A stretch of 49,222 nucleotides of DNA from an uncultured Lachnospiraceae bacterium (GTDB taxonomy: Bacteria; Bacillota; Clostridia; Lachnospirales; Lachnospiraceae): positions 1-49,222 of the forward strand of contig CADBCZ010000022.1 of the NCBI GenBank assembly GCA_902793335.1, given 5' to 3'. Made by a program: the position numbers and the translations under genes. This document shows, in pieces, positions 1 to 49,222 of the stretch. Position 1 is the first letter of the stretch. Each line of letters starts with the position of its first letter. Below the pieces are notes generated by a model, which saw only the letters and a list, made by a program, of their open reading frames with translations, made no database searches and was not told the DNA's origin.

Positions 1-36
1 TAAGATTATTATGAAAGATTTTGAAATAAGAATCAA

Positions 37-94
37 CCCCTAATCCCCTCAAGATTGAGGGGCAGGGGAGTTGATGTGTCGAAGACACTTTTTT
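37..94 (+). terminator. Hairpins at the end of an upstream transcription unit
   Basis: Two hairpins lie in tandem. The first pairs CCCCTC (45-50) with GAGGGG (57-62) and is extended by CCCCT (37-41) with AGGGG (64-68). The second pairs GTGTC (76-80) with GACAC (84-88) and runs straight into six T (89-94), the form of an intrinsic terminator, although its stem is only 5 bp. No gene is visible in bases 1-36. I infer that a transcription unit to the left of the window stops here and insulates the flagellin promoter. Confidence 0.45.
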
Positions 95-133
95 ACGTTC
101 TAGAAAGAATGAAAATATTTTTAAAATTTACTA

Positions 134-160
134 TAAAGTATTTTTAAGGTGAGTCGATAT
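134..160 (+). promoter_or_regulatory. SigD (sigma-28) type flagellin promoter
   Basis: TAAA (134-137) is followed after 16 bases by TCGATAT (154-160). The SigD consensus in Firmicutes is TAAA, a spacer of 15-16, then CCGATAT, so only one position differs. It lies upstream of a flagellin gene, where this sigma factor is expected. Transcription should start near 167, giving a leader of about 114 bases. Confidence 0.75.
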
Positions 161-204
161 ATTAAATGTAAATGATAATATAGCCCTTAGCGATAAAGGA
201 TAAT

Positions 205-273
205 GTTAAGAATAGCCCCTTAACAAATGTCGCTGGGACTGAAAGAAATAAAAGCGACATTGTACAAGGAGGA
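205..273 (+). promoter_or_regulatory. Structured flagellin leader with CsrA-like site on the Shine-Dalgarno
   Basis: A perfect 9-bp stem pairs AATGTCGCT (226-234) with AGCGACATT (253-261). A smaller stem pairs GTTAAG (205-210) with CTTAAC (219-224). Just after the large stem, GTACAAGGAGGA (262-273) matches the CsrA consensus RUACARGGAUGU at 10 of 12 positions and contains the Shine-Dalgarno AAGGAGG (266-272), eight bases before ATG 281. A second AAGGA lies at 196-200 between the promoter and the stem. In Bacillus subtilis hag, CsrA binds two leader sites, one over the Shine-Dalgarno, and FliW antagonises it. The same logic is inferred here. Confidence 0.55.
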
Positions 274-280
274 AAAGATT

Positions 281-1105
281 ATGGTAGTACAACACAATAT
301 GCAAGCAACTAATGCTAATAGAATGTTAGGTGGAAACGTTAAGGCAGTAGCTAAGAATACAGAGAAGTTATCTTCAGGTTATAGAGTTAATCGTGCAGCA
401 GATGATGCAGCAGGACTTTCTATTTCAGAGAAGATGAGAAATCAGATCAGAGGTATTAACCAGGCAGTATCTAATGCAGAGGATGGACAGTATCTTATCC
501 AGACAGCAGAAGGAAATATGAATGAGATTCATTCAGTGCTTCAGAGAATGGGTGAACTTGCTACAAAGGCAGCAAATGATGTTAATGCAACAGAAGATCG
601 TACAGCAATTGCTAATGAGATAGATCAGTTAAGACAGGAGATTAACTCAATTACATCAAAGGCACAGTTTAATGGTTCAAAATTATTAGATGGATCAATG
701 AGTGATGGCAAGTATCTTCAGGTTGGAGCTAATTCAGGTGAAAACATGAAAGTTTCTATAAAAGAGCTTACAGCTACTAATATTGGTCTTACGGCAGATG
801 ATACTAAGGTATCTACACATTCATTGGCTTCAGCAACATTGAGCAGAATTACTAATGCAATCAAGGAAGTATCGGCAGAACGTTCAAAGCTTGGTGCTAT
901 TCAGAATCGTCTTGATTATACAATTAACAATCTCGAGAACTATTCTGAGAATCTTACAGCATCTGAGTCTAGCATCCGTGATACAGATATGGCAAAAGAG
1001 ATGGTTGCATACTCTAAGAATAATATTCTTCAGCAGGCTGCACAGTCTATGCTTGCACAGGCTAATCAGTCAACTCAGGGAGTTATGTCACTTCTTCAGG
1101 GATGA
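281..1105 (+). CDS. Flagellin (short, 274 aa)
   Basis: This is the filament subunit, exported through the flagellar type III pathway and polymerised outside the cell. The N-terminal D0/D1 helices begin MVVQHNMQATNANRMLG and contain LSSGYRVNRAADDAAGLSIS. The C-terminal D1/D0 helices run through RLDYTINNLENYSENLTASE to the end at SLLQG. At 274 residues there is almost no variable D2/D3 region, only a short linker around residues 165-195 that is rich in Ser and Thr and is a plausible glycosylation surface. An in-frame ATG at 227 lies inside the leader stem, so ATG 281 with Shine-Dalgarno AAGGAGG eight bases away is the start. A SigD promoter precedes the gene and a strong terminator follows. The adjacent FliB and nonulosonic acid genes suggest that this protein is methylated and glycosylated. 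Confidence 0.97.
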   Translation: MVVQHNMQATNANRMLGGNVKAVAKNTEKLSSGYRVNRAADDAAGLSISEKMRNQIRGINQAVSNAEDGQYLIQTAEGNMNEIHSVLQRMGELATKAANDVNATEDRTAIANEIDQLRQEINSITSKAQFNGSKLLDGSMSDGKYLQVGANSGENMKVSIKELTATNIGLTADDTKVSTHSLASATLSRITNAIKEVSAERSKLGAIQNRLDYTINNLENYSENLTASESSIRDTDMAKEMVAYSKNNILQQAAQSMLAQANQSTQGVMSLLQG

Positions 1106-1142
1106 TAATATGTTTTAAATATAATGATTAATAATAACTATA

Positions 1143-1180
1143 AAAGGAGTCACTATGATTTAAGTGACTCCTTTGTTATT
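1143..1180. terminator. Strong terminator between flagellin and fliB
   Basis: AAAGGAGTCACT (1143-1154) pairs perfectly with AGTGACTCCTTT (1163-1174) around an 8-base loop, giving a 12-bp stem. It sits between the end of the flagellin gene (1105) and the end of the convergent fliB gene (1210). The stem's A and T ends provide U-rich tails on both strands, so it can serve both genes. Confidence 0.85.
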
Positions 1181-1209
1181 TTGGTAGAGATTGTAAATAT
1201 GGTAACAAA

Positions 1210-2334
1210 TTACCTTATAAGGGTAAAGATATTACCTGGATCAAGTAGTTTGTTTTTTTCAAATTCGATAGCTTGTTTTTTGAGATTAGTAAAACTAATA
1301 TGTTCAAATCTTCTGGCAAAATATACGATGATATTGTAATCAAGAGTATCACAATTATTGTTGTCAGAATCAAGCCATTTTAGAAAACTGGTAAATTTAA
1401 TTAGTGACATCATTATAATTAAGAGAATGGCTGAATAATACATATCATTTTGATTTTCACAATTAATATTTCTAAAGAGATCGTTAACGGCTATGTTTTC
1501 CATTAATGAAGAGTGCTTTGAGAATACTTCTTCATATTGCAGGAATTTTTCTGATAAATAATCTATGTCATATTTCAAAACATTTTTGTATAATTTAGCG
1601 TAGACAACTTCATGTGATTTTGTTGACTTTTTATCATGCGATATAGCAAGATAGTCCGTCAGTAACTGTAGCTTTGTAGGTATGTTGATATTAAAACTGA
1701 GTAATTGTTGGTACATTTCTATTAAATAGTCTACAGAATTATATTGCATGATTATTGAATCGAAGTTTGAACCGTCGAGTTTTTTTACTTTTGTGGCAAA
1801 TGAGTAGATTATGTAGAGTCTCATCCATATTGGGAAATCTGAAATCTGCATAAGATCAACCATTGTGTCTCTGCAAGAGATTAGGTTATGTGAAAAACAT
1901 CCGGTTGTTTTAATAGAGTCATCATAATCAATCAATTCGAATGTAATAGGGGAAGGGGTGTTGTTTAATATATCTATGACTGCCGGACAGGCGTTACTTA
2001 AGGTATATTCGATATAATCCTTCCTTGGCTTGATGATACGGGGAAATGTTTGACATGTGTTGCATAGAACCTCGTCATTATCACAAGTTGTTATCATACG
2101 GCAAAGACCTGATTCTTCAAGGTATGGACATTTACCGTTACTATTACATTTCATCTCGTATTTACCGGGCTCTAACTGCCTGGATAATGTATCAATATCA
2201 TTTATGCCATATTGTTTGAATTTCATAAGCTCCGTTTCATTGAAAAAAATAGACCAGTCTCTACAACAACTATAAGAACATTTATCTGCAACGCATTTAA
2301 ACTGGTATGCGAAAGTTGGTGAAAGTAGTTGCAT
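1210..2334 (-). CDS. fliB: Flagellin lysine-N-methylase
   Basis: FliB methylates the epsilon-amino group of lysines on flagellin, using S-adenosylmethionine in the enterobacterial enzymes. The 374-residue product has the family's cysteine-rich N-terminal half: Cys14, 19, 23 and 24 (CVADKCSYSCC), then Cys63, 69, 78, 84, 91 and 94, ending in LCNTCQTFPR. Such cysteines can hold iron-sulfur or zinc centres. The remaining ~270 residues are mostly helical and less conserved. An ATG at 2397 would give 21 extra residues, but AAGGAGG on the minus strand lies nine bases before ATG 2334, and homologues begin at this point. It converges on the flagellin gene, its presumed substrate. The divergent neighbour is the first glycosyltransferase of the island. 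Confidence 0.85.
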   Translation of the reverse strand: MQLLSPTFAYQFKCVADKCSYSCCRDWSIFFNETELMKFKQYGINDIDTLSRQLEPGKYEMKCNSNGKCPYLEESGLCRMITTCDNDEVLCNTCQTFPRIIKPRKDYIEYTLSNACPAVIDILNNTPSPITFELIDYDDSIKTTGCFSHNLISCRDTMVDLMQISDFPIWMRLYIIYSFATKVKKLDGSNFDSIIMQYNSVDYLIEMYQQLLSFNINIPTKLQLLTDYLAISHDKKSTKSHEVVYAKLYKNVLKYDIDYLSEKFLQYEEVFSKHSSLMENIAVNDLFRNINCENQNDMYYSAILLIIMMSLIKFTSFLKWLDSDNNNCDTLDYNIIVYFARRFEHISFTNLKKQAIEFEKNKLLDPGNIFTLIR

Positions 2335-2371
2335 ATGCCACATCCTCCTTTGTGAAACAAAGATATGTATA

Positions 2372-2380
2372 AGTATAGCA
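2372..2380 (-). promoter_or_regulatory. Extended -10 promoter for fliB
   Basis: On the minus strand TGCTATACT is an extended -10 (TGn plus TATACT, one change from TATAAT). No good -35 lies 17 bases upstream, as is usual for extended -10 promoters. The predicted start is about 30 bases before ATG 2334. Confidence 0.4.
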
Positions 2381-2432
2381 GAATAATAATGATTCATAAA
2401 GGCAATTTTTTATAGTATTTTATAGGGATAAA

Positions 2433-2441
2433 TGTTAAAAT
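2433..2441 (+). promoter_or_regulatory. Possible extended -10 promoter for the first glycosyltransferase block
   Basis: TGTTAAAAT reads as TGn plus TAAAAT, about 40 bases before ATG 2480. There is no convincing -35. It is the best candidate in the 145-base divergent gap with fliB. A promoter is expected here because the genes from 2480 to 11616 run closely spaced in one direction. Confidence 0.3.
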
Positions 2442-2479
2442 GGATTATATCTAATATGTAATTAATGGGGTGTTTTACA

Positions 2480-3652
2480 ATGGGGAGTAGATTGTTATAT
2501 ATTGATTACAATATGTTTGGAAAAAATGACATTATTGAAGCATTTACTTCTTTCGGGTATGATGTTGCAATAATTGATTATCCATTAATATATGGGGAAA
2601 ACTCTGAGAAAACTATAGAAATGATTGATGATGAAATAAGTAAAGGCTACTCGATTGTGTTCACTTCTAATTATTATCCACCAGTATCTGATATCTGTCA
2701 AAAATATAGAACTAAGTATATATCATGGACATATGACAGTCCAAGAATCTCACTTTATGATAGAAGTATTAATAATGATTGTAACTATGCCTTTGTGTTT
2801 GACAGTGAAGAATGTAGGACTTTGAGAAGTAAAGGAATATCAACGGTTTATTATATGCCATTGGGTGTTAATACTGATAGAGTAGGTTCTATAGAATATG
2901 TAGAGCAGGATAGTGAAAGATTTTCTGCGGATGTCAGTATTGTAGCATCCTTGTATAATGAGGAACATAACCTTTATGACAGATTATATGACAAACTAGA
3001 TGATTATTATAAGGGTTATATAAATGCTGTTGTAGATGCTCAAAAAAATGTGCTTGGAGGGACATTTTTAGAAGAGTCTTTATCGGAAGATGTTTTAAAG
3101 GAATTATACAGAGTTATGCCGCATGGATTTGATAAGAATACCTATGCAGATGACAGATATATATATGCCAATTATTTTCTAGCAAGAAAAGCGGCTACAT
3201 ACCAGAGAAAGAGTATGATTAGATCGATTTCTAAAGAATATATGATGAAGGTATATACACCGGGAGATATCAGTGATATTCCTGAAGCTTACCATATGGG
3301 TACAGTGGAATATAACTCTGATATGAATAAGGTGTTTAGATTAAGCAAGATTAATCTTAATGTTACACTTCCTTCAATCAAGACAGGTATACCTTTAAGA
3401 GCCTTGGATATTATGGGAGCGGGAGGTTTTCTTCTTACAGACTATAGGGCTGATATGGAAGGGTTGTTTGAATCGGGTGTGGATTATGAATACTATACAT
3501 CTATAGATGATGCCCGTAATAAGATTGAATATTATCTTAAACATGAAGAAGAACGAAAAAAAATAGCGGAGAATGGAAGGCGTAAAGTTAAATTGGAATT
3601 AACGTATAAAGCAAGGATAAGGGATATACTTGATATAGTTAACAATTCATAA
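2480..3652 (+). CDS. CgeB-like glycosyltransferase (DUF3880 plus GT-B C-terminal domain)
   Basis: This is a predicted cytoplasmic GT-B glycosyltransferase. The N-terminal half matches the DUF3880 type (SWTYDSPRISLYDRS, then FVFDSEECRTLRSKGI). The C-terminal third is the group-1-like nucleotide-sugar domain, with LSKINLNVTLPSIKTGIPLR, RALDIMGAGGFLLTDYRAD and a final helix EERKKIAENGRRKVK. It is a clear paralogue of the gene at 8101, sharing the LSKINLN and GGFL segments. An ATG at 2465 exists, but ATG 2480 follows GGGGTG by seven bases and aligns with the start of the paralogue. It is 15 bases upstream of a LicD gene, an arrangement repeated at 8101/9298. Sugar donor and acceptor are unknown; modification of flagellin or of a sugar already on flagellin is inferred. 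Confidence 0.8.
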   Translation: MGSRLLYIDYNMFGKNDIIEAFTSFGYDVAIIDYPLIYGENSEKTIEMIDDEISKGYSIVFTSNYYPPVSDICQKYRTKYISWTYDSPRISLYDRSINNDCNYAFVFDSEECRTLRSKGISTVYYMPLGVNTDRVGSIEYVEQDSERFSADVSIVASLYNEEHNLYDRLYDKLDDYYKGYINAVVDAQKNVLGGTFLEESLSEDVLKELYRVMPHGFDKNTYADDRYIYANYFLARKAATYQRKSMIRSISKEYMMKVYTPGDISDIPEAYHMGTVEYNSDMNKVFRLSKINLNVTLPSIKTGIPLRALDIMGAGGFLLTDYRADMEGLFESGVDYEYYTSIDDARNKIEYYLKHEEERKKIAENGRRKVKLELTYKARIRDILDIVNNS

Positions 3653-3667
3653 ATTAAGAGGGACAAG

Positions 3668-5989
3668 ATGGATTTTACTGTGGATTATTTCAAAGATGAA
3701 GTTAGAAACGGTTTTTATATTCCCACGGCAATTAAGCAGGCGTGGGCAGCGAATCTTTGCGTCCTTTTTGAGATAGATAGAATATGTAAGAAATATGGAA
3801 TAACATATTTTGCAGATTGGGGAAGTATACTTGGTGCAGTCAGACATGGAGGATATGTTCCATGGGATGATGATCTTGATATATGTATGAAAAGGGAAGA
3901 TTACAACAGATTTCGAGAGGTTGCAGATAAGGAATTACCAAAAGAATTTGCAATACATGATTTTAGGAGTAAGGAAGATCACTGGCTTTTTTTAGTAAGA
4001 GTTGTCAACAGTAATCAGATATCATTTGGTGAGGAACATTTAAAGAAATATCATAATTTTCCTTATATTTCAGTGGTTGATATTTTTATCAAGGACTATC
4101 TATACAGAGATGAAGATAAGGAAGCTAAGCGGTGCAAGGAAATCAAAAAATTGATTGCGGTTGCAGACGGTATTGTAGAAAATAGTTTTTCAAAAGATAC
4201 AGTATCAAGAGAGCTGTCTGAGATAGAGAAAAAGTATGGTGTTGTTATAGACAGAAAACTTTCTCCAAGAGAGATTGGTATATTGATATATGGTATAGCG
4301 GAAGAGCAGATGGCAAGAGTACCGGAGGAAGAAGCTGATAATATAGGGCAGATGTTTCCTTTTGTGTTGAAGGGCGACAGGGGACTTCCAAAAGAATATT
4401 ATGATGAAGTGATAAGACTTCCTTTTGAAAACACGACTATTCCTGTACCTGCTCGTTATAATGAAATGCTCAAAAACAGATATGGGGATTATCTTAAGAT
4501 ACATAAGGTGTGGGGCGGACATAATTATCCTTATTTTGAGGGACAGAGAAAAAATCTTCAGGAAGTTGCTGATTTTTCTTTGCCGGAATTTACTTTTAAG
4601 CCGGATATGCTAAATAGAAGTGATAGTATGAATTCAGAGGTAGATTCTCTTGATTCTATGTCACATGATTTTTTGAAACAACTGAATTCTTTGAATGAGA
4701 GTTTACTGGGATTGTTTAAAGAAAGGCTATATGATGAGATTATTAGTATAATGCCTGATTTTCAGCAGTTTGTTGTTGATTATGCAACGCTGGTTGAAAA
4801 TGCCAAGGGAGAGAATAGAAACAGTACCAGAGGCGTAGTTGCTGCAATACAGACGTATTGTGACGCTTTATACAGGATATATCTATTTATTAATGAAGGA
4901 GATGTATCATTTAGTGAAGTTGATTTGCTACAGGGAATTGCCACAGCAAATGATGATATTATTGTCAGTGTGAATGAGAATGTCATTAATAAAAAAGAAG
5001 TTCTATTTTTGCCAATCGGTGCAAAAGAGTGGAAGGCATTTGACAATATATATAAGGGTTATGCTGAGAATGATGAGTATGATGTTTTTGTTGTGCCGAT
5101 TCCTATATTTTTTAAAGATATATATGGGAGAGTGACAGCGTCTGAGGATGAGCTTGCAAGTGCTATTGATTATGATAGATATCCGGAATATTTAGTAATG
5201 GATTCCTGGATGAATTATAATCTTCAATTACATAGGCCGGAAGTAATATATATTCAAAATCCTTATGATGGAGAAAATCCTTGTCTTACGGTTCCACCGC
5301 AGTTTTATGCCTGTAATTTACGGCAGTTTACGGAAAGACTGATATATATACCGCCGTTTGAGACAGGCGAGTTTGGACCTGATGACTATACGGATATATA
5401 TAATTTGAAACATTATGCTACTGCTCCGGGTGTAATATATGCTGATGAGGTTATTGTTCAATCGGAAAATATAAGAGAACGTTATATTGAGAAATTATCT
5501 GATTTTGCAGGTAAAACAACACGCGTAATATGGGAAGATAAAATTAGGATTAATGCTGGGTATGTTTTGAAATCAAAAATAGATAATTGTAGTGACGTCG
5601 AAGGGTTATATATAGATGAGAAGGAGCAAAGAAAAAAGAAAATCCTATATTGTATAGGGCTTAACGAGATTGTAGAACACAGAGATTTCATAGAAAAGAT
5701 GAAATGTAAAATACAGGTTTTTGAAAAAAACAGTGACAGAGTTGATGTAGATGTGACGTATTTTCCGGAAATGTGCGATGTATGGAATAGAGTGGATGAA
5801 CAAACAACGCGTGAATTGGTGAATCTTGTTGAGGTGGCAGATAATAATTTGACTATGGTCAATATTGATGTGCGTGAGGACGATGAAATTGTTGAGGAGT
5901 ATGATGCATATTATGGTAGTGCATCGCCATTAGTACCGGTATTTTCGGAAGCAAGGAAACCGGTAATGATAGCGGATTATAATATTTGA
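3668..5989 (+). CDS. LicD-family protein fused to a CDP-glycerol transferase-like domain
   Basis: LicD proteins transfer phosphorylcholine or other phospho-groups to sugars. Residues 1 to about 285 are the LicD domain, with the nucleotidyltransferase-like motif at 50-72 ([22 protein letters not shown]). A helical stretch follows at about 335-430. The C-terminal part (about 435-773) contains [27 protein letters not shown] and [19 protein letters not shown], which I recall from proteins annotated as CDP-glycerol glycerophosphotransferase-like. It ends with a segment ([14 protein letters not shown], then RKPVMIADY) shared with its paralogues. The motif has WGSI where the paralogues have CGTL. 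It is the most divergent of the five LicD proteins here. Its stop codon overlaps the Shine-Dalgarno region of the next gene, so the two are likely translated together. Confidence 0.8.
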
Positions 5990-6003
5990 GGAGAGGGAAT
6001 GAG

Positions 6004-8070
6004 ATGCAGATAGGCTTTAAGGTAAGTGAATACACTGTAACAGAGGATATGCAGTTTTTTAATGATCCCCTTGAAGAGAATAAGAATTTTCCTGTGCTTA
6101 GTATTGGGGTTGATAGTTATGTTGGCGAGGGTACAGCGGATGCGGTTATTGACAAAGATTGTGTGTATAATGTTCAGATTGGAAGATATACATCGATTGC
6201 AGACAGGTTAAGGTTGCTGGTTGATTTAAATCATGATTATAAATGTGTAGGACAGGGGCGTGTAAACGGTGTAAAATACAGCCGTCCCAAACGCATAAAG
6301 AGAAAAGGCCAGATAGTTATAATGAATGATTGCTGGATTGGATCGGATGTTACTATTCTTGGTGGAGTAACTGTTGGTAACGGCGCAGTTGTAGCGGCCG
6401 GAAGTGTAGTGACAAAAGATGTAATGCCGTATTCGATCGTTGCCGGAAATCCGGCTAAAGTTATTGGCTATAGATTTAATGAAAGTCAAATAGAAAAGTT
6501 AAATGTTATCAGATGGTGGAATTGGAGTCATGAAACAATAGTTTCATTATCAGATGATATATTTGGAGATGTAGATGAGTTTATAAGAAAATACTATTCG
6601 AAATCAAAATTGGATTTGATGAATGTCGAGTCAGTTGATTTTGAAATAATGCATGATCAGAGTTTAGATGGAAAGGTGTTTTTGTATATACCTGATTTTG
6701 AGCAGGATTATCCTTCATATCCCAGAGTGATAGATTCTTTTGCCAAAGCATATTCAGATACTAATAATGAATTGCTTTTATATATAAGAGATGATGATTT
6801 TTTGGATGATAAGATAGAATTGTTAAATGCTCTCTTTCAAAAATATGAAGAGTATAATTGTTTTATTAATTTATATATCGGAAATGTTGAGGATGAACGA
6901 AGTCTGTTTTGCAATGTAGACGGATACGTAACAAACAGATCTGTTGATAATGTATATCATATGGATTTGGCATCGTTATATGGTATTTCTATAATATCAG
7001 GAGTAGATATTCCTGTATTTTTGCCGGAGCGTGAAGTGTCGGGCTTTGTTAAAGTAAAGCCTGCTACCAATGATCAAAGTAATGAATCTTTTAAAAACGA
7101 AATGATATCTATAATAAAATCTTTGGTTGATGCCCAAAACGGTCTGGGTAAGTCGATAGAAGATTTGTCGTTGAATGATAAAGTGGTTGATTCGGCTTTT
7201 GATAATATTAAGTATGAGTTGTATGATGTATTTAAAAAGAATGCTTCAACATTTATTTATCCCAAGATAGAACCAACAGAAATAACAATAGAAAAAATAA
7301 TGAATGGTAAATCAATATGCCGATTCGGCGATGGAGAATTTGCCATAATGAGCGGAAAAAATCGACAGAAATTCCAGTTGTTAACTGAAAAGTTACAGAG
7401 ACGGCTGATAGAAGTATTTGAATCACGAGATGATAATATTATTATTGGTATTGCTGATGTTTATGGTAGTTTAGAAAAATATAATACAGAAGGTAAATAC
7501 GGTATCAGATTTTATCTAACAGAAGAAGTCAGAAAAGAGCATTATAGTTTTATTGATATGAATAGGGTATATGCTGACGCATATATAACGAGACCTTTTT
7601 TAATACATGCCGATAATAATACAGATGCTCCGAAAAAAAGATTTGATGAACTTAAAAAAATATGGCATGGTAAGAAATTGTTGATAATCGAGGGTGAAAA
7701 AACCAGGATGGGAGTTGGTAATGACCTGTTTGAAAATGCAAAAGATATAAAAAGAGTATTGTGTCCGGCGGAATGTGCATTTGACAGATATGATGATATT
7801 TTATCGTTTGCGTTAGAACAGGATAAGGATTGTCTGGTTCTTATTGCATTAGGACCCACTGCATCTGTATTGGCATACGATATGGCCAAAGCTGGTTTTC
7901 ATGCATTAGATATTGGACATATTGATATAGAATATGAATGGATGCTTGCCGGAAAGGGAGAGCGGGTTAATATACCTAACAAATATGTTAACGAAGTTGT
8001 TGGTGGTGATCGGGTTGAGGATTTTGTCGATGAAGAATATGAAAAACAGATTATAGAAAGTTTCTTGTAA
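6004..8070 (+). CDS. Three-part protein: hexapeptide acyltransferase, middle domain, GT-D glycosyltransferase
   Basis: The 688-residue product joins at least two enzymes. Residues 1 to about 195 form a left-handed beta-helix acetyltransferase of the CatB/xenobiotic type: IGRYTSIAD, the likely catalytic His in [27 protein letters not shown] and [13 protein letters not shown]. Residues about 210-340 ([20 protein letters not shown] onward) resemble half of a GT-B enzyme, which is uncertain. The C-terminal ~270 residues match the GT-D fold (DUF1792): [39 protein letters not shown] and [17 protein letters not shown] at 5986 gives six extra residues, but GAGGAGAGGG precedes ATG 6004, so I start there. 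It could acylate one sugar and transfer another on the same glycan. It lies between a LicD gene and a CgeB-like glycosyltransferase in one operon. Confidence 0.82.
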
Positions 8071-8100
8071 AAGTCAGATGGATTATGATGTGGTGAGAAG

Positions 8101-9261
8101 ATGAAGATATTAATATGCAGATTTAATGGGCTTGGTGAAAAAGGGATTATTGATTCATTAAAGCGATTAGGATATACGGTTTTTGAATATGATAAAAAGT
8201 GTGATAATTATGATACGGATATATCATACTTGGAAGGACTGGCTGCTTCTATAGACAGATACAAACCTGACAAAGTCTTTTCGATCAATTATTTCCCTAT
8301 TGTATCTAAAGTGTGTAAAATATATGGGCTATTATATTATTCATGGGTTTATGACTGTCCTGAACTCCATTTATACTCAAAATCAATCACTAATAAGGTA
8401 AATAGAATATTTGTTTTTGATAAAGTAATGTATGAAAGACTTAAAAGAAGGAGTCCGTATAATATATTTTATCTTCCGCTTGCGACAGAGCCTGTAGAAG
8501 ATTTTGATTCATGGATCAGCAATGAGGAAAAAAAGAGATATTCGCATGATATAACTTTTATTGGTTCTTTGTATAATGAGAAAAAAAGACAATATCACCA
8601 GTTGGAGAGCCTTCCTGATTATGAAAGAGGATACATAGAAGGACTGGTTCAGGCGCAAGTGAATGTCTTTGGTTATAATTTTATAATGGATAGTCTGTCT
8701 GATGATATCGTAGAGAGGATAAGGAAACAATTGGGGTATGAATCTATAGATGATTACGAGATAGAAAATAGAGAAATAATAGCCGATCATTATATTGGTG
8801 TGTATGCCAGCTCGATAGAGCGGATAAAAACTCTGCAAAAAGTTGCAGATGTTCATACCTTGAGTATATACACAGACAGTGATATCTCAATGTTGAACAA
8901 TGTAGAAAATTGTGGGATAGCTGATTCGGTTACTATGACACCGAAGATATATCATTTAAGCAAGATTAATTTGAATATAACTATGAAACCAATTCAGAGT
9001 GGTGTTCCTCTCAGAGTGTTTGATGTTCTGGGGGTTGGAGGTTTTCTTATAACTAATTATCAACCGGAGATATTGAAGTATTTTGAGGATGGTAAGGATC
9101 TGGTGGTATATGAAAGCTTAGATGATTTGCAATACAAAATTCATTATTATTTAGAGCACGAAGATGAGAGAAAAAAGATTGCAAGGCAGGGATATAAAAA
9201 GGTGAAAGAAAATTTTACATATGAGAAACTGCTTGAGATGATGATGATGTTAAATCTTTGA
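8101..9261 (+). CDS. CgeB-like glycosyltransferase (second copy)
   Basis: This is a paralogue of the 2480 product, with the same two-part layout: a DUF3880-like N-terminal half (SWVYDCPELHLYSKS, IFVFDKVMYERLKRR) and a GT-B donor-binding C-terminal part (HLSKINLNITMKPIQSGVPL, FDVLGVGGFLITNYQPEI, EDERKKIARQGYKKVKENF). Its 386 residues are near the copy's 390. ATG 8101 follows TGGTGAGAAG. It is followed after 36 bases by another LicD fusion gene, so the glycosyltransferase-plus-LicD pair occurs twice. There is no signal peptide or membrane segment. Donor sugar is unknown. Confidence 0.8.
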   Translation: MKILICRFNGLGEKGIIDSLKRLGYTVFEYDKKCDNYDTDISYLEGLAASIDRYKPDKVFSINYFPIVSKVCKIYGLLYYSWVYDCPELHLYSKSITNKVNRIFVFDKVMYERLKRRSPYNIFYLPLATEPVEDFDSWISNEEKKRYSHDITFIGSLYNEKKRQYHQLESLPDYERGYIEGLVQAQVNVFGYNFIMDSLSDDIVERIRKQLGYESIDDYEIENREIIADHYIGVYASSIERIKTLQKVADVHTLSIYTDSDISMLNNVENCGIADSVTMTPKIYHLSKINLNITMKPIQSGVPLRVFDVLGVGGFLITNYQPEILKYFEDGKDLVVYESLDDLQYKIHYYLEHEDERKKIARQGYKKVKENFTYEKLLEMMMMLNL

Positions 9262-9297
9262 AAGAAGTGCTATAAAGTATTGTGGGAGAGGATGAAA

Positions 9298-11616
9298 ATG
9301 ATATTTCCAAATAGTTATTTTGAGGATGAAGTAAGAGATGGTTTTTTTGTTACCGGTATTATGAAAAAATGCTGGGCTGCTCAATTGGAAGTGCTATCTG
9401 ATATATCGAGAGTTTGCAAAAGATATGGAATAAGATGGTATGCGGATTGTGGTACCTTGCTTGGAGCAGTTCGACATGGTGGATTTATACCTTGGGATGA
9501 TGATTTGGATATATGTATGTTTAGAGATGATTATTATAAATTTTTGTCTGTTGCGAGTAGGGAGCTTACTAATATATGGCCGGAATATAGGATTCTCAAT
9601 TATCATGATGAAGAATATTGGGAACCTATGAGTAGAATAGTTAATTCTGATAATGTAAGTTTTTCGTCGGACAGAATAGAGAAGTTTCATGGATATCCGT
9701 TTTGTGCTGGAATAGATATTTTTCCTCTTGATTTTGTGTGCCGTGATGAAGAAGAGGAGAAAGCCAGGAAGGAACTGTTTAAGGCTATTTTTGAATTGGC
9801 AGACAGTGATTATGCTGAAACTATAGATAAAAGTATGCTTGAGGAATTAGCAAAATCTGTAGGTAAAAAGTATGACGATAGCAAGTCTGCAAAACTACAA
9901 TTATATGAATGGGGAGAAATTGTATCGTCTTTGTATAGGAGAGAGGAAGCAGACAATGTATGTCTTATGCATTTTTGGTACAAAAACAATGACCATATAT
10001 ATCCTATGGAATTGTTTGAAAAGACAATTGAAATACCTTTTGAAACTACATATATTCAGGCTCCTGTAGGTTATGATACGGTTTTGAAAATTGAATATGG
10101 TGATTATATGAAACTTGTAAAATCCAGTGGACTTCATGACTATCCCCATTATGATAGTCAGATTGAAAAAGTTGAAGAATGGCTTGGTGAGTCTTCTCCA
10201 TTTCATAAAAGCATAAATAGAGACAGTTATAAAAACATATGCAAGCATAATGTGGGTGAAAATCCAAGAAAGGCAGTTAGGGATAATTCGAAAGAAACAA
10301 TAAAACTTCTTTATGAAGCACATGAGGAATTGGTTAAATTATTAAATAATTCTTGTATAAATGATGCTATTGAATTATTGTCTCAGTGTCAGGAGGTTGC
10401 CATCCAGATAGGTTCATATATTGAAGAGTATCAAGGAGAAGGTTTTATTACCGTTAAATATCTTGAGGATTATTGCGAATCAGTTTATCAATTGTCACAG
10501 GTTGCTATGGAGGAAGATAATAAGGACCTTGTGATGGATAAAATCGATATAATAAACAGGCAACTTGATGATATCAATGATAGTATTGAAAAAGATATTA
10601 GTGTACGTAAGGAAGTTGTTATAATACCGTTTAAAGCTGACTATTGGTACGTTTTTGATGGAATATGGAAAAAACATAAGGATGATCCAAGTGTTAATGT
10701 ACATGTTATTCCGATCCCGTATTACTACAAGTCTGCGCTTGGAGAAGTGACTATTAAGTCTTATGAGACTGACGATTATCCGGATTATATATGTCCGGAG
10801 AGTTATAATGATTACAATTTTGAGATGATGTGTCCGGATAAAATATATATCCAATATCCGTATGATAACGATAATTTTATTACTACGATTGATCCGGTAT
10901 TTTATGCAAAGAATCTTAAGAAATATACGAATGAGCTTGTGTATATTCCTTATTTCAAGACGGATGAGATAGGGCAAGGTGAAGAGCGTGCATATAAGGT
11001 TATGGACAATTATGTTCTTACGCCGGCAGTGTTATATTCTGATAAAGTAATGGTTCAAACTGATAATATAAAAGAATTGTATATAAAGAAGCTTTCCGAG
11101 TTCTTTGGAGATGAGACAAGGACTGTTTGGATAGATAAATTATCTGAAACAGCTGAAAAACTGTATGAGAGAAGCAAGCTGTTAGATAAGAAAGATATTG
11201 ATATGCCCAAAGAGTGGAAAGAAATTTTACTTAAAGCAAACGGAGAAATTAAGAAGATTATCGTGTACAATATCAGTATAAGTGGCGTGTTTGAACATAA
11301 AAATAAAATGATAGATAAAATAAAAAGCGTCATGGAAGTGTTTGCTGAAAATAGTGAAAATATAGCAGTAATTTGGCATCATGATCCGTTGATTGAGGCA
11401 ACTATTCCTGTAATTGATCCTAAACTGTATGATATGTTTGCGAATCTGGTTTATGAGTTTAAGTCAGCTGGTTTTGGCATATATGATGATAGCGAAAATG
11501 TTGAAAGACTGCTGTCGCTGGCAGATGCATATTATGGAGATACAGATAAATTGGTTCAGCTATTCAGAAATCGTAATCTTCCAATCATGATTCAAAATAC
11601 AGAAATACTTTACTGA
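9298..11616 (+). CDS. LicD-family protein fused to a CDP-glycerol transferase-like domain
   Basis: The LicD domain (to about residue 290) carries [20 protein letters not shown] followed by DLDICMFRDDYY. A helical linker (about 320-435) contains the segment SYIEEYQGEGFITVKYLEDY, shared with the 13819 copy. The C-terminal domain has PDKIYIQYPYDNDNFITTID, YFKTDEIGQGEERAYKVMDN and LYSDKVMVQTDNIKELYIKK, ending at ADAYYGDTDKLVQLFRNRNL. A TTG at 9280 and an ATG at 9292 are in frame, but GGGAGAGG sits six bases before ATG 9298 and the paralogues start at the same point (MxxF..YFxDEVRDGF). It is likely a cytoplasmic transferase of a phosphate-linked group, substrate unknown. The gene ends seven bases inside the convergent gene on the other strand. 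Confidence 0.82.
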   Translation: MIFPNSYFEDEVRDGFFVTGIMKKCWAAQLEVLSDISRVCKRYGIRWYADCGTLLGAVRHGGFIPWDDDLDICMFRDDYYKFLSVASRELTNIWPEYRILNYHDEEYWEPMSRIVNSDNVSFSSDRIEKFHGYPFCAGIDIFPLDFVCRDEEEEKARKELFKAIFELADSDYAETIDKSMLEELAKSVGKKYDDSKSAKLQLYEWGEIVSSLYRREEADNVCLMHFWYKNNDHIYPMELFEKTIEIPFETTYIQAPVGYDTVLKIEYGDYMKLVKSSGLHDYPHYDSQIEKVEEWLGESSPFHKSINRDSYKNICKHNVGENPRKAVRDNSKETIKLLYEAHEELVKLLNNSCINDAIELLSQCQEVAIQIGSYIEEYQGEGFITVKYLEDYCESVYQLSQVAMEEDNKDLVMDKIDIINRQLDDINDSIEKDISVRKEVVIIPFKADYWYVFDGIWKKHKDDPSVNVHVIPIPYYYKSALGEVTIKSYETDDYPDYICPESYNDYNFEMMCPDKIYIQYPYDNDNFITTIDPVFYAKNLKKYTNELVYIPYFKTDEIGQGEERAYKVMDNYVLTPAVLYSDKVMVQTDNIKELYIKKLSEFFGDETRTVWIDKLSETAEKLYERSKLLDKKDIDMPKEWKEILLKANGEIKKIIVYNISISGVFEHKNKMIDKIKSVMEVFAENSENIAVIWHHDPLIEATIPVIDPKLYDMFANLVYEFKSAGFGIYDDSENVERLLSLADAYYGDTDKLVQLFRNRNLPIMIQNTEILY

Positions 11617-12272
11617 TTTATGGAATGAATGTATTCTTCTACGAACTTGTCACGTTCTTCATAATAATTGGCAAGGTTCATAAAACCCGCGTCGTGAATA
11701 CACCAGGGGCTTGGCATGTTTGGCACCACAACTTTATATCCGGCATTTTTGAATTCAATACTCTGGGATACATCATAGAAATCCCATTTATCAAATATGT
11801 CATCACGCCAGGGGATATCGTATTGGGTGGCCATTAGTAAACCATCAATAGCTGCTACCTCCTGATATTTTCCATGAATATCGCCTAATAGCCAATCGTC
11901 CATGCGGGAAACGTTACAGCAGTACAGGTGGCCAACACGGTCACCGTGCCACATAACATAATCGTCGGGGAGAGAGACGGATCCAACCATACCTATCATG
12001 CCAATGCTTTCGTCCTCAAAAATATTCAACATTTTTGAAATGAAATCTTTTTCTATTATCATCGTATCCTGATGTAGATAGACTTTATATTTGGCATCCG
12101 ATGCGGACATGCCTTCGTTGTATCCGGATGCCATGCTGGCAGCTTCCCATACAGAAAGCAAATCAATGCTATATCCATCAGGTATATTGAGTCTGCTAAT
12201 AAAGTAGGTTGCTTCTGCTTCATATTGTGAATCGTTGGTGCATATTATAAAACAGATTTTTTTGCTATCCAT
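11610..12272 (-). CDS. Small GT2-type glycosyltransferase (Glyco_tranf_2_5 type)
   Basis: The 220-residue product has the layout of short family-2-like glycosyltransferases: an N-terminal nucleotide-binding strand (KKICFIICTNDSQYEAEATY), SMASGYNEGMSASDAKYKVY, and an acidic-histidine motif LHQDTMII where a DxD would act. Later come GMIGMVGSVSLP, DGLLMATQYDIPWRDDIFDK and the C-terminal WCIHDAGFMNLANYYEERDK. GGAGG on the minus strand lies six bases before ATG 12272. It is downstream of the unknown gene at 12294-12704 by 21 bases, so these two reverse-strand genes form an operon. Its 3' end overlaps the end of the LicD gene on the plus strand by seven bases. I infer a sugar transferase acting with the island. 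Confidence 0.75.
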   Translation of the reverse strand: MDSKKICFIICTNDSQYEAEATYFISRLNIPDGYSIDLLSVWEAASMASGYNEGMSASDAKYKVYLHQDTMIIEKDFISKMLNIFEDESIGMIGMVGSVSLPDDYVMWHGDRVGHLYCCNVSRMDDWLLGDIHGKYQEVAAIDGLLMATQYDIPWRDDIFDKWDFYDVSQSIEFKNAGYKVVVPNMPSPWCIHDAGFMNLANYYEERDKFVEEYIHSINQ

Positions 12273-12293
12273 TGGTGTCCTCCTGATAAAAAA

Positions 12294-12704
12294 CTAAGAA
12301 AAAATACATGATAAATCCGTTAATACCTGTTGCTTGTTGACAGATGAAGTCTGAACCACTATTTTCAAAAATTCTGCCGATATACTTTTGGATATTATAA
12401 AATCAACCAGCATTTTTGTTGATTCGTCGTTGTTATCAAATTCAAACTCCCAAAGCAAAAACTTAAGTCTGCGAAATATTCCTATTAATTCTTGCATGTT
12501 ATTTCCAAGAGTGAATGAAGTGTTTTGTATGCCATTTTTTATTTCTTCCCTGTAGATTAATACATACAAACTGATATATGCTAATTCATCAGAATCAATC
12601 TGTTGCATAAATTCATCTGTGAAAACAGCACTTATTTTGTCGTATTGTTTGTTGAAAAGCAGTTCGTTAATTTCCGATATGGTTTTAGAATTATTATCAG
12701 CCAT
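12294..12704 (-). CDS. Unknown 136-residue, mostly helical protein
   Basis: I do not recognise this family. The product is acidic and apparently alpha-helical throughout (SEINELLFNKQYDKISAVF, FRRLKFLLWEFEFDNNDEST), with one cysteine near the C-terminus and no signal peptide or membrane span. A purine-rich GGGGG lies before ATG 12704 on the minus strand, so translation is credible. It precedes the small glycosyltransferase in a two-gene reverse operon, and a role as its partner or regulator is only a guess. Its start faces the divergent LicD gene at 12868 across a 163-base gap. Confidence 0.6.
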   Translation of the reverse strand: MADNNSKTISEINELLFNKQYDKISAVFTDEFMQQIDSDELAYISLYVLIYREEIKNGIQNTSFTLGNNMQELIGIFRRLKFLLWEFEFDNNDESTKMLVDFIISKSISAEFLKIVVQTSSVNKQQVLTDLSCIFS

Positions 12705-12802
12705 GTAAAAATCCCCCGAAAGGTAAGTATGTTTATAAAAGTATATTATCTGTAAGGGGGAATTTTGTCAATGTAATAGCCGCTTTATCAGCTAAGAATA
12801 TA

Positions 12803-12832
12803 TTTACATAAGATTTATAGATATGGTATTAT
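12803..12832 (+). promoter_or_regulatory. Candidate sigma-A promoter for the second LicD block
   Basis: TTTACA (12803-12808) and TATTAT (12827-12832) are separated by 18 bases, each one change from the TTGACA/TATAAT consensus. They lie 36 bases before ATG 12868, in the divergent gap with the reverse-strand pair. The rest of that gap (12705-12802) shows no other clear element. Confidence 0.5.
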
Positions 12833-12867
12833 AAAACATAAGAAAAGTTTGGGGTGGTATACGATAA

Positions 12868-13734
12868 ATGTTAGAAATATCTAATGATTTTTTTGAGGAA
12901 GAAGAACGGCTGGGGTTTCATATCGAAGCAATGATGAAGAAGGCCTGGGCGGTACAGCTTAATGTTCTTTCTGAGATTGACCGAATATGCAATAAGTATG
13001 GTATTACGTACTTTGCAGCAGGTGGAACTATGCTTGGAACTATCAGGCATAAGGGATATATTCCCTGGGATGATGATATTGATATTACCATGAAACGTGG
13101 TGATTATGAGAGATTTCTTAAGGTGGCGCCGGATGAGATACCGCCTAATTATTATCTTCATTGCAATGAATATTTTGATAGTCATGCAAGCTTTCATGCA
13201 GCTCTGATGAATGGAAGAGATGATAAGTATGATTTTCCATATGTTGCAGGAGTGGATATATTTGTGCTTGATTATGTGCCGGCGGATGAAGAGGAAGAAT
13301 TTTTGTTCCGCACATTGTTTGGACTGGTATATGAAACTGCACGTACCTGTAGGGAAATAAGCTCAGGTGAACTGCAGGATAAGTTAAGTCAGATTAAAGA
13401 ATTAACAGGTGTGGAAGTGGTTGATGACGGAAGGCTTCAACATAATCTATGGGTTCTTGCACATCAGATTGCCAAAATGTATTCGAGGGAGGAATCTAAG
13501 GGGATTACACATATACCGAACATTGTGTGTCGTGATATAGAATGTTATGTGCCTATTGAATGCTATGATGACACTATAAGGATGCCGTTTGAGATGACTA
13601 CAGTGCCGGTTGCCGTAGGGTATGATAAAGCGCTAAAGGCATTGTATGGCGAGGATTATATGACGCCACAAAATGTCAGGGCAAGACACGATTATCCTTT
13701 CTATGCAAGTCAGCAGAAAATGTCCGGTGATTGA
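12868..13734 (+). CDS. LicD-family protein, single domain
   Basis: At 288 residues this is a LicD domain alone, the usual length for stand-alone members. It has WAVQLNVLSEIDRICNKYGI, AAGGTMLGTIRHKGYIPWDD, DIDITMKRGDYERFLKVAPD and a C-terminal YDKALKALYGEDYMTPQN. LicD enzymes move a phosphorylated group such as phosphorylcholine from a CDP carrier to a sugar; the group used here cannot be read from sequence. The start ATG 12868 follows GGGGTGG. It heads a plus-strand block of three LicD genes and lacks the linker and C-terminal domain of its neighbours, so it might be the ancestral form or a partner. The next gene follows after 84 bases. Confidence 0.85.
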   Translation: MLEISNDFFEEEERLGFHIEAMMKKAWAVQLNVLSEIDRICNKYGITYFAAGGTMLGTIRHKGYIPWDDDIDITMKRGDYERFLKVAPDEIPPNYYLHCNEYFDSHASFHAALMNGRDDKYDFPYVAGVDIFVLDYVPADEEEEFLFRTLFGLVYETARTCREISSGELQDKLSQIKELTGVEVVDDGRLQHNLWVLAHQIAKMYSREESKGITHIPNIVCRDIECYVPIECYDDTIRMPFEMTTVPVAVGYDKALKALYGEDYMTPQNVRARHDYPFYASQQKMSGD

Positions 13735-13818
13735 TTGAGTGTTGATGATATAGAATGTGAAAAAGTGTAATGTTGTTAATGGAAGTGAGTAGATGATAAG
13801 AACTTGGAGAAGTGTCAG

Positions 13819-16176
13819 ATGGTAGAATTTCCACAGGATTATTTTGATGATGAAGTCAGAGACGGGTTCTATGTGAATGGTCTTATGAAAAGGTGCTGGG
13901 CGGCTCAGATAGAGGTGCTTTCTGATATTGCGTCTGTTTGTGATAAATATAATATTAAATGGTATGCGGACTGCGGAACTTTACTTGGGGCGGTGCGCCA
14001 TGGTGGCTTTGTGCCCTGGGATGATGACCTCGATATATGCATGTTTCGTGATGACTACATGAAATTTATAGAGGTGGCAGAGAAAGAGCTTAAGGGTATT
14101 TGGAAGGGTTATAAATTATTTAACTTTAGAAATGGTGACTACTGGGAGGTTATCAGCCGTGTGGTTGACATGCACTCATTAAGTTTTGAGGAAGATAGAA
14201 CCCGTAAGTTTCATGGATTTCCATTAGAGGTAGGAGTTGATATTTTTCCACTTGATTTTTTGAGTGTTGATCGGGAGAGAGAAGAAAAACGAATGGCAAT
14301 CTGCAACTGCATTTTCTCCATCGCAGATGATAAACGACTTAAGCGATCTGATAAATATATAAATGATACGCTAAGTAATATCGAGGAAGCAACAGGATAT
14401 ACGTTTGACAGAAAGAAATCTCTGCAGATGCAGTTATACACTCTTGGTGAAGAGATGTTTTCTATGTTTGACAGAAAACAGGCAAAATATGCGGCACTTA
14501 TGGGTTACTGGCTTAAAGATGAGAGTCATAAGTATGATCTTAGCTGGTATGAGCAGGCAGTTATGCTTTCGTTTGAAAATATTAAGATTCCTGTTCCTAT
14601 CGGTTATGACTCGGCACTGAAAACAGAATACGGTGATTATATGAAGATAGTGCGTACGGGCGGAGCACATAATTATCCAAGGTACGGTGAACAGATAGAA
14701 GAGGTAGATAAAGAATTAGGTGTTGAGTCTCCATTTTGCAAGAAGGTGCCACAAAAGGTAGTTGTAGAAAAAGATGGCAGGTGCAATTGTGATGTGCAGC
14801 GGGATTATGGAAATGGTAATCCGCGCAATGCGGTAAAAAATCAGATAAGAGATTTGTCAGGTTTGCTTGCAGAGGCACACGTTGAGATTAAGAGATTACT
14901 CGAAAACGGCAATGTGGACGACGCGGTTAACTTACTTGCAGATTGTCAGAATACTGCAATATATCTGGGGACATTTATAGAGGAAAATTACGGAGAAGGA
15001 TTCATTACGGTAAAATATCTTGAGGAATATTGTGAGTTGGTTTATAGACTTAGTGAGGATATTTTTACTAATGAATCAAATGCGGAAGAAATATACGATA
15101 TCTTGAATAAGGGACTTCAAACTGTGAATGACAGTATTGAGGGTGATATCAAAGCTAAAAGAGAAGTAGTGTTCATTCCTTATAAGGCTGAATTATGGAA
15201 GTATATGGAGGCTTTGTGGAAAAAGCATAGTGATGAGCATGACACAGAGGTTTATGTTGTGCCGGCACCATTTTATAGGAAGAGCGCAACAGGAAAACTT
15301 GAAGCAGAAAGATATGAGGGTGACAGATTCCCGGAATATGTTACTGTAACCGATTACAGAGCATACAATTTTAAGGAGCGTCAGCCGGACGTTGTTTATA
15401 TTCAAAATCCTTTCGATAATGATAATTTTTCGATGACGGTTCATCCGTATTTCTATGCGTCCAGATTAAAACAATATACAGACGAACTTATATATGTTCA
15501 GAGCTTTATAGGTGAGGAGATACATGAAGGAGAAGAGCGCTCGTATAAGGCGATGATCCAATATGCAGTGTCTCCCGGGGTGATATATGCGGATAGAGTG
15601 ATAGTCCAATCTGAGCATATGAAGGAAATGTATGTTAAAAAACTGACGGATTATTATGGGGAAGAAACGGCAGAAATCTGGGATGCTAAGATATCCGGAA
15701 ATGATGCCGGGATTTATAATTTCAAAGAAGATGATAATTATAAAATGTTTAACGATTTTAAGGATATGATATACAGGAAAAACGGCAGTAGAAAGAAAGT
15801 GATACTGTATTTCACAAGTGTCTGCGGCTTGTATGAAAATGGCGAGCGGATGATAGAAAAAATTAAATCGGTCTTTTCAACATTTAAAGAGAGGGCGGAT
15901 GATATAACTCTTGTGTGGTATCCGGATTCGTCGATTGATGAAGTGATTGGAAAATCGAACAAGTCATTATGGGAAAAGTATAGAGAGCTTATAGAAGAGT
16001 ATGTTGAAGCTGATTTTGGAATAATTTTAACTGCGGATAAATTTATGGCTAATGAAGACGCAGATGTTGAATGCCTGATTGATTTGGTTGATGCCTATTA
16101 CGGAGATACAGATAAACTTGTGACAAAGTGTATGAACAGAAGGATTCCTGTGATGATACAAAATGTCGATGCGTAG
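13819..16176 (+). CDS. LicD-family protein fused to a CDP-glycerol transferase-like domain (longest copy)
   Basis: This 785-residue copy has all three parts: LicD ([20 protein letters not shown], then DLDICMFRDDY), a helical linker (about 330-440, with GTFIEENYGEGFITVKYLEE) and the C-terminal domain (PDVVYIQNPFDNDNF, YVQSFIGEEIHEGEERSYKA, SPGVIYADRVIVQSEHMKEM, then VDAYYGDTDKLVTKCMNRRI). An in-frame TTG at 13804 exists, but it overlaps the likely Shine-Dalgarno (GGAGA at 13806-13810), eight bases before ATG 13819, and MVEF matches the next copy. The first part of the gene shares a 35-base identical run with the following gene (13903-13937 and 16315-16349), showing recent duplication or gene conversion. 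Confidence 0.82.
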   Translation: MVEFPQDYFDDEVRDGFYVNGLMKRCWAAQIEVLSDIASVCDKYNIKWYADCGTLLGAVRHGGFVPWDDDLDICMFRDDYMKFIEVAEKELKGIWKGYKLFNFRNGDYWEVISRVVDMHSLSFEEDRTRKFHGFPLEVGVDIFPLDFLSVDREREEKRMAICNCIFSIADDKRLKRSDKYINDTLSNIEEATGYTFDRKKSLQMQLYTLGEEMFSMFDRKQAKYAALMGYWLKDESHKYDLSWYEQAVMLSFENIKIPVPIGYDSALKTEYGDYMKIVRTGGAHNYPRYGEQIEEVDKELGVESPFCKKVPQKVVVEKDGRCNCDVQRDYGNGNPRNAVKNQIRDLSGLLAEAHVEIKRLLENGNVDDAVNLLADCQNTAIYLGTFIEENYGEGFITVKYLEEYCELVYRLSEDIFTNESNAEEIYDILNKGLQTVNDSIEGDIKAKREVVFIPYKAELWKYMEALWKKHSDEHDTEVYVVPAPFYRKSATGKLEAERYEGDRFPEYVTVTDYRAYNFKERQPDVVYIQNPFDNDNFSMTVHPYFYASRLKQYTDELIYVQSFIGEEIHEGEERSYKAMIQYAVSPGVIYADRVIVQSEHMKEMYVKKLTDYYGEETAEIWDAKISGNDAGIYNFKEDDNYKMFNDFKDMIYRKNGSRKKVILYFTSVCGLYENGERMIEKIKSVFSTFKERADDITLVWYPDSSIDEVIGKSNKSLWEKYRELIEEYVEADFGIILTADKFMANEDADVECLIDLVDAYYGDTDKLVTKCMNRRIPVMIQNVDA

Positions 16177-16230
16177 TTGTACAGCATAAGTATTTTGCAG
16201 AAAAGAGAAACATTGAGGGGAATATAAGTT

Positions 16231-18222
16231 ATGGTTGAATTTTCTCATGAATATTTTGAAGATGAAGTAAGGGATGGTTTTTATGTGAACGGTCTCATGA
16301 AAAAATGTTGGGCAGCTCAGATAGAGGTGCTTTCTGATATTGCGTCTGTGTGCGCGAAATATAATATCAGATGGTTTGCAGATTGCGGAACCTTACTTGG
16401 AGCAGTGCGCCATGGGGGATTTATTCCGTGGGATGATGACCTTGATATATGCATGTTTCGTGAGGATTATGTTCGATTCTTAAGTGTTGCCGAGAGTGAA
16501 TTAAAAAGCATATACGGTAATTACAGAGTTCATAATTTTCATAACGAAGATTTCTGGGAAATGATAAGCCGCGTGGACAATGCTACAACAATTGATTATT
16601 CACAAGAGCATCTTGGAAAATTCCATGGCTATCCTTTCCGGGCCGGCGTTGACATTTTTCCGCTTGATTACATGTGTGAAAACCGGGCGGAGGAAGAAGA
16701 GAGAATGTTGGCTGCACAGATGGTATTCACGATGGCAAGACGAGACGACCTTGAGACACTAAGCGAGGAAATTGTTGATTATCTTGATGCGATAGAAGAG
16801 GCGTTGGGTGCACATTTTGACAGAAATAATCAACTTAGAAGACAACTGTTTGCAATGGGAGAAGCATTGTTTTCAATGTATAGAAGGGAAGAGTCGAATC
16901 ATGCACTGCTCATGCCGTTCTGGCTTAAGGATGAGAGCCATGTCTATCCTTTGGAACTGTATGAAAATACGGTTATGATACCATTTGAGAATGTCAGGAT
17001 TCCGGCACCTGCTATGTATAATGAGGTGTTGAAAATCGAGTACGGTGATTATATGAAGATAGTTCGGAGCGGAAGTGCGCATGAGTACCCTTATCATGAT
17101 GAGTATATTAAGATGCTAAATGATAACATGGGTGAGAGGTCACCGTTTTGGAAGAAGGTATCAAAGGAAGAAGTTGAAGGGATTATTGCTGCTACAGGAT
17201 CAAATAAATGCAATAAGAGAAAGATTGTTTTCTTTCCGTATAAATCTTCAAAATGGAAATACATGGAGTATGAATGGAAGAAGGCATGCAAGGATCCAAA
17301 TGCAGAGGTAAGCGTAGTTCCTATTCCGTATTATGAAAAAGGGGCGTTGGGATCGCTTGGCAGAGAACACTACGATATAGATTCATATCCGGATTATGTG
17401 CAGGTTAGGGATTATTTATCGTATGATCTTGAAGTTGAGAAACCGGACTTTGCGTATATACAGAATCCTTATGATGATGATAATTATACATGTTCAGTTA
17501 ATCCGTATTTCTATGCAAAGAACCTCAAGAAATATGTTGATGAGCTTATATATATACCATGCTTCTATGAGGAGGAAATTGGACAAGCAGATGAGCGTGC
17601 TTATAAGTCAATGATGCAGTATGTTATCTCACCGGGTGTGGTCTATGCCGATAAGATTATTCTTCAGTCGGAACAGATGAAGGATGCTTATGTTAAGAAA
17701 CTGGTTGATTATTTCGGCGAGGATACAAGAAACATATGGGAGAATAAGATTGACGGAAACGGTATAAAAATATACGAAAGTGCATTGGGAATTTCAGAGA
17801 AAAATTATGATGTTATTCCTGATGCCTGGAAGAAGATAATATTTAAAGAAGATGGAAGCGCTAAGAAAGTTATCATTTATCACGTGAGTATCAATAGCAT
17901 GCTTGAGAATAAGGATAAGATAATTGAAAAGGTCAGGGCAGCGCTCGAAACATTCAAAAAGAACAGTGATGAAATAACAGTTGTATGGCATAGTGATCCG
18001 TTGATTGTAGATACACTACCAGTGATAGATGCAGGACTTTATGAGAAGTATATGGCAGTAGTGGAGGGGTTCAATGCTGAGAATTGGGGCATACATTATG
18101 ATGGCAGCGATATTGAACTAATGCTTCCGTTGGTTGATGCCTATTACGGAGATACAGACAGGATTATTCAACAGTGCAGGATGAGAAAGATTCCTGTGAT
18201 GATACAGAATGTGGAAGTATAA
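16231..18222 (+). CDS. LicD fusion protein lacking the helical linker
   Basis: The 663-residue product keeps the LicD domain ([31 protein letters not shown]) and the C-terminal domain (PDFAYIQNPYDDDNYTC, YIPCFYEEEIGQADERAYKS, SPGVVYADKIILQSEQMKDA, VDAYYGDTDRIIQQCRMRKI). The ~110-residue helical linker present in the 9298 and 13819 products is absent: the LicD part runs through a short NKCNKRK stretch directly into VFFPYKSSKWKYMEYEWKK. The loss is in frame, so the protein is probably functional. ATG 16231 follows GAGGGG. No terminator is visible before the next gene, which has its own promoter. Confidence 0.82.
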   Translation: MVEFSHEYFEDEVRDGFYVNGLMKKCWAAQIEVLSDIASVCAKYNIRWFADCGTLLGAVRHGGFIPWDDDLDICMFREDYVRFLSVAESELKSIYGNYRVHNFHNEDFWEMISRVDNATTIDYSQEHLGKFHGYPFRAGVDIFPLDYMCENRAEEEERMLAAQMVFTMARRDDLETLSEEIVDYLDAIEEALGAHFDRNNQLRRQLFAMGEALFSMYRREESNHALLMPFWLKDESHVYPLELYENTVMIPFENVRIPAPAMYNEVLKIEYGDYMKIVRSGSAHEYPYHDEYIKMLNDNMGERSPFWKKVSKEEVEGIIAATGSNKCNKRKIVFFPYKSSKWKYMEYEWKKACKDPNAEVSVVPIPYYEKGALGSLGREHYDIDSYPDYVQVRDYLSYDLEVEKPDFAYIQNPYDDDNYTCSVNPYFYAKNLKKYVDELIYIPCFYEEEIGQADERAYKSMMQYVISPGVVYADKIILQSEQMKDAYVKKLVDYFGEDTRNIWENKIDGNGIKIYESALGISEKNYDVIPDAWKKIIFKEDGSAKKVIIYHVSINSMLENKDKIIEKVRAALETFKKNSDEITVVWHSDPLIVDTLPVIDAGLYEKYMAVVEGFNAENWGIHYDGSDIELMLPLVDAYYGDTDRIIQQCRMRKIPVMIQNVEV

Positions 18223-18282
18223 CCCACCTGTAAATGAAGAAAAAGATTATGGCAAAAAGTATGGAAAAATTATTGCGTTTTG

Positions 18283-18291
18283 TGATATACT
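18283..18291 (+). promoter_or_regulatory. Extended -10 promoter of the accessory patch
   Basis: TGATATACT (TGn plus TATACT) lies 63 bases before ATG 18354. The same nine bases form the -10 of the Pse operon promoter at 21699-21707. No good -35 is present. The 131-base gap 18223-18353 shows nothing else clear and no terminator for the preceding LicD gene. Confidence 0.4.
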
Positions 18292-18353
18292 CCATATATT
18301 ATAGCAGATACAGTAATTATAGCGTAATTGATTAATAGATTGGATGTGTATAT

Positions 18354-19931
18354 ATGGGAATATATTTGAATCCGGGAAATGAAAATTTTAAAAGAATAAT
18401 AAATGCAGAAATATTCGTAGACAAGACAATGATGATTCGTGATACAAATAAGCTTATTAATTCAACAAATAATCTTATCTGTGTATCGCGTCCGAGACGC
18501 TTTGGAAAGACTATAGCTCAAAATATGCTTACCGCATATTATTCAAAAGGATGTGATTCAAGAGAACTGTTTTCAGGATATATGATTGAACAGGAGCCTT
18601 CATTTGAAAAACACCTTAATATGTATAATGTTATTAAGATTGATATGAATAGCGAATATCAGAGTATTGAAGATAAGGATGTACTGATCAAAAGCATAAC
18701 TGATTCCATCAAAGAAGAAATGAGATTAGCATTTCCACAGATTATGCTTGATGATAACGATACACTTGCAAGGAGTATTCAAAAGATTCATTACGGTACA
18801 GGAGAAACATTTATTGTAATAATAGATGAATATGATGTCCTTGTCAGAGAACAGGTCTCACAAAAGTTGTTTGATGATTTTCTTAGTTTTTTGAATGGAC
18901 TATTTAAGAGTGATACTTTGAGTCCTGCCATATCGTTAGCGTATTTAACCGGAATCTTGCCAATTGTTCGGGATAAGGTACAAAGTAAACTTAATAATTT
19001 CAGAGAATATACATTTATAAGTCCGGGAAAATTTGCACCTCATATAGGTTTTACATCCGATGAGGTCAAACGGTTGTGCAAGGAGTACAATGTAGACTTT
19101 GAAGAATGTAGGCATTGGTATGATGGGTATGAACTTGGCGGTTATGAGATATATAATCCAGAATCTGTAGTCATGTGTATTGAGGAAGGCTATTATGAAG
19201 GTTACTGGGGTAAGACTTCGTCTTATCAGGTTATCTCTGACAGGATAGAACAGAATTTTGAGGGTATTAAGGATGATGTTGTCAGGATGTTGTCAGGAGA
19301 AGCAGTGGATGTTAATGTATCAAGTTATATGAATACCATGAATTCATTTAATTCAAAAAATGATGTTTTTACGTATCTGTCGCACCTAGGCTATCTTTCT
19401 TACAACAGGGATGAAAAGACCTGTCATATACCTAATCGTGAGATAAGGCAGGAGTGGCTCAATGCAATTGAACCAAATGAAGATTATAAGATTACTAATG
19501 ATATTATTAAGGCATCAAAAGAGCTTTTGAATAAGACCATAGATGAGGATGCTGAAGCTGTAGCAAAAGCTCTTGATATATCTCACATCCATATAGCTTC
19601 AAACAGAAGTTATAACAACGAGGATGTACTTCTAAGTGCTATATATTTAGCCTACATTTATGCCTTGAATAAGTATACGGTTATAAGAGAGGCAACTGCA
19701 GGCAAGGGCTTTGCGGATGTGGTGTTTGTGCCGTATGAGCCTAAGCTTCCAGCAATGGTAATAGAACTTAAATCCAATAAGACTGCACAGAGCGGATTAA
19801 AGCAGATAAAAGATAAGAAATATTATGAATCTCTTGAACTTTACAAAGGGAATATGCTGCTTGTGGGCATCAGCTATGACGAAGATACCAAGGAGCATAG
19901 CTGTGTGATAGAGAGGTATGTGAAGGAATAA
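18354..19931 (+). CDS. AAA-ATPase-like protein with C-terminal PD-(D/E)XK nuclease-like domain
   Basis: The N-terminal part is an AAA-ATPase-like domain (PF09820 type). It has GNENFKRIINAEIFVDKT, a P-loop at about residues 45-53 (SRPRRFGKTIAQNML) and a Walker B-like strand FIVIIDEYDVLV. The middle includes YDGYELGGYEIYNPESVVMC, typical of this family. The C-terminal domain (about 450-475) has ADVVFVPYEPKLPAMVIELK, the D...ExK core of PD-(D/E)XK nucleases (PF08011 type). The length of 525 is normal for this abundant gut-clostridial and Bacteroidetes family. Function is not established; a selfish or defence-related role is often suspected. It starts an accessory patch unrelated to sugars. Confidence 0.85.
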   Translation: MGIYLNPGNENFKRIINAEIFVDKTMMIRDTNKLINSTNNLICVSRPRRFGKTIAQNMLTAYYSKGCDSRELFSGYMIEQEPSFEKHLNMYNVIKIDMNSEYQSIEDKDVLIKSITDSIKEEMRLAFPQIMLDDNDTLARSIQKIHYGTGETFIVIIDEYDVLVREQVSQKLFDDFLSFLNGLFKSDTLSPAISLAYLTGILPIVRDKVQSKLNNFREYTFISPGKFAPHIGFTSDEVKRLCKEYNVDFEECRHWYDGYELGGYEIYNPESVVMCIEEGYYEGYWGKTSSYQVISDRIEQNFEGIKDDVVRMLSGEAVDVNVSSYMNTMNSFNSKNDVFTYLSHLGYLSYNRDEKTCHIPNREIRQEWLNAIEPNEDYKITNDIIKASKELLNKTIDEDAEAVAKALDISHIHIASNRSYNNEDVLLSAIYLAYIYALNKYTVIREATAGKGFADVVFVPYEPKLPAMVIELKSNKTAQSGLKQIKDKKYYESLELYKGNMLLVGISYDEDTKEHSCVIERYVKE

Positions 19932-19954
19932 TTGTAAAGAGGGTGTTATTCTAT

Positions 19955-20152
19955 ATGAAGCAGCTTGATGATCATGGAAATAATAAAGATCTGGTTATGT
20001 ATCGTATTGAATCGGCAAAAAATGATCTAAGGTCGGCGATTGCATTGCGGGATATAGATGATTATAGGGGAGCCAATAATAGGGCGTATTATGCTGTGTT
20101 TCATGCTATTACGGCAGTTCATGGGTTGAAAAGTATTGTATGGAGAGGTTGA
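19955..20152 (+). pseudogene. Truncated HEPN-domain gene
   Basis: The 65-residue product begins MKQLDDHGNNKDLVMYR and contains the front of a HEPN domain: AKNDLRSAIALRDIDDYRGA followed by the hallmark NRAYYAVFHAITAVHGL. HEPN proteins of this type (PF05168) are usually about 120-140 residues and form RNases or toxin-like partners of MNT nucleotidyltransferases. This one stops at a TGA right after the first helical pair, where the rest of the domain should follow. No MNT gene is adjacent. The stop is five bases before the start of the DUF4869-like gene. I read it as a remnant cut off when the downstream pair arrived. A functional mini-HEPN is a less likely alternative. A GTG at 19943 is in frame; ATG 19955 is preferred. 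Confidence 0.6.
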
Positions 20153-20156
20153 CACA

Positions 20157-20591
20157 ATGTTAAAAATATATTTTGGAGAAATGGATAATGTACTTCATAA
20201 CGTGGAGTCTTTTTTTGATAATCAATATCAATATGCATGGCTAGAAGATCCGTTTGTCAGAGGTTTGATAGAAGATGTTGATAAATCTGTGGTAGAATCT
20301 CCGGAATGCATTAAAAGTCCTGTGTTAAGACAGATTCCACCAACGAGATTATCCGGAGGAGCGAAAGCTGTTATATTGATGAAATATACAGATAGGATTG
20401 TTAATGCATCAAACTGTGGAGATAATTGTGCGAAGTGGATATTAAAGCTTGGCGAGAATCAGGATATAACAATTAATCTCAATCATATAATGGAATTTGA
20501 CAGAGATAACTTCGAGATTGCTATTATCAATAATGATAAGATTGTTCATAATATGGCAGAGCTCGTTGATGTTGCGATAGACTATCTTTAA
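20157..20591 (+). CDS. DUF4869-like protein
   Basis: The 144-residue product begins MLKIYFGEMDNVLHNVESFF and contains the segments SPVLRQIPPTRLSGGAKAVI and NASNCGDNCAKWILKLGE, which I recognise as the DUF4869 pattern from Firmicutes. Function is unknown. It is a soluble acidic protein without membrane segments. An in-frame TTG at 20136 exists, but GGAGAGG (20142-20148) lies eight bases before ATG 20157. It is followed after 24 bases by a P-loop ATPase gene, and I recall this two-gene arrangement from related genomes, so the pair probably acts as one unit. It directly abuts the truncated HEPN gene. Confidence 0.7.
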   Translation: MLKIYFGEMDNVLHNVESFFDNQYQYAWLEDPFVRGLIEDVDKSVVESPECIKSPVLRQIPPTRLSGGAKAVILMKYTDRIVNASNCGDNCAKWILKLGENQDITINLNHIMEFDRDNFEIAIINNDKIVHNMAELVDVAIDYL

Positions 20592-20615
20592 TATTTGTGA
20601 AAAGGATGATTTTTC

Positions 20616-21590
20616 ATGCGCGGGAAATATAATATTACAGTTGAAAATGCATTTATCAGATATGAGTTTACAATACAGAGAAATATAACTGTTATTCGTG
20701 GGCAGAGTGCTACCGGAAAAACAACTCTGGTCGAAATGATTCGTGAATATAATGAATTGCCGGATACCGGTATTAATATCCGATGTGATAAAACGTTGGC
20801 TGTGTTATACGGAAGGGACTGGCAGGACAGGCTTGCCAATATCTCGGATTCGATTGTGTTTATTGATGAACAAAGCAGGTTTGTCAAAACACATGAATTT
20901 GCGGAGGCTATTAAGGGTTCGAACAATTATTTTGTTATTGTTACAAGGGAGAAACTTAGTGAATTACCATATAGTGTTACGGAGATATATGGTATAAGGA
21001 CGAGAGGAAAGTATGCCGGACTGGTCGGGGAATATACAGCAAATGAGTTTTATAGGATATATGCAGATATACCAACAAGAACTTTTGAACCGGATGTAAT
21101 TATAACAGAGGATTCTAATTCAGGGTTTGAATTTTGGAATAATGTGACGGATTTCTGTAAATGTATTTCTGCAGGAGGGAAATCCAATATCATAAAGTGT
21201 TTGAAAGAGGATGCAAAAGCAGACAAAAAATATCTTGCAATAGTAGATGGAGCTGCATTTGGAGCAGAATTGGAAGAGATGATCCAATATATAAAGTATC
21301 GCAATCAAAATGTTGAAATATATGCACCAGAGTCGTTCGAGTATATTTTACTTACGAGTGGTTTGTTCAAATCCAATGATATTAATGATAAATGTAATAA
21401 CACATATGATTATGCCGATTCTGTAAAATATATGAGTTGGGAACAGTTCTACTCAGAATTACTAACCGCGATAACTAAGGATACAGAAATGCAATATAGT
21501 AAACATAAATTAAATGTATACTACCTGTCAGAAAGAAATATGGAGTTGGTTGTTAATAGCCTGCCGGATAGACTTAAGATTAGGAGTTAG
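20616..21590 (+). CDS. P-loop ATPase with Toprim-like C-terminal part
   Basis: The 324-residue product has a Walker A motif GQSATGKTT at about residues 29-37 and a Walker B-like strand SIVFIDEQSRF at about 79-89. In the second half, YLAIVDGAAFGAELEEMIQY (from about 206) resembles the acidic strand and glycine turn of Toprim domains, which is tentative. No helicase or nuclease motif is clear. It follows the DUF4869-like gene, and a terminator (21610-21640) closes the pair. An ATPase followed by a Toprim-like part recalls OLD-family nucleases, but the catalytic acidic residues cannot be confirmed by eye. Cellular role is unknown; a defence or toxin-antitoxin-like function is a guess based on company. 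Confidence 0.65.
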   Translation: MRGKYNITVENAFIRYEFTIQRNITVIRGQSATGKTTLVEMIREYNELPDTGINIRCDKTLAVLYGRDWQDRLANISDSIVFIDEQSRFVKTHEFAEAIKGSNNYFVIVTREKLSELPYSVTEIYGIRTRGKYAGLVGEYTANEFYRIYADIPTRTFEPDVIITEDSNSGFEFWNNVTDFCKCISAGGKSNIIKCLKEDAKADKKYLAIVDGAAFGAELEEMIQYIKYRNQNVEIYAPESFEYILLTSGLFKSNDINDKCNNTYDYADSVKYMSWEQFYSELLTAITKDTEMQYSKHKLNVYYLSERNMELVVNSLPDRLKIRS

Positions 21591-21609
21591 GGGTGTGGAT
21601 GAATACCGG

Positions 21610-21640
21610 AGAGGTTGACTTAAGATGTTAGCCTCTTTTG
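21610..21640 (+). terminator. Intrinsic terminator after the ATPase gene
   Basis: AGAGGTTGAC (21610-21619) pairs with GTTAGCCTCT (21627-21636), a 10-bp stem with two G-T wobbles and a 7-base loop, followed by TTTTG and more T-rich sequence. It lies 20 bases after the ATPase stop and before the promoter of the Pse operon, separating the two units. Confidence 0.7.
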
Positions 21641-21678
21641 TATTTTGTACAATGAGAATAGAAAACACAACCTTTTTG

Positions 21679-21707
21679 TTGGCAAAATGAACAAACTATG
21701 ATATACT
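21679..21707 (+). promoter_or_regulatory. Sigma-A promoter of the pseudaminic acid operon
   Basis: TTGGCA (21679-21684) and TATACT (21702-21707) are spaced by 17 bases, each one change from consensus, and the -10 is extended by TGA. Transcription should begin near 21714, giving a leader of about 79 bases that contains CCAAAT and ATTTGG as a wide inverted repeat (21725-21765 region). No SigD box is seen, so these genes appear to be transcribed by the housekeeping sigma factor, not together with flagellin. Confidence 0.7.
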
Positions 21708-21792
21708 TTACGTGTGTTGTCAAAGCCAAATAAATTATATTAAAATATACTGTGATTTGGATGGAAAACAAAGTTTTTAAAGGAGAGAATGG

Positions 21793-22791
21793 ATGCTCAA
21801 CGATAAAACAATTCTTATAACCGGTGGCACTGGATCATTTGGTCATCATTTTGTGGACTATGTTGTAAAACATTATAATCCCAAGAAAATCATCATTTAT
21901 TCCCGAGATGAGTTTAAGCAATTTAATATGCGTAATCAATACAAAGAGTATGATGATATTCTTAGATTTTTTATTGGAGACGTCAGAGATAAGGATAGAT
22001 TGTACCGAGCTTTGAATGGTGTTGATTATGTTATTCATGCAGCAGCTTTAAAGCAGGTTCCGGCATGTGAGTATAACCCTATAGAAGCCATCAAGACCAA
22101 TATTAATGGTGCATGTAACGTAATAGAAGCAAGTTTGGACCGTGATGTCAAGAAGATAATAGCGCTTTCAACCGACAAGGCTGTAAGTCCGATTAATCTC
22201 TATGGTTCTACCAAGATGGTTTCTGATAAATTATTTTCTGCGGCTAATGCGTATTCGGGTAATGACGGTACAAGGTTTGCGGTGGTTCGATACGGTAATG
22301 TTGCAGGAAGTCGTGGTTCGGTCATTCCGTTTTTTCAGAGTATAATAGATAAAGGAGAAATAAAGCTTCCGATTACAGATTATCGTATGACAAGATTCTG
22401 GATCAGTCTTGAAGATGGAGTGAAACTGGTGATAAAAGCACTTGAAGAAGCAAGAGGTGGAGAAACATTTATCTCCAAGATTCCTTCATTTAAAATTACG
22501 GATCTTGCACAGGCTATGCTTCCGGGATGTGAGATGCCTGAGGTGGGGATTCGTGAGGGAGAGAAGCTTCATGAGGTTATGGTGCCGGCGGAAGACTCGT
22601 TCAGAACATACGAGTATGACAGACATTATATTATATATCCCAATTATGATTGGTGGAGAGATGGAGATATCATTCCCGGAGGAAAGCTTGTTGAGCCGGG
22701 GTTTGTTTATAGTTCAGAGACAAATAAGGAATGGTTGACTGTTGAGGATATTCAGAGGTTGTTAAAAAAAGATATCTATTATCATAATTAA
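21793..22791 (+). CDS. pseB: UDP-GlcNAc 4,6-dehydratase (inverting)
   Basis: PseB performs the first step of pseudaminic acid synthesis, converting UDP-GlcNAc to the 4-keto-6-deoxy-L-arabino sugar with bound NADP. The 332-residue length matches the family. The Rossmann motif is ITGGTGSFGHHFVDY near the N-terminus, and DYVIHAAALKQVPACEYNP and IALSTDKAVSPINLYGSTKM are typical of PseB. In the latter, Lys in STDKA and the YGSTK region replace the classic YxxxK. A C-terminal RMTRFWISLEDGV also fits. ATG 21793 follows AAAGGAGAG. It is the first gene of the Pse operon, behind a good sigma-A promoter. Identity as PseB and not a retaining dehydratase is also supported by pseC, pseG, pseF and pseI downstream. 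Confidence 0.93.
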   Translation: MLNDKTILITGGTGSFGHHFVDYVVKHYNPKKIIIYSRDEFKQFNMRNQYKEYDDILRFFIGDVRDKDRLYRALNGVDYVIHAAALKQVPACEYNPIEAIKTNINGACNVIEASLDRDVKKIIALSTDKAVSPINLYGSTKMVSDKLFSAANAYSGNDGTRFAVVRYGNVAGSRGSVIPFFQSIIDKGEIKLPITDYRMTRFWISLEDGVKLVIKALEEARGGETFISKIPSFKITDLAQAMLPGCEMPEVGIREGEKLHEVMVPAEDSFRTYEYDRHYIIYPNYDWWRDGDIIPGGKLVEPGFVYSSETNKEWLTVEDIQRLLKKDIYYHN

Positions 22792-22896
22792 AGTATTGTT
22801 ATAAACTTAATATATCATATCTAATCAGAAGATATTTAATAAAAAGACAATATTGATGTTATTGTATATACGCTTAAAGGATGGAACTGTATTATT

Positions 22897-24102
22897 ATGG
22901 AAAAACTGGCTATTGAAGGTGGGTGCCCTGTTCGTATAGATAAAATATTCTATGGACGACAATGGATTGATGAGAATGACATAAATGCTGTAGAGGAAGT
23001 TTTACGTAGTGATTTCATAACTTGTGGTCCCAAAGTTGACGAACTCGAAAGAGCATTGTGCCAATACACCGGAGCAAAGTATGCAGTGGTTGTTAATAGT
23101 GGAACCTCAGCCCTTCATTGTGCTTGCATAGCTGCCGGCATTAAACAGGGAGATGAGGTGATTACAACACCGCTTACATTTGCTGCTTCGGCTAATTGTG
23201 TTATATATTGCGGGGGAAGACCGGTATTTGCCGACGTCGATTCATCAACATATAATATTGATCCCGATAGTATAAGAGACTGCATAACAAAAAACACAAA
23301 GGCAATTATAGCTGTGGATTATACCGGACAGGCTGTTGAGATAGATGAGATTAGAAAGATATGTATAGATAATAATTTGGTTTTTATCGAAGATGCAGCA
23401 CACTCTATTGGAACAAAATATAAAGGTGAGAATGTCGGAAATCTGGCAGATATGACGTGCTTCTCATTTCATCCGGTTAAAACGATTACAGGTGGAGAGG
23501 GTGGGGCGATTCTCACGAATGATGAGAATTTGTATAGAAAACTTATGCTTGCACGTACACATGGAATTACACATGATGAGTCCATGATGGAAGATGATAT
23601 GCACGAAGGATCATGGTGTTATGAACAGATTTCACTTGGGTATAATTACAGGCTTACAGATTTTCAAGCAGCATTGATCACCAGCCAACTGAGAAAACTT
23701 GATATATTTGCAAAACGGCGAAAAGAGATTGCGCAAAGATACAACGAAGCATTTTCAGATATGCCAGAAATTATCATTCAGAAGGAAATATCGGAATCTG
23801 ATACATGCAGACATTTGTATATTATTCAACTAAAATTGGAACTGCTCAAGTGTACGCGGCGTGAATTTTTTGATGCTATGAGTGCAGAGAATGTGCAGTG
23901 CCAGGTTCATTATATTCCTATTTACTGGTTTCCGTATTATCGACATATGGGTTATAAGAAGGGTATATGTCCTAAAGCAGAGGATATATATGAGAGGATT
24001 ATGAGTATTCCGTTATATCCAAAGATGACCGATCAGGATGTTGAGGATGTGATTCGGGCGGTTAAGAAAGTTGTTGATAATTATCGAATTGCAGAGCAGT
24101 AG
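22897..24102 (+). CDS. pseC: PLP-dependent UDP-4-keto-sugar aminotransferase
   Basis: PseC puts an amino group on C4 of the PseB product, using glutamate and pyridoxal phosphate, to give UDP-4-amino-4,6-dideoxy-L-AltNAc. The protein is a DegT/DnrJ/EryC1 aminotransferase of 401 residues. Visible features are NSGTSALHCACIAAG (phosphate cradle), FIEDAAHSIGTKYKG (Asp for the PLP ring nitrogen) and the Schiff-base lysine K195 in SFHPVKTITGGEGGAIL. FYGRQWIDENDINAV at the N-terminus fits PseC. The gap to pseB is 105 bases without a terminator. Ribosome binding is weak: AAAGG lies about 15 bases before ATG 22897. PseC and LegC are related, and the inverting PseB upstream decides in favour of PseC. 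Confidence 0.9.
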   Translation: MEKLAIEGGCPVRIDKIFYGRQWIDENDINAVEEVLRSDFITCGPKVDELERALCQYTGAKYAVVVNSGTSALHCACIAAGIKQGDEVITTPLTFAASANCVIYCGGRPVFADVDSSTYNIDPDSIRDCITKNTKAIIAVDYTGQAVEIDEIRKICIDNNLVFIEDAAHSIGTKYKGENVGNLADMTCFSFHPVKTITGGEGGAILTNDENLYRKLMLARTHGITHDESMMEDDMHEGSWCYEQISLGYNYRLTDFQAALITSQLRKLDIFAKRRKEIAQRYNEAFSDMPEIIIQKEISESDTCRHLYIIQLKLELLKCTRREFFDAMSAENVQCQVHYIPIYWFPYYRHMGYKKGICPKAEDIYERIMSIPLYPKMTDQDVEDVIRAVKKVVDNYRIAEQ

Positions 24103-24191
24103 AATAGAACGCGTTATCTGTGATAAGATGTTTATTTACAATAATGTATGAATATAGATAAAAATGGTTGTGCGAATAGAAGTGGGTTGAT

Positions 24192-25217
24192 TTGAAAGTG
24201 AAACAGACAATTTATATACGTGTGGATATGAACAAGGAGATTGCGACCGGTCATATGATGCGGTGTCTTTCTATTGCGGATGAAATAAGGAATAGCGGAG
24301 CTGAAGCAATATTTATACTTGCGGACAACAATGCATGCGGTTTGCTTGAAAAATGCGGATATGAATTTGCAGTATTAGATACATCATGGAAGGACATGGA
24401 TGCCGAAATCCCAATTATGAAGAGGCTGATTCGTGACAAACATATTAAAACACTTATTATTGATAGTTATGCAGCCACAGCAGATTATTTATCTGCCATG
24501 ACAGAGCTTACTTATACACTTTATATTGATGATTTGAATAGATGTGATTTGTCGGTCGATGTGATTCTTTGCTATGCTATATATGCAGATAGACAAATAT
24601 ATATTGAGAATTGTGCTTGCAAGAGTTCCGAACTTTTACTCGGTACTGATTATGTACCGTTACGAAAAGTATTTCGAAATATTCCGAAGAAGGTTATTAG
24701 GGAAAAAGTAGAAAATATATTGATTCTTTCCGGGGGAGGGGATCCATATAGAACAATTGATCAATGCATTGGTGTACTGTCAAAAAAAAGTACTATAGAG
24801 ATTCATGCAATATGCGGAAGATATTCTGAACAGGCAGAAGAGTTGAGACGGATGTATAAGAATATGCCGAACATTCATATTCATGAAACTGTAGATAATA
24901 TAGAGGTATATATGCAGGAGGCGGATATTTGTATTTCGGCAGCAGGAACTACATTGTATGAATTGTGTGCTTGTGGCACACCGACATTGTCATACATTCT
25001 GGCTGATAATCAGATAGATAATGCAAGAGGGTTTGATGAGAAAGGGCTTATTCCTTATTTGGGGGATGTGAGAAAGCATGATATAGGTATTTGCGTTCAA
25101 GAAGCATTAAATCAGCTTGAAGACGCAGGAAGTAGAAAAGATATTTCAGAAAAAATGAGAATGCTTATAGATGGAAAAGGGTGCTATAGGATAATTAAAG
25201 AATTTCAAGTATTATAA
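24192..25217 (+). CDS. pseG: UDP-sugar hydrolase of pseudaminic acid synthesis
   Basis: PseG removes UDP from UDP-2,4-diacetamido-2,4,6-trideoxy-L-altrose, inverting at C1. The 341-residue GT-B-like protein starts with TIYIRVDMNKEIATGHMMRC, the MurG-like loop holding the catalytic His (GHMMRC). It also has IDSYAATADY, ILSGGGDPYRTIDQCIGVL and the C-terminal SAAGTTLYELCACGTP, all typical of PseG. The start is TTG 24192 after GTGGG, or GTG 24198 two codons later; sequence does not decide. The order pseC-pseG-pseF is common in Pse operons. The acetyltransferase step (PseH) that must precede it has no gene between pseC and pseG; candidates lie downstream. Confidence 0.9.
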   Translation: MKVKQTIYIRVDMNKEIATGHMMRCLSIADEIRNSGAEAIFILADNNACGLLEKCGYEFAVLDTSWKDMDAEIPIMKRLIRDKHIKTLIIDSYAATADYLSAMTELTYTLYIDDLNRCDLSVDVILCYAIYADRQIYIENCACKSSELLLGTDYVPLRKVFRNIPKKVIREKVENILILSGGGDPYRTIDQCIGVLSKKSTIEIHAICGRYSEQAEELRRMYKNMPNIHIHETVDNIEVYMQEADICISAAGTTLYELCACGTPTLSYILADNQIDNARGFDEKGLIPYLGDVRKHDIGICVQEALNQLEDAGSRKDISEKMRMLIDGKGCYRIIKEFQVL

Positions 25218-25243
25218 ATAGATTTTGTATGGGAAGTGATGAG

Positions 25244-25936
25244 ATGAAAATTGCTGTAATTACTGCAAGGGGTGGAAGCAAAAGAATTCCAAGAAAGAAT
25301 ATAAAAGAATTTTGTGGTAAACCAATACTTGCATATTCAATTGAAGCTGCGTTAAAAAGCGGCATATTTGATGAGGTTATGATATCTACAGAAGATGATG
25401 AGATAGCTGATTTAGCTATTAAATATGGGGCGAAGTTTCCATTCAGAAGAAGTGAGAATACCGCCGGTGATCATGCTATGACTATTGATGTCATGGCTGA
25501 AGTTGTTGAACAATATAAGAAGATTGATATTGCTCCGGATATTGTATGTTGTATATATCCAACCGCACCTTTTGTAACGGCAGAAAAACTAATAAAAGCC
25601 AGTGAGATATTTGAATCAACCGGGTCAGATTCGGTTATACCGGTTGTAAAGTTTTCTTTTCCGCCTCAAAGATGTTTTGTTATTAATGGCAATTATATCG
25701 ATTTTAAATGGCCGGAAAATGAATTTGTAAGATCGCAGGACTTGGAACCATATTATCATGATGCGGGTCAGTTTTATTATATGCGCACTGATGTGATGAT
25801 GAGAGAACATACATTGGTGCCGAAAAAGACAGCGCCGCTTATCCTTGACGAGATGGAAGTTCAAGATATAGATAATATGGATGATTGGGAAATTGCAGAA
25901 ATAAAGTATAAGGCTATGAGGAAGAAAAATGAGTAA
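25244..25936 (+). CDS. pseF: CMP-pseudaminic acid synthetase
   Basis: PseF activates pseudaminic acid with CTP to CMP-Pse, the donor used by glycosyltransferases. The 230-residue product begins MKIAVITARGGSKRIPRKN, the CTP-binding loop of CMP-sialic acid synthetases, and has SIEAALKSGIFDEVMISTED, CCIYPTAPFVTAEKLIKA and the C-terminal DIDNMDDWEIAEIKYKAM. An ATG at 25229 would add five residues; ATG 25244 is where the family starts. Its last eight bases overlap the next gene, showing tight coupling to the oxidoreductase. Confidence 0.9.
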   Translation: MKIAVITARGGSKRIPRKNIKEFCGKPILAYSIEAALKSGIFDEVMISTEDDEIADLAIKYGAKFPFRRSENTAGDHAMTIDVMAEVVEQYKKIDIAPDIVCCIYPTAPFVTAEKLIKASEIFESTGSDSVIPVVKFSFPPQRCFVINGNYIDFKWPENEFVRSQDLEPYYHDAGQFYYMRTDVMMREHTLVPKKTAPLILDEMEVQDIDNMDDWEIAEIKYKAMRKKNE

Positions 25937-26945
25937 GTATAAAGCTGCTGTGATTGGACTTGGAAATATCGGATTGATGTATGATTTTGACGAAAAGCGA
26001 AATCATCCTTCAAGTCATTCCCTGGCGTATACTGACTCTGATAATTTTGATTTGGTGTTTTGTGTAGATTCAGATGTAGAAAAGGGAAAATGGCTAAATA
26101 AAATAAACCATAGGGCATATTTTTTTAGAACTATTGATGAAGCAATCAAATGTGGATATGCGAATGATATAGATGTTGTAAGTGTTTGTACACCACCAGA
26201 TACTCATTTTTGTATTCTTTCGGAATTGTTGGAGAAAAAAATTGGTAAAGTTGTTTTTTGTGAAAAGCCGATTGCGTTAAATTCAAAAGAAGCAAAAAAA
26301 ATAAAAGAAATGGTAGAACAATATAATGTTAAGATAATTCCGAATATTTCCAGAAGATGGAATGTTGGATTGAGAAAAGTTAAAGATACTGTGCAAAATC
26401 AAAGATATGGGAAATTAGAGAAGATAAATGTAAGATATACTCGTGGAATATATAATACAGGTTCACATTTGTTCGATATATTGGAGATGTGGACAGGTAC
26501 AGAAATAGAGAGTGTAGAGGCATTAGATAAAACTATTACAACAGCGGAACCTGAACCGACATTTTCATTTTTCTTTAAAATGAGAAATGGTGTTACAGGA
26601 TATGCAGAAGCGATTAATGACGAACAGTACTACATGTTTGAGATAGATATGTTCTTAACTGATGGTAAAATAGAAATGAGAAATAGTGGTGATGATGTTA
26701 GGTATTTTAGCAGAACAAGTCATCATTTATTTGGAGACTTTATGGAATTGAAAGAAGTTGCACATGATGGAAATTTACTTGCAGACTCGTGTATAATGAA
26801 TGCGGTTGATAATATTTCCGGTTGGTTAAAAAATGGTGACAGTGTTTTGTGTTCTTTGGAGAATGCAATAAAGCCTTTATATATAGCAGAAGCATTAGAA
26901 AAATCATTTAATTTAAAACAGGTGGTAAAAGTAAACTATGAGTAG
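25929..26945 (+). CDS. Gfo/Idh/MocA-type NAD(P)-dependent oxidoreductase
   Basis: The 338-residue product has the Rossmann motif AVIGLGNIGLMYDFDEKR, the segment VVSVCTPPDTHFCILSELLE and the catalytic EKP triad in KVVFCEKPIALNSKEAKK, which identify the Gfo/Idh/MocA family. These enzymes oxidise or reduce a sugar hydroxyl or keto group. It overlaps pseF by eight bases and the second aminotransferase by eight bases, so the three are translated together. Oxidoreductase plus aminotransferase is the standard way to exchange a hydroxyl for an amino group. I therefore infer a modification of the nonulosonic acid or of another sugar, carbon unknown. Confidence 0.82.
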   Translation: MSKYKAAVIGLGNIGLMYDFDEKRNHPSSHSLAYTDSDNFDLVFCVDSDVEKGKWLNKINHRAYFFRTIDEAIKCGYANDIDVVSVCTPPDTHFCILSELLEKKIGKVVFCEKPIALNSKEAKKIKEMVEQYNVKIIPNISRRWNVGLRKVKDTVQNQRYGKLEKINVRYTRGIYNTGSHLFDILEMWTGTEIESVEALDKTITTAEPEPTFSFFFKMRNGVTGYAEAINDEQYYMFEIDMFLTDGKIEMRNSGDDVRYFSRTSHHLFGDFMELKEVAHDGNLLADSCIMNAVDNISGWLKNGDSVLCSLENAIKPLYIAEALEKSFNLKQVVKVNYE

Positions 26946-28224
26946 AAGTGCATTTTTAGGAGGAAATCCTGTAAGGGAAAAATCAATACCATGGATTAGC
27001 ACAATGGGCAAAGAAGAAACGGATGCTGTTGTATCAGTGATGGAGTCGGGAACGCTTTCTGCCTTTTTAGCAAAATCCGGAGATAAGTTTTTAGGTGGTT
27101 CTATGGTAAAAGAACTGGAGAGAGCATTTTGTGAAAGATTTAATGCAAAGAATGCAATCACTGTTAATTCTGCTACAACGGCGCTTCATGTTGCTGTTGC
27201 TGCATGTGGAATAGGTCCCGGTGATGAGGTTTTGGTATCTCCGTATACAATGGTTGCAACTGCCAGTTCAGTTCTTATGAATTGTGCTGTTCCTGTTTTT
27301 GTAGATGTAGATCCTGATACATATACGATGGATCCGAGCAAAATTGAACAGTGGATATCACCAAGAACAAAAGCGATTATAACAGTGAATATCTTTGGCT
27401 TACCCAGTAATTTGCCAGAAATAATGGAAATCGCGAAAAAACATAATTTATATGTGATCGAGGATAATGCGCAAGCACCGGGTGCTACTGTAAATGGGGT
27501 TGAATCAGGAACTATTGCAGATATAGGAGTGTTTAGTTTAAATTATCACAAGATCATTCATAGTGGTGAAGGTGGAGTATTACTGACGAATAATGATACT
27601 TTAGCGAGAAATTGCCAATTGATCAGAAACCATGGAGAAGTAGTTCTGGATGAAGAAGGTGATATGGACACAATTGCACTTGGAAGTAATTTAAGAATGA
27701 GTGAACTACATGCGGCAATTGGTATAGAACAATTGAAGAAGTTAGATGCTTTTTTAGAAAGCAGGCGTAGATTAGCGAAAAAGATTTCTGATGGATTGGT
27801 AGAAAGACAGGGATTAAAAGGTGTAACGATACCTCATGGATATACGCATTCTTATTATATATATCCAATAAAGTACGATGCTAATATATGGGGAATAGAC
27901 AGACAGACATTTGCTAAAGCAATGCAAAAGGAAGGATTTCCTTTGGGAGTAGGATATGTAAAGCCTATCTATCTTATGAATATATATAAGCATAAGCATG
28001 TGTTTAATAAGACAACATATCCTTTTGCATTTATAGATGAGCCTATACAAGATTATAAGAAAGGAATTTGTCCGATTGTTGAAAAGCTGTACTTTGAGCA
28101 GTTATTGACTGCGGATATTTGCAGAATACCTTTTACAGAAAGGGATATAGATGACTTTTTTGAGGCTATAGATAAGATATGGGAAGAACGCTTTGAAATC
28201 GCAAAGGTTGTGATTGAAGAATGA
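26938..28224 (+). CDS. Second DegT/DnrJ/EryC1 aminotransferase
   Basis: The 428-residue product is a PLP-dependent sugar aminotransferase distinct from PseC. It shows NSATTALHVAVAACGIGPG, VIEDNAQAPGATVNG and the PLP lysine K205 in NYHKIIHSGEGGVLLTNND, then GSNLRMSELHAAIGIEQLKK. It is about 27 residues longer than PseC and its N-terminus has an extra AFLAKSGDKFLGGSMVKELE stretch. The start overlaps the oxidoreductase gene, its likely partner that makes the keto substrate. It is followed by an ATGA overlap with the next gene. Substrate is unknown; amination at another carbon of the Pse skeleton is an inference. Confidence 0.85.
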   Translation: MSRSAFLGGNPVREKSIPWISTMGKEETDAVVSVMESGTLSAFLAKSGDKFLGGSMVKELERAFCERFNAKNAITVNSATTALHVAVAACGIGPGDEVLVSPYTMVATASSVLMNCAVPVFVDVDPDTYTMDPSKIEQWISPRTKAIITVNIFGLPSNLPEIMEIAKKHNLYVIEDNAQAPGATVNGVESGTIADIGVFSLNYHKIIHSGEGGVLLTNNDTLARNCQLIRNHGEVVLDEEGDMDTIALGSNLRMSELHAAIGIEQLKKLDAFLESRRRLAKKISDGLVERQGLKGVTIPHGYTHSYYIYPIKYDANIWGIDRQTFAKAMQKEGFPLGVGYVKPIYLMNIYKHKHVFNKTTYPFAFIDEPIQDYKKGICPIVEKLYFEQLLTADICRIPFTERDIDDFFEAIDKIWEERFEIAKVVIEE

Positions 28225-29192
28225 AGAAAATTCTATTTGTGGCAAATGATCCCGGGGGATATGATGTAATAAATCCGCTATTTGAACGATTTTCTAAGAT
28301 AAATAAATTAGAAACCGCGATAATGCTAACCGGAAAAGCTGCAGAGAAAGCTGAAAAAGAAGAGAAGACTATAGATGACATAAAACGGGAACTCCAAAAG
28401 AATACTAATTGTATAAAAGATGTTTTGCTGGTGACAGGGACAAGTTGGAATTCAGAAATCGAAGTAAATGCAATTAGATATTGTAAAACGAATAATATTA
28501 AGACGGTTTCAATTCTTGATTATTGGAGCAATTATAAAGAGAGATTTAAATTAGGAGAAGATTACGAGTTCCCAGATTATTATTTTGTTATGGATGAAAT
28601 GGCTGCGTCGGAAGCGGAAGATGACGGGATTAATAAGTCAATTATAAGAGTTGTAGGGACCCCCGGATTAGATTATTTTATTAATAAAAAGATTGAGGTT
28701 AATCAAAATGGAAATGTTGTATTTCTTTCTCAGCCGTTGTCTGTGATATATGGAAATAATTTAGGATATACAGAATATGAAGCCTTTGAGCAGGTGATAA
28801 AAGCGTGTGAGAAATTAAAATTTAAGGTTCATATAAAATTTCATCCCAAGGATGATGAGTTATTTAAAGAAAAATATAAAGCATATTCTATAGAAGGAGA
28901 TTTGAAAAATCTTTGTGAATTAAATGAATACATTGTAGGAATGAGTACGATGGGGTTACTTCAGTGTGCATTGATGGGTGCAAAAGTGATTAGTTTTCAA
29001 CCAGGGTTGATAAAAAAGGATATGAGTATAGTTAATAAATTGGGAATTACTAAAGGTGCGTTTTCATATTCTGATCTCATCTCAAGACTGCAAAAAGATG
29101 GAAAAGAGGTAATGAAAAATAAGCCGTTTTGGATGGATGGGAACTCGATTGAAAGATGTGTAAAGGAAATTGAAAAGATCATTTCAAACTGA
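28221..29192 (+). CDS. GT-B-fold-like protein, possible sialyl/nonulosonate transferase
   Basis: I do not recognise the exact family. The 323-residue product has an N-terminal Rossmann start (KKILFVANDPGGYDVINPLF), SILDYWSNYKERFKLGE and RVVGTPGLDYF in the first half. In the second half it has VVFLSQPLSVIYG, VHIKFHPKDDELF and an EYIVGMSTMGLLQCALMGAK segment. A histidine-proline FHPKDD followed by a ser/thr-rich loop occurs in GT-B enzymes such as bacterial sialyltransferases and KpsS-like proteins, so a transferase using CMP-Pse is possible. It overlaps the second aminotransferase by four bases and is followed after 15 bases by pseI, which ties it to this pathway. Confidence 0.6.
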   Translation: MKKILFVANDPGGYDVINPLFERFSKINKLETAIMLTGKAAEKAEKEEKTIDDIKRELQKNTNCIKDVLLVTGTSWNSEIEVNAIRYCKTNNIKTVSILDYWSNYKERFKLGEDYEFPDYYFVMDEMAASEAEDDGINKSIIRVVGTPGLDYFINKKIEVNQNGNVVFLSQPLSVIYGNNLGYTEYEAFEQVIKACEKLKFKVHIKFHPKDDELFKEKYKAYSIEGDLKNLCELNEYIVGMSTMGLLQCALMGAKVISFQPGLIKKDMSIVNKLGITKGAFSYSDLISRLQKDGKEVMKNKPFWMDGNSIERCVKEIEKIISN

Positions 29193-29207
29193 TTTGGAGA
29201 AAGATTG

Positions 29208-30242
29208 ATGTTTAGAATTTATGATAAAATAAATAACAATGAAGTGTATATTATTGCAGAGATGAGTGCGAATCATGGGGGATCTTTGGAAAATGCACTT
29301 GAAATAGTACGTCTGGCAGCTAAAGCGGGGGCAGATTGTATAAAAATTCAGACATATACAGCAGACTCGCTTACTATTGATTGCGATAACGAATATTTTA
29401 AGATTAAAGGCGGTCTTTGGGATGGTTACAAGCTTTATGACCTTTATAATGAGGCTAATACACCATATGATTGGCAACCGATTATAAAAGAAGAATGTGA
29501 AAAATGTGGTATTGACTTTTTGTCCACTCCTTTTGATAATGATGCAGTTGATTTTTTGGAGAACATGGGGGTAGAGGCATACAAAATAGCAAGTTTTGAA
29601 CTGGTAGATATACCATTAATTGAATATGCGGCTTCAAAGGGAAAAACTATGATTATATCTACAGGGATGGGGAGCTTGGAAGAAATTCAGGAAGCCGTTG
29701 ATGCATGTAAAAGAGTAGGGAATGAGAATATAATACTTCTTAAATGCTGTAGTGAATATCCGGCGCCTTGGGAGGATATGCATTTAGGAAATATACCGGA
29801 TATGGCAAGTAGGTTTAACCTGCCAATTGGATTATCAGATCACAGTGAGGGAAGTCTTGGAGCAGTTGTTGGAGTGACACTTGGAGCTTGTGTGGTTGAA
29901 AAACATATAAAACTAGATGACGTTGAGAGCGCAGATAGTAAATTTAGCATGACAATCGATGGGTTTACACAGATGGTTAGAGATGTCAAAAATGCAAAAA
30001 TGATAGCGCGGGGTCCTGATTATGAATTGACGGAAGGGGAAAAGGCTTCGCAGGTTTTTAGAAGAAGTATATTTGCAGTAAATGATATAAAAGCGGGCGA
30101 TTGCTTTACAAAAAAAAACATTGGCATTATACGTCCGGGATATGGTTTGCCACCACATTGTATCGATATGCTTATAGATAAGAAAAGTAGTAGAGATATT
30201 CCGCGTGGAGTACCAATTGTTAAAAATGATTTGGTGAATTAA
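29208..30242 (+). CDS. pseI: Pseudaminic acid synthase (NeuB family)
   Basis: PseI condenses phosphoenolpyruvate with the free 2,4-diacetamido-trideoxy-altrose to make pseudaminic acid. The 344-residue product has a TIM barrel: IAEMSANHGGSLENALEIV, GADCIKIQTYTADSLTIDC, GIDFLSTPFDNDAVDFLE, YKIASFELVDIPLIEYA and NLPIGLSDHSEG, with EKHIKLD and SADSKFSMT near the metal and PEP sites. An SAF (antifreeze-like) domain covers about residues 285-344 (QVFRRSIFAVNDIKAGD to RDIPRGVPIVK). ATG 29208 is nine bases after GGAG; a TTG at 29205 directly upstream is less likely. The stop abuts the ATG of the formyltransferase. PseI and LegI/NeuB are close relatives, and the pathway context decides. Confidence 0.92.
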   Translation: MFRIYDKINNNEVYIIAEMSANHGGSLENALEIVRLAAKAGADCIKIQTYTADSLTIDCDNEYFKIKGGLWDGYKLYDLYNEANTPYDWQPIIKEECEKCGIDFLSTPFDNDAVDFLENMGVEAYKIASFELVDIPLIEYAASKGKTMIISTGMGSLEEIQEAVDACKRVGNENIILLKCCSEYPAPWEDMHLGNIPDMASRFNLPIGLSDHSEGSLGAVVGVTLGACVVEKHIKLDDVESADSKFSMTIDGFTQMVRDVKNAKMIARGPDYELTEGEKASQVFRRSIFAVNDIKAGDCFTKKNIGIIRPGYGLPPHCIDMLIDKKSSRDIPRGVPIVKNDLVN

Positions 30243-30818
30243 ATGAAAATACTATGTTTATATAATAACTCATGTGCTTTGGAATTGTTTGATTGGATAA
30301 AAGAACAAGGACATGAAACCGTTTTAGAAAAAAACGAACTTGATGAAGAGTGGTGTAGAAATCAACAGTTTGATTTGACAGTAAGTTATACCTATAGATT
30401 TATTATTTCTGCTGATGTATTGAATGCTCTCGGTATGAATGTTGTTAATCTTCATAATTCATTTCTTCCATGGAATAAAGGTGCAGATCCTAATATTTGG
30501 AGTGTTTTGGAAAATACACCAAGAGGTGTTACACTTCATTATGTGGATGAGAAACTAGACCACGGGGATATTATTACACAGCAATTAGTTGAGAAATATA
30601 CTAGTGAAGATACATTGAAAACAACATATGATACTCTAGATTATGCTGCAAAGCAATTATTCAAGAATGCTTTTGCATATTATGATTTTTGGAACAAAAT
30701 GAGGAAGAAAACAGTTTCATCAGGAACTTTTCACAGATCATATGAAATGTCAAAAGTAAAGGATAAATTAGTGGATTACGAAATAAAAATAGAAGATTTT
30801 TATAAAATGTTTAATTAA
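30243..30818 (+). CDS. Formyltransferase of the sugar N-formyltransferase type
   Basis: The 191-residue product matches the catalytic domain of 10-formyltetrahydrofolate-dependent transferases. It has VVNLHNSFLPWNKGADPNIW, containing the Asn and His of the N-x-H motif, and LDHGDIITQQLVEK with the catalytic Asp. It is shorter than methionyl-tRNA formyltransferase and lacks its C-terminal domain, in line with formyltransferases that act on amino sugars. It begins one base after the pseI stop. I infer that it N-formylates an amino group on the nonulosonic acid or its precursor; N-formyl Pse derivatives are known in other bacteria. After it comes a 200-base gap. Confidence 0.8.
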   Translation: MKILCLYNNSCALELFDWIKEQGHETVLEKNELDEEWCRNQQFDLTVSYTYRFIISADVLNALGMNVVNLHNSFLPWNKGADPNIWSVLENTPRGVTLHYVDEKLDHGDIITQQLVEKYTSEDTLKTTYDTLDYAAKQLFKNAFAYYDFWNKMRKKTVSSGTFHRSYEMSKVKDKLVDYEIKIEDFYKMFN

Positions 30819-31018
30819 GAAGAATTTTAGATTTGAGATAATACACGAAATGTCTATAGACTTATACAAGGAATGGTTTTAAATGAAAAGATTATATGTT
30901 TTGTTTATCAGTATGAAAAAGAGAAAAATATAATTAACTGGAAGTTTCTTTGAACAATTAAATAAGAGGTGAAAAAGTATACTATCGGATTTATGTAAAA
31001 GAAGGTGAATTAATAACT
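30819..31018. other. 200-base gap after the formyltransferase gene
   Basis: No terminator hairpin is visible. A weak promoter-like pair TTGAGA (30833-30838) and TATAGA (30855-30860) is spaced by 16 bases. A 16-codon reading frame (30883-30933, MKRLYVLFISMKKRKI) has AAGGA about ten bases upstream but looks like chance or a gene remnant. The gap marks the change from the Pse operon to a more AT-rich gene series. Confidence 0.35.
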
Positions 31019-31576
31019 ATGTTTTTTCTGGAAAATGAAGAAATTGGATTGCGCTCTTTAAATCTAAGAGATATTGAGAATGGGTATTTTGAATGGTTAA
31101 ATGATGAAGAAATATGTCAATATAATTCGCATCATGTGTTCCCTATGACGAAAGAGAAAGCTGAAAACTATATAAAAACAGTAAATATATCGAATTCAGA
31201 ATTGGTTTTTGCTGTTATTGTAAAAAAACATAAGAAGCACATTGGTAATATTTCGTTACAAAAAATTGATATTTTTAATCGGCAAGCTGAAATTGCATTC
31301 TTGTTTGGAGATAAGGAGCTTTCAAATAAGGGATATGCTACGATGGCAGCAAAATTACTCATAAAACATGCTTTTAGATCCCTGGGATTAAATAGATTAT
31401 ACTTTGGAACAATGGATAATAATATAAAAATGCAAAGAGTGGGAGAAAAATGTGCGTTCAAAAAAGTCGGTTGCAGGAGGCAGGCAATGTACAAAAATGG
31501 TTCTTACCATGATATCTATGAATACGATTTATTGAGGGAAGAATGGGAAAATAAAAATTATAGGAAGGGGTATTGA
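31019..31576 (+). CDS. GNAT acetyltransferase (RimJ/RimL-like), PseH candidate
   Basis: The 185-residue product has the GNAT fold: an N-terminal substrate part (IGLRSLNLRDIENGYFEWLN), the central strand EIAFLFGDKELSNKGYATMA with the acetyl-CoA loop (NKGYAT), and AFRSLGLNRLYFGTMDNNIK near the C-terminus. In Pse synthesis, PseH acetylates the 4-amino group before PseG acts, and PseH belongs to this superfamily. This is the only GNAT protein in the island, so it is the natural PseH candidate even though it lies after pseI and is separated by 200 bases. It could also acetylate a different amino sugar made by the oxidoreductase/aminotransferase pair. Start ATG 31019 follows GAAGGTG. Confidence 0.75.
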   Translation: MFFLENEEIGLRSLNLRDIENGYFEWLNDEEICQYNSHHVFPMTKEKAENYIKTVNISNSELVFAVIVKKHKKHIGNISLQKIDIFNRQAEIAFLFGDKELSNKGYATMAAKLLIKHAFRSLGLNRLYFGTMDNNIKMQRVGEKCAFKKVGCRRQAMYKNGSYHDIYEYDLLREEWENKNYRKGY

Positions 31577-31646
31577 AACTCTATAGAAAATGTTTGCATT
31601 TTGATTCTAGACTAAGAATAATATTCGATGAAGGTGAGATAATATA

Positions 31647-32771
31647 ATGGGTAATTATTTGAAAAAAAATTGTATAGGTGCATGGGCTGCTCAATTTGAT
31701 TCTAACGGGTTGTTATGGTTGTCAGATTTTAATTTAGGTGGATTGTATAAGTACAATTTAGAAGAAAAAAAGCTAGAATTTGAGTATATGTTTAATGATA
31801 TAGAATTTGGACAGGAACGAATGCACGGCTTAATGATTATTAAAGGACTTGATATTTTTTTGTTTCCGATGAGTGACAAGTATGTAAGGATATATAATAT
31901 CAAATCTAAAAGTGAAACAAAAATACAGTTGCCGGAAGAGAATGTCAATGACAATATAATTGTAAACGACAATGATAATGTTTGGCTAATAAATAATAAA
32001 TGTTATTATTTTGATTTTGAAATTAAAACATTCAAAGTTGATCAAATGTTAACGGATTTGTATTCTGGAATTAATAACGTAAATCAGAAGAATATTCGTT
32101 TTAAGGCAAGTGATAACGTGATTACTATATGGGATAGTGATGATAAAGAACTATATGTTTATGATTATATACAAAAAAAATATGAGACAATAATTATAAA
32201 TAATATAGATGAAAAAATTATGGATATTTATCGGATGAAGTCAAAATATTGGATTATATTAGAAAACTCACATCATATATATTCCAGAGAATTAAGTGAT
32301 GATAATTATATAAAATATTACTCTGATAATAATGATTACATAGATAACAAATTTAATATTCCATTTGGGATGCTATATAATTTGAATAATAAATTAATAC
32401 TGTCTAATTACTATGGTAGGTACATTATGGTCATTAATGAGGATATAAAAAAAGTAGAATGTGTTTTTCCTGATAAGCAAAATAATGAGATTACAGACTG
32501 TCTGGATTATGGTGCCTGCTATTATAGAGTATTGCAATATAATGATTATATATATTTTATTCCACAGAGAGCAAGGGAAATATTAAAGTGCGATAGAAAT
32601 TTATCTTTAATTGGAAGATATTCAATGCAAATATCGGTAAATAATGACTTTTTAAATAAGGTTTTTAAATCAGAGGAAAATAAGTATGGAGTTGTTAATG
32701 AAAAAAAGGATTATCTCAATATAATAGATTATATAAATTATATTATTCATAAAGAAGGTGAAAAATATTGA
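31647..32771 (+). CDS. Unknown protein, possible beta-propeller
   Basis: The 374-residue product shows repeating short strands with W, D and N turns, such as GAWAAQFDSNGLLWLSDFN, LNNKLILSNYYGRYIMVIN and YNDYIYFIPQRAREILKCD. This suggests a beta-propeller like those of sugar-associated WD or kelch-like proteins. I cannot assign a family. No signal peptide or membrane segment is visible, so it is probably cytoplasmic. It is extremely AT-rich and rich in Asn, Lys and Ile (bases 32161-32220 contain 7 G or C in 60). ATG 31647 follows GAAGGTGAGA. It overlaps the next gene by four bases, so the products are coupled and may work on the same glycan. Confidence 0.6.
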   Translation: MGNYLKKNCIGAWAAQFDSNGLLWLSDFNLGGLYKYNLEEKKLEFEYMFNDIEFGQERMHGLMIIKGLDIFLFPMSDKYVRIYNIKSKSETKIQLPEENVNDNIIVNDNDNVWLINNKCYYFDFEIKTFKVDQMLTDLYSGINNVNQKNIRFKASDNVITIWDSDDKELYVYDYIQKKYETIIINNIDEKIMDIYRMKSKYWIILENSHHIYSRELSDDNYIKYYSDNNDYIDNKFNIPFGMLYNLNNKLILSNYYGRYIMVINEDIKKVECVFPDKQNNEITDCLDYGACYYRVLQYNDYIYFIPQRAREILKCDRNLSLIGRYSMQISVNNDFLNKVFKSEENKYGVVNEKKDYLNIIDYINYIIHKEGEKY

Positions 32772-34255
32772 TTCAAAATATTACTACAAAAAAGAAATTT
32801 TATTTGGCAAATAAAGAAATATGGCACAATGAAAATGCAAAATATATGAATGATGAATGTATTTACGTTATACATGCATTATCTTTCCATTTTGAATATA
32901 ATGTATTGTTAGACATAGTTGCAAAAGGATTACAACAACGATATAAATTGCCAATATATGCCTTTTCTGTGGGGGATGATGCATACTCTTTTGTAGAAGG
33001 AGATGCTTCTTTTGGGATTGAAGGTATCTATATTGATGAGTATAAAAGATTGATGGATTTTGATAGCGAAAATGGAACAGAGATCGAACGGATTGTGGAA
33101 GAACTTTTTGGGAACAAGGAAAAAATATTAAAATTTCAATATAAAAATATAAAGTGTGGAGATTACATTTGGGATTATATGATGGGTATATCTTTCGATT
33201 TAAAAAATATATCAAAAGAAAATTTTAAAAATATAATTTCTAAAACATTAAGTATTATTGAAACGGCTTTTTTACTATTTTATGAAAAAAAACCCTCTTA
33301 TGTTGTTGTGGATGAAGCTATTAAAATGGAAGGGTTATATGCTTGTGTTGCGGCCTATCTAGGAGCAAAAGTAGTTGTCCCTAATTTGGAATTTAAGTAT
33401 CAGTTCATTATCAGTCCAATTGATGGTAAAATTGATGCAATAGCAAAAAAAAGAGGAAAAGCATTTTTAAATGCTGCAAATAATGATGATATTATTTGCA
33501 ATAATTATTTTATGTATGACACACCAGAAAAGAATATAATAGATAAAAGACTAGATAATGGAAACAAAAACGTTTTTATATTTCTTCATGTGTTTTCGGA
33601 TGCACCGAGAATGTCATACGATAATATAATATATACAGATTATGTTGAATGGTTTTTGGATACTTTGAAAATCATAAGTGATGTTTCAAATGTGAATTGG
33701 ATTATTAGAGATCATCCAGCAGCGAAAGGGACTAATCAACCGATTTATATTAAGAATCACTGCGCTAGTTTGTCGAAAGATAATATTTTTTATGCAGAGG
33801 ATGGAATGTCAAGAGATTATATTATATCGAAAGCCGATGCTATTGTGACATGTGCAGGGGATGTGGGCTTAGAATATTGGGCATATGGGATTCCGACGAT
33901 AATGCTTGCTGAATCATTTTATAATGATTATGGTATTTCATATTTAATGCATGATAAAAATGAATATATAAAAACATTACATAGTCTTGATTCCTTAGAT
34001 ACTCCAACAGAAGAATCTATAAATACTGCAAGGAAAATAATTTCAAAATACAGAAATAGTATGACTACAGAAGATTCATTGATGAGATTATTTCAAAGAG
34101 TTAGAAATAGAGAAATTCAGGGGATTAGATTAGAGTATAGAGATTATGATTTGTATGATTATGAATTTATTAAAGGGTATATTGGTCTCATTCATCAAGG
34201 CAAGATAAAAAAAAGTAGTTGCTATACTTTAGATTATTTATTGGAGGCGGAATAA
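32768..34255 (+). CDS. KpsS/LipB-like GT-B glycosyltransferase
   Basis: The 495-residue product resembles capsule-type GT-B transferases. The N-terminal half ends with PSYVVVDEAIKMEGLYACVA. The C-terminal half has FIFLHVFSDAPRMSYDNIIY, NWIIRDHPAAKGTN with the His-Pro motif, and ADAIVTCAGDVGLEYWAYGI with GIPTIMLAESFYNDYG, the typical nucleotide-sugar site of this superfamily. The start is TTG 32768, seven bases after GAAGGTG and overlapping the previous stop; a downstream ATG would remove conserved N-terminal sequence. It may transfer a nonulosonic acid or related sugar, as KpsS/KpsC-type enzymes use CMP-Kdo, but the donor is unknown. Confidence 0.7.
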   Translation: MIQNITTKKKFYLANKEIWHNENAKYMNDECIYVIHALSFHFEYNVLLDIVAKGLQQRYKLPIYAFSVGDDAYSFVEGDASFGIEGIYIDEYKRLMDFDSENGTEIERIVEELFGNKEKILKFQYKNIKCGDYIWDYMMGISFDLKNISKENFKNIISKTLSIIETAFLLFYEKKPSYVVVDEAIKMEGLYACVAAYLGAKVVVPNLEFKYQFIISPIDGKIDAIAKKRGKAFLNAANNDDIICNNYFMYDTPEKNIIDKRLDNGNKNVFIFLHVFSDAPRMSYDNIIYTDYVEWFLDTLKIISDVSNVNWIIRDHPAAKGTNQPIYIKNHCASLSKDNIFYAEDGMSRDYIISKADAIVTCAGDVGLEYWAYGIPTIMLAESFYNDYGISYLMHDKNEYIKTLHSLDSLDTPTEESINTARKIISKYRNSMTTEDSLMRLFQRVRNREIQGIRLEYRDYDLYDYEFIKGYIGLIHQGKIKKSSCYTLDYLLEAE

Positions 34256-34669
34256 ATGTTGGGAATTTATGATAAATGCAATGTTTGGAAACGCTGGGTA
34301 CAAGTATATCATAGTGGAAAACGGATTGAAAATTATTTTCATAAGTATAATATAAAAACTATTGCAATATATGGAATGTCTGATGTTGGGGATTTCTTAT
34401 ACGGGGAATTAATTAATACAGATATTATGGTTAGATATGGTATAGATATAAATCGTGATTATTGTTCTTATAATCTTCCGATTAAAAGACCGGAAGAAGT
34501 TGAAGATGATGTGGATGCAATAATTGTAACGCCTGTATCTGCTTTTTCCGAAATATTTGATTATTTGTCAAAGTATGTTCCGGATTGTAATAAGATAATA
34601 GGAATAGATGAAGTGTTTGCAGATCTATTAACGGAGGATTACATTGAAGTGGACAAAGAAAACTCATGA
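34256..34669 (+). CDS. Stand-alone Rossmann-like module
   Basis: The 137-residue product consists of a ~30-residue N-terminal helix region and one Rossmann-like domain (about 34-125). It has the dinucleotide-type loop TIAIYGMSDVGDFLYGELIN, a second strand MVRYGIDINRDY, LPIKRPEEVEDDVDAIIVTP and a last strand KIIGIDEVFADL. It resembles the PglD N-terminal domain and the NDP-sugar-binding C-terminal domains of sugar methyltransferases. No other catalytic domain is present. The seven genes downstream have this module fused to different enzymes, so it may serve as a scaffold or sugar-nucleotide-binding partner. It overlaps the radical SAM gene by 26 bases. Confidence 0.65.
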   Translation: MLGIYDKCNVWKRWVQVYHSGKRIENYFHKYNIKTIAIYGMSDVGDFLYGELINTDIMVRYGIDINRDYCSYNLPIKRPEEVEDDVDAIIVTPVSAFSEIFDYLSKYVPDCNKIIGIDEVFADLLTEDYIEVDKENS

Positions 34670-35834
34670 ATTTGATAGAATATGGCTTGATATGAAAATT
34701 AATTGCTCCCAAAAAATTAAGTATTATTTGTTTGGAGCAGGAAAAAGCGGTGATGAGTGGTGGTCATTGATTAATCTGTTTGATGATGGAGGTGTTGCAG
34801 GTTATTTCGACAATAGTAAAAGTATTATAGGGAATAAAAAAAACGGTTGTAAAATATTGGATATTACAAAATATCAACATAAAAAAAACAACATTATAAT
34901 AGTCTCTGTGGGTGAAAAATATGAAAAAAGTATATGTACTCAACTTGAACAAATTGGATTAAAAAGAAATCTTGACTATTATGCGGGATCTGAATTTAGA
35001 GATTTGTATTTTCCAATAATTCTTTTGTATTATTATAATATTCTATATGATGATATGGTACAAATATCGGTTACCGAAAGATGTACGTTAAAATGTAAGC
35101 ACTGTGCTCACACGTGTCCATACGTAGATTATAATAACAAAACAGATTTATTATTAAACGAGGTGAAAGAAAGTGCTGATGCATACTTTAGTACTTTTGA
35201 TTATGTAAATAGGTTTACCCTTCTAGGAGGAGAGCCTCTATTATATAAGGAATTGACAGATGCATTAATTTATATCGGTGAGCGTTATAGAAATAGGATT
35301 AGAGATTTCTTTATTACAACCAATGCGACTGTTTTGCCGAAGGAAGATTTGATAAATGTTTGTAAAAAGTATGAAGTTGGCTTTGAGATATCCGATTATA
35401 GACAAGCAGTTCCGGTGATAAGTGATAAGGTTAAACAATTTATTAATATATTGAAAGAAAGTAATGTTAAATATCGTATTTTAAATGACAGGTGGATAGA
35501 TCTAGGTTTTCCATATATTAATAATTCGGAAAATGATGCTAAGCGAATTTTTGATTTATGTGGTGCACCATGTCATGAGGTTCGAAAAACAAGATATTAT
35601 TCTTGTATTTTGGCACGATGTGCAGCAGAAAATATATATAGTGATGAGGGCGAAGAGTATTATGTTGATATAGCAAATTCTGATGATGATACAAGAAAAA
35701 TAGTTTTTGAATTCATACATGGGTATTGTGATAAAGGATACTTGAAATTGTGTCGACATTGTAGAGGTTTGTTTGGAGAAAACAATATTGTAGTACCAGG
35801 TGTACAAATGAGTAAGGGGAATGAAGGAGACTAG
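34644..35834 (+). CDS. Radical SAM protein with N-terminal Rossmann-like module
   Basis: The N-terminal ~120 residues are a Rossmann-like module (IKYYLFGAGKSGDEWWSL, GGVAGYFDNSKSIIGNKKNG). The radical SAM domain follows with the [4Fe-4S] motif CTLKCKHC (C147, C151, C154) and FTLLGGEPLLYKELTDALIY. Extra cysteines in the C-terminal part (LCGAPCHEVRKT, YSCILARCAAENIY, LKLCRHCRGLF) suggest a SPASM-like region with auxiliary clusters. The start is TTG 34644, supported by GGAGG six bases upstream; translation begins 26 bases before the previous stop. Radical SAM enzymes in sugar clusters can dehydrate, epimerise or oxidise sugars, while SPASM types often modify peptides. The substrate is unknown, and a sugar or flagellin side chain is possible. 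Confidence 0.78.
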   Translation: MKWTKKTHEFDRIWLDMKINCSQKIKYYLFGAGKSGDEWWSLINLFDDGGVAGYFDNSKSIIGNKKNGCKILDITKYQHKKNNIIIVSVGEKYEKSICTQLEQIGLKRNLDYYAGSEFRDLYFPIILLYYYNILYDDMVQISVTERCTLKCKHCAHTCPYVDYNNKTDLLLNEVKESADAYFSTFDYVNRFTLLGGEPLLYKELTDALIYIGERYRNRIRDFFITTNATVLPKEDLINVCKKYEVGFEISDYRQAVPVISDKVKQFINILKESNVKYRILNDRWIDLGFPYINNSENDAKRIFDLCGAPCHEVRKTRYYSCILARCAAENIYSDEGEEYYVDIANSDDDTRKIVFEFIHGYCDKGYLKLCRHCRGLFGENNIVVPGVQMSKGNEGD

Positions 35835-35836
35835 AT

Positions 35837-37348
35837 ATGAAAGTATTCGCATATTATTTACCACAGTATCACAGAGTACCAATAAACGATAAATGGTGGG
35901 GGGAAGGGTTTACTGAATGGATTTCAGTAAGGAATGCGAAACCGTTATACGAAGGACATTATCAACCTCGTGAACCCATGAATGATAATTATTATAGTCT
36001 TTTAGATAAGGAAACAATGGAGTGGCAGGCTGATTTAATGCACGAGTATGGAATTGATGGAATGTGCTTCTATCATTATTGGTTTTCTTCTGAAGAGCAA
36101 GTACTAGAAAAACCAGCAGAAAATCTTTTAGTGTGGAAGAATATTGATATGCCATTTTGTTTTTCGTGGGCAAATGAGTCATGGCTTAACAAGTGGAGTT
36201 CGAGAGAAGGATTTGCCTGGACTGATAATGAAAAAGAGAAAAAGAGTGAACTTAAATATATTTTTCTTCAAACCTATGGTAGAGAGAACGAATGGAGAGA
36301 ACACTTTGAGTATTTATTGCCGTTTTTTAAGGATGAAAGATATATTAAATATAATGATAAACCATTGTTCGTCATTCACGATGTTTACACGATTCCTTGT
36401 CTACATGAAATGCTGAGATTATGGAATGATATGGCGATCTATAACGGATTCAAAGGTATTTATGTAATTGGAGGGGGTATACCTGATATTTATAGTTGTG
36501 TAGATGCATATATGACACACGAACCAGGAAATGTAAAAAAATATATTAATACATATGCTAGTATGCCTTCGCGCTATTCATACAAGGAGGCTTCTGAAAC
36601 AATTCTTGAGCAGAAATATTATAAAGGAACTACGATGATGTACTCCACGTTTTGTAGTTATGATACAACACCGCGTTATGGAAAAGATGGAGATGTATAT
36701 GAATATGTGACACCAGAATTTTTTTGTGAGCATCTGTCAAGGTTGATGGCTAAAAATCATATGGCTGGAGTAGATATGGTTTTTATTGATGCATGGAATG
36801 AATGGGGAGAGGGTATGCATCTTGAACCAGACGAGAAATATGGTTTTCGCTGGCTTGAAGCAGTCAAGCAGGCAAAAAATGATTATAAAAATTATGAGGC
36901 GGATTATAGGGATATTCAATATGTCACCGAATATGAAAAAAAAGTTCTTTGCAATGTGAAGAAGGGTGAGTTGTATGGAACGATATTGAGCAGATGGATG
37001 ACTTTACGAGAGAATAACGTGAATGTAACAGATTATTTATTTACAGCTGGTATTGAAAGAGTGGTGTTATATGGATTAGGTATTTTTTCAAATCATTTCT
37101 TATGGGAATGCATAAGGAATAACATAGATGTGGTTGGAGCAGTAGATAAATCTATACATTTTGTGTTAGAAAACATTACTTTATACCAAATGACGGATAA
37201 ACTTCCAGAAGCAGATGCTATTATTATTACGGCACCATATTATACTGATAGTATATGTGAAGAAATAAGGAAATATGATAAGGATATTAAAATAATTTCA
37301 ATATATGAATTAATAATATTGGCCGAAGAAAAATTAATAAAAAGGTAA
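35837..37348 (+). CDS. WbsX-type (GH99-like) protein with C-terminal Rossmann-like module
   Basis: Residues 1 to about 365 match the WbsX family (PF14307), a GH99-like TIM barrel found in O-antigen and capsule clusters. It has AYYLPQYHRVPINDKWWGEG, FTEWISVRNAKPLYEGHYQP, GIDGMCFYHYWF, FCFSWANESW and VFIDAWNEWGEGMHLEPDEK. The natural activity of WbsX proteins is poorly defined; both hydrolysis and transfer have been proposed. The last ~105 residues are a Rossmann-like module (IERVVLYGLGIFSNHFLWEC, DVVGAVDKSIHF, EADAIIITAPYYTDSICEEI). ATG 35837 follows AAGGAG. It lies two bases after the radical SAM gene and nine bases before the methyltransferase gene, in one operon. Confidence 0.8.
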   Translation: MKVFAYYLPQYHRVPINDKWWGEGFTEWISVRNAKPLYEGHYQPREPMNDNYYSLLDKETMEWQADLMHEYGIDGMCFYHYWFSSEEQVLEKPAENLLVWKNIDMPFCFSWANESWLNKWSSREGFAWTDNEKEKKSELKYIFLQTYGRENEWREHFEYLLPFFKDERYIKYNDKPLFVIHDVYTIPCLHEMLRLWNDMAIYNGFKGIYVIGGGIPDIYSCVDAYMTHEPGNVKKYINTYASMPSRYSYKEASETILEQKYYKGTTMMYSTFCSYDTTPRYGKDGDVYEYVTPEFFCEHLSRLMAKNHMAGVDMVFIDAWNEWGEGMHLEPDEKYGFRWLEAVKQAKNDYKNYEADYRDIQYVTEYEKKVLCNVKKGELYGTILSRWMTLRENNVNVTDYLFTAGIERVVLYGLGIFSNHFLWECIRNNIDVVGAVDKSIHFVLENITLYQMTDKLPEADAIIITAPYYTDSICEEIRKYDKDIKIISIYELIILAEEKLIKR

Positions 37349-37356
37349 GTATATTT

Positions 37357-38298
37357 ATGGAGAGAATAGCGATATATGGAGCAGGTAAATACGGTAAGCT
37401 TGTAAAGACTATTTATGAGAAAAAAGGATGTAAAATAGCATGTTTTATAGTTTCATGCTATCGAGGTGGGGATAAGTTCATAGATGGAGTAGAAATAATA
37501 GGTATAGCTGATATTGATGAGGCGGAGTTGTGTGTGTCTAAAATAATAGTCGCTATGGACGAAAGAAATTGGGTGAGTGTAAAAAAAAGATTATTGGAGA
37601 GTTTGCCGAGTTATTGTAAAGATATGGTTGTTTTTTTGACACATAATGATATTCAAAAAATGATGAGAGAGACATTTCCTTTTGAAATGGATAGGATTTT
37701 ACATGCGACAGAACCAGTGAGTAGGGACTTTGGTTTAGACAGAGGGACAGCTATAGATAGGTATTATATTGAAAAATTCTTGCGCGAAGAAAGTAGACAT
37801 ATCAAAGAACCATGTATAACACTTGAAGTAGGAGAAGATACATATAGCAAACGATATTTTCCCGGGGCAAGACATGACATATTGGACTTTTCTCGGGGGA
37901 TGGATTTAACAAAACCAGAATCTTTACCATTAGAAATGTATGATGTTTTTATATGTACTCAAACGTTTCATCAAATATATGATTTGAAGAAGGCTATACA
38001 TGGTGCCTGGAAACTGTTGAAATATGGCGGTACTATGCTGGCAACAGTCTGTGGGTGTGTAACGCAACTGGCAAGAACTGAAGATTGGGATCACTATTGG
38101 GGGTTTACAGTTGCTTCGTTTAGAAAGTTGCTAAAAGAGCAATTTGGAGAGGATGTTGTGGTGTTGGGATATGGAAATTCAATGGTTGCAACTGCTTTTA
38201 TTCAAGGGATGGCTCTAGAAGAAATAGATAATACATTATTGGATATAAATGATAATGATTTTTCTATATGCATATCCGCTGTAGTGCGGAAAAACTAA
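37357..38298 (+). CDS. SAM-dependent methyltransferase with N-terminal Rossmann-like module
   Basis: The first ~100 residues are the Rossmann-like module: MERIAIYGAGKYGKLVKTIY, IACFIVSCYRGGDKFIDGVE and SKIIVAMDERNW. The remaining ~200 residues look like a class I methyltransferase: CITLEVGEDTYSKRYFPGAR, LPLEMYDVFICTQTFHQIYD, IHGAWKLLKYGGTMLATVCG and a WGFTVASFRKLLKEQFGED end, as in type 11 methyltransferases. The glycine-rich SAM loop is weak (EVGEDTYS). It would methylate a sugar hydroxyl or amine in this pathway. The gap to the neighbouring genes is 8 and 21 bases. Confidence 0.75.
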   Translation: MERIAIYGAGKYGKLVKTIYEKKGCKIACFIVSCYRGGDKFIDGVEIIGIADIDEAELCVSKIIVAMDERNWVSVKKRLLESLPSYCKDMVVFLTHNDIQKMMRETFPFEMDRILHATEPVSRDFGLDRGTAIDRYYIEKFLREESRHIKEPCITLEVGEDTYSKRYFPGARHDILDFSRGMDLTKPESLPLEMYDVFICTQTFHQIYDLKKAIHGAWKLLKYGGTMLATVCGCVTQLARTEDWDHYWGFTVASFRKLLKEQFGEDVVVLGYGNSMVATAFIQGMALEEIDNTLLDINDNDFSICISAVVRKN

Positions 38299-38319
38299 CA
38301 GGTTGGGATTGAAGATATT

Positions 38320-39576
38320 ATGGAATTATTAGATTATTGTAGAAACTATAAAAAGGTGTACATCTTTGGCGATGGAGAAATAGGGAGGCTTGTTAGAATT
38401 TATCTGCATGAGAAAGGAATGAAGGTTGAAGCTTTTGTTACAACTAATACTCCCAAACAGTCTATGATTTTAGATTTGCCGGTATATCCGTTGAATCAAT
38501 TGTGTTATGAAAATGATGACTCAAAGTGTTTTATTATAAGTGTAAATGAAAATGCTGTAGATATAATAAGGGATAAGTTGTTAAGAAAAGGATTCAATCA
38601 AACTTTTGTTGTTGATAATTTAGTGAAACATGATTTATATGAATCTGTTAGTTTTGAATACGATTATTCAGATGTAGAACAGGAAAAAAAACTTGCAGTA
38701 TTATTATATCATCGTATAGGGGAACAGAATGATCCTTATAATATAGTTGTATCAAAAGAGAACTTTGAATCTCACTTAATGTATATTAAGGATAACTATG
38801 ATATTATTGGGTGCGGTGATTCATTAAAGGCTAAAAAGAAAAAAACTGTAGCATTAACATTTGATGATGGTTATGTTGATTTTTATCAAAACGCATTTCC
38901 TCTGCTATTAAAGTATCAAATTCCAGCTACGGTTTTTATTTCAACTGGGAATATTGGAAATGACAGAGGATTTTGGTGGGATGAATTAGAGTATATTATT
39001 TTTGATAAGAAATTACCGGAATGCATTGAGGTTTGTGGGATAAAAGTTGATACAAAAGAATATTATACCCGTAAGGAATTGCTTTTGGCGGTAAGAGGAA
39101 TAATTCTTAACAACAATTATATCGACAGAGATGAAAGTATAGACGACTTATGGAAGCAGATAGGACAAAGTCGTTTTTTTATAGCTAATAATCGAACTAT
39201 GAATGAAAAAGAAATAGCAGAAATTGCTAAAAATTCGTTGATTACGATAGGTGCGCATACTGTTTCTCATGTCATTTGTTGTAAAGAGAGTAATGATGAA
39301 TTAGTGCATCAAATACAAGAATCGAAGAACCATTTGGAGGATATAATTAAGAAAGAGGTTGACTTATTCGCGTACCCCAACGGTGATTTTGATAATAAGT
39401 CAATAGAAGCTCTAAGACAGATTGGATTTAAACGCGCATTTACATGTATTCATGCGTGCGTGAATGATGAAAATAAAGAATATGAAATACCAAGATTTGG
39501 AATTTCAAATTGGGAAGGGAAAGATGTAAGAAAAGGATTTCGTAGCATTTGGATGACAGATAGAGGGCGTTATTGA
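38320..39576 (+). CDS. Polysaccharide deacetylase (CE4) with N-terminal Rossmann-like module
   Basis: Residues 1 to about 110 are the Rossmann-like module (KKVYIFGDGEIGRLVRIYLH, VEAFVTTNTPKQSMILDLP, KCFIISVNENAVDIIRDKL). The rest is a NodB-type deacetylase. Motif 1 is VALTFDDGYVDFYQNAFPLL (about 180-185 for TFDDGY), motif 2 is GAHTVSH (about 311-317, with both metal-binding histidines) and motif 3 is LFAYPNGDFDNKSI. CE4 enzymes remove N-acetyl groups from sugars in a metal-dependent reaction. There is no signal peptide, so it acts in the cytoplasm, unusual for CE4 enzymes and suggestive of deacetylating a glycan intermediate or sugar donor. It could free an amino group for formylation or another acyl group. 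Confidence 0.85.
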   Translation: MELLDYCRNYKKVYIFGDGEIGRLVRIYLHEKGMKVEAFVTTNTPKQSMILDLPVYPLNQLCYENDDSKCFIISVNENAVDIIRDKLLRKGFNQTFVVDNLVKHDLYESVSFEYDYSDVEQEKKLAVLLYHRIGEQNDPYNIVVSKENFESHLMYIKDNYDIIGCGDSLKAKKKKTVALTFDDGYVDFYQNAFPLLLKYQIPATVFISTGNIGNDRGFWWDELEYIIFDKKLPECIEVCGIKVDTKEYYTRKELLLAVRGIILNNNYIDRDESIDDLWKQIGQSRFFIANNRTMNEKEIAEIAKNSLITIGAHTVSHVICCKESNDELVHQIQESKNHLEDIIKKEVDLFAYPNGDFDNKSIEALRQIGFKRAFTCIHACVNDENKEYEIPRFGISNWEGKDVRKGFRSIWMTDRGRY

Positions 39577-39588
39577 TAGGTGTAGTTT

Positions 39589-40995
39589 ATGGATAGAATT
39601 GTTTTATATGGGGCAGGAAAAGAATTAAGCGAAAATTATAGTGAACTAGTGAACTTGCCTGATGTTGTTATTATTTGTATTGTGGATAGTAATAGTGATA
39701 AATGGGGAGAGGTTTTTGAGGGTAATAGGATTTGCTCTATTTCAGATATTGATGAATATTATGATTATATTGTAATAGCTTGTTCATATGCATTTGAAAT
39801 AAGCAATAGATTAATAGAATTAGGCATAAAAGAAGAAAAAATAATCCGGTTAAAGGAGTATTTGGGTTTTAAAAATAGTAAAAACTGCAGAATCTATAAA
39901 AAAAATAACGAAGTTGTTGACACTACGAGTAGTACTCAAAAAAGCATTGCTGCTATTGTTCCGGTTGGAGAGTTTAATGGAGCTTGTCTGGCAGTTTTAT
40001 ATTTGCTTGAGGAGTTAAAAAAATATGGTTATAAAGTAGGGATTGCTGCCACATATGCTGATGATGAGTTTATTAGTTATGTTATAAAAAATGATGTGGA
40101 GATTTGTGTGTATCGCAATATAGAGTTTGTCTCATATAATGAGTTTGACTGGATTAAACAATTCGACATAATTATTGTTAACACATTGACGGCACATAAA
40201 GCAATTTGCAATTTACATTATGCTAGAGTGTATTGGTGGATTCATGAATCGGAGAGTTCCTATGAATACGAAACAAGGTTATGGGGAGAGTTTAATGAAG
40301 ATAATTATAATGTGAACAAGGTTCTTGGCGTGAGTGATATGGCTATAGATGTTTTTCACAAATACTTCCCCAATACAGACATTGTGAAATTTGAGTATGG
40401 ATTGCCAGATTTTTATGTAGAAAAGGATAATAATAATGCAGAGATTAAAACAGTAGTATTTGCAATTATAGGAAGGGTTTCATACGAAAAAGGAATAGAT
40501 ATATTTGTAGAATCGATAAAAAAAATAAAAGATAATTTAATTTCGAAATGTCAGTTTTGGATTATTGGAAAATTATACGATGATAATTTCTGTAAGGGGC
40601 TTTTGGAGGAAACCTGTGGGTTGCCAATAAAGTTTATGGGAGAGTTGCCGCATGATAAAATAAAACAGTTATATCCCCAAATAGATGTTGTAGTGAATGC
40701 GTCTAGAATGGATTCACTTCCGATAGTCATTTCTGAGGCATTTATGAATAGAAAGATAGCTGTTATGGCGGATGTTATAGGCACAGCTAGCTATATTGAG
40801 AATTTACGTGATGCATTTATATTTAAATCTGAAGACAGTGATGAGTTGGCAACTATAATAGAATATATAATAAATAATTTCCATAATCTTGAGTATATGA
40901 AAGAAAACGCAAGGCGGGTTTATGAAAATGTATTTTCGATGAATGGATTAGATTATCGTATTGATAAAGTAATATGTAGTGCTGATGAAATGTAG
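39589..40995 (+). CDS. GT4-type glycosyltransferase with N-terminal Rossmann-like module
   Basis: The first ~100 residues are the Rossmann-like module (MDRIVLYGAGKELSENYSEL, VVIICIVDSNSDKWGEVFEG, DYIVIACSYAFEISNRLI). From about 120 a GT-B glycosyltransferase follows, with AIVPVGEFNGACLAVLYLLE, the GT4 donor half (AIIGRVSYEKGIDIFVESIK, QFWIIGKLYDDNFC, LPIKFMGELPHDKIKQLYP) and the acidic site MDSLPIVISEAFMNRKIAVM. The middle IHESESSYEYETRLWGEFN segment is typical of GT4 transferases in polysaccharide clusters. The gene follows the deacetylase after 12 bases. The next gene starts 13 bases after its stop. Sugar specificity is unknown. Confidence 0.83.
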   Translation: MDRIVLYGAGKELSENYSELVNLPDVVIICIVDSNSDKWGEVFEGNRICSISDIDEYYDYIVIACSYAFEISNRLIELGIKEEKIIRLKEYLGFKNSKNCRIYKKNNEVVDTTSSTQKSIAAIVPVGEFNGACLAVLYLLEELKKYGYKVGIAATYADDEFISYVIKNDVEICVYRNIEFVSYNEFDWIKQFDIIIVNTLTAHKAICNLHYARVYWWIHESESSYEYETRLWGEFNEDNYNVNKVLGVSDMAIDVFHKYFPNTDIVKFEYGLPDFYVEKDNNNAEIKTVVFAIIGRVSYEKGIDIFVESIKKIKDNLISKCQFWIIGKLYDDNFCKGLLEETCGLPIKFMGELPHDKIKQLYPQIDVVVNASRMDSLPIVISEAFMNRKIAVMADVIGTASYIENLRDAFIFKSEDSDELATIIEYIINNFHNLEYMKENARRVYENVFSMNGLDYRIDKVICSADEM

Positions 40996-41008
40996 GGAGG
41001 GCGGATAT

Positions 41009-42292
41009 ATGTCTGTTCGTGTATCAATTATTTTACCATCGTTAAATGTAGCTGATTATATTGAAGAAACACTTGAAAGTGTAAAGAGACAATCGCTTTA
41101 TGATATAGAAATAATATGTATAGATGCAGGATCTGTAGATGGAACATGGGAAATTATTAAGAAGTGTTCCTATGGTGATAAACGATTTAGGCTATTACAT
41201 AGCCCTATAAAAAGTTATGGGCATCAGGTTAATATGGGATTGGAAATTGCACAGGGAGATTATGTAGCAATTCTTGAAACCGATGATTATGTTACAAGTG
41301 GAATGTATGAAACACTTTATAAAAATGCAATAAAGTGGAATGTTGATTATGTTAAATGTGATTACAGTGCTTTTTATATGGATAAAGAAAATAATAGGAG
41401 GCTTATTAGCAGAGTAATAACAACAAATGACAAGTATTATGAAACCCCATTTTGCCCTGGTAATGAATCTTGTGCGGCGATAGATGATTGGTATTTATGG
41501 AATGGTATATATAAACGTAGCTTTATTATAAATAAAGGGATAACTCTTTCTGAAACACCTGGAGCGGCATTTCAAGATATAGGATTCTTACATCAGGTTT
41601 TGTCATTTGCTGAAAAAGCTATATACATTAAAGATGATTTACACAGGTATCGATTAGATAGAGATGAGGCATCTTCAAATTCAAACAAGACGTTATTTTA
41701 TATTAGGCAGGAATATGGATGTTTGTTTGACAAACAAAAAAATGAAAAAAATAATAGTAAACTGCTTTATAAGAGAATGGCTAAATCATATGTTAGGGCT
41801 TGTATGGATAGTAGTGATAATGTTTTGAACAGTCAGGATGGACGTGATATATGTGAGTGGTTTAATGAGAAATTAATATATGCACAAGATAATAATATTG
41901 TAAAAATAGAAGATATACCGTTTAGTATGCGCAGAATATACACAAAGTTATTAGAATCAGTTGTTGAATACATTGACTATAGAAATAATAGATTGGATGA
42001 ACTAAAATTATTTCTGAATAATAGTGCCGATATTATTATTTTTGGATGCGGCGCGTATGGGATGGAAGCATATAATAATATTATAAAAAGAGGATTTAAG
42101 ATTAAAGCATTTATGGATAATAATAATGCTTTGTGGGGAAAAAGAATTCAAGGTATCAACGTTATTAATCCTCAAGAGGTTTGCAAATTACCTGATGACG
42201 TTGGTTATATTATTGCAAATGAAAAATATTCTGGCGATATAGAAAGACAGCTACGTTTTATGAAAAAACAGATTAATATTTTTATATATTAA
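41009..42292 (+). CDS. GT2 glycosyltransferase with C-terminal Rossmann-like module
   Basis: The N-terminal ~220 residues are a GT-A, family 2 transferase: VSIILPSLNVADYIEETLES, CIDAGSVDGTWEII, GHQVNMGLEIAQGDYVAILE and the metal-binding ETDDYV. A helical region follows (about 230-335). The last ~90 residues form the Rossmann-like module (DIIIFGCGAYGMEAYNNIIK, IKAFMDNNNALWGKRIQG, VGYIIANEKYSGDIERQLRF). An in-frame start at 40979 would overlap the previous gene, but ATG 41009 follows GGGAGGG and is where GT2 proteins begin. It is the second protein here with the module at the C-terminal end. Confidence 0.85.
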   Translation: MSVRVSIILPSLNVADYIEETLESVKRQSLYDIEIICIDAGSVDGTWEIIKKCSYGDKRFRLLHSPIKSYGHQVNMGLEIAQGDYVAILETDDYVTSGMYETLYKNAIKWNVDYVKCDYSAFYMDKENNRRLISRVITTNDKYYETPFCPGNESCAAIDDWYLWNGIYKRSFIINKGITLSETPGAAFQDIGFLHQVLSFAEKAIYIKDDLHRYRLDRDEASSNSNKTLFYIRQEYGCLFDKQKNEKNNSKLLYKRMAKSYVRACMDSSDNVLNSQDGRDICEWFNEKLIYAQDNNIVKIEDIPFSMRRIYTKLLESVVEYIDYRNNRLDELKLFLNNSADIIIFGCGAYGMEAYNNIIKRGFKIKAFMDNNNALWGKRIQGINVINPQEVCKLPDDVGYIIANEKYSGDIERQLRFMKKQINIFIY

Positions 42293-42339
42293 AACAGAAT
42301 GGATAAACATGGGATTAATACTTAAAGAGGAGAGGCACT

Positions 42340-43413
42340 ATGATAATATCTATTTTTGGTGCTCAGGGCTATGCCCTTGGCACGTATATGGCAATTAAAG
42401 AGATGGTTCCTGCAAGGAAGATAGATTGCTTTCTTGTGTCTGAGATGGGGATGAATGCGAAGACGCTAGCAGGTATTCCAGTTCGTGAAATTAAGGATTT
42501 TTCTTTGAATATGAGTGACGAAGATAAGTCTGACGTGGAAATAATTATTGGCACACCGGAGATGGTTCATGATGAGATTGAAGAGTTGTTGTTAAGTTAT
42601 GGTTTTCATAATATTGTTCGTCTGACATCATCAAGATGGGCTGAACTCATGGATCAGTATCATGCAAAATTAGATTCATTTACTCCACTTAAATGCTTGC
42701 CGGTAGGTAGTGTTGAACCGTCATTAAGAATATATTCGGTTAAGTCACATGCCGATAAAGCGTTAAAGAGGGAATATGAAATACCGAATTATATGGTACC
42801 TATACAGGTAGGAAAGGCGTTGGTGGATCAGAAGGTGACTGAAGTGACGGATGATATCGGTGATAACATTTCTTTGAAAAACGGTAATTATTGTGAGTTG
42901 ACAGCGCTTTACTGGATGTGGAAGAATTGTTTCCCGGTAGGAAAAGAACAGTATTATGGACTGGCTCAATACAGGAGAAGATTTGAGTTGTCGCAGGATG
43001 ATTTGCTGAGACTTTGTAGTAATGATGTGGATGTTCTGCTTCCTTATCCATTACCTTATGCACCGGATATACAGGAGCATCATAAGAGATATATAAAGGA
43101 CGAGGATTGGAATGTGCTTATAAGAGTACTTGAAGAATTACAGCCGGAATATGCTAAAGCATACAAGGATATATTGGAGCAACCATTTCTTTATAATTAT
43201 AATGTTATTATTGCAAAGAAAGAAGTTATGATGGATTACTGTAGCTGGCTGTTTCCTATACTTGCAAGAGTAGAGGAATTGTCAGTGCCTAAAGGAAGTG
43301 AGCGATCAGACAGATATATCGGATATATGGGTGAGAATTTGGAAACATTGTATTTTATGTACAATGCAGAAAAACTTAATATAGTACATGCGGGGTGCAG
43401 GTTGCTTGTTTAG
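42340..43413 (+). CDS. DUF4422 glycosyltransferase with N-terminal Rossmann-like module
   Basis: Residues 1 to about 105 are a Rossmann-like module (MIISIFGAQGYALGTYMAIK, IDCFLVSEMGMNAKTLAGIP, VEIIIGTPEMVHDEIEELL). The rest matches DUF4422 (PF14393), a family of capsule and O-antigen glycosyltransferase-like proteins: NYCELTALYWMWKN, YYGLAQYRRRFELSQDDLLR, LPYPLPYAPDIQEHHKRYI and PFLYNYNVIIAKKEVMMDYC. The start ATG 42340 follows AAAGAGGAGAGG. It is the last of eight consecutive products with this module. Its base composition is less AT-rich than that of the preceding genes. A hairpin overlaps its stop codon, and glf follows. DUF4422 next to glf is consistent with galactofuranose or galactose transfer, but this is inference. 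Confidence 0.8.
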   Translation: MIISIFGAQGYALGTYMAIKEMVPARKIDCFLVSEMGMNAKTLAGIPVREIKDFSLNMSDEDKSDVEIIIGTPEMVHDEIEELLLSYGFHNIVRLTSSRWAELMDQYHAKLDSFTPLKCLPVGSVEPSLRIYSVKSHADKALKREYEIPNYMVPIQVGKALVDQKVTEVTDDIGDNISLKNGNYCELTALYWMWKNCFPVGKEQYYGLAQYRRRFELSQDDLLRLCSNDVDVLLPYPLPYAPDIQEHHKRYIKDEDWNVLIRVLEELQPEYAKAYKDILEQPFLYNYNVIIAKKEVMMDYCSWLFPILARVEELSVPKGSERSDRYIGYMGENLETLYFMYNAEKLNIVHAGCRLLV

Positions 43414-43426
43414 TGGAGCAGCCTGC
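43397..43426 (+). terminator. Possible hairpin terminator at the end of the DUF4422 gene
   Basis: GCAGGTTGCT (43397-43406) pairs with AGCAGCCTGC (43417-43426) in a 10-bp stem with one wobble. The stop codon lies in the loop. Only a short T-poor tail (TTGTTAT) follows, so termination would be partial. Confidence 0.35.
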
Positions 43427-43507
43427 TTGTTATATCTATACAATGTTAGTGAAATAATCTTTGTATCATATTTATAATAAATGACAGGAAAAAGGGGAGA
43501 TGTAATT

Positions 43508-44629
43508 ATGGCACAATACGATTATCTTATAGTAGGCGCAGGGTTATACGGCTCAGTAATGGCCAGGGAACTTACGGATGTAGGAAAGAAAGTCCTGGTA
43601 ATAGATAAACGTCCTCATATAGCAGGAAATGTTTATACAGAAGAAATTGAAAAGATACAGGTACACAAATATGGTGCACACATCTTCCATACGAATAATA
43701 AGCAAGTGTGGGACTATGTTAATAAATTTGCAGAATTTAACAGATTCACTAATTCACCGGTGGCAAATTATAAGGGTGAACTTTATTCATTGCCGTTTAA
43801 TATGTACACATTTAACAAAATGTGGGGAGTGGTTACGCCAAAAGAGGCAATGGAAAAAATTGAAGAGCAGAAAAAAGAAGCAGATATTAAGGAACCACAT
43901 AACCTTGAAGAACAGGCTATAAGTCTGGTGGGCAAAGATATTTATGAAAAGCTTATTAAGGGATACACTGAGAAACAGTGGGGCAGACCTTGCACTGAAC
44001 TTCCTGCATTTATTATTAAAAGGCTTCCGGTCAGGTTGACATTTGATAATAACTATTTCAATGCACTTTATCAGGGCATACCAATAGGCGGATATACTAA
44101 AATGGTAGAGAAAATGTTGGATGGAATAGAAGTCAGAGTTAAAACTGATTATCTTAAAAATAAGCAAAAGCTTGGTGAGCTTGCTGATAAGGTGATATAC
44201 ACCGGACCTATTGATGCTTATTTTGATTATAAGTTGGGTACTCTTCAGTATCGTTCAGTTCGCTTTGAGACAGAAGTGCTTGATATGCCTAACTATCAGG
44301 GGAATGCTGCAGTGAACTATACAGATAGAGAAACTCCATGGACACGTATCATTGAACACAAATGGTTTGAGTTTGGAAAGGATATAGAGGGTAATGATAT
44401 TCCAAAGACTGTGATAAGCAGGGAATACAGCTCTGAATGGAAACCGGGAGATGAGCCGTATTATCCGGTGAATGATGAGAAGAATAATAATTTGTACGAA
44501 AAATATCATGACTTAGCAGAAACTGAGAAAAAGGTGATTTTCGGTGGACGACTTGGCGAATATAAATATTATGATATGGATGCAGTTATCGCGGCCGCAC
44601 TTGATAAAGTGAATATCATCTCCACTTGA
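43508..44629 (+). CDS. glf: UDP-galactopyranose mutase
   Basis: Glf interconverts UDP-galactopyranose and UDP-galactofuranose with a reduced FAD cofactor. The 373-residue product is near the usual length and has the FAD-binding start YDYLIVGAGLYGSVMARELT, VLVIDKRPHIAGNVYTE, KYGAHIFHTNN and the substrate-loop region KGYTEKQWGRPCTELPAFII. It ends with VIFGGRLGEYKYYDMDAVIA. An in-frame ATG at 43481 adds nine residues; ATG 43508 lies after GGGGAGATG and fits the family. It implies that galactofuranose is part of the glycan made here or nearby. Confidence 0.95.
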   Translation: MAQYDYLIVGAGLYGSVMARELTDVGKKVLVIDKRPHIAGNVYTEEIEKIQVHKYGAHIFHTNNKQVWDYVNKFAEFNRFTNSPVANYKGELYSLPFNMYTFNKMWGVVTPKEAMEKIEEQKKEADIKEPHNLEEQAISLVGKDIYEKLIKGYTEKQWGRPCTELPAFIIKRLPVRLTFDNNYFNALYQGIPIGGYTKMVEKMLDGIEVRVKTDYLKNKQKLGELADKVIYTGPIDAYFDYKLGTLQYRSVRFETEVLDMPNYQGNAAVNYTDRETPWTRIIEHKWFEFGKDIEGNDIPKTVISREYSSEWKPGDEPYYPVNDEKNNNLYEKYHDLAETEKKVIFGGRLGEYKYYDMDAVIAAALDKVNIIST

Positions 44630-44695
44630 TTTCTTCACCGTTTTATGTTTAAATTAAATTGTGAAAATGTCGATTTATAAGGGAATTAATGGCAA

Positions 44696-45448
44696 ATGTC
44701 TGAAGATATAATTAGAAACAACGAGAGTGTCAATAATGAAGATAATAATGACACCAACAAAGAAACGAATGACAAATTTATGGATTTTTCCAGAATAGAT
44801 GAGGAGCACGAGGGAGAACTAAGAAAAAAGCTCACACCGAAGGAGAGATTTTTCAGAGTATGCGAGAAGTTCGGTGATCTGTTTTTATTAAACGTGCTCT
44901 TTGCCTTGACATCATTGCCGATAGTAACTATAGGTGCATCATTTACGGCGATGTATACGATAACATTGAAGATGGTCAATAATGAGGACGCACCTGTCAG
45001 GAAAAGTTATTTTGAAGCATTTAAGAAGAATTTTAGGCAGGCAACCCAGTTGTGGGTGATGGTTTTGATAGTTTTAGCACTTATGTACAAGCAGTTTCAG
45101 ATGGTGCTTGGTAGCACTTCTGGCGCCAGTGATTTTATGGTTTTGTTGTTGGGACTTGAGATGCTTGTGGTATCATTTATTCTTCCATTATTGTTTCCGA
45201 TGGTGGCAAGATATGAGAATGGCAATCTCAATATGATTAAGAACTCATTGATAGCATCCTTTTTAAATATTGGAACCTGGGCAACAGTGTACTTCCTTTG
45301 GATGATACCGGTAATCGTTTATTATTTAAAGCCGATGTTGTTTGCGTACACCTGGTATTTGTGGCTAATGTTTTTGGCAGCATTTGTAGCTTATACCTGC
45401 TCATACAGATTAAGAAAGATGTTTGCTAAGATAGAAGAACGGGGATAA
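44696..45448 (+). CDS. DUF624 (YesL-like) membrane protein
   Basis: The 250-residue product starts with a ~65-residue charged, Asn/Glu-rich cytoplasmic tail. It then has the YesL family signature: GDLFLLNVLFALTSLPIVTI, GASFTAMYTITLKMVNNE and SYFEAFKKNFRQATQLWVMV, with about five hydrophobic membrane segments to the C-terminus. YesL-like genes often sit with sugar ABC transporters or LacI-type regulators in Firmicutes; molecular function is unknown. ATG 44696 is preceded by AAGGGAATT. The stop is four bases before the next gene, so it is likely co-transcribed with the sugar-sensor/EAL protein. It is the only protein with clear membrane segments in the window. Confidence 0.8.
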   Translation: MSEDIIRNNESVNNEDNNDTNKETNDKFMDFSRIDEEHEGELRKKLTPKERFFRVCEKFGDLFLLNVLFALTSLPIVTIGASFTAMYTITLKMVNNEDAPVRKSYFEAFKKNFRQATQLWVMVLIVLALMYKQFQMVLGSTSGASDFMVLLLGLEMLVVSFILPLLFPMVARYENGNLNMIKNSLIASFLNIGTWATVYFLWMIPVIVYYLKPMLFAYTWYLWLMFLAAFVAYTCSYRLRKMFAKIEERG

Positions 45449-45452
45449 GTAT

Positions 45453-48400
45453 ATGGGGAAGAAGATAGCCGTTTTATTGGGTCAGGCGGAAGAAGCATAT
45501 CAGAGTGGCTTCATGAAAGGACTTATGGAGCGCGCCTTTGAAAATGACTTTGATGTGTATGCTTTTTCGATGTACATCAAGTATCAGAATACGAAAGAAC
45601 GTGAGGTTGGTGATTCTAATATCTACAACCTGATTAACTATGACCTTTTTGATGCGGTTATTATCATGTCTGACGTTATTCAGACTCCGGGTGTTGAGAA
45701 GGAAATCGAGGAGAAGATTCACAAGGTTTTCAAAGGACCGGTTATCTGTGTGGATACAACCAGTGAATACTATAACAGCTTCTGGACAGACGGATATTAT
45801 TCTGTTTACAAGCTTATTTCACATTTGATAGAAGAACATGGATATAAGGACATTGCCTATCTGACAGGCAGAAAGAATCATGTCCATTCCCAGCGAAGAT
45901 TAGAAGCATATAGAGATGCTATGAAGGATCATGGAATAAATGTCAAAGATGACATGATATTCTATGGTGATTTCTGGTATACAAGCGGGGCGGGTTGCGC
46001 TAAGTCGCTGCTTCGTGACAAGCATAATCTGCCTGAAGCTATGGCTTGTGCAAATGATTGTATGGCGATAGGTTTTGCTGATGAAATGATTAAGAATGGA
46101 ATTCGTATTCCGGAGGATATTGCAGTGGTTGGTTATGGTTCTACTGAGGAGGGACAGACCTGTCCGAAGTCACTGACCTCAACCTATATTCCTGCTGAGT
46201 ATTATGGTGGATATGCTGTAGACAGTGTAATGAGATTATTAAAGGGTGAAGAGATTCAGACTCCGAAAAATGATGTAGAGCTTTATATTGGTGAGACCTG
46301 TGGCTGCGGTGGTACGGAATATGAGCTCCCCAAAGCAAAAAGGAGTGTATGGACTACCGATATCTCCGATGACGGTTTGTATTCCATCCATAATTATATG
46401 TTTGAGGACATGTTGGGTTGTGACAAACTTGAAGATTTCTTAGAGGTTATCTACGACAATATGCATCACCTCAAGGGTATTGATTCTTTTAGACTTTGCC
46501 TTAATGAAGAATGGGCGGGGCATGGTGTGATTTATGATAAGGAATATTCGAATAACAGCTATTCTGAAAAGATGTTAAATGCGCTGACATTTTACAGTGA
46601 CAGCAGTCGTGGCGGGAAGATAAGCACTGAGGATATTTTTGAAAGGAAGAAACTGATATCGGGCATTGAGGGGTCAGATAAGCCGACAGGTTATTTCTTC
46701 ACACCGCTTTATTATGAGAACAATTCGTTCGGATATGCGATATTAAGTTACGGAGATAAGCCTTGCTCATATGATGAGACTTACAGAGTGTGGATTAATT
46801 CTGTCAGAATGGGTCTGGAGTGTATGCGCAGAAGCTTTATTTTGAAATCCATGGAGGATACCAGATTAAGGCTTGAAGCGGCAAAGTTTTCTCAGATGTA
46901 CGAAAAACCCCACAGCCATGACAAAACAGCAGCTTTATTTAAAGAGGAACTTGCTGAACTTAAGGAAGTTGAAAAAATCCTTGATAATAATCAGTTTGTT
47001 TATCATTTTCAGCCTATTGTCAATGCCATTAACGGAGAGATATATTCGTATGAAGCGCTTATGCGTTCGGGTACGGACAAGAAGATTCCGCCACTTGCGA
47101 TTCTTAAATATGCTGAGAGGCTTGACAGGTTAGATGACGTAGAAAAGGCGACATTTATCAATGTTTTGGATATCGTTAAGAACAACAAAGAAGCATTTGA
47201 TGAACGCAAGGTATTTCTTAACAGCATACCGGGTATCAATTTAGAAGACGATGATTATTCCCAAATAGAGAACATGGTCAATTCATTAAATGACAAGATT
47301 GTAGTTGAACTAACAGAACAATCTGAGCTTGAAGATGAGGAACTGGTATTTCTAAAAAAAGAATTTGAAAGATTGGAATTGCAGCTTGCAGTTGATGACT
47401 ATGGCACAGGATATTCTAATGTTACCAATCTTTTGAGATATATGCCTGACTACGTCAAGATTGACAGATCGCTTATCATGGGCATTGACGGTAATAATCA
47501 AAAGCAGCATTTTGTGAGAGAGGCCGTAGAATTTTGTCATGATAACGGAATTATGGCACTTGCGGAAGGTGTTGAGACTGCCGGAGAGCTGGCAACGGTT
47601 ATTAAATTGGGAGTTGACCTGATACAGGGATTTTATATAGCAAGGCCGAATGCCGAGATTGTAGACAACGTAGACTCCAATGTAAAAATGGAGATATCCA
47701 GATATCATCGTGAGAAGATTGATGGCAACAATGACCAGATATTTGTTGCTGGAAAATCAAGCAGAATAACCTTAGGTAATCTCATGAAGGCTGGCAAGAA
47801 TGTTATAACGATAGGTGAAAAGAACGTACCTTACAGAGATATAACAATAGTAGGAACGCCCGGAATTAAATCGGACATTCACATTGAGATTTATGAGGGT
47901 TATGATGGAAGTGTAACTTTTGAAAATGTTTCACTGTCTAACAAGAAGGGAAGACCATGCATAAGAATGGCAAATGATACCAGCCTGGTTCTCAATTTGA
48001 TTGGAGATAACATGCTTGATGGCGGAGGAATCAAGATTCCTGAGAGCTCGAAACTTGTCATTGAGGGTGATGGTAATTTGTCTGTCAATGTGGCAGGTTC
48101 AGAGAATTATGGAATTGGTAATGATTTAAGCAGCAGACATGGAGCTTTAGACTTCTATCAGGATGGAGAAATCAATATAAGAGTTAATGGTAAGACGGGT
48201 ATTGGCATAGGATCCGGACTTGGCGGTCTGATCAAGATTAATAAAGGAAAGTTTGTAATATCTGTTAATGCTGATGAAGCGGTTGCACTTGGCTCAATGA
48301 AAGGCAGTGACAAGATAGTAATACATGATTGCGACATGACAATTGAAGGTATGGTGTCGCAGGGTGTACTGATTGGAAATTATAGCGGAGATGTAGATGT

Positions 48401-48791
48401 TGAAATTTGGAGAACCCTGTTAAATGCGACAGGCGGTGCCAGAAAGATGGCTGTTGTCGGAACTGTGGAAGGAGAGCATGCTGTTATAAGTATGCACGCC
48501 ATGGGAGCTAACATTAACTACCGCGGTGATAATATAACTGCATTGGGAAGTTATCAGGGCAGTACCAAATTCAAAATTGAGTCATCTAATATCAAATGTC
48601 TGGGTATAGGAAGCTCGGCATATGTAGTTGGCGGTATTTCGAAAGATGTGATGCTTGAATTGTCCAATGTGGATATCATATTTGATTTGGAAACAGAGAG
48701 AGGTACAATAACTAATGGAGTAAATGTGAGTGGAAAGAGGCAGTATATCAGGTCTACTGTAAAACTTAATGGTAAGGACCTTGTGTTGTGA
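45453..48791 (+). CDS. Sugar-sensor (PBP1-like), EAL phosphodiesterase and beta-repeat fusion
   Basis: The 1112-residue product has several parts. Residues 1 to about 285 are a LacI-type periplasmic-binding-like sensor without a DNA-binding helix (KKIAVLLGQAEEAYQSGFMK, YKDIAYLTGRKNHVHSQRRL, IRIPEDIAVVGYGS), closed by GETCGCGG. A GAF-like region follows to about 490. An EAL domain lies at about 510-740 with all key residues visible: YEALMR, FLNSIPG, ELTEQSE, VDDYGTGYSN, VKIDRS, AEGVET and QGF. It is therefore probably an active cyclic-di-GMP phosphodiesterase. Residues about 765-1112 are repeated short beta strands (GTPGIKSDIHIEIYEGYDGS, GIKIPESSKLVIEGDGN, GIGIGSGLGGLIKINKGKF). These resemble surface carbohydrate-binding domains, although no signal peptide is present. 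I infer a cytoplasmic sugar- or ligand-controlled regulator of motility. Confidence 0.85.
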   Translation: MGKKIAVLLGQAEEAYQSGFMKGLMERAFENDFDVYAFSMYIKYQNTKEREVGDSNIYNLINYDLFDAVIIMSDVIQTPGVEKEIEEKIHKVFKGPVICVDTTSEYYNSFWTDGYYSVYKLISHLIEEHGYKDIAYLTGRKNHVHSQRRLEAYRDAMKDHGINVKDDMIFYGDFWYTSGAGCAKSLLRDKHNLPEAMACANDCMAIGFADEMIKNGIRIPEDIAVVGYGSTEEGQTCPKSLTSTYIPAEYYGGYAVDSVMRLLKGEEIQTPKNDVELYIGETCGCGGTEYELPKAKRSVWTTDISDDGLYSIHNYMFEDMLGCDKLEDFLEVIYDNMHHLKGIDSFRLCLNEEWAGHGVIYDKEYSNNSYSEKMLNALTFYSDSSRGGKISTEDIFERKKLISGIEGSDKPTGYFFTPLYYENNSFGYAILSYGDKPCSYDETYRVWINSVRMGLECMRRSFILKSMEDTRLRLEAAKFSQMYEKPHSHDKTAALFKEELAELKEVEKILDNNQFVYHFQPIVNAINGEIYSYEALMRSGTDKKIPPLAILKYAERLDRLDDVEKATFINVLDIVKNNKEAFDERKVFLNSIPGINLEDDDYSQIENMVNSLNDKIVVELTEQSELEDEELVFLKKEFERLELQLAVDDYGTGYSNVTNLLRYMPDYVKIDRSLIMGIDGNNQKQHFVREAVEFCHDNGIMALAEGVETAGELATVIKLGVDLIQGFYIARPNAEIVDNVDSNVKMEISRYHREKIDGNNDQIFVAGKSSRITLGNLMKAGKNVITIGEKNVPYRDITIVGTPGIKSDIHIEIYEGYDGSVTFENVSLSNKKGRPCIRMANDTSLVLNLIGDNMLDGGGIKIPESSKLVIEGDGNLSVNVAGSENYGIGNDLSSRHGALDFYQDGEINIRVNGKTGIGIGSGLGGLIKINKGKFVISVNADEAVALGSMKGSDKIVIHDCDMTIEGMVSQGVLIGNYSGDVDVEIWRTLLNATGGARKMAVVGTVEGEHAVISMHAMGANINYRGDNITALGSYQGSTKFKIESSNIKCLGIGSSAYVVGGISKDVMLELSNVDIIFDLETERGTITNGVNVSGKRQYIRSTVKLNGKDLVL

Positions 48792-48804
48792 TAAGAGAGA
48801 ACTA

Positions 48805-48845
48805 AAAAACACCGAAAGTCGAATATCAAGACTTTCGGTGTTTTT
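48805..48845. terminator. Bidirectional intrinsic terminator
   Basis: AAAAACACCGAAAGTC (48805-48820) pairs with GACTTTCGGTGTTTTT (48830-48845), a 16-bp perfect stem including its A-T end, with a T-run on each strand. It serves the EAL gene on the plus strand and the tRNA-Pro gene on the minus strand. Confidence 0.92.
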
Positions 48846-48852
48846 ACGTTAA

Positions 48853-48926
48853 TCGGAATGACAGGATTCGAACCTGCGGCCTCATCGTCCCGAACGATGC
48901 GCTCTACCAAACTGAGCCACATTCCG
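48853..48926 (-). tRNA. tRNA-Pro (anticodon CGG)
   Basis: On the minus strand the gene folds as a complete cloverleaf. The acceptor stem is CGGAATG with CATTCCG, the D-stem GCTC/GAGC, and the anticodon stem CATCG/CGATG with loop TTCGGGA, giving anticodon CGG for proline codon CCG. The T-stem GCAGG/CCTGT has loop TTCGAAT and the discriminator base is A. It is 74 bases with no encoded CCA. Confidence 0.95.
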
Positions 48927-48953
48927 ATATGCAATAATAATTGCAACTCATTG

Positions 48954-48982
48954 ATTATATAAAACTTCGGGCAAAAATGCAA
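48954..48982 (-). promoter_or_regulatory. Promoter of the tRNA-Pro gene
   Basis: On the minus strand TTGCAT (48977-48982) and a perfect TATAAT (48954-48959) are separated by 17 bases. The start would lie about 20 bases before the mature tRNA 5' end at 48926. Confidence 0.75.
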
Positions 48983-49110
48983 GTGTTTTGTTTGGAGTTT
49001 TTAAATTTGGGTTTGTAGGGATGTTTTATTTTTAGTTTTAAGGACGCCGTCTTATTGATATATTATGGTATATTTTTATGTCTTGATTGTCCGTAGATAA
49101 GAGTTTCTAA

Positions 49111-49222
49111 GTATTCCGTATATGTTTTTCTATAATACGCGAACGGCTACATGCGACTTCCTTGTCGCATCGCGCCTTGTTCGGCATCCATGCCTCACAT
49201 CGCTTTATATTTATCGGAATAC
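49111..49222. repeat. Hairpin-rich repeat-like segment at the window end
   Basis: The last 112 bases are bounded by an 8-base inverted repeat, GTATTCCG (49111-49118) and CGGAATAC (49215-49222). Inside are a 7-bp hairpin ATGCGAC/GTCGCAT (49151-49157, 49164-49170) and a GGCAT/ATGCC hairpin (49183-49187, 49190-49194). No reading frame is evident. It looks like a small non-coding dispersed element of the REP or MITE kind, but copy number cannot be judged from one window. The stretch 48983-49110 shows nothing recognisable. Confidence 0.4.

Follow-up and report, generated by a model that had tools for sequence, protein, structure and literature searches.

Recurring non-catalytic domains that are common to the different enzymes of one pathway are familiar from the docking domains of assembly lines and from the cohesin-dockerin system, where different kinds of partner are paired. 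The Rex redox repressor joins a DNA-binding domain to a full NAD(H) site, and the N-terminal domain of 2g6t belongs to a single uncharacterised protein of Clostridium acetobutylicum, after which we take the Pfam family C2185-like_N (PF22674) to be named; a full-text word search of open-access PubMed Central for CAC2185 or 2G6T listed a single paper, with an off-topic title. The PglD N-terminal domain (PglD_N, PF17836) of the NeuD/PglD/VioB sugar acetyltransferases is Rossmann-like, binds a UDP-sugar and is known on one enzyme type, a left-handed beta-helix acetyltransferase; in a PglD relative it is described, in the available part of the source, as a UDP platform with Ser11, Asp40 and Asp41 (PMC8040287). 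The WbaP-type domain (PF13727) is also non-catalytic and found in glycan pathways, and the available sections of its description present it as a part of phosphoglycosyl transferases and dehydratases that follows a four-helix membrane bundle, and not as a cluster-wide tag (PMC10942596). According to the same sections, it provides the majority of the contacts between the two chains of the WbaP dimer and is stabilised by UMP, UDP and UTP, UMP inhibits WbaP with an IC50 of 4.1 uM, and regulation by nucleotide sensing has been proposed (PMC10942596).

We analysed a window of 49,222 nucleotides of DNA from an uncultured Lachnospiraceae bacterium, in which eight consecutive plus-strand genes share a homologous Rossmann-like module that is transferable, spans about 80-105 residues and is found at either end of an enzyme or alone (Table 1). 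The first-pass annotation had described this arrangement, and all eight reading frames, the placement of the module (N-terminal in five, C-terminal in two, alone in one) and the named partner domains are borne out, with Pfam recognising the methyltransferase weakly, below cut-off, and the stand-alone protein (SA) having no partner domain. SA gave no match in Pfam or NCBIfam searches, and its gene overlaps the radical SAM reading frame by 26 bases; in locus L037, too, these genes overlap. The C-terminal module of the WbsX protein is of the stand-alone type and matches SA at E 7e-5 in a whole-genome search. The Pfam content of the upstream sugar synthesis genes comprises Polysacc_synt_2, two DegT aminotransferases, Glyco_tran_28_C, a cytidylyltransferase, Gfo/Idh/MocA, NeuB and a formyltransferase, together with a weak polysialyltransferase match. 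The genes flanking the tagged run (32768-34255 and 43481-44629) lack the module by leave-out profile.

Table 1. Tagged genes of the window and their untagged context, with partner domains, module positions and module E-values.
Feature	Positions	Strand	Evidence
SA, stand-alone module protein, 137 aa	34256..34669	+	module core ~34334-34579; leave-out profile E 6e-17
Radical SAM protein	34644..35834	+	PF04055 E 7e-12; N-terminal module ~34689-34976, E 3e-13
WbsX-family protein	35837..37348	+	PF14307 E 9e-104; C-terminal module ~37037-37306, E 8e-12
Methyltransferase-like protein	37357..38298	+	N-terminal module ~37360-37599, E 3e-14; Methyltransf_11 E 7e-4, below cut-off
CE4 polysaccharide deacetylase	38320..39576	+	PF01522 (Polysacc_deac_1) E 5e-29; N-terminal module ~38338-38613, E 3e-15
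GT4-type glycosyltransferase	39589..40995	+	PF00534 (Glycos_transf_1) E 4e-24; N-terminal module ~39592-39855, E 4e-18
GT2 glycosyltransferase	40979..42292	+	PF00535 (Glycos_transf_2) E 8e-27; C-terminal module ~42017-42262, E 2e-19
DUF4422 protein	42340..43413	+	PF14393 E 7e-47; N-terminal module ~42346-42624, domain E 1e-9
Nonulosonate-type sugar synthesis genes, untagged (context)	21793..30818	+	Pfam; no module by profile
UDP-galactopyranose mutase, untagged (context)	43481..44629	+	PF03275 E 2e-83; no module by profile

The module was detected with a leave-out profile of 223 members, gathered by an iterated profile seeded with the window modules and excluding the window sequences, loci L022-L031 and five named duplicates of these loci, although some of the named loci might still be of the window's genus. 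This profile matched 8 of the 38 window reading frames, exactly the genes of Table 1, at E-values of 2e-19, 4e-18, 6e-17, 3e-15, 4e-15, 3e-13, 8e-12 and 6e-10, the DUF4422 module being the weakest. The best value outside the eight, among the other reading frames, the reversed frames and five shuffles per frame, was 0.07. Since the profile and its decoys separate the eight genes so clearly, a chance likeness of glycine loops is excluded, and the earlier claim of one common module in all eight products holds as a statement of homology. In the organism's own genome (3.61 Mb) all eight matches at E <= 1e-4 fall within the 9.2-kb stretch of these genes, and an eight-row profile run to a cut-off of 10 added one marginal match (E 0.044). 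Pfam detects the module in three of the eight proteins and above cut-off in one. PglD_N passes its gathering cut-off of 23.4 bits in the methyltransferase module (E 4e-5, 24.5 bits), lies slightly under it in the GT2 module (E 2e-4, 22.2 bits) and matches none of the other six, while C2185-like_N reaches E 5e-4 in the GT4 module (20.8 and 25.5 bits, below the cut-off of 27), a threshold passed by a relative in L024 (34.6 bits). The five remaining window modules gave nothing better than E 0.06 in Pfam; NCBIfam left a trace of NeuD_NnaD in the deacetylase module (E 0.0035).

Structure prediction covered two modules, SA (AF2 model with pLDDT 87.6 and pTM 0.82) and that of the DUF4422 protein (pLDDT 92.6); both models are Rossmann-like, and the other six are assigned through the profile. 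Foldseek placed Rex at the top of the best matches to these models, which also included 2g6t, WeeI, WbaP (E 1.9e-3 for its domain) and 3nkl; at E 0.001 or better SA had no match and DUF4422 had two. Against solved chains, the A8 profile matched the CapD/PglF-type 3nkl (3e-11), 2g6t (3e-10), Rex (9e-9), VioB (8e-8) and WbaP (4e-5), and the A2 profile matched Rex (1e-9), 3nkl (4e-8), VioB (3e-7), 2g6t (1e-5) and, at just 0.025, WbaP. VioB and WeeI were found by both profile and fold. By homology, the module belongs to a superfamily of Rossmann-like accessory domains that includes PglD_N, C2185-like_N, the CapD-type domain and Rex. The likeness to Rex is one of fold and profile, whereas the DNA-binding domain and full NAD(H) site are features of Rex. 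The solved chain found to resemble an example of the module most, 2g6t (residues 1-91 covered by the profile), is a single protein, whereas the module is spread over clusters. Tagged enzymes differ from the WbaP architecture in having partner domains other than a phosphoglycosyl transferase or dehydratase, and a hydrophobic stretch was seen in the first 45 residues of only 1 of 208, which does not fit a four-helix bundle. PglD_N is confined to one enzyme type, whereas the module occurs on many classes: its window partners represent seven other families or none, with no hexapeptide acetyltransferase fusion, and in a sample of 110 tagged proteins from elsewhere three have hexapeptide repeats.

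Profile searches of the genus, the family and a phylum sample extended the cluster-wide occurrence of the module beyond its own genome. Many of the matches listed in genomes with one to three matches are frames of about 210-250 and 620-690 aa, and because Rex and CapD-type frames fill these low-count genomes we counted only genomes with at least five matches, so that such proteins are not the source of the counts. The threshold was reached by 9 of 26 genomes of the genus, 25 of 120 of the family and 10 of 199 of the phylum sample, figures that may each include a few Rex or CapD-type matches and, in genomes with just five or six weak matches such as G061, possibly background only. Across 62 loci, 277 of 1021 genes are tagged, and an unbroken run of at least three tagged genes is present in 25 of the 31 loci with at least five; these counts are not frequency estimates, because loci L032-L051 were picked for many modules and L052-L088 for encoding a stand-alone module. 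The first-pass annotation had named unrelated folds and a lack of co-occurrence as the outcome that would count against it; neither was found, the folds coming from two of the eight modules. Tagging of whole clusters across many genomes is a trait shared with docking or assembly-line tags, and no description of a cluster-wide tag appeared among the matches listed in full-text word searches of open-access PubMed Central. The shared module on eight genes and the similar runs in relatives suggest a common tag through which the set of enzymes is brought together or controlled. Judging from sequence, we tentatively favor an assembly or docking tag over a nucleotide sensor, as a reading that falls only a little short of probable. 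Established docking domains and cohesin-dockerin pairs join different kinds of partner, whereas here one fold sits on all of the enzymes and its binding is putative.

The stand-alone copies were the proposed adaptor of such an assembly, and part of this proposal gains indirect support. An N-terminal hydrophobic stretch, defined by a Kyte-Doolittle average and not by topology prediction, is present in 32 of 45 stand-alone copies (all 32 among the 37 that have a long N-terminus), for example in Anaerosacchariphilus polymeriproducens and Anaerocolumna sedimenticola, as against 22 of 276 untagged genes; by the same measure, and unlike most of its relatives, SA of the window has none. Wherever WbsX occurs in a locus with a stand-alone gene, it carries a stand-alone-type module by fusion (five) or is unfused and directly adjacent to that gene (seven), 12 of 12 cases in all, and the seven adjacencies have a chance of about 1e-5 under random placement, a pattern seen in loci chosen through WbsX or the stand-alone gene. 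The idea of a universal or obligatory hub fails, because no stand-alone gene is seen in the fetched stretch of 13 of the 31 heavily tagged loci. Furthermore, among 20 tagged genomes searched whole, a non-random set (12 with a locus lacking the stand-alone gene, seven without a fetched locus, and G119, where one of three fetched loci has the gene), only two (G119 and G314) encode the stand-alone type in a frame shorter than 190 aa; a 138-aa frame in G228 matches the general profile only. Of the 39 loci with a stand-alone gene, six show no other tagged enzyme and 28 no WbsX in the fetched stretch.

The main rival to docking is a sensor role, in which a uridine or other nucleotide bound by each module would turn the attached enzyme up or down, so that the pathway follows one metabolite. 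Homology to the WbaP domain by profile and fold, and the response of that domain and of WbaP to uridine nucleotides in the available account (PMC10942596), argue for it, as do the residues of the nucleotide fingerprint, GxGxxG followed by a ribose-binding Asp. On a short (about 80 positions) and strongly diverged alignment, conservation across the family is 98% and 84% for the first two glycines, 71% (plus 13% Ala) for the third and 83% for the Asp, which favors ligand binding in many copies, and among 47 stand-alone modules 38 have the complete set of four residues. However, all four are kept in only 2 of 8 window modules, with that of the GT2 protein complete, and in 152 of 264 in the wider set; the Asp itself is retained in five window modules and replaced by Val or Thr in three, with Val in the methyltransferase and Thr in the deacetylase module. 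An intact nucleotide site common to the window modules is therefore rejected, the first-pass suggestion that all modules hold one shared nucleotide sugar finds no support as far as the canonical site is concerned, and the six incomplete sites fit a structural role better than pure ligand binding. In addition, a stand-alone copy contains no catalytic domain on which such regulation could act, and deacetylases, radical SAM proteins and methyltransferases have, from general knowledge of these families, no obvious use for a nucleotide sugar. On balance, we regard sensing as somewhat unlikely.

A second alternative is that the modules have no common function and are old, enzyme-specific accessory domains of one superfamily, co-located only through the clustering of glycan genes. 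In keeping with this, the nearest relative of a module lies on the same enzyme class in 142 of 261 cases (shuffle mean 18.8) and at the same protein end in 192 (shuffle mean 97), and the window modules are only 13-27% identical to that of the methyltransferase. However, the proteins that bear the module fall into 59 classes with no BLAST relationship to one another (by single linkage at E 1e-6, in which distant homologues count apart), and for 119 of the 261 the nearest relative is in another class, stand-alone copies being taken as one; the module has therefore been re-attached many times. The tree, from the same short and diverged alignment, needs at least 118 class changes, where single origins would require 59 and shuffling gives a mean of 197, and 8 of the 59 classes bear the module at either end. 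The existence of stand-alone copies and their pairing with WbsX, the unbroken tagged runs and the untagged nucleotide-sugar synthesis genes of the window also speak against this alternative, which we consider distinctly improbable.

Least likely of all, and by a reading that gives it very little chance, the module would bind the nucleotide-sugar donor or product of its own enzyme in the manner of PglD_N, for which it counts that PglD_N is the sole Pfam match above cut-off, that VioB and WeeI match the module and that the domain of a PglD relative is a UDP platform in the available text (PMC8040287), but against which stand the partner enzymes without obvious nucleotide-sugar use, the three window modules without the ribose Asp, and the following position, which is the second, uracil-binding Asp in PglD_N and N (26%), K (20%), S (15%) or R (11%), together about 72%, in the module family.

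We return to the docking tag. Its case combines the homology of the eight modules, the predicted Rossmann-like folds and the repeated re-attachment to unrelated classes with the hydrophobic stretch of the stand-alone copies, the fused or adjacent WbsX and the untagged sugar synthesis genes of the window; by analogy, the dimer contacts of the homologous WbaP domain, as the available text describes them (PMC10942596), would fit as well. A Pfam census of 110 of 212 tagged and 112 of 276 untagged proteins ranked epimerases, DegT and NTP-transferases within the top 25 families of the untagged proteins but outside the top 25 of the tagged proteins. Against docking count the loci and genomes without a stand-alone gene, the stand-alone loci without WbsX or another tagged enzyme, the missing hydrophobic stretch of SA, and the transferases that are untagged within tagged clusters (GT2 seven, WbsX two and methyltransferase families up to nine of the 112 sampled). 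The family-wide retention of GxGxxG and Asp also counts against it, in favor of ligand binding in many copies. Modules of the same locus are hardly more alike than chance, with a nearest neighbor in the same locus for 12 of 261 (shuffle mean 5.3, maximum 12), so that nothing points to pairs matched within a locus, and homogenisation of the tags within each cluster is rejected.

It is plausible that module-module contacts would hold the glycosyltransferases together with the tailoring enzymes (deacetylase, methyltransferase, radical SAM protein and WbsX), resulting in one oligosaccharide being built and modified by a local enzyme set. In this model, the hydrophobic N-terminus that most free copies of relatives possess would serve as a membrane anchor and so recruit WbsX and other partners to the inner membrane, the site of lipid-linked glycan synthesis, while the free copy of the window, whose gene overlaps that of the radical SAM protein, would act as a soluble adaptor. 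In those modules that keep GxGxxG and the Asp, a bound nucleotide could stabilise or gate these contacts, an idea that the related WbaP domain makes conceivable.

Extended to the Lachnospiraceae and some other families of the phylum, a bolder and more doubtful proposal, though still a possible one, is a glycan assembly line in which an interchangeable Rossmann-like tag on enzymes of many folds would bind other tags and any membrane-anchored free copy, and a step would be gained or lost with its tagged enzyme. This touches on the question of what keeps the numerous enzymes of a bacterial surface-glycan pathway working on one lipid-linked chain. A tag that marked the enzymes of one pathway would provide a sequence handle for which enzymes belong together, predict a physical assembly that could be tested with single modules, and offer a part for the deliberate joining of glycosyltransferases. 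Should the tag turn out to be a nucleotide sensor instead, the placing of an entire pathway under one sensor domain would still apparently be new.

The first-pass annotation had proposed that eight consecutive proteins of the window share one Rossmann-like module, and our profile searches confirm this. Pfam detects the module in three of the eight and above its cut-off in only one. A leave-out profile built from 223 modules of other genomes, excluding the window sequences, the same-genus loci (L022-L031) and their named duplicates, matches exactly these eight genes among the 38 window ORFs (E 2e-19 to 6e-10), with the best non-module ORF or decoy sequence at E 0.07; every match at E <= 1e-4 in the organism's genome, eight in total, falls within this row. 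The predicted structures of the stand-alone copy (pLDDT 87.6) and of the DUF4422 module, the weakest-matching of the eight (pLDDT 92.6), each comprise a strand-helix-strand unit followed by strand-helix-strand-helix. A Rossmann-like fold is predicted for these two modules; for the other six the assignment rests on the profile. Among solved structures, those nearest to the module are Rex, 2g6t from Clostridium acetobutylicum, VioB and WeeI (in their N-terminal domains), CapD-like 3nkl and one domain of WbaP. By Foldseek the similarity is modest, with a best E of 2e-3 for the stand-alone copy and 5e-4 for the DUF4422 module. A profile of enzyme-borne modules finds 3nkl (E 3e-11), 2g6t (3e-10) and WbaP (4e-5), the last reaching only E 0.025 with our first, 42-row alignment.

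Within the row there is a 26-base overlap between the first and second ORFs and one of 17 bases between those of GT4 and GT2. That the DUF4422 gene adjoins the one for UDP-galactopyranose mutase is a consistent arrangement, since the part of the Klebsiella WbbM account drawn on here places DUF4422 in the galactofuranose-transferase part, GT111 (PMC12269835). The module profile search of the window ORFs found the module in none of the LicD-row genes, nor in the GT-D plus hexapeptide protein of 694 aa that lies amid them. A relative of the protein directly preceding the tagged row (49% over 234 residues, cut at the stretch end) occupies the same position ahead of the stand-alone gene in another genome's locus, L037.

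Features of the window and of three loci fetched from other genomes (L-numbers)
Feature	Position	Strand	Remarks
Eight consecutive tagged genes	34256-43413	+	137-residue protein, radical SAM, WbsX, methyltransferase-like, CE4 deacetylase, GT4, GT2, DUF4422
Nonulosonate-type sugar synthesis genes	21793-30818		untagged; upstream of row
UDP-galactopyranose mutase	43481-44629		downstream of row
LicD-family gene row	3668-18222		773, 778, 288, 790, 663 aa; mostly with long extra regions
Two untagged proteins	32768-34255 and 31647-32771		directly upstream of row; weak Pfam matches only (Capsule_synth, propeller repeat)
Proteins of ~770-785 aa with C-terminal module	L024:13317-15632, L063:1060-3411, L071:4814-7138

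The module also recurs in other Lachnospiraceae, as the profile search suggested at first pass has now borne out. At least five matches to the 42-row profile occur in 9 of 26 genomes of the genus, 25 of 120 of the family and 10 of 199 in a phylum sample; the genome of the window is counted each time, and some matches are supplied by Rex and CapD-type proteins. Across 62 fetched loci with duplicates removed, the module is borne by 277 of 1021 genes. At least five tagged genes occur in 31 loci, 25 of these have an unbroken run of at least three, and the window's run of eight is the longest among the loci compared. Non-redundant modules lie at the N-terminus (115), near it (2), at the C-terminus (92), alone (47) or elsewhere (5).

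Once the modules are masked, BLAST at E 1e-6 sorts what remains of the partner proteins into 59 classes with no similarity to one another. The nearest relative of a module belongs to the same class in 142 of 261 cases (shuffle mean 18.8), and many fusions are therefore old; it lies outside that class in the other 119, so re-attachment has been frequent too. A FastTree tree requires at least 118 class changes (shuffle mean 197) and 60 placement changes (shuffle 112.5), and modules of the same locus are scarcely more similar than chance (12/261; shuffle mean 5.3, maximum 12).

Among the 110 of 212 tagged proteins sampled with Pfam, families such as GT2 (22), radical SAM (11), GT4 (9), WbsX (6), FkbM methyltransferase (5), RgpF (4), GT-D (4) and GT8 (3) are represented. 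The untagged sample (112 of 276 genes, from clusters with at least five tagged genes) has as its frequent families methyltransferases (9), NAD-dependent epimerases (7), GT2 (7), CDP-glycerol transferases (4), DegT aminotransferases (3) and cytidylyltransferases (3). From these counts, most transferases carry the tag but some do not, methyltransferases are found in both states, and, within the 25 most frequent families of each list, those of sugar-nucleotide synthesis appear only among the untagged. Of the large C-terminally tagged proteins, that of L024 has no Pfam match, and those of L063 and L071 start with a DIFDTL motif, reminiscent of HAD hydrolases.

The stand-alone copy is mostly 150-170 residues long in relatives, and in 37 of the 45 non-redundant copies the module is preceded by 55 residues or more. 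A hydrophobic stretch (mean Kyte-Doolittle at least 1.6 across 17 residues, within the first 45) is present in 32 of these 37, compared with 1 of 208 tagged enzymes and 22 of 276 untagged genes; the window's copy is among eight short ones that do not have it. The stand-alone type of module, with a conserved helix ahead of it, is also C-terminal in several WbsX proteins. Counted across every locus, 11 WbsX proteins are fused to a module, seven are unfused but encoded directly next to a stand-alone gene (one of them split over two ORFs) and four are bare. In loci that have a stand-alone gene, each WbsX is either fused (5) or adjacent (7), 12 of 12; random placement would produce the seven adjacencies with a probability of ~1e-5. 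All four bare WbsX come from loci that lack a stand-alone gene; among these loci, L029 contains a single other tagged gene. Several counts argue against a universal hub: no stand-alone gene was seen in 13 of 31 heavily tagged loci, no other tagged enzyme in 6 and no WbsX in 28 of the 39 loci with a stand-alone gene, and a search of 20 whole genomes found the stand-alone type in a frame below 190 aa in two.

The domain kind is already known, and no description of its use as a tag across a whole cluster was found in the open-access full-text literature searched. Another possible role, compatible with assembly and not far behind it in probability, is nucleotide sensing. In the parts of the sources consulted, the equivalent Asp of a PglD relative touches ribose together with a Ser, the next Asp touching uracil (PMC8040287), and uridine nucleotides stabilise the related domain of WbaP, an enzyme inhibited by UMP (PMC10942596). 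Over ~260 modules the four fingerprint positions hold Gly in 98%, Gly in 84%, Gly in 71% (Ala in 13%) and Asp in 83%. All four residues, allowing G or A at the third and Asp or Glu at the fourth, are present in 152 of 264 modules (57 of 97 C-terminal, 57 of 120 N-terminal, 38 of 47 stand-alone), and in the window only in radical SAM and GT2. Val, which stands at the Asp position in 11% of all modules, or Thr replaces Asp in the methyltransferase (37357-38298), deacetylase (38320-39576) and DUF4422 (42340-43413) modules, a change that may point to another ligand or to the absence of one.

We tentatively favour a role for the module as an assembly tag, a little short of an even chance. The reasons are its exchange between unrelated enzymes, its existence as a separate protein, with a likely membrane anchor in many of the relatives, its pairing with WbsX, and a nucleotide site that is often incomplete. 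Binding of module to module would be a step in such assembly; the related domain of WbaP is, in the part of that account drawn on, the source of most inter-chain dimer contacts (PMC10942596). Two natural proteins carry two modules each, L025:9477-11912 (811 aa) and L048:14529-16217 (562 aa, modules close together), and these are of use for viewing module-module packing.
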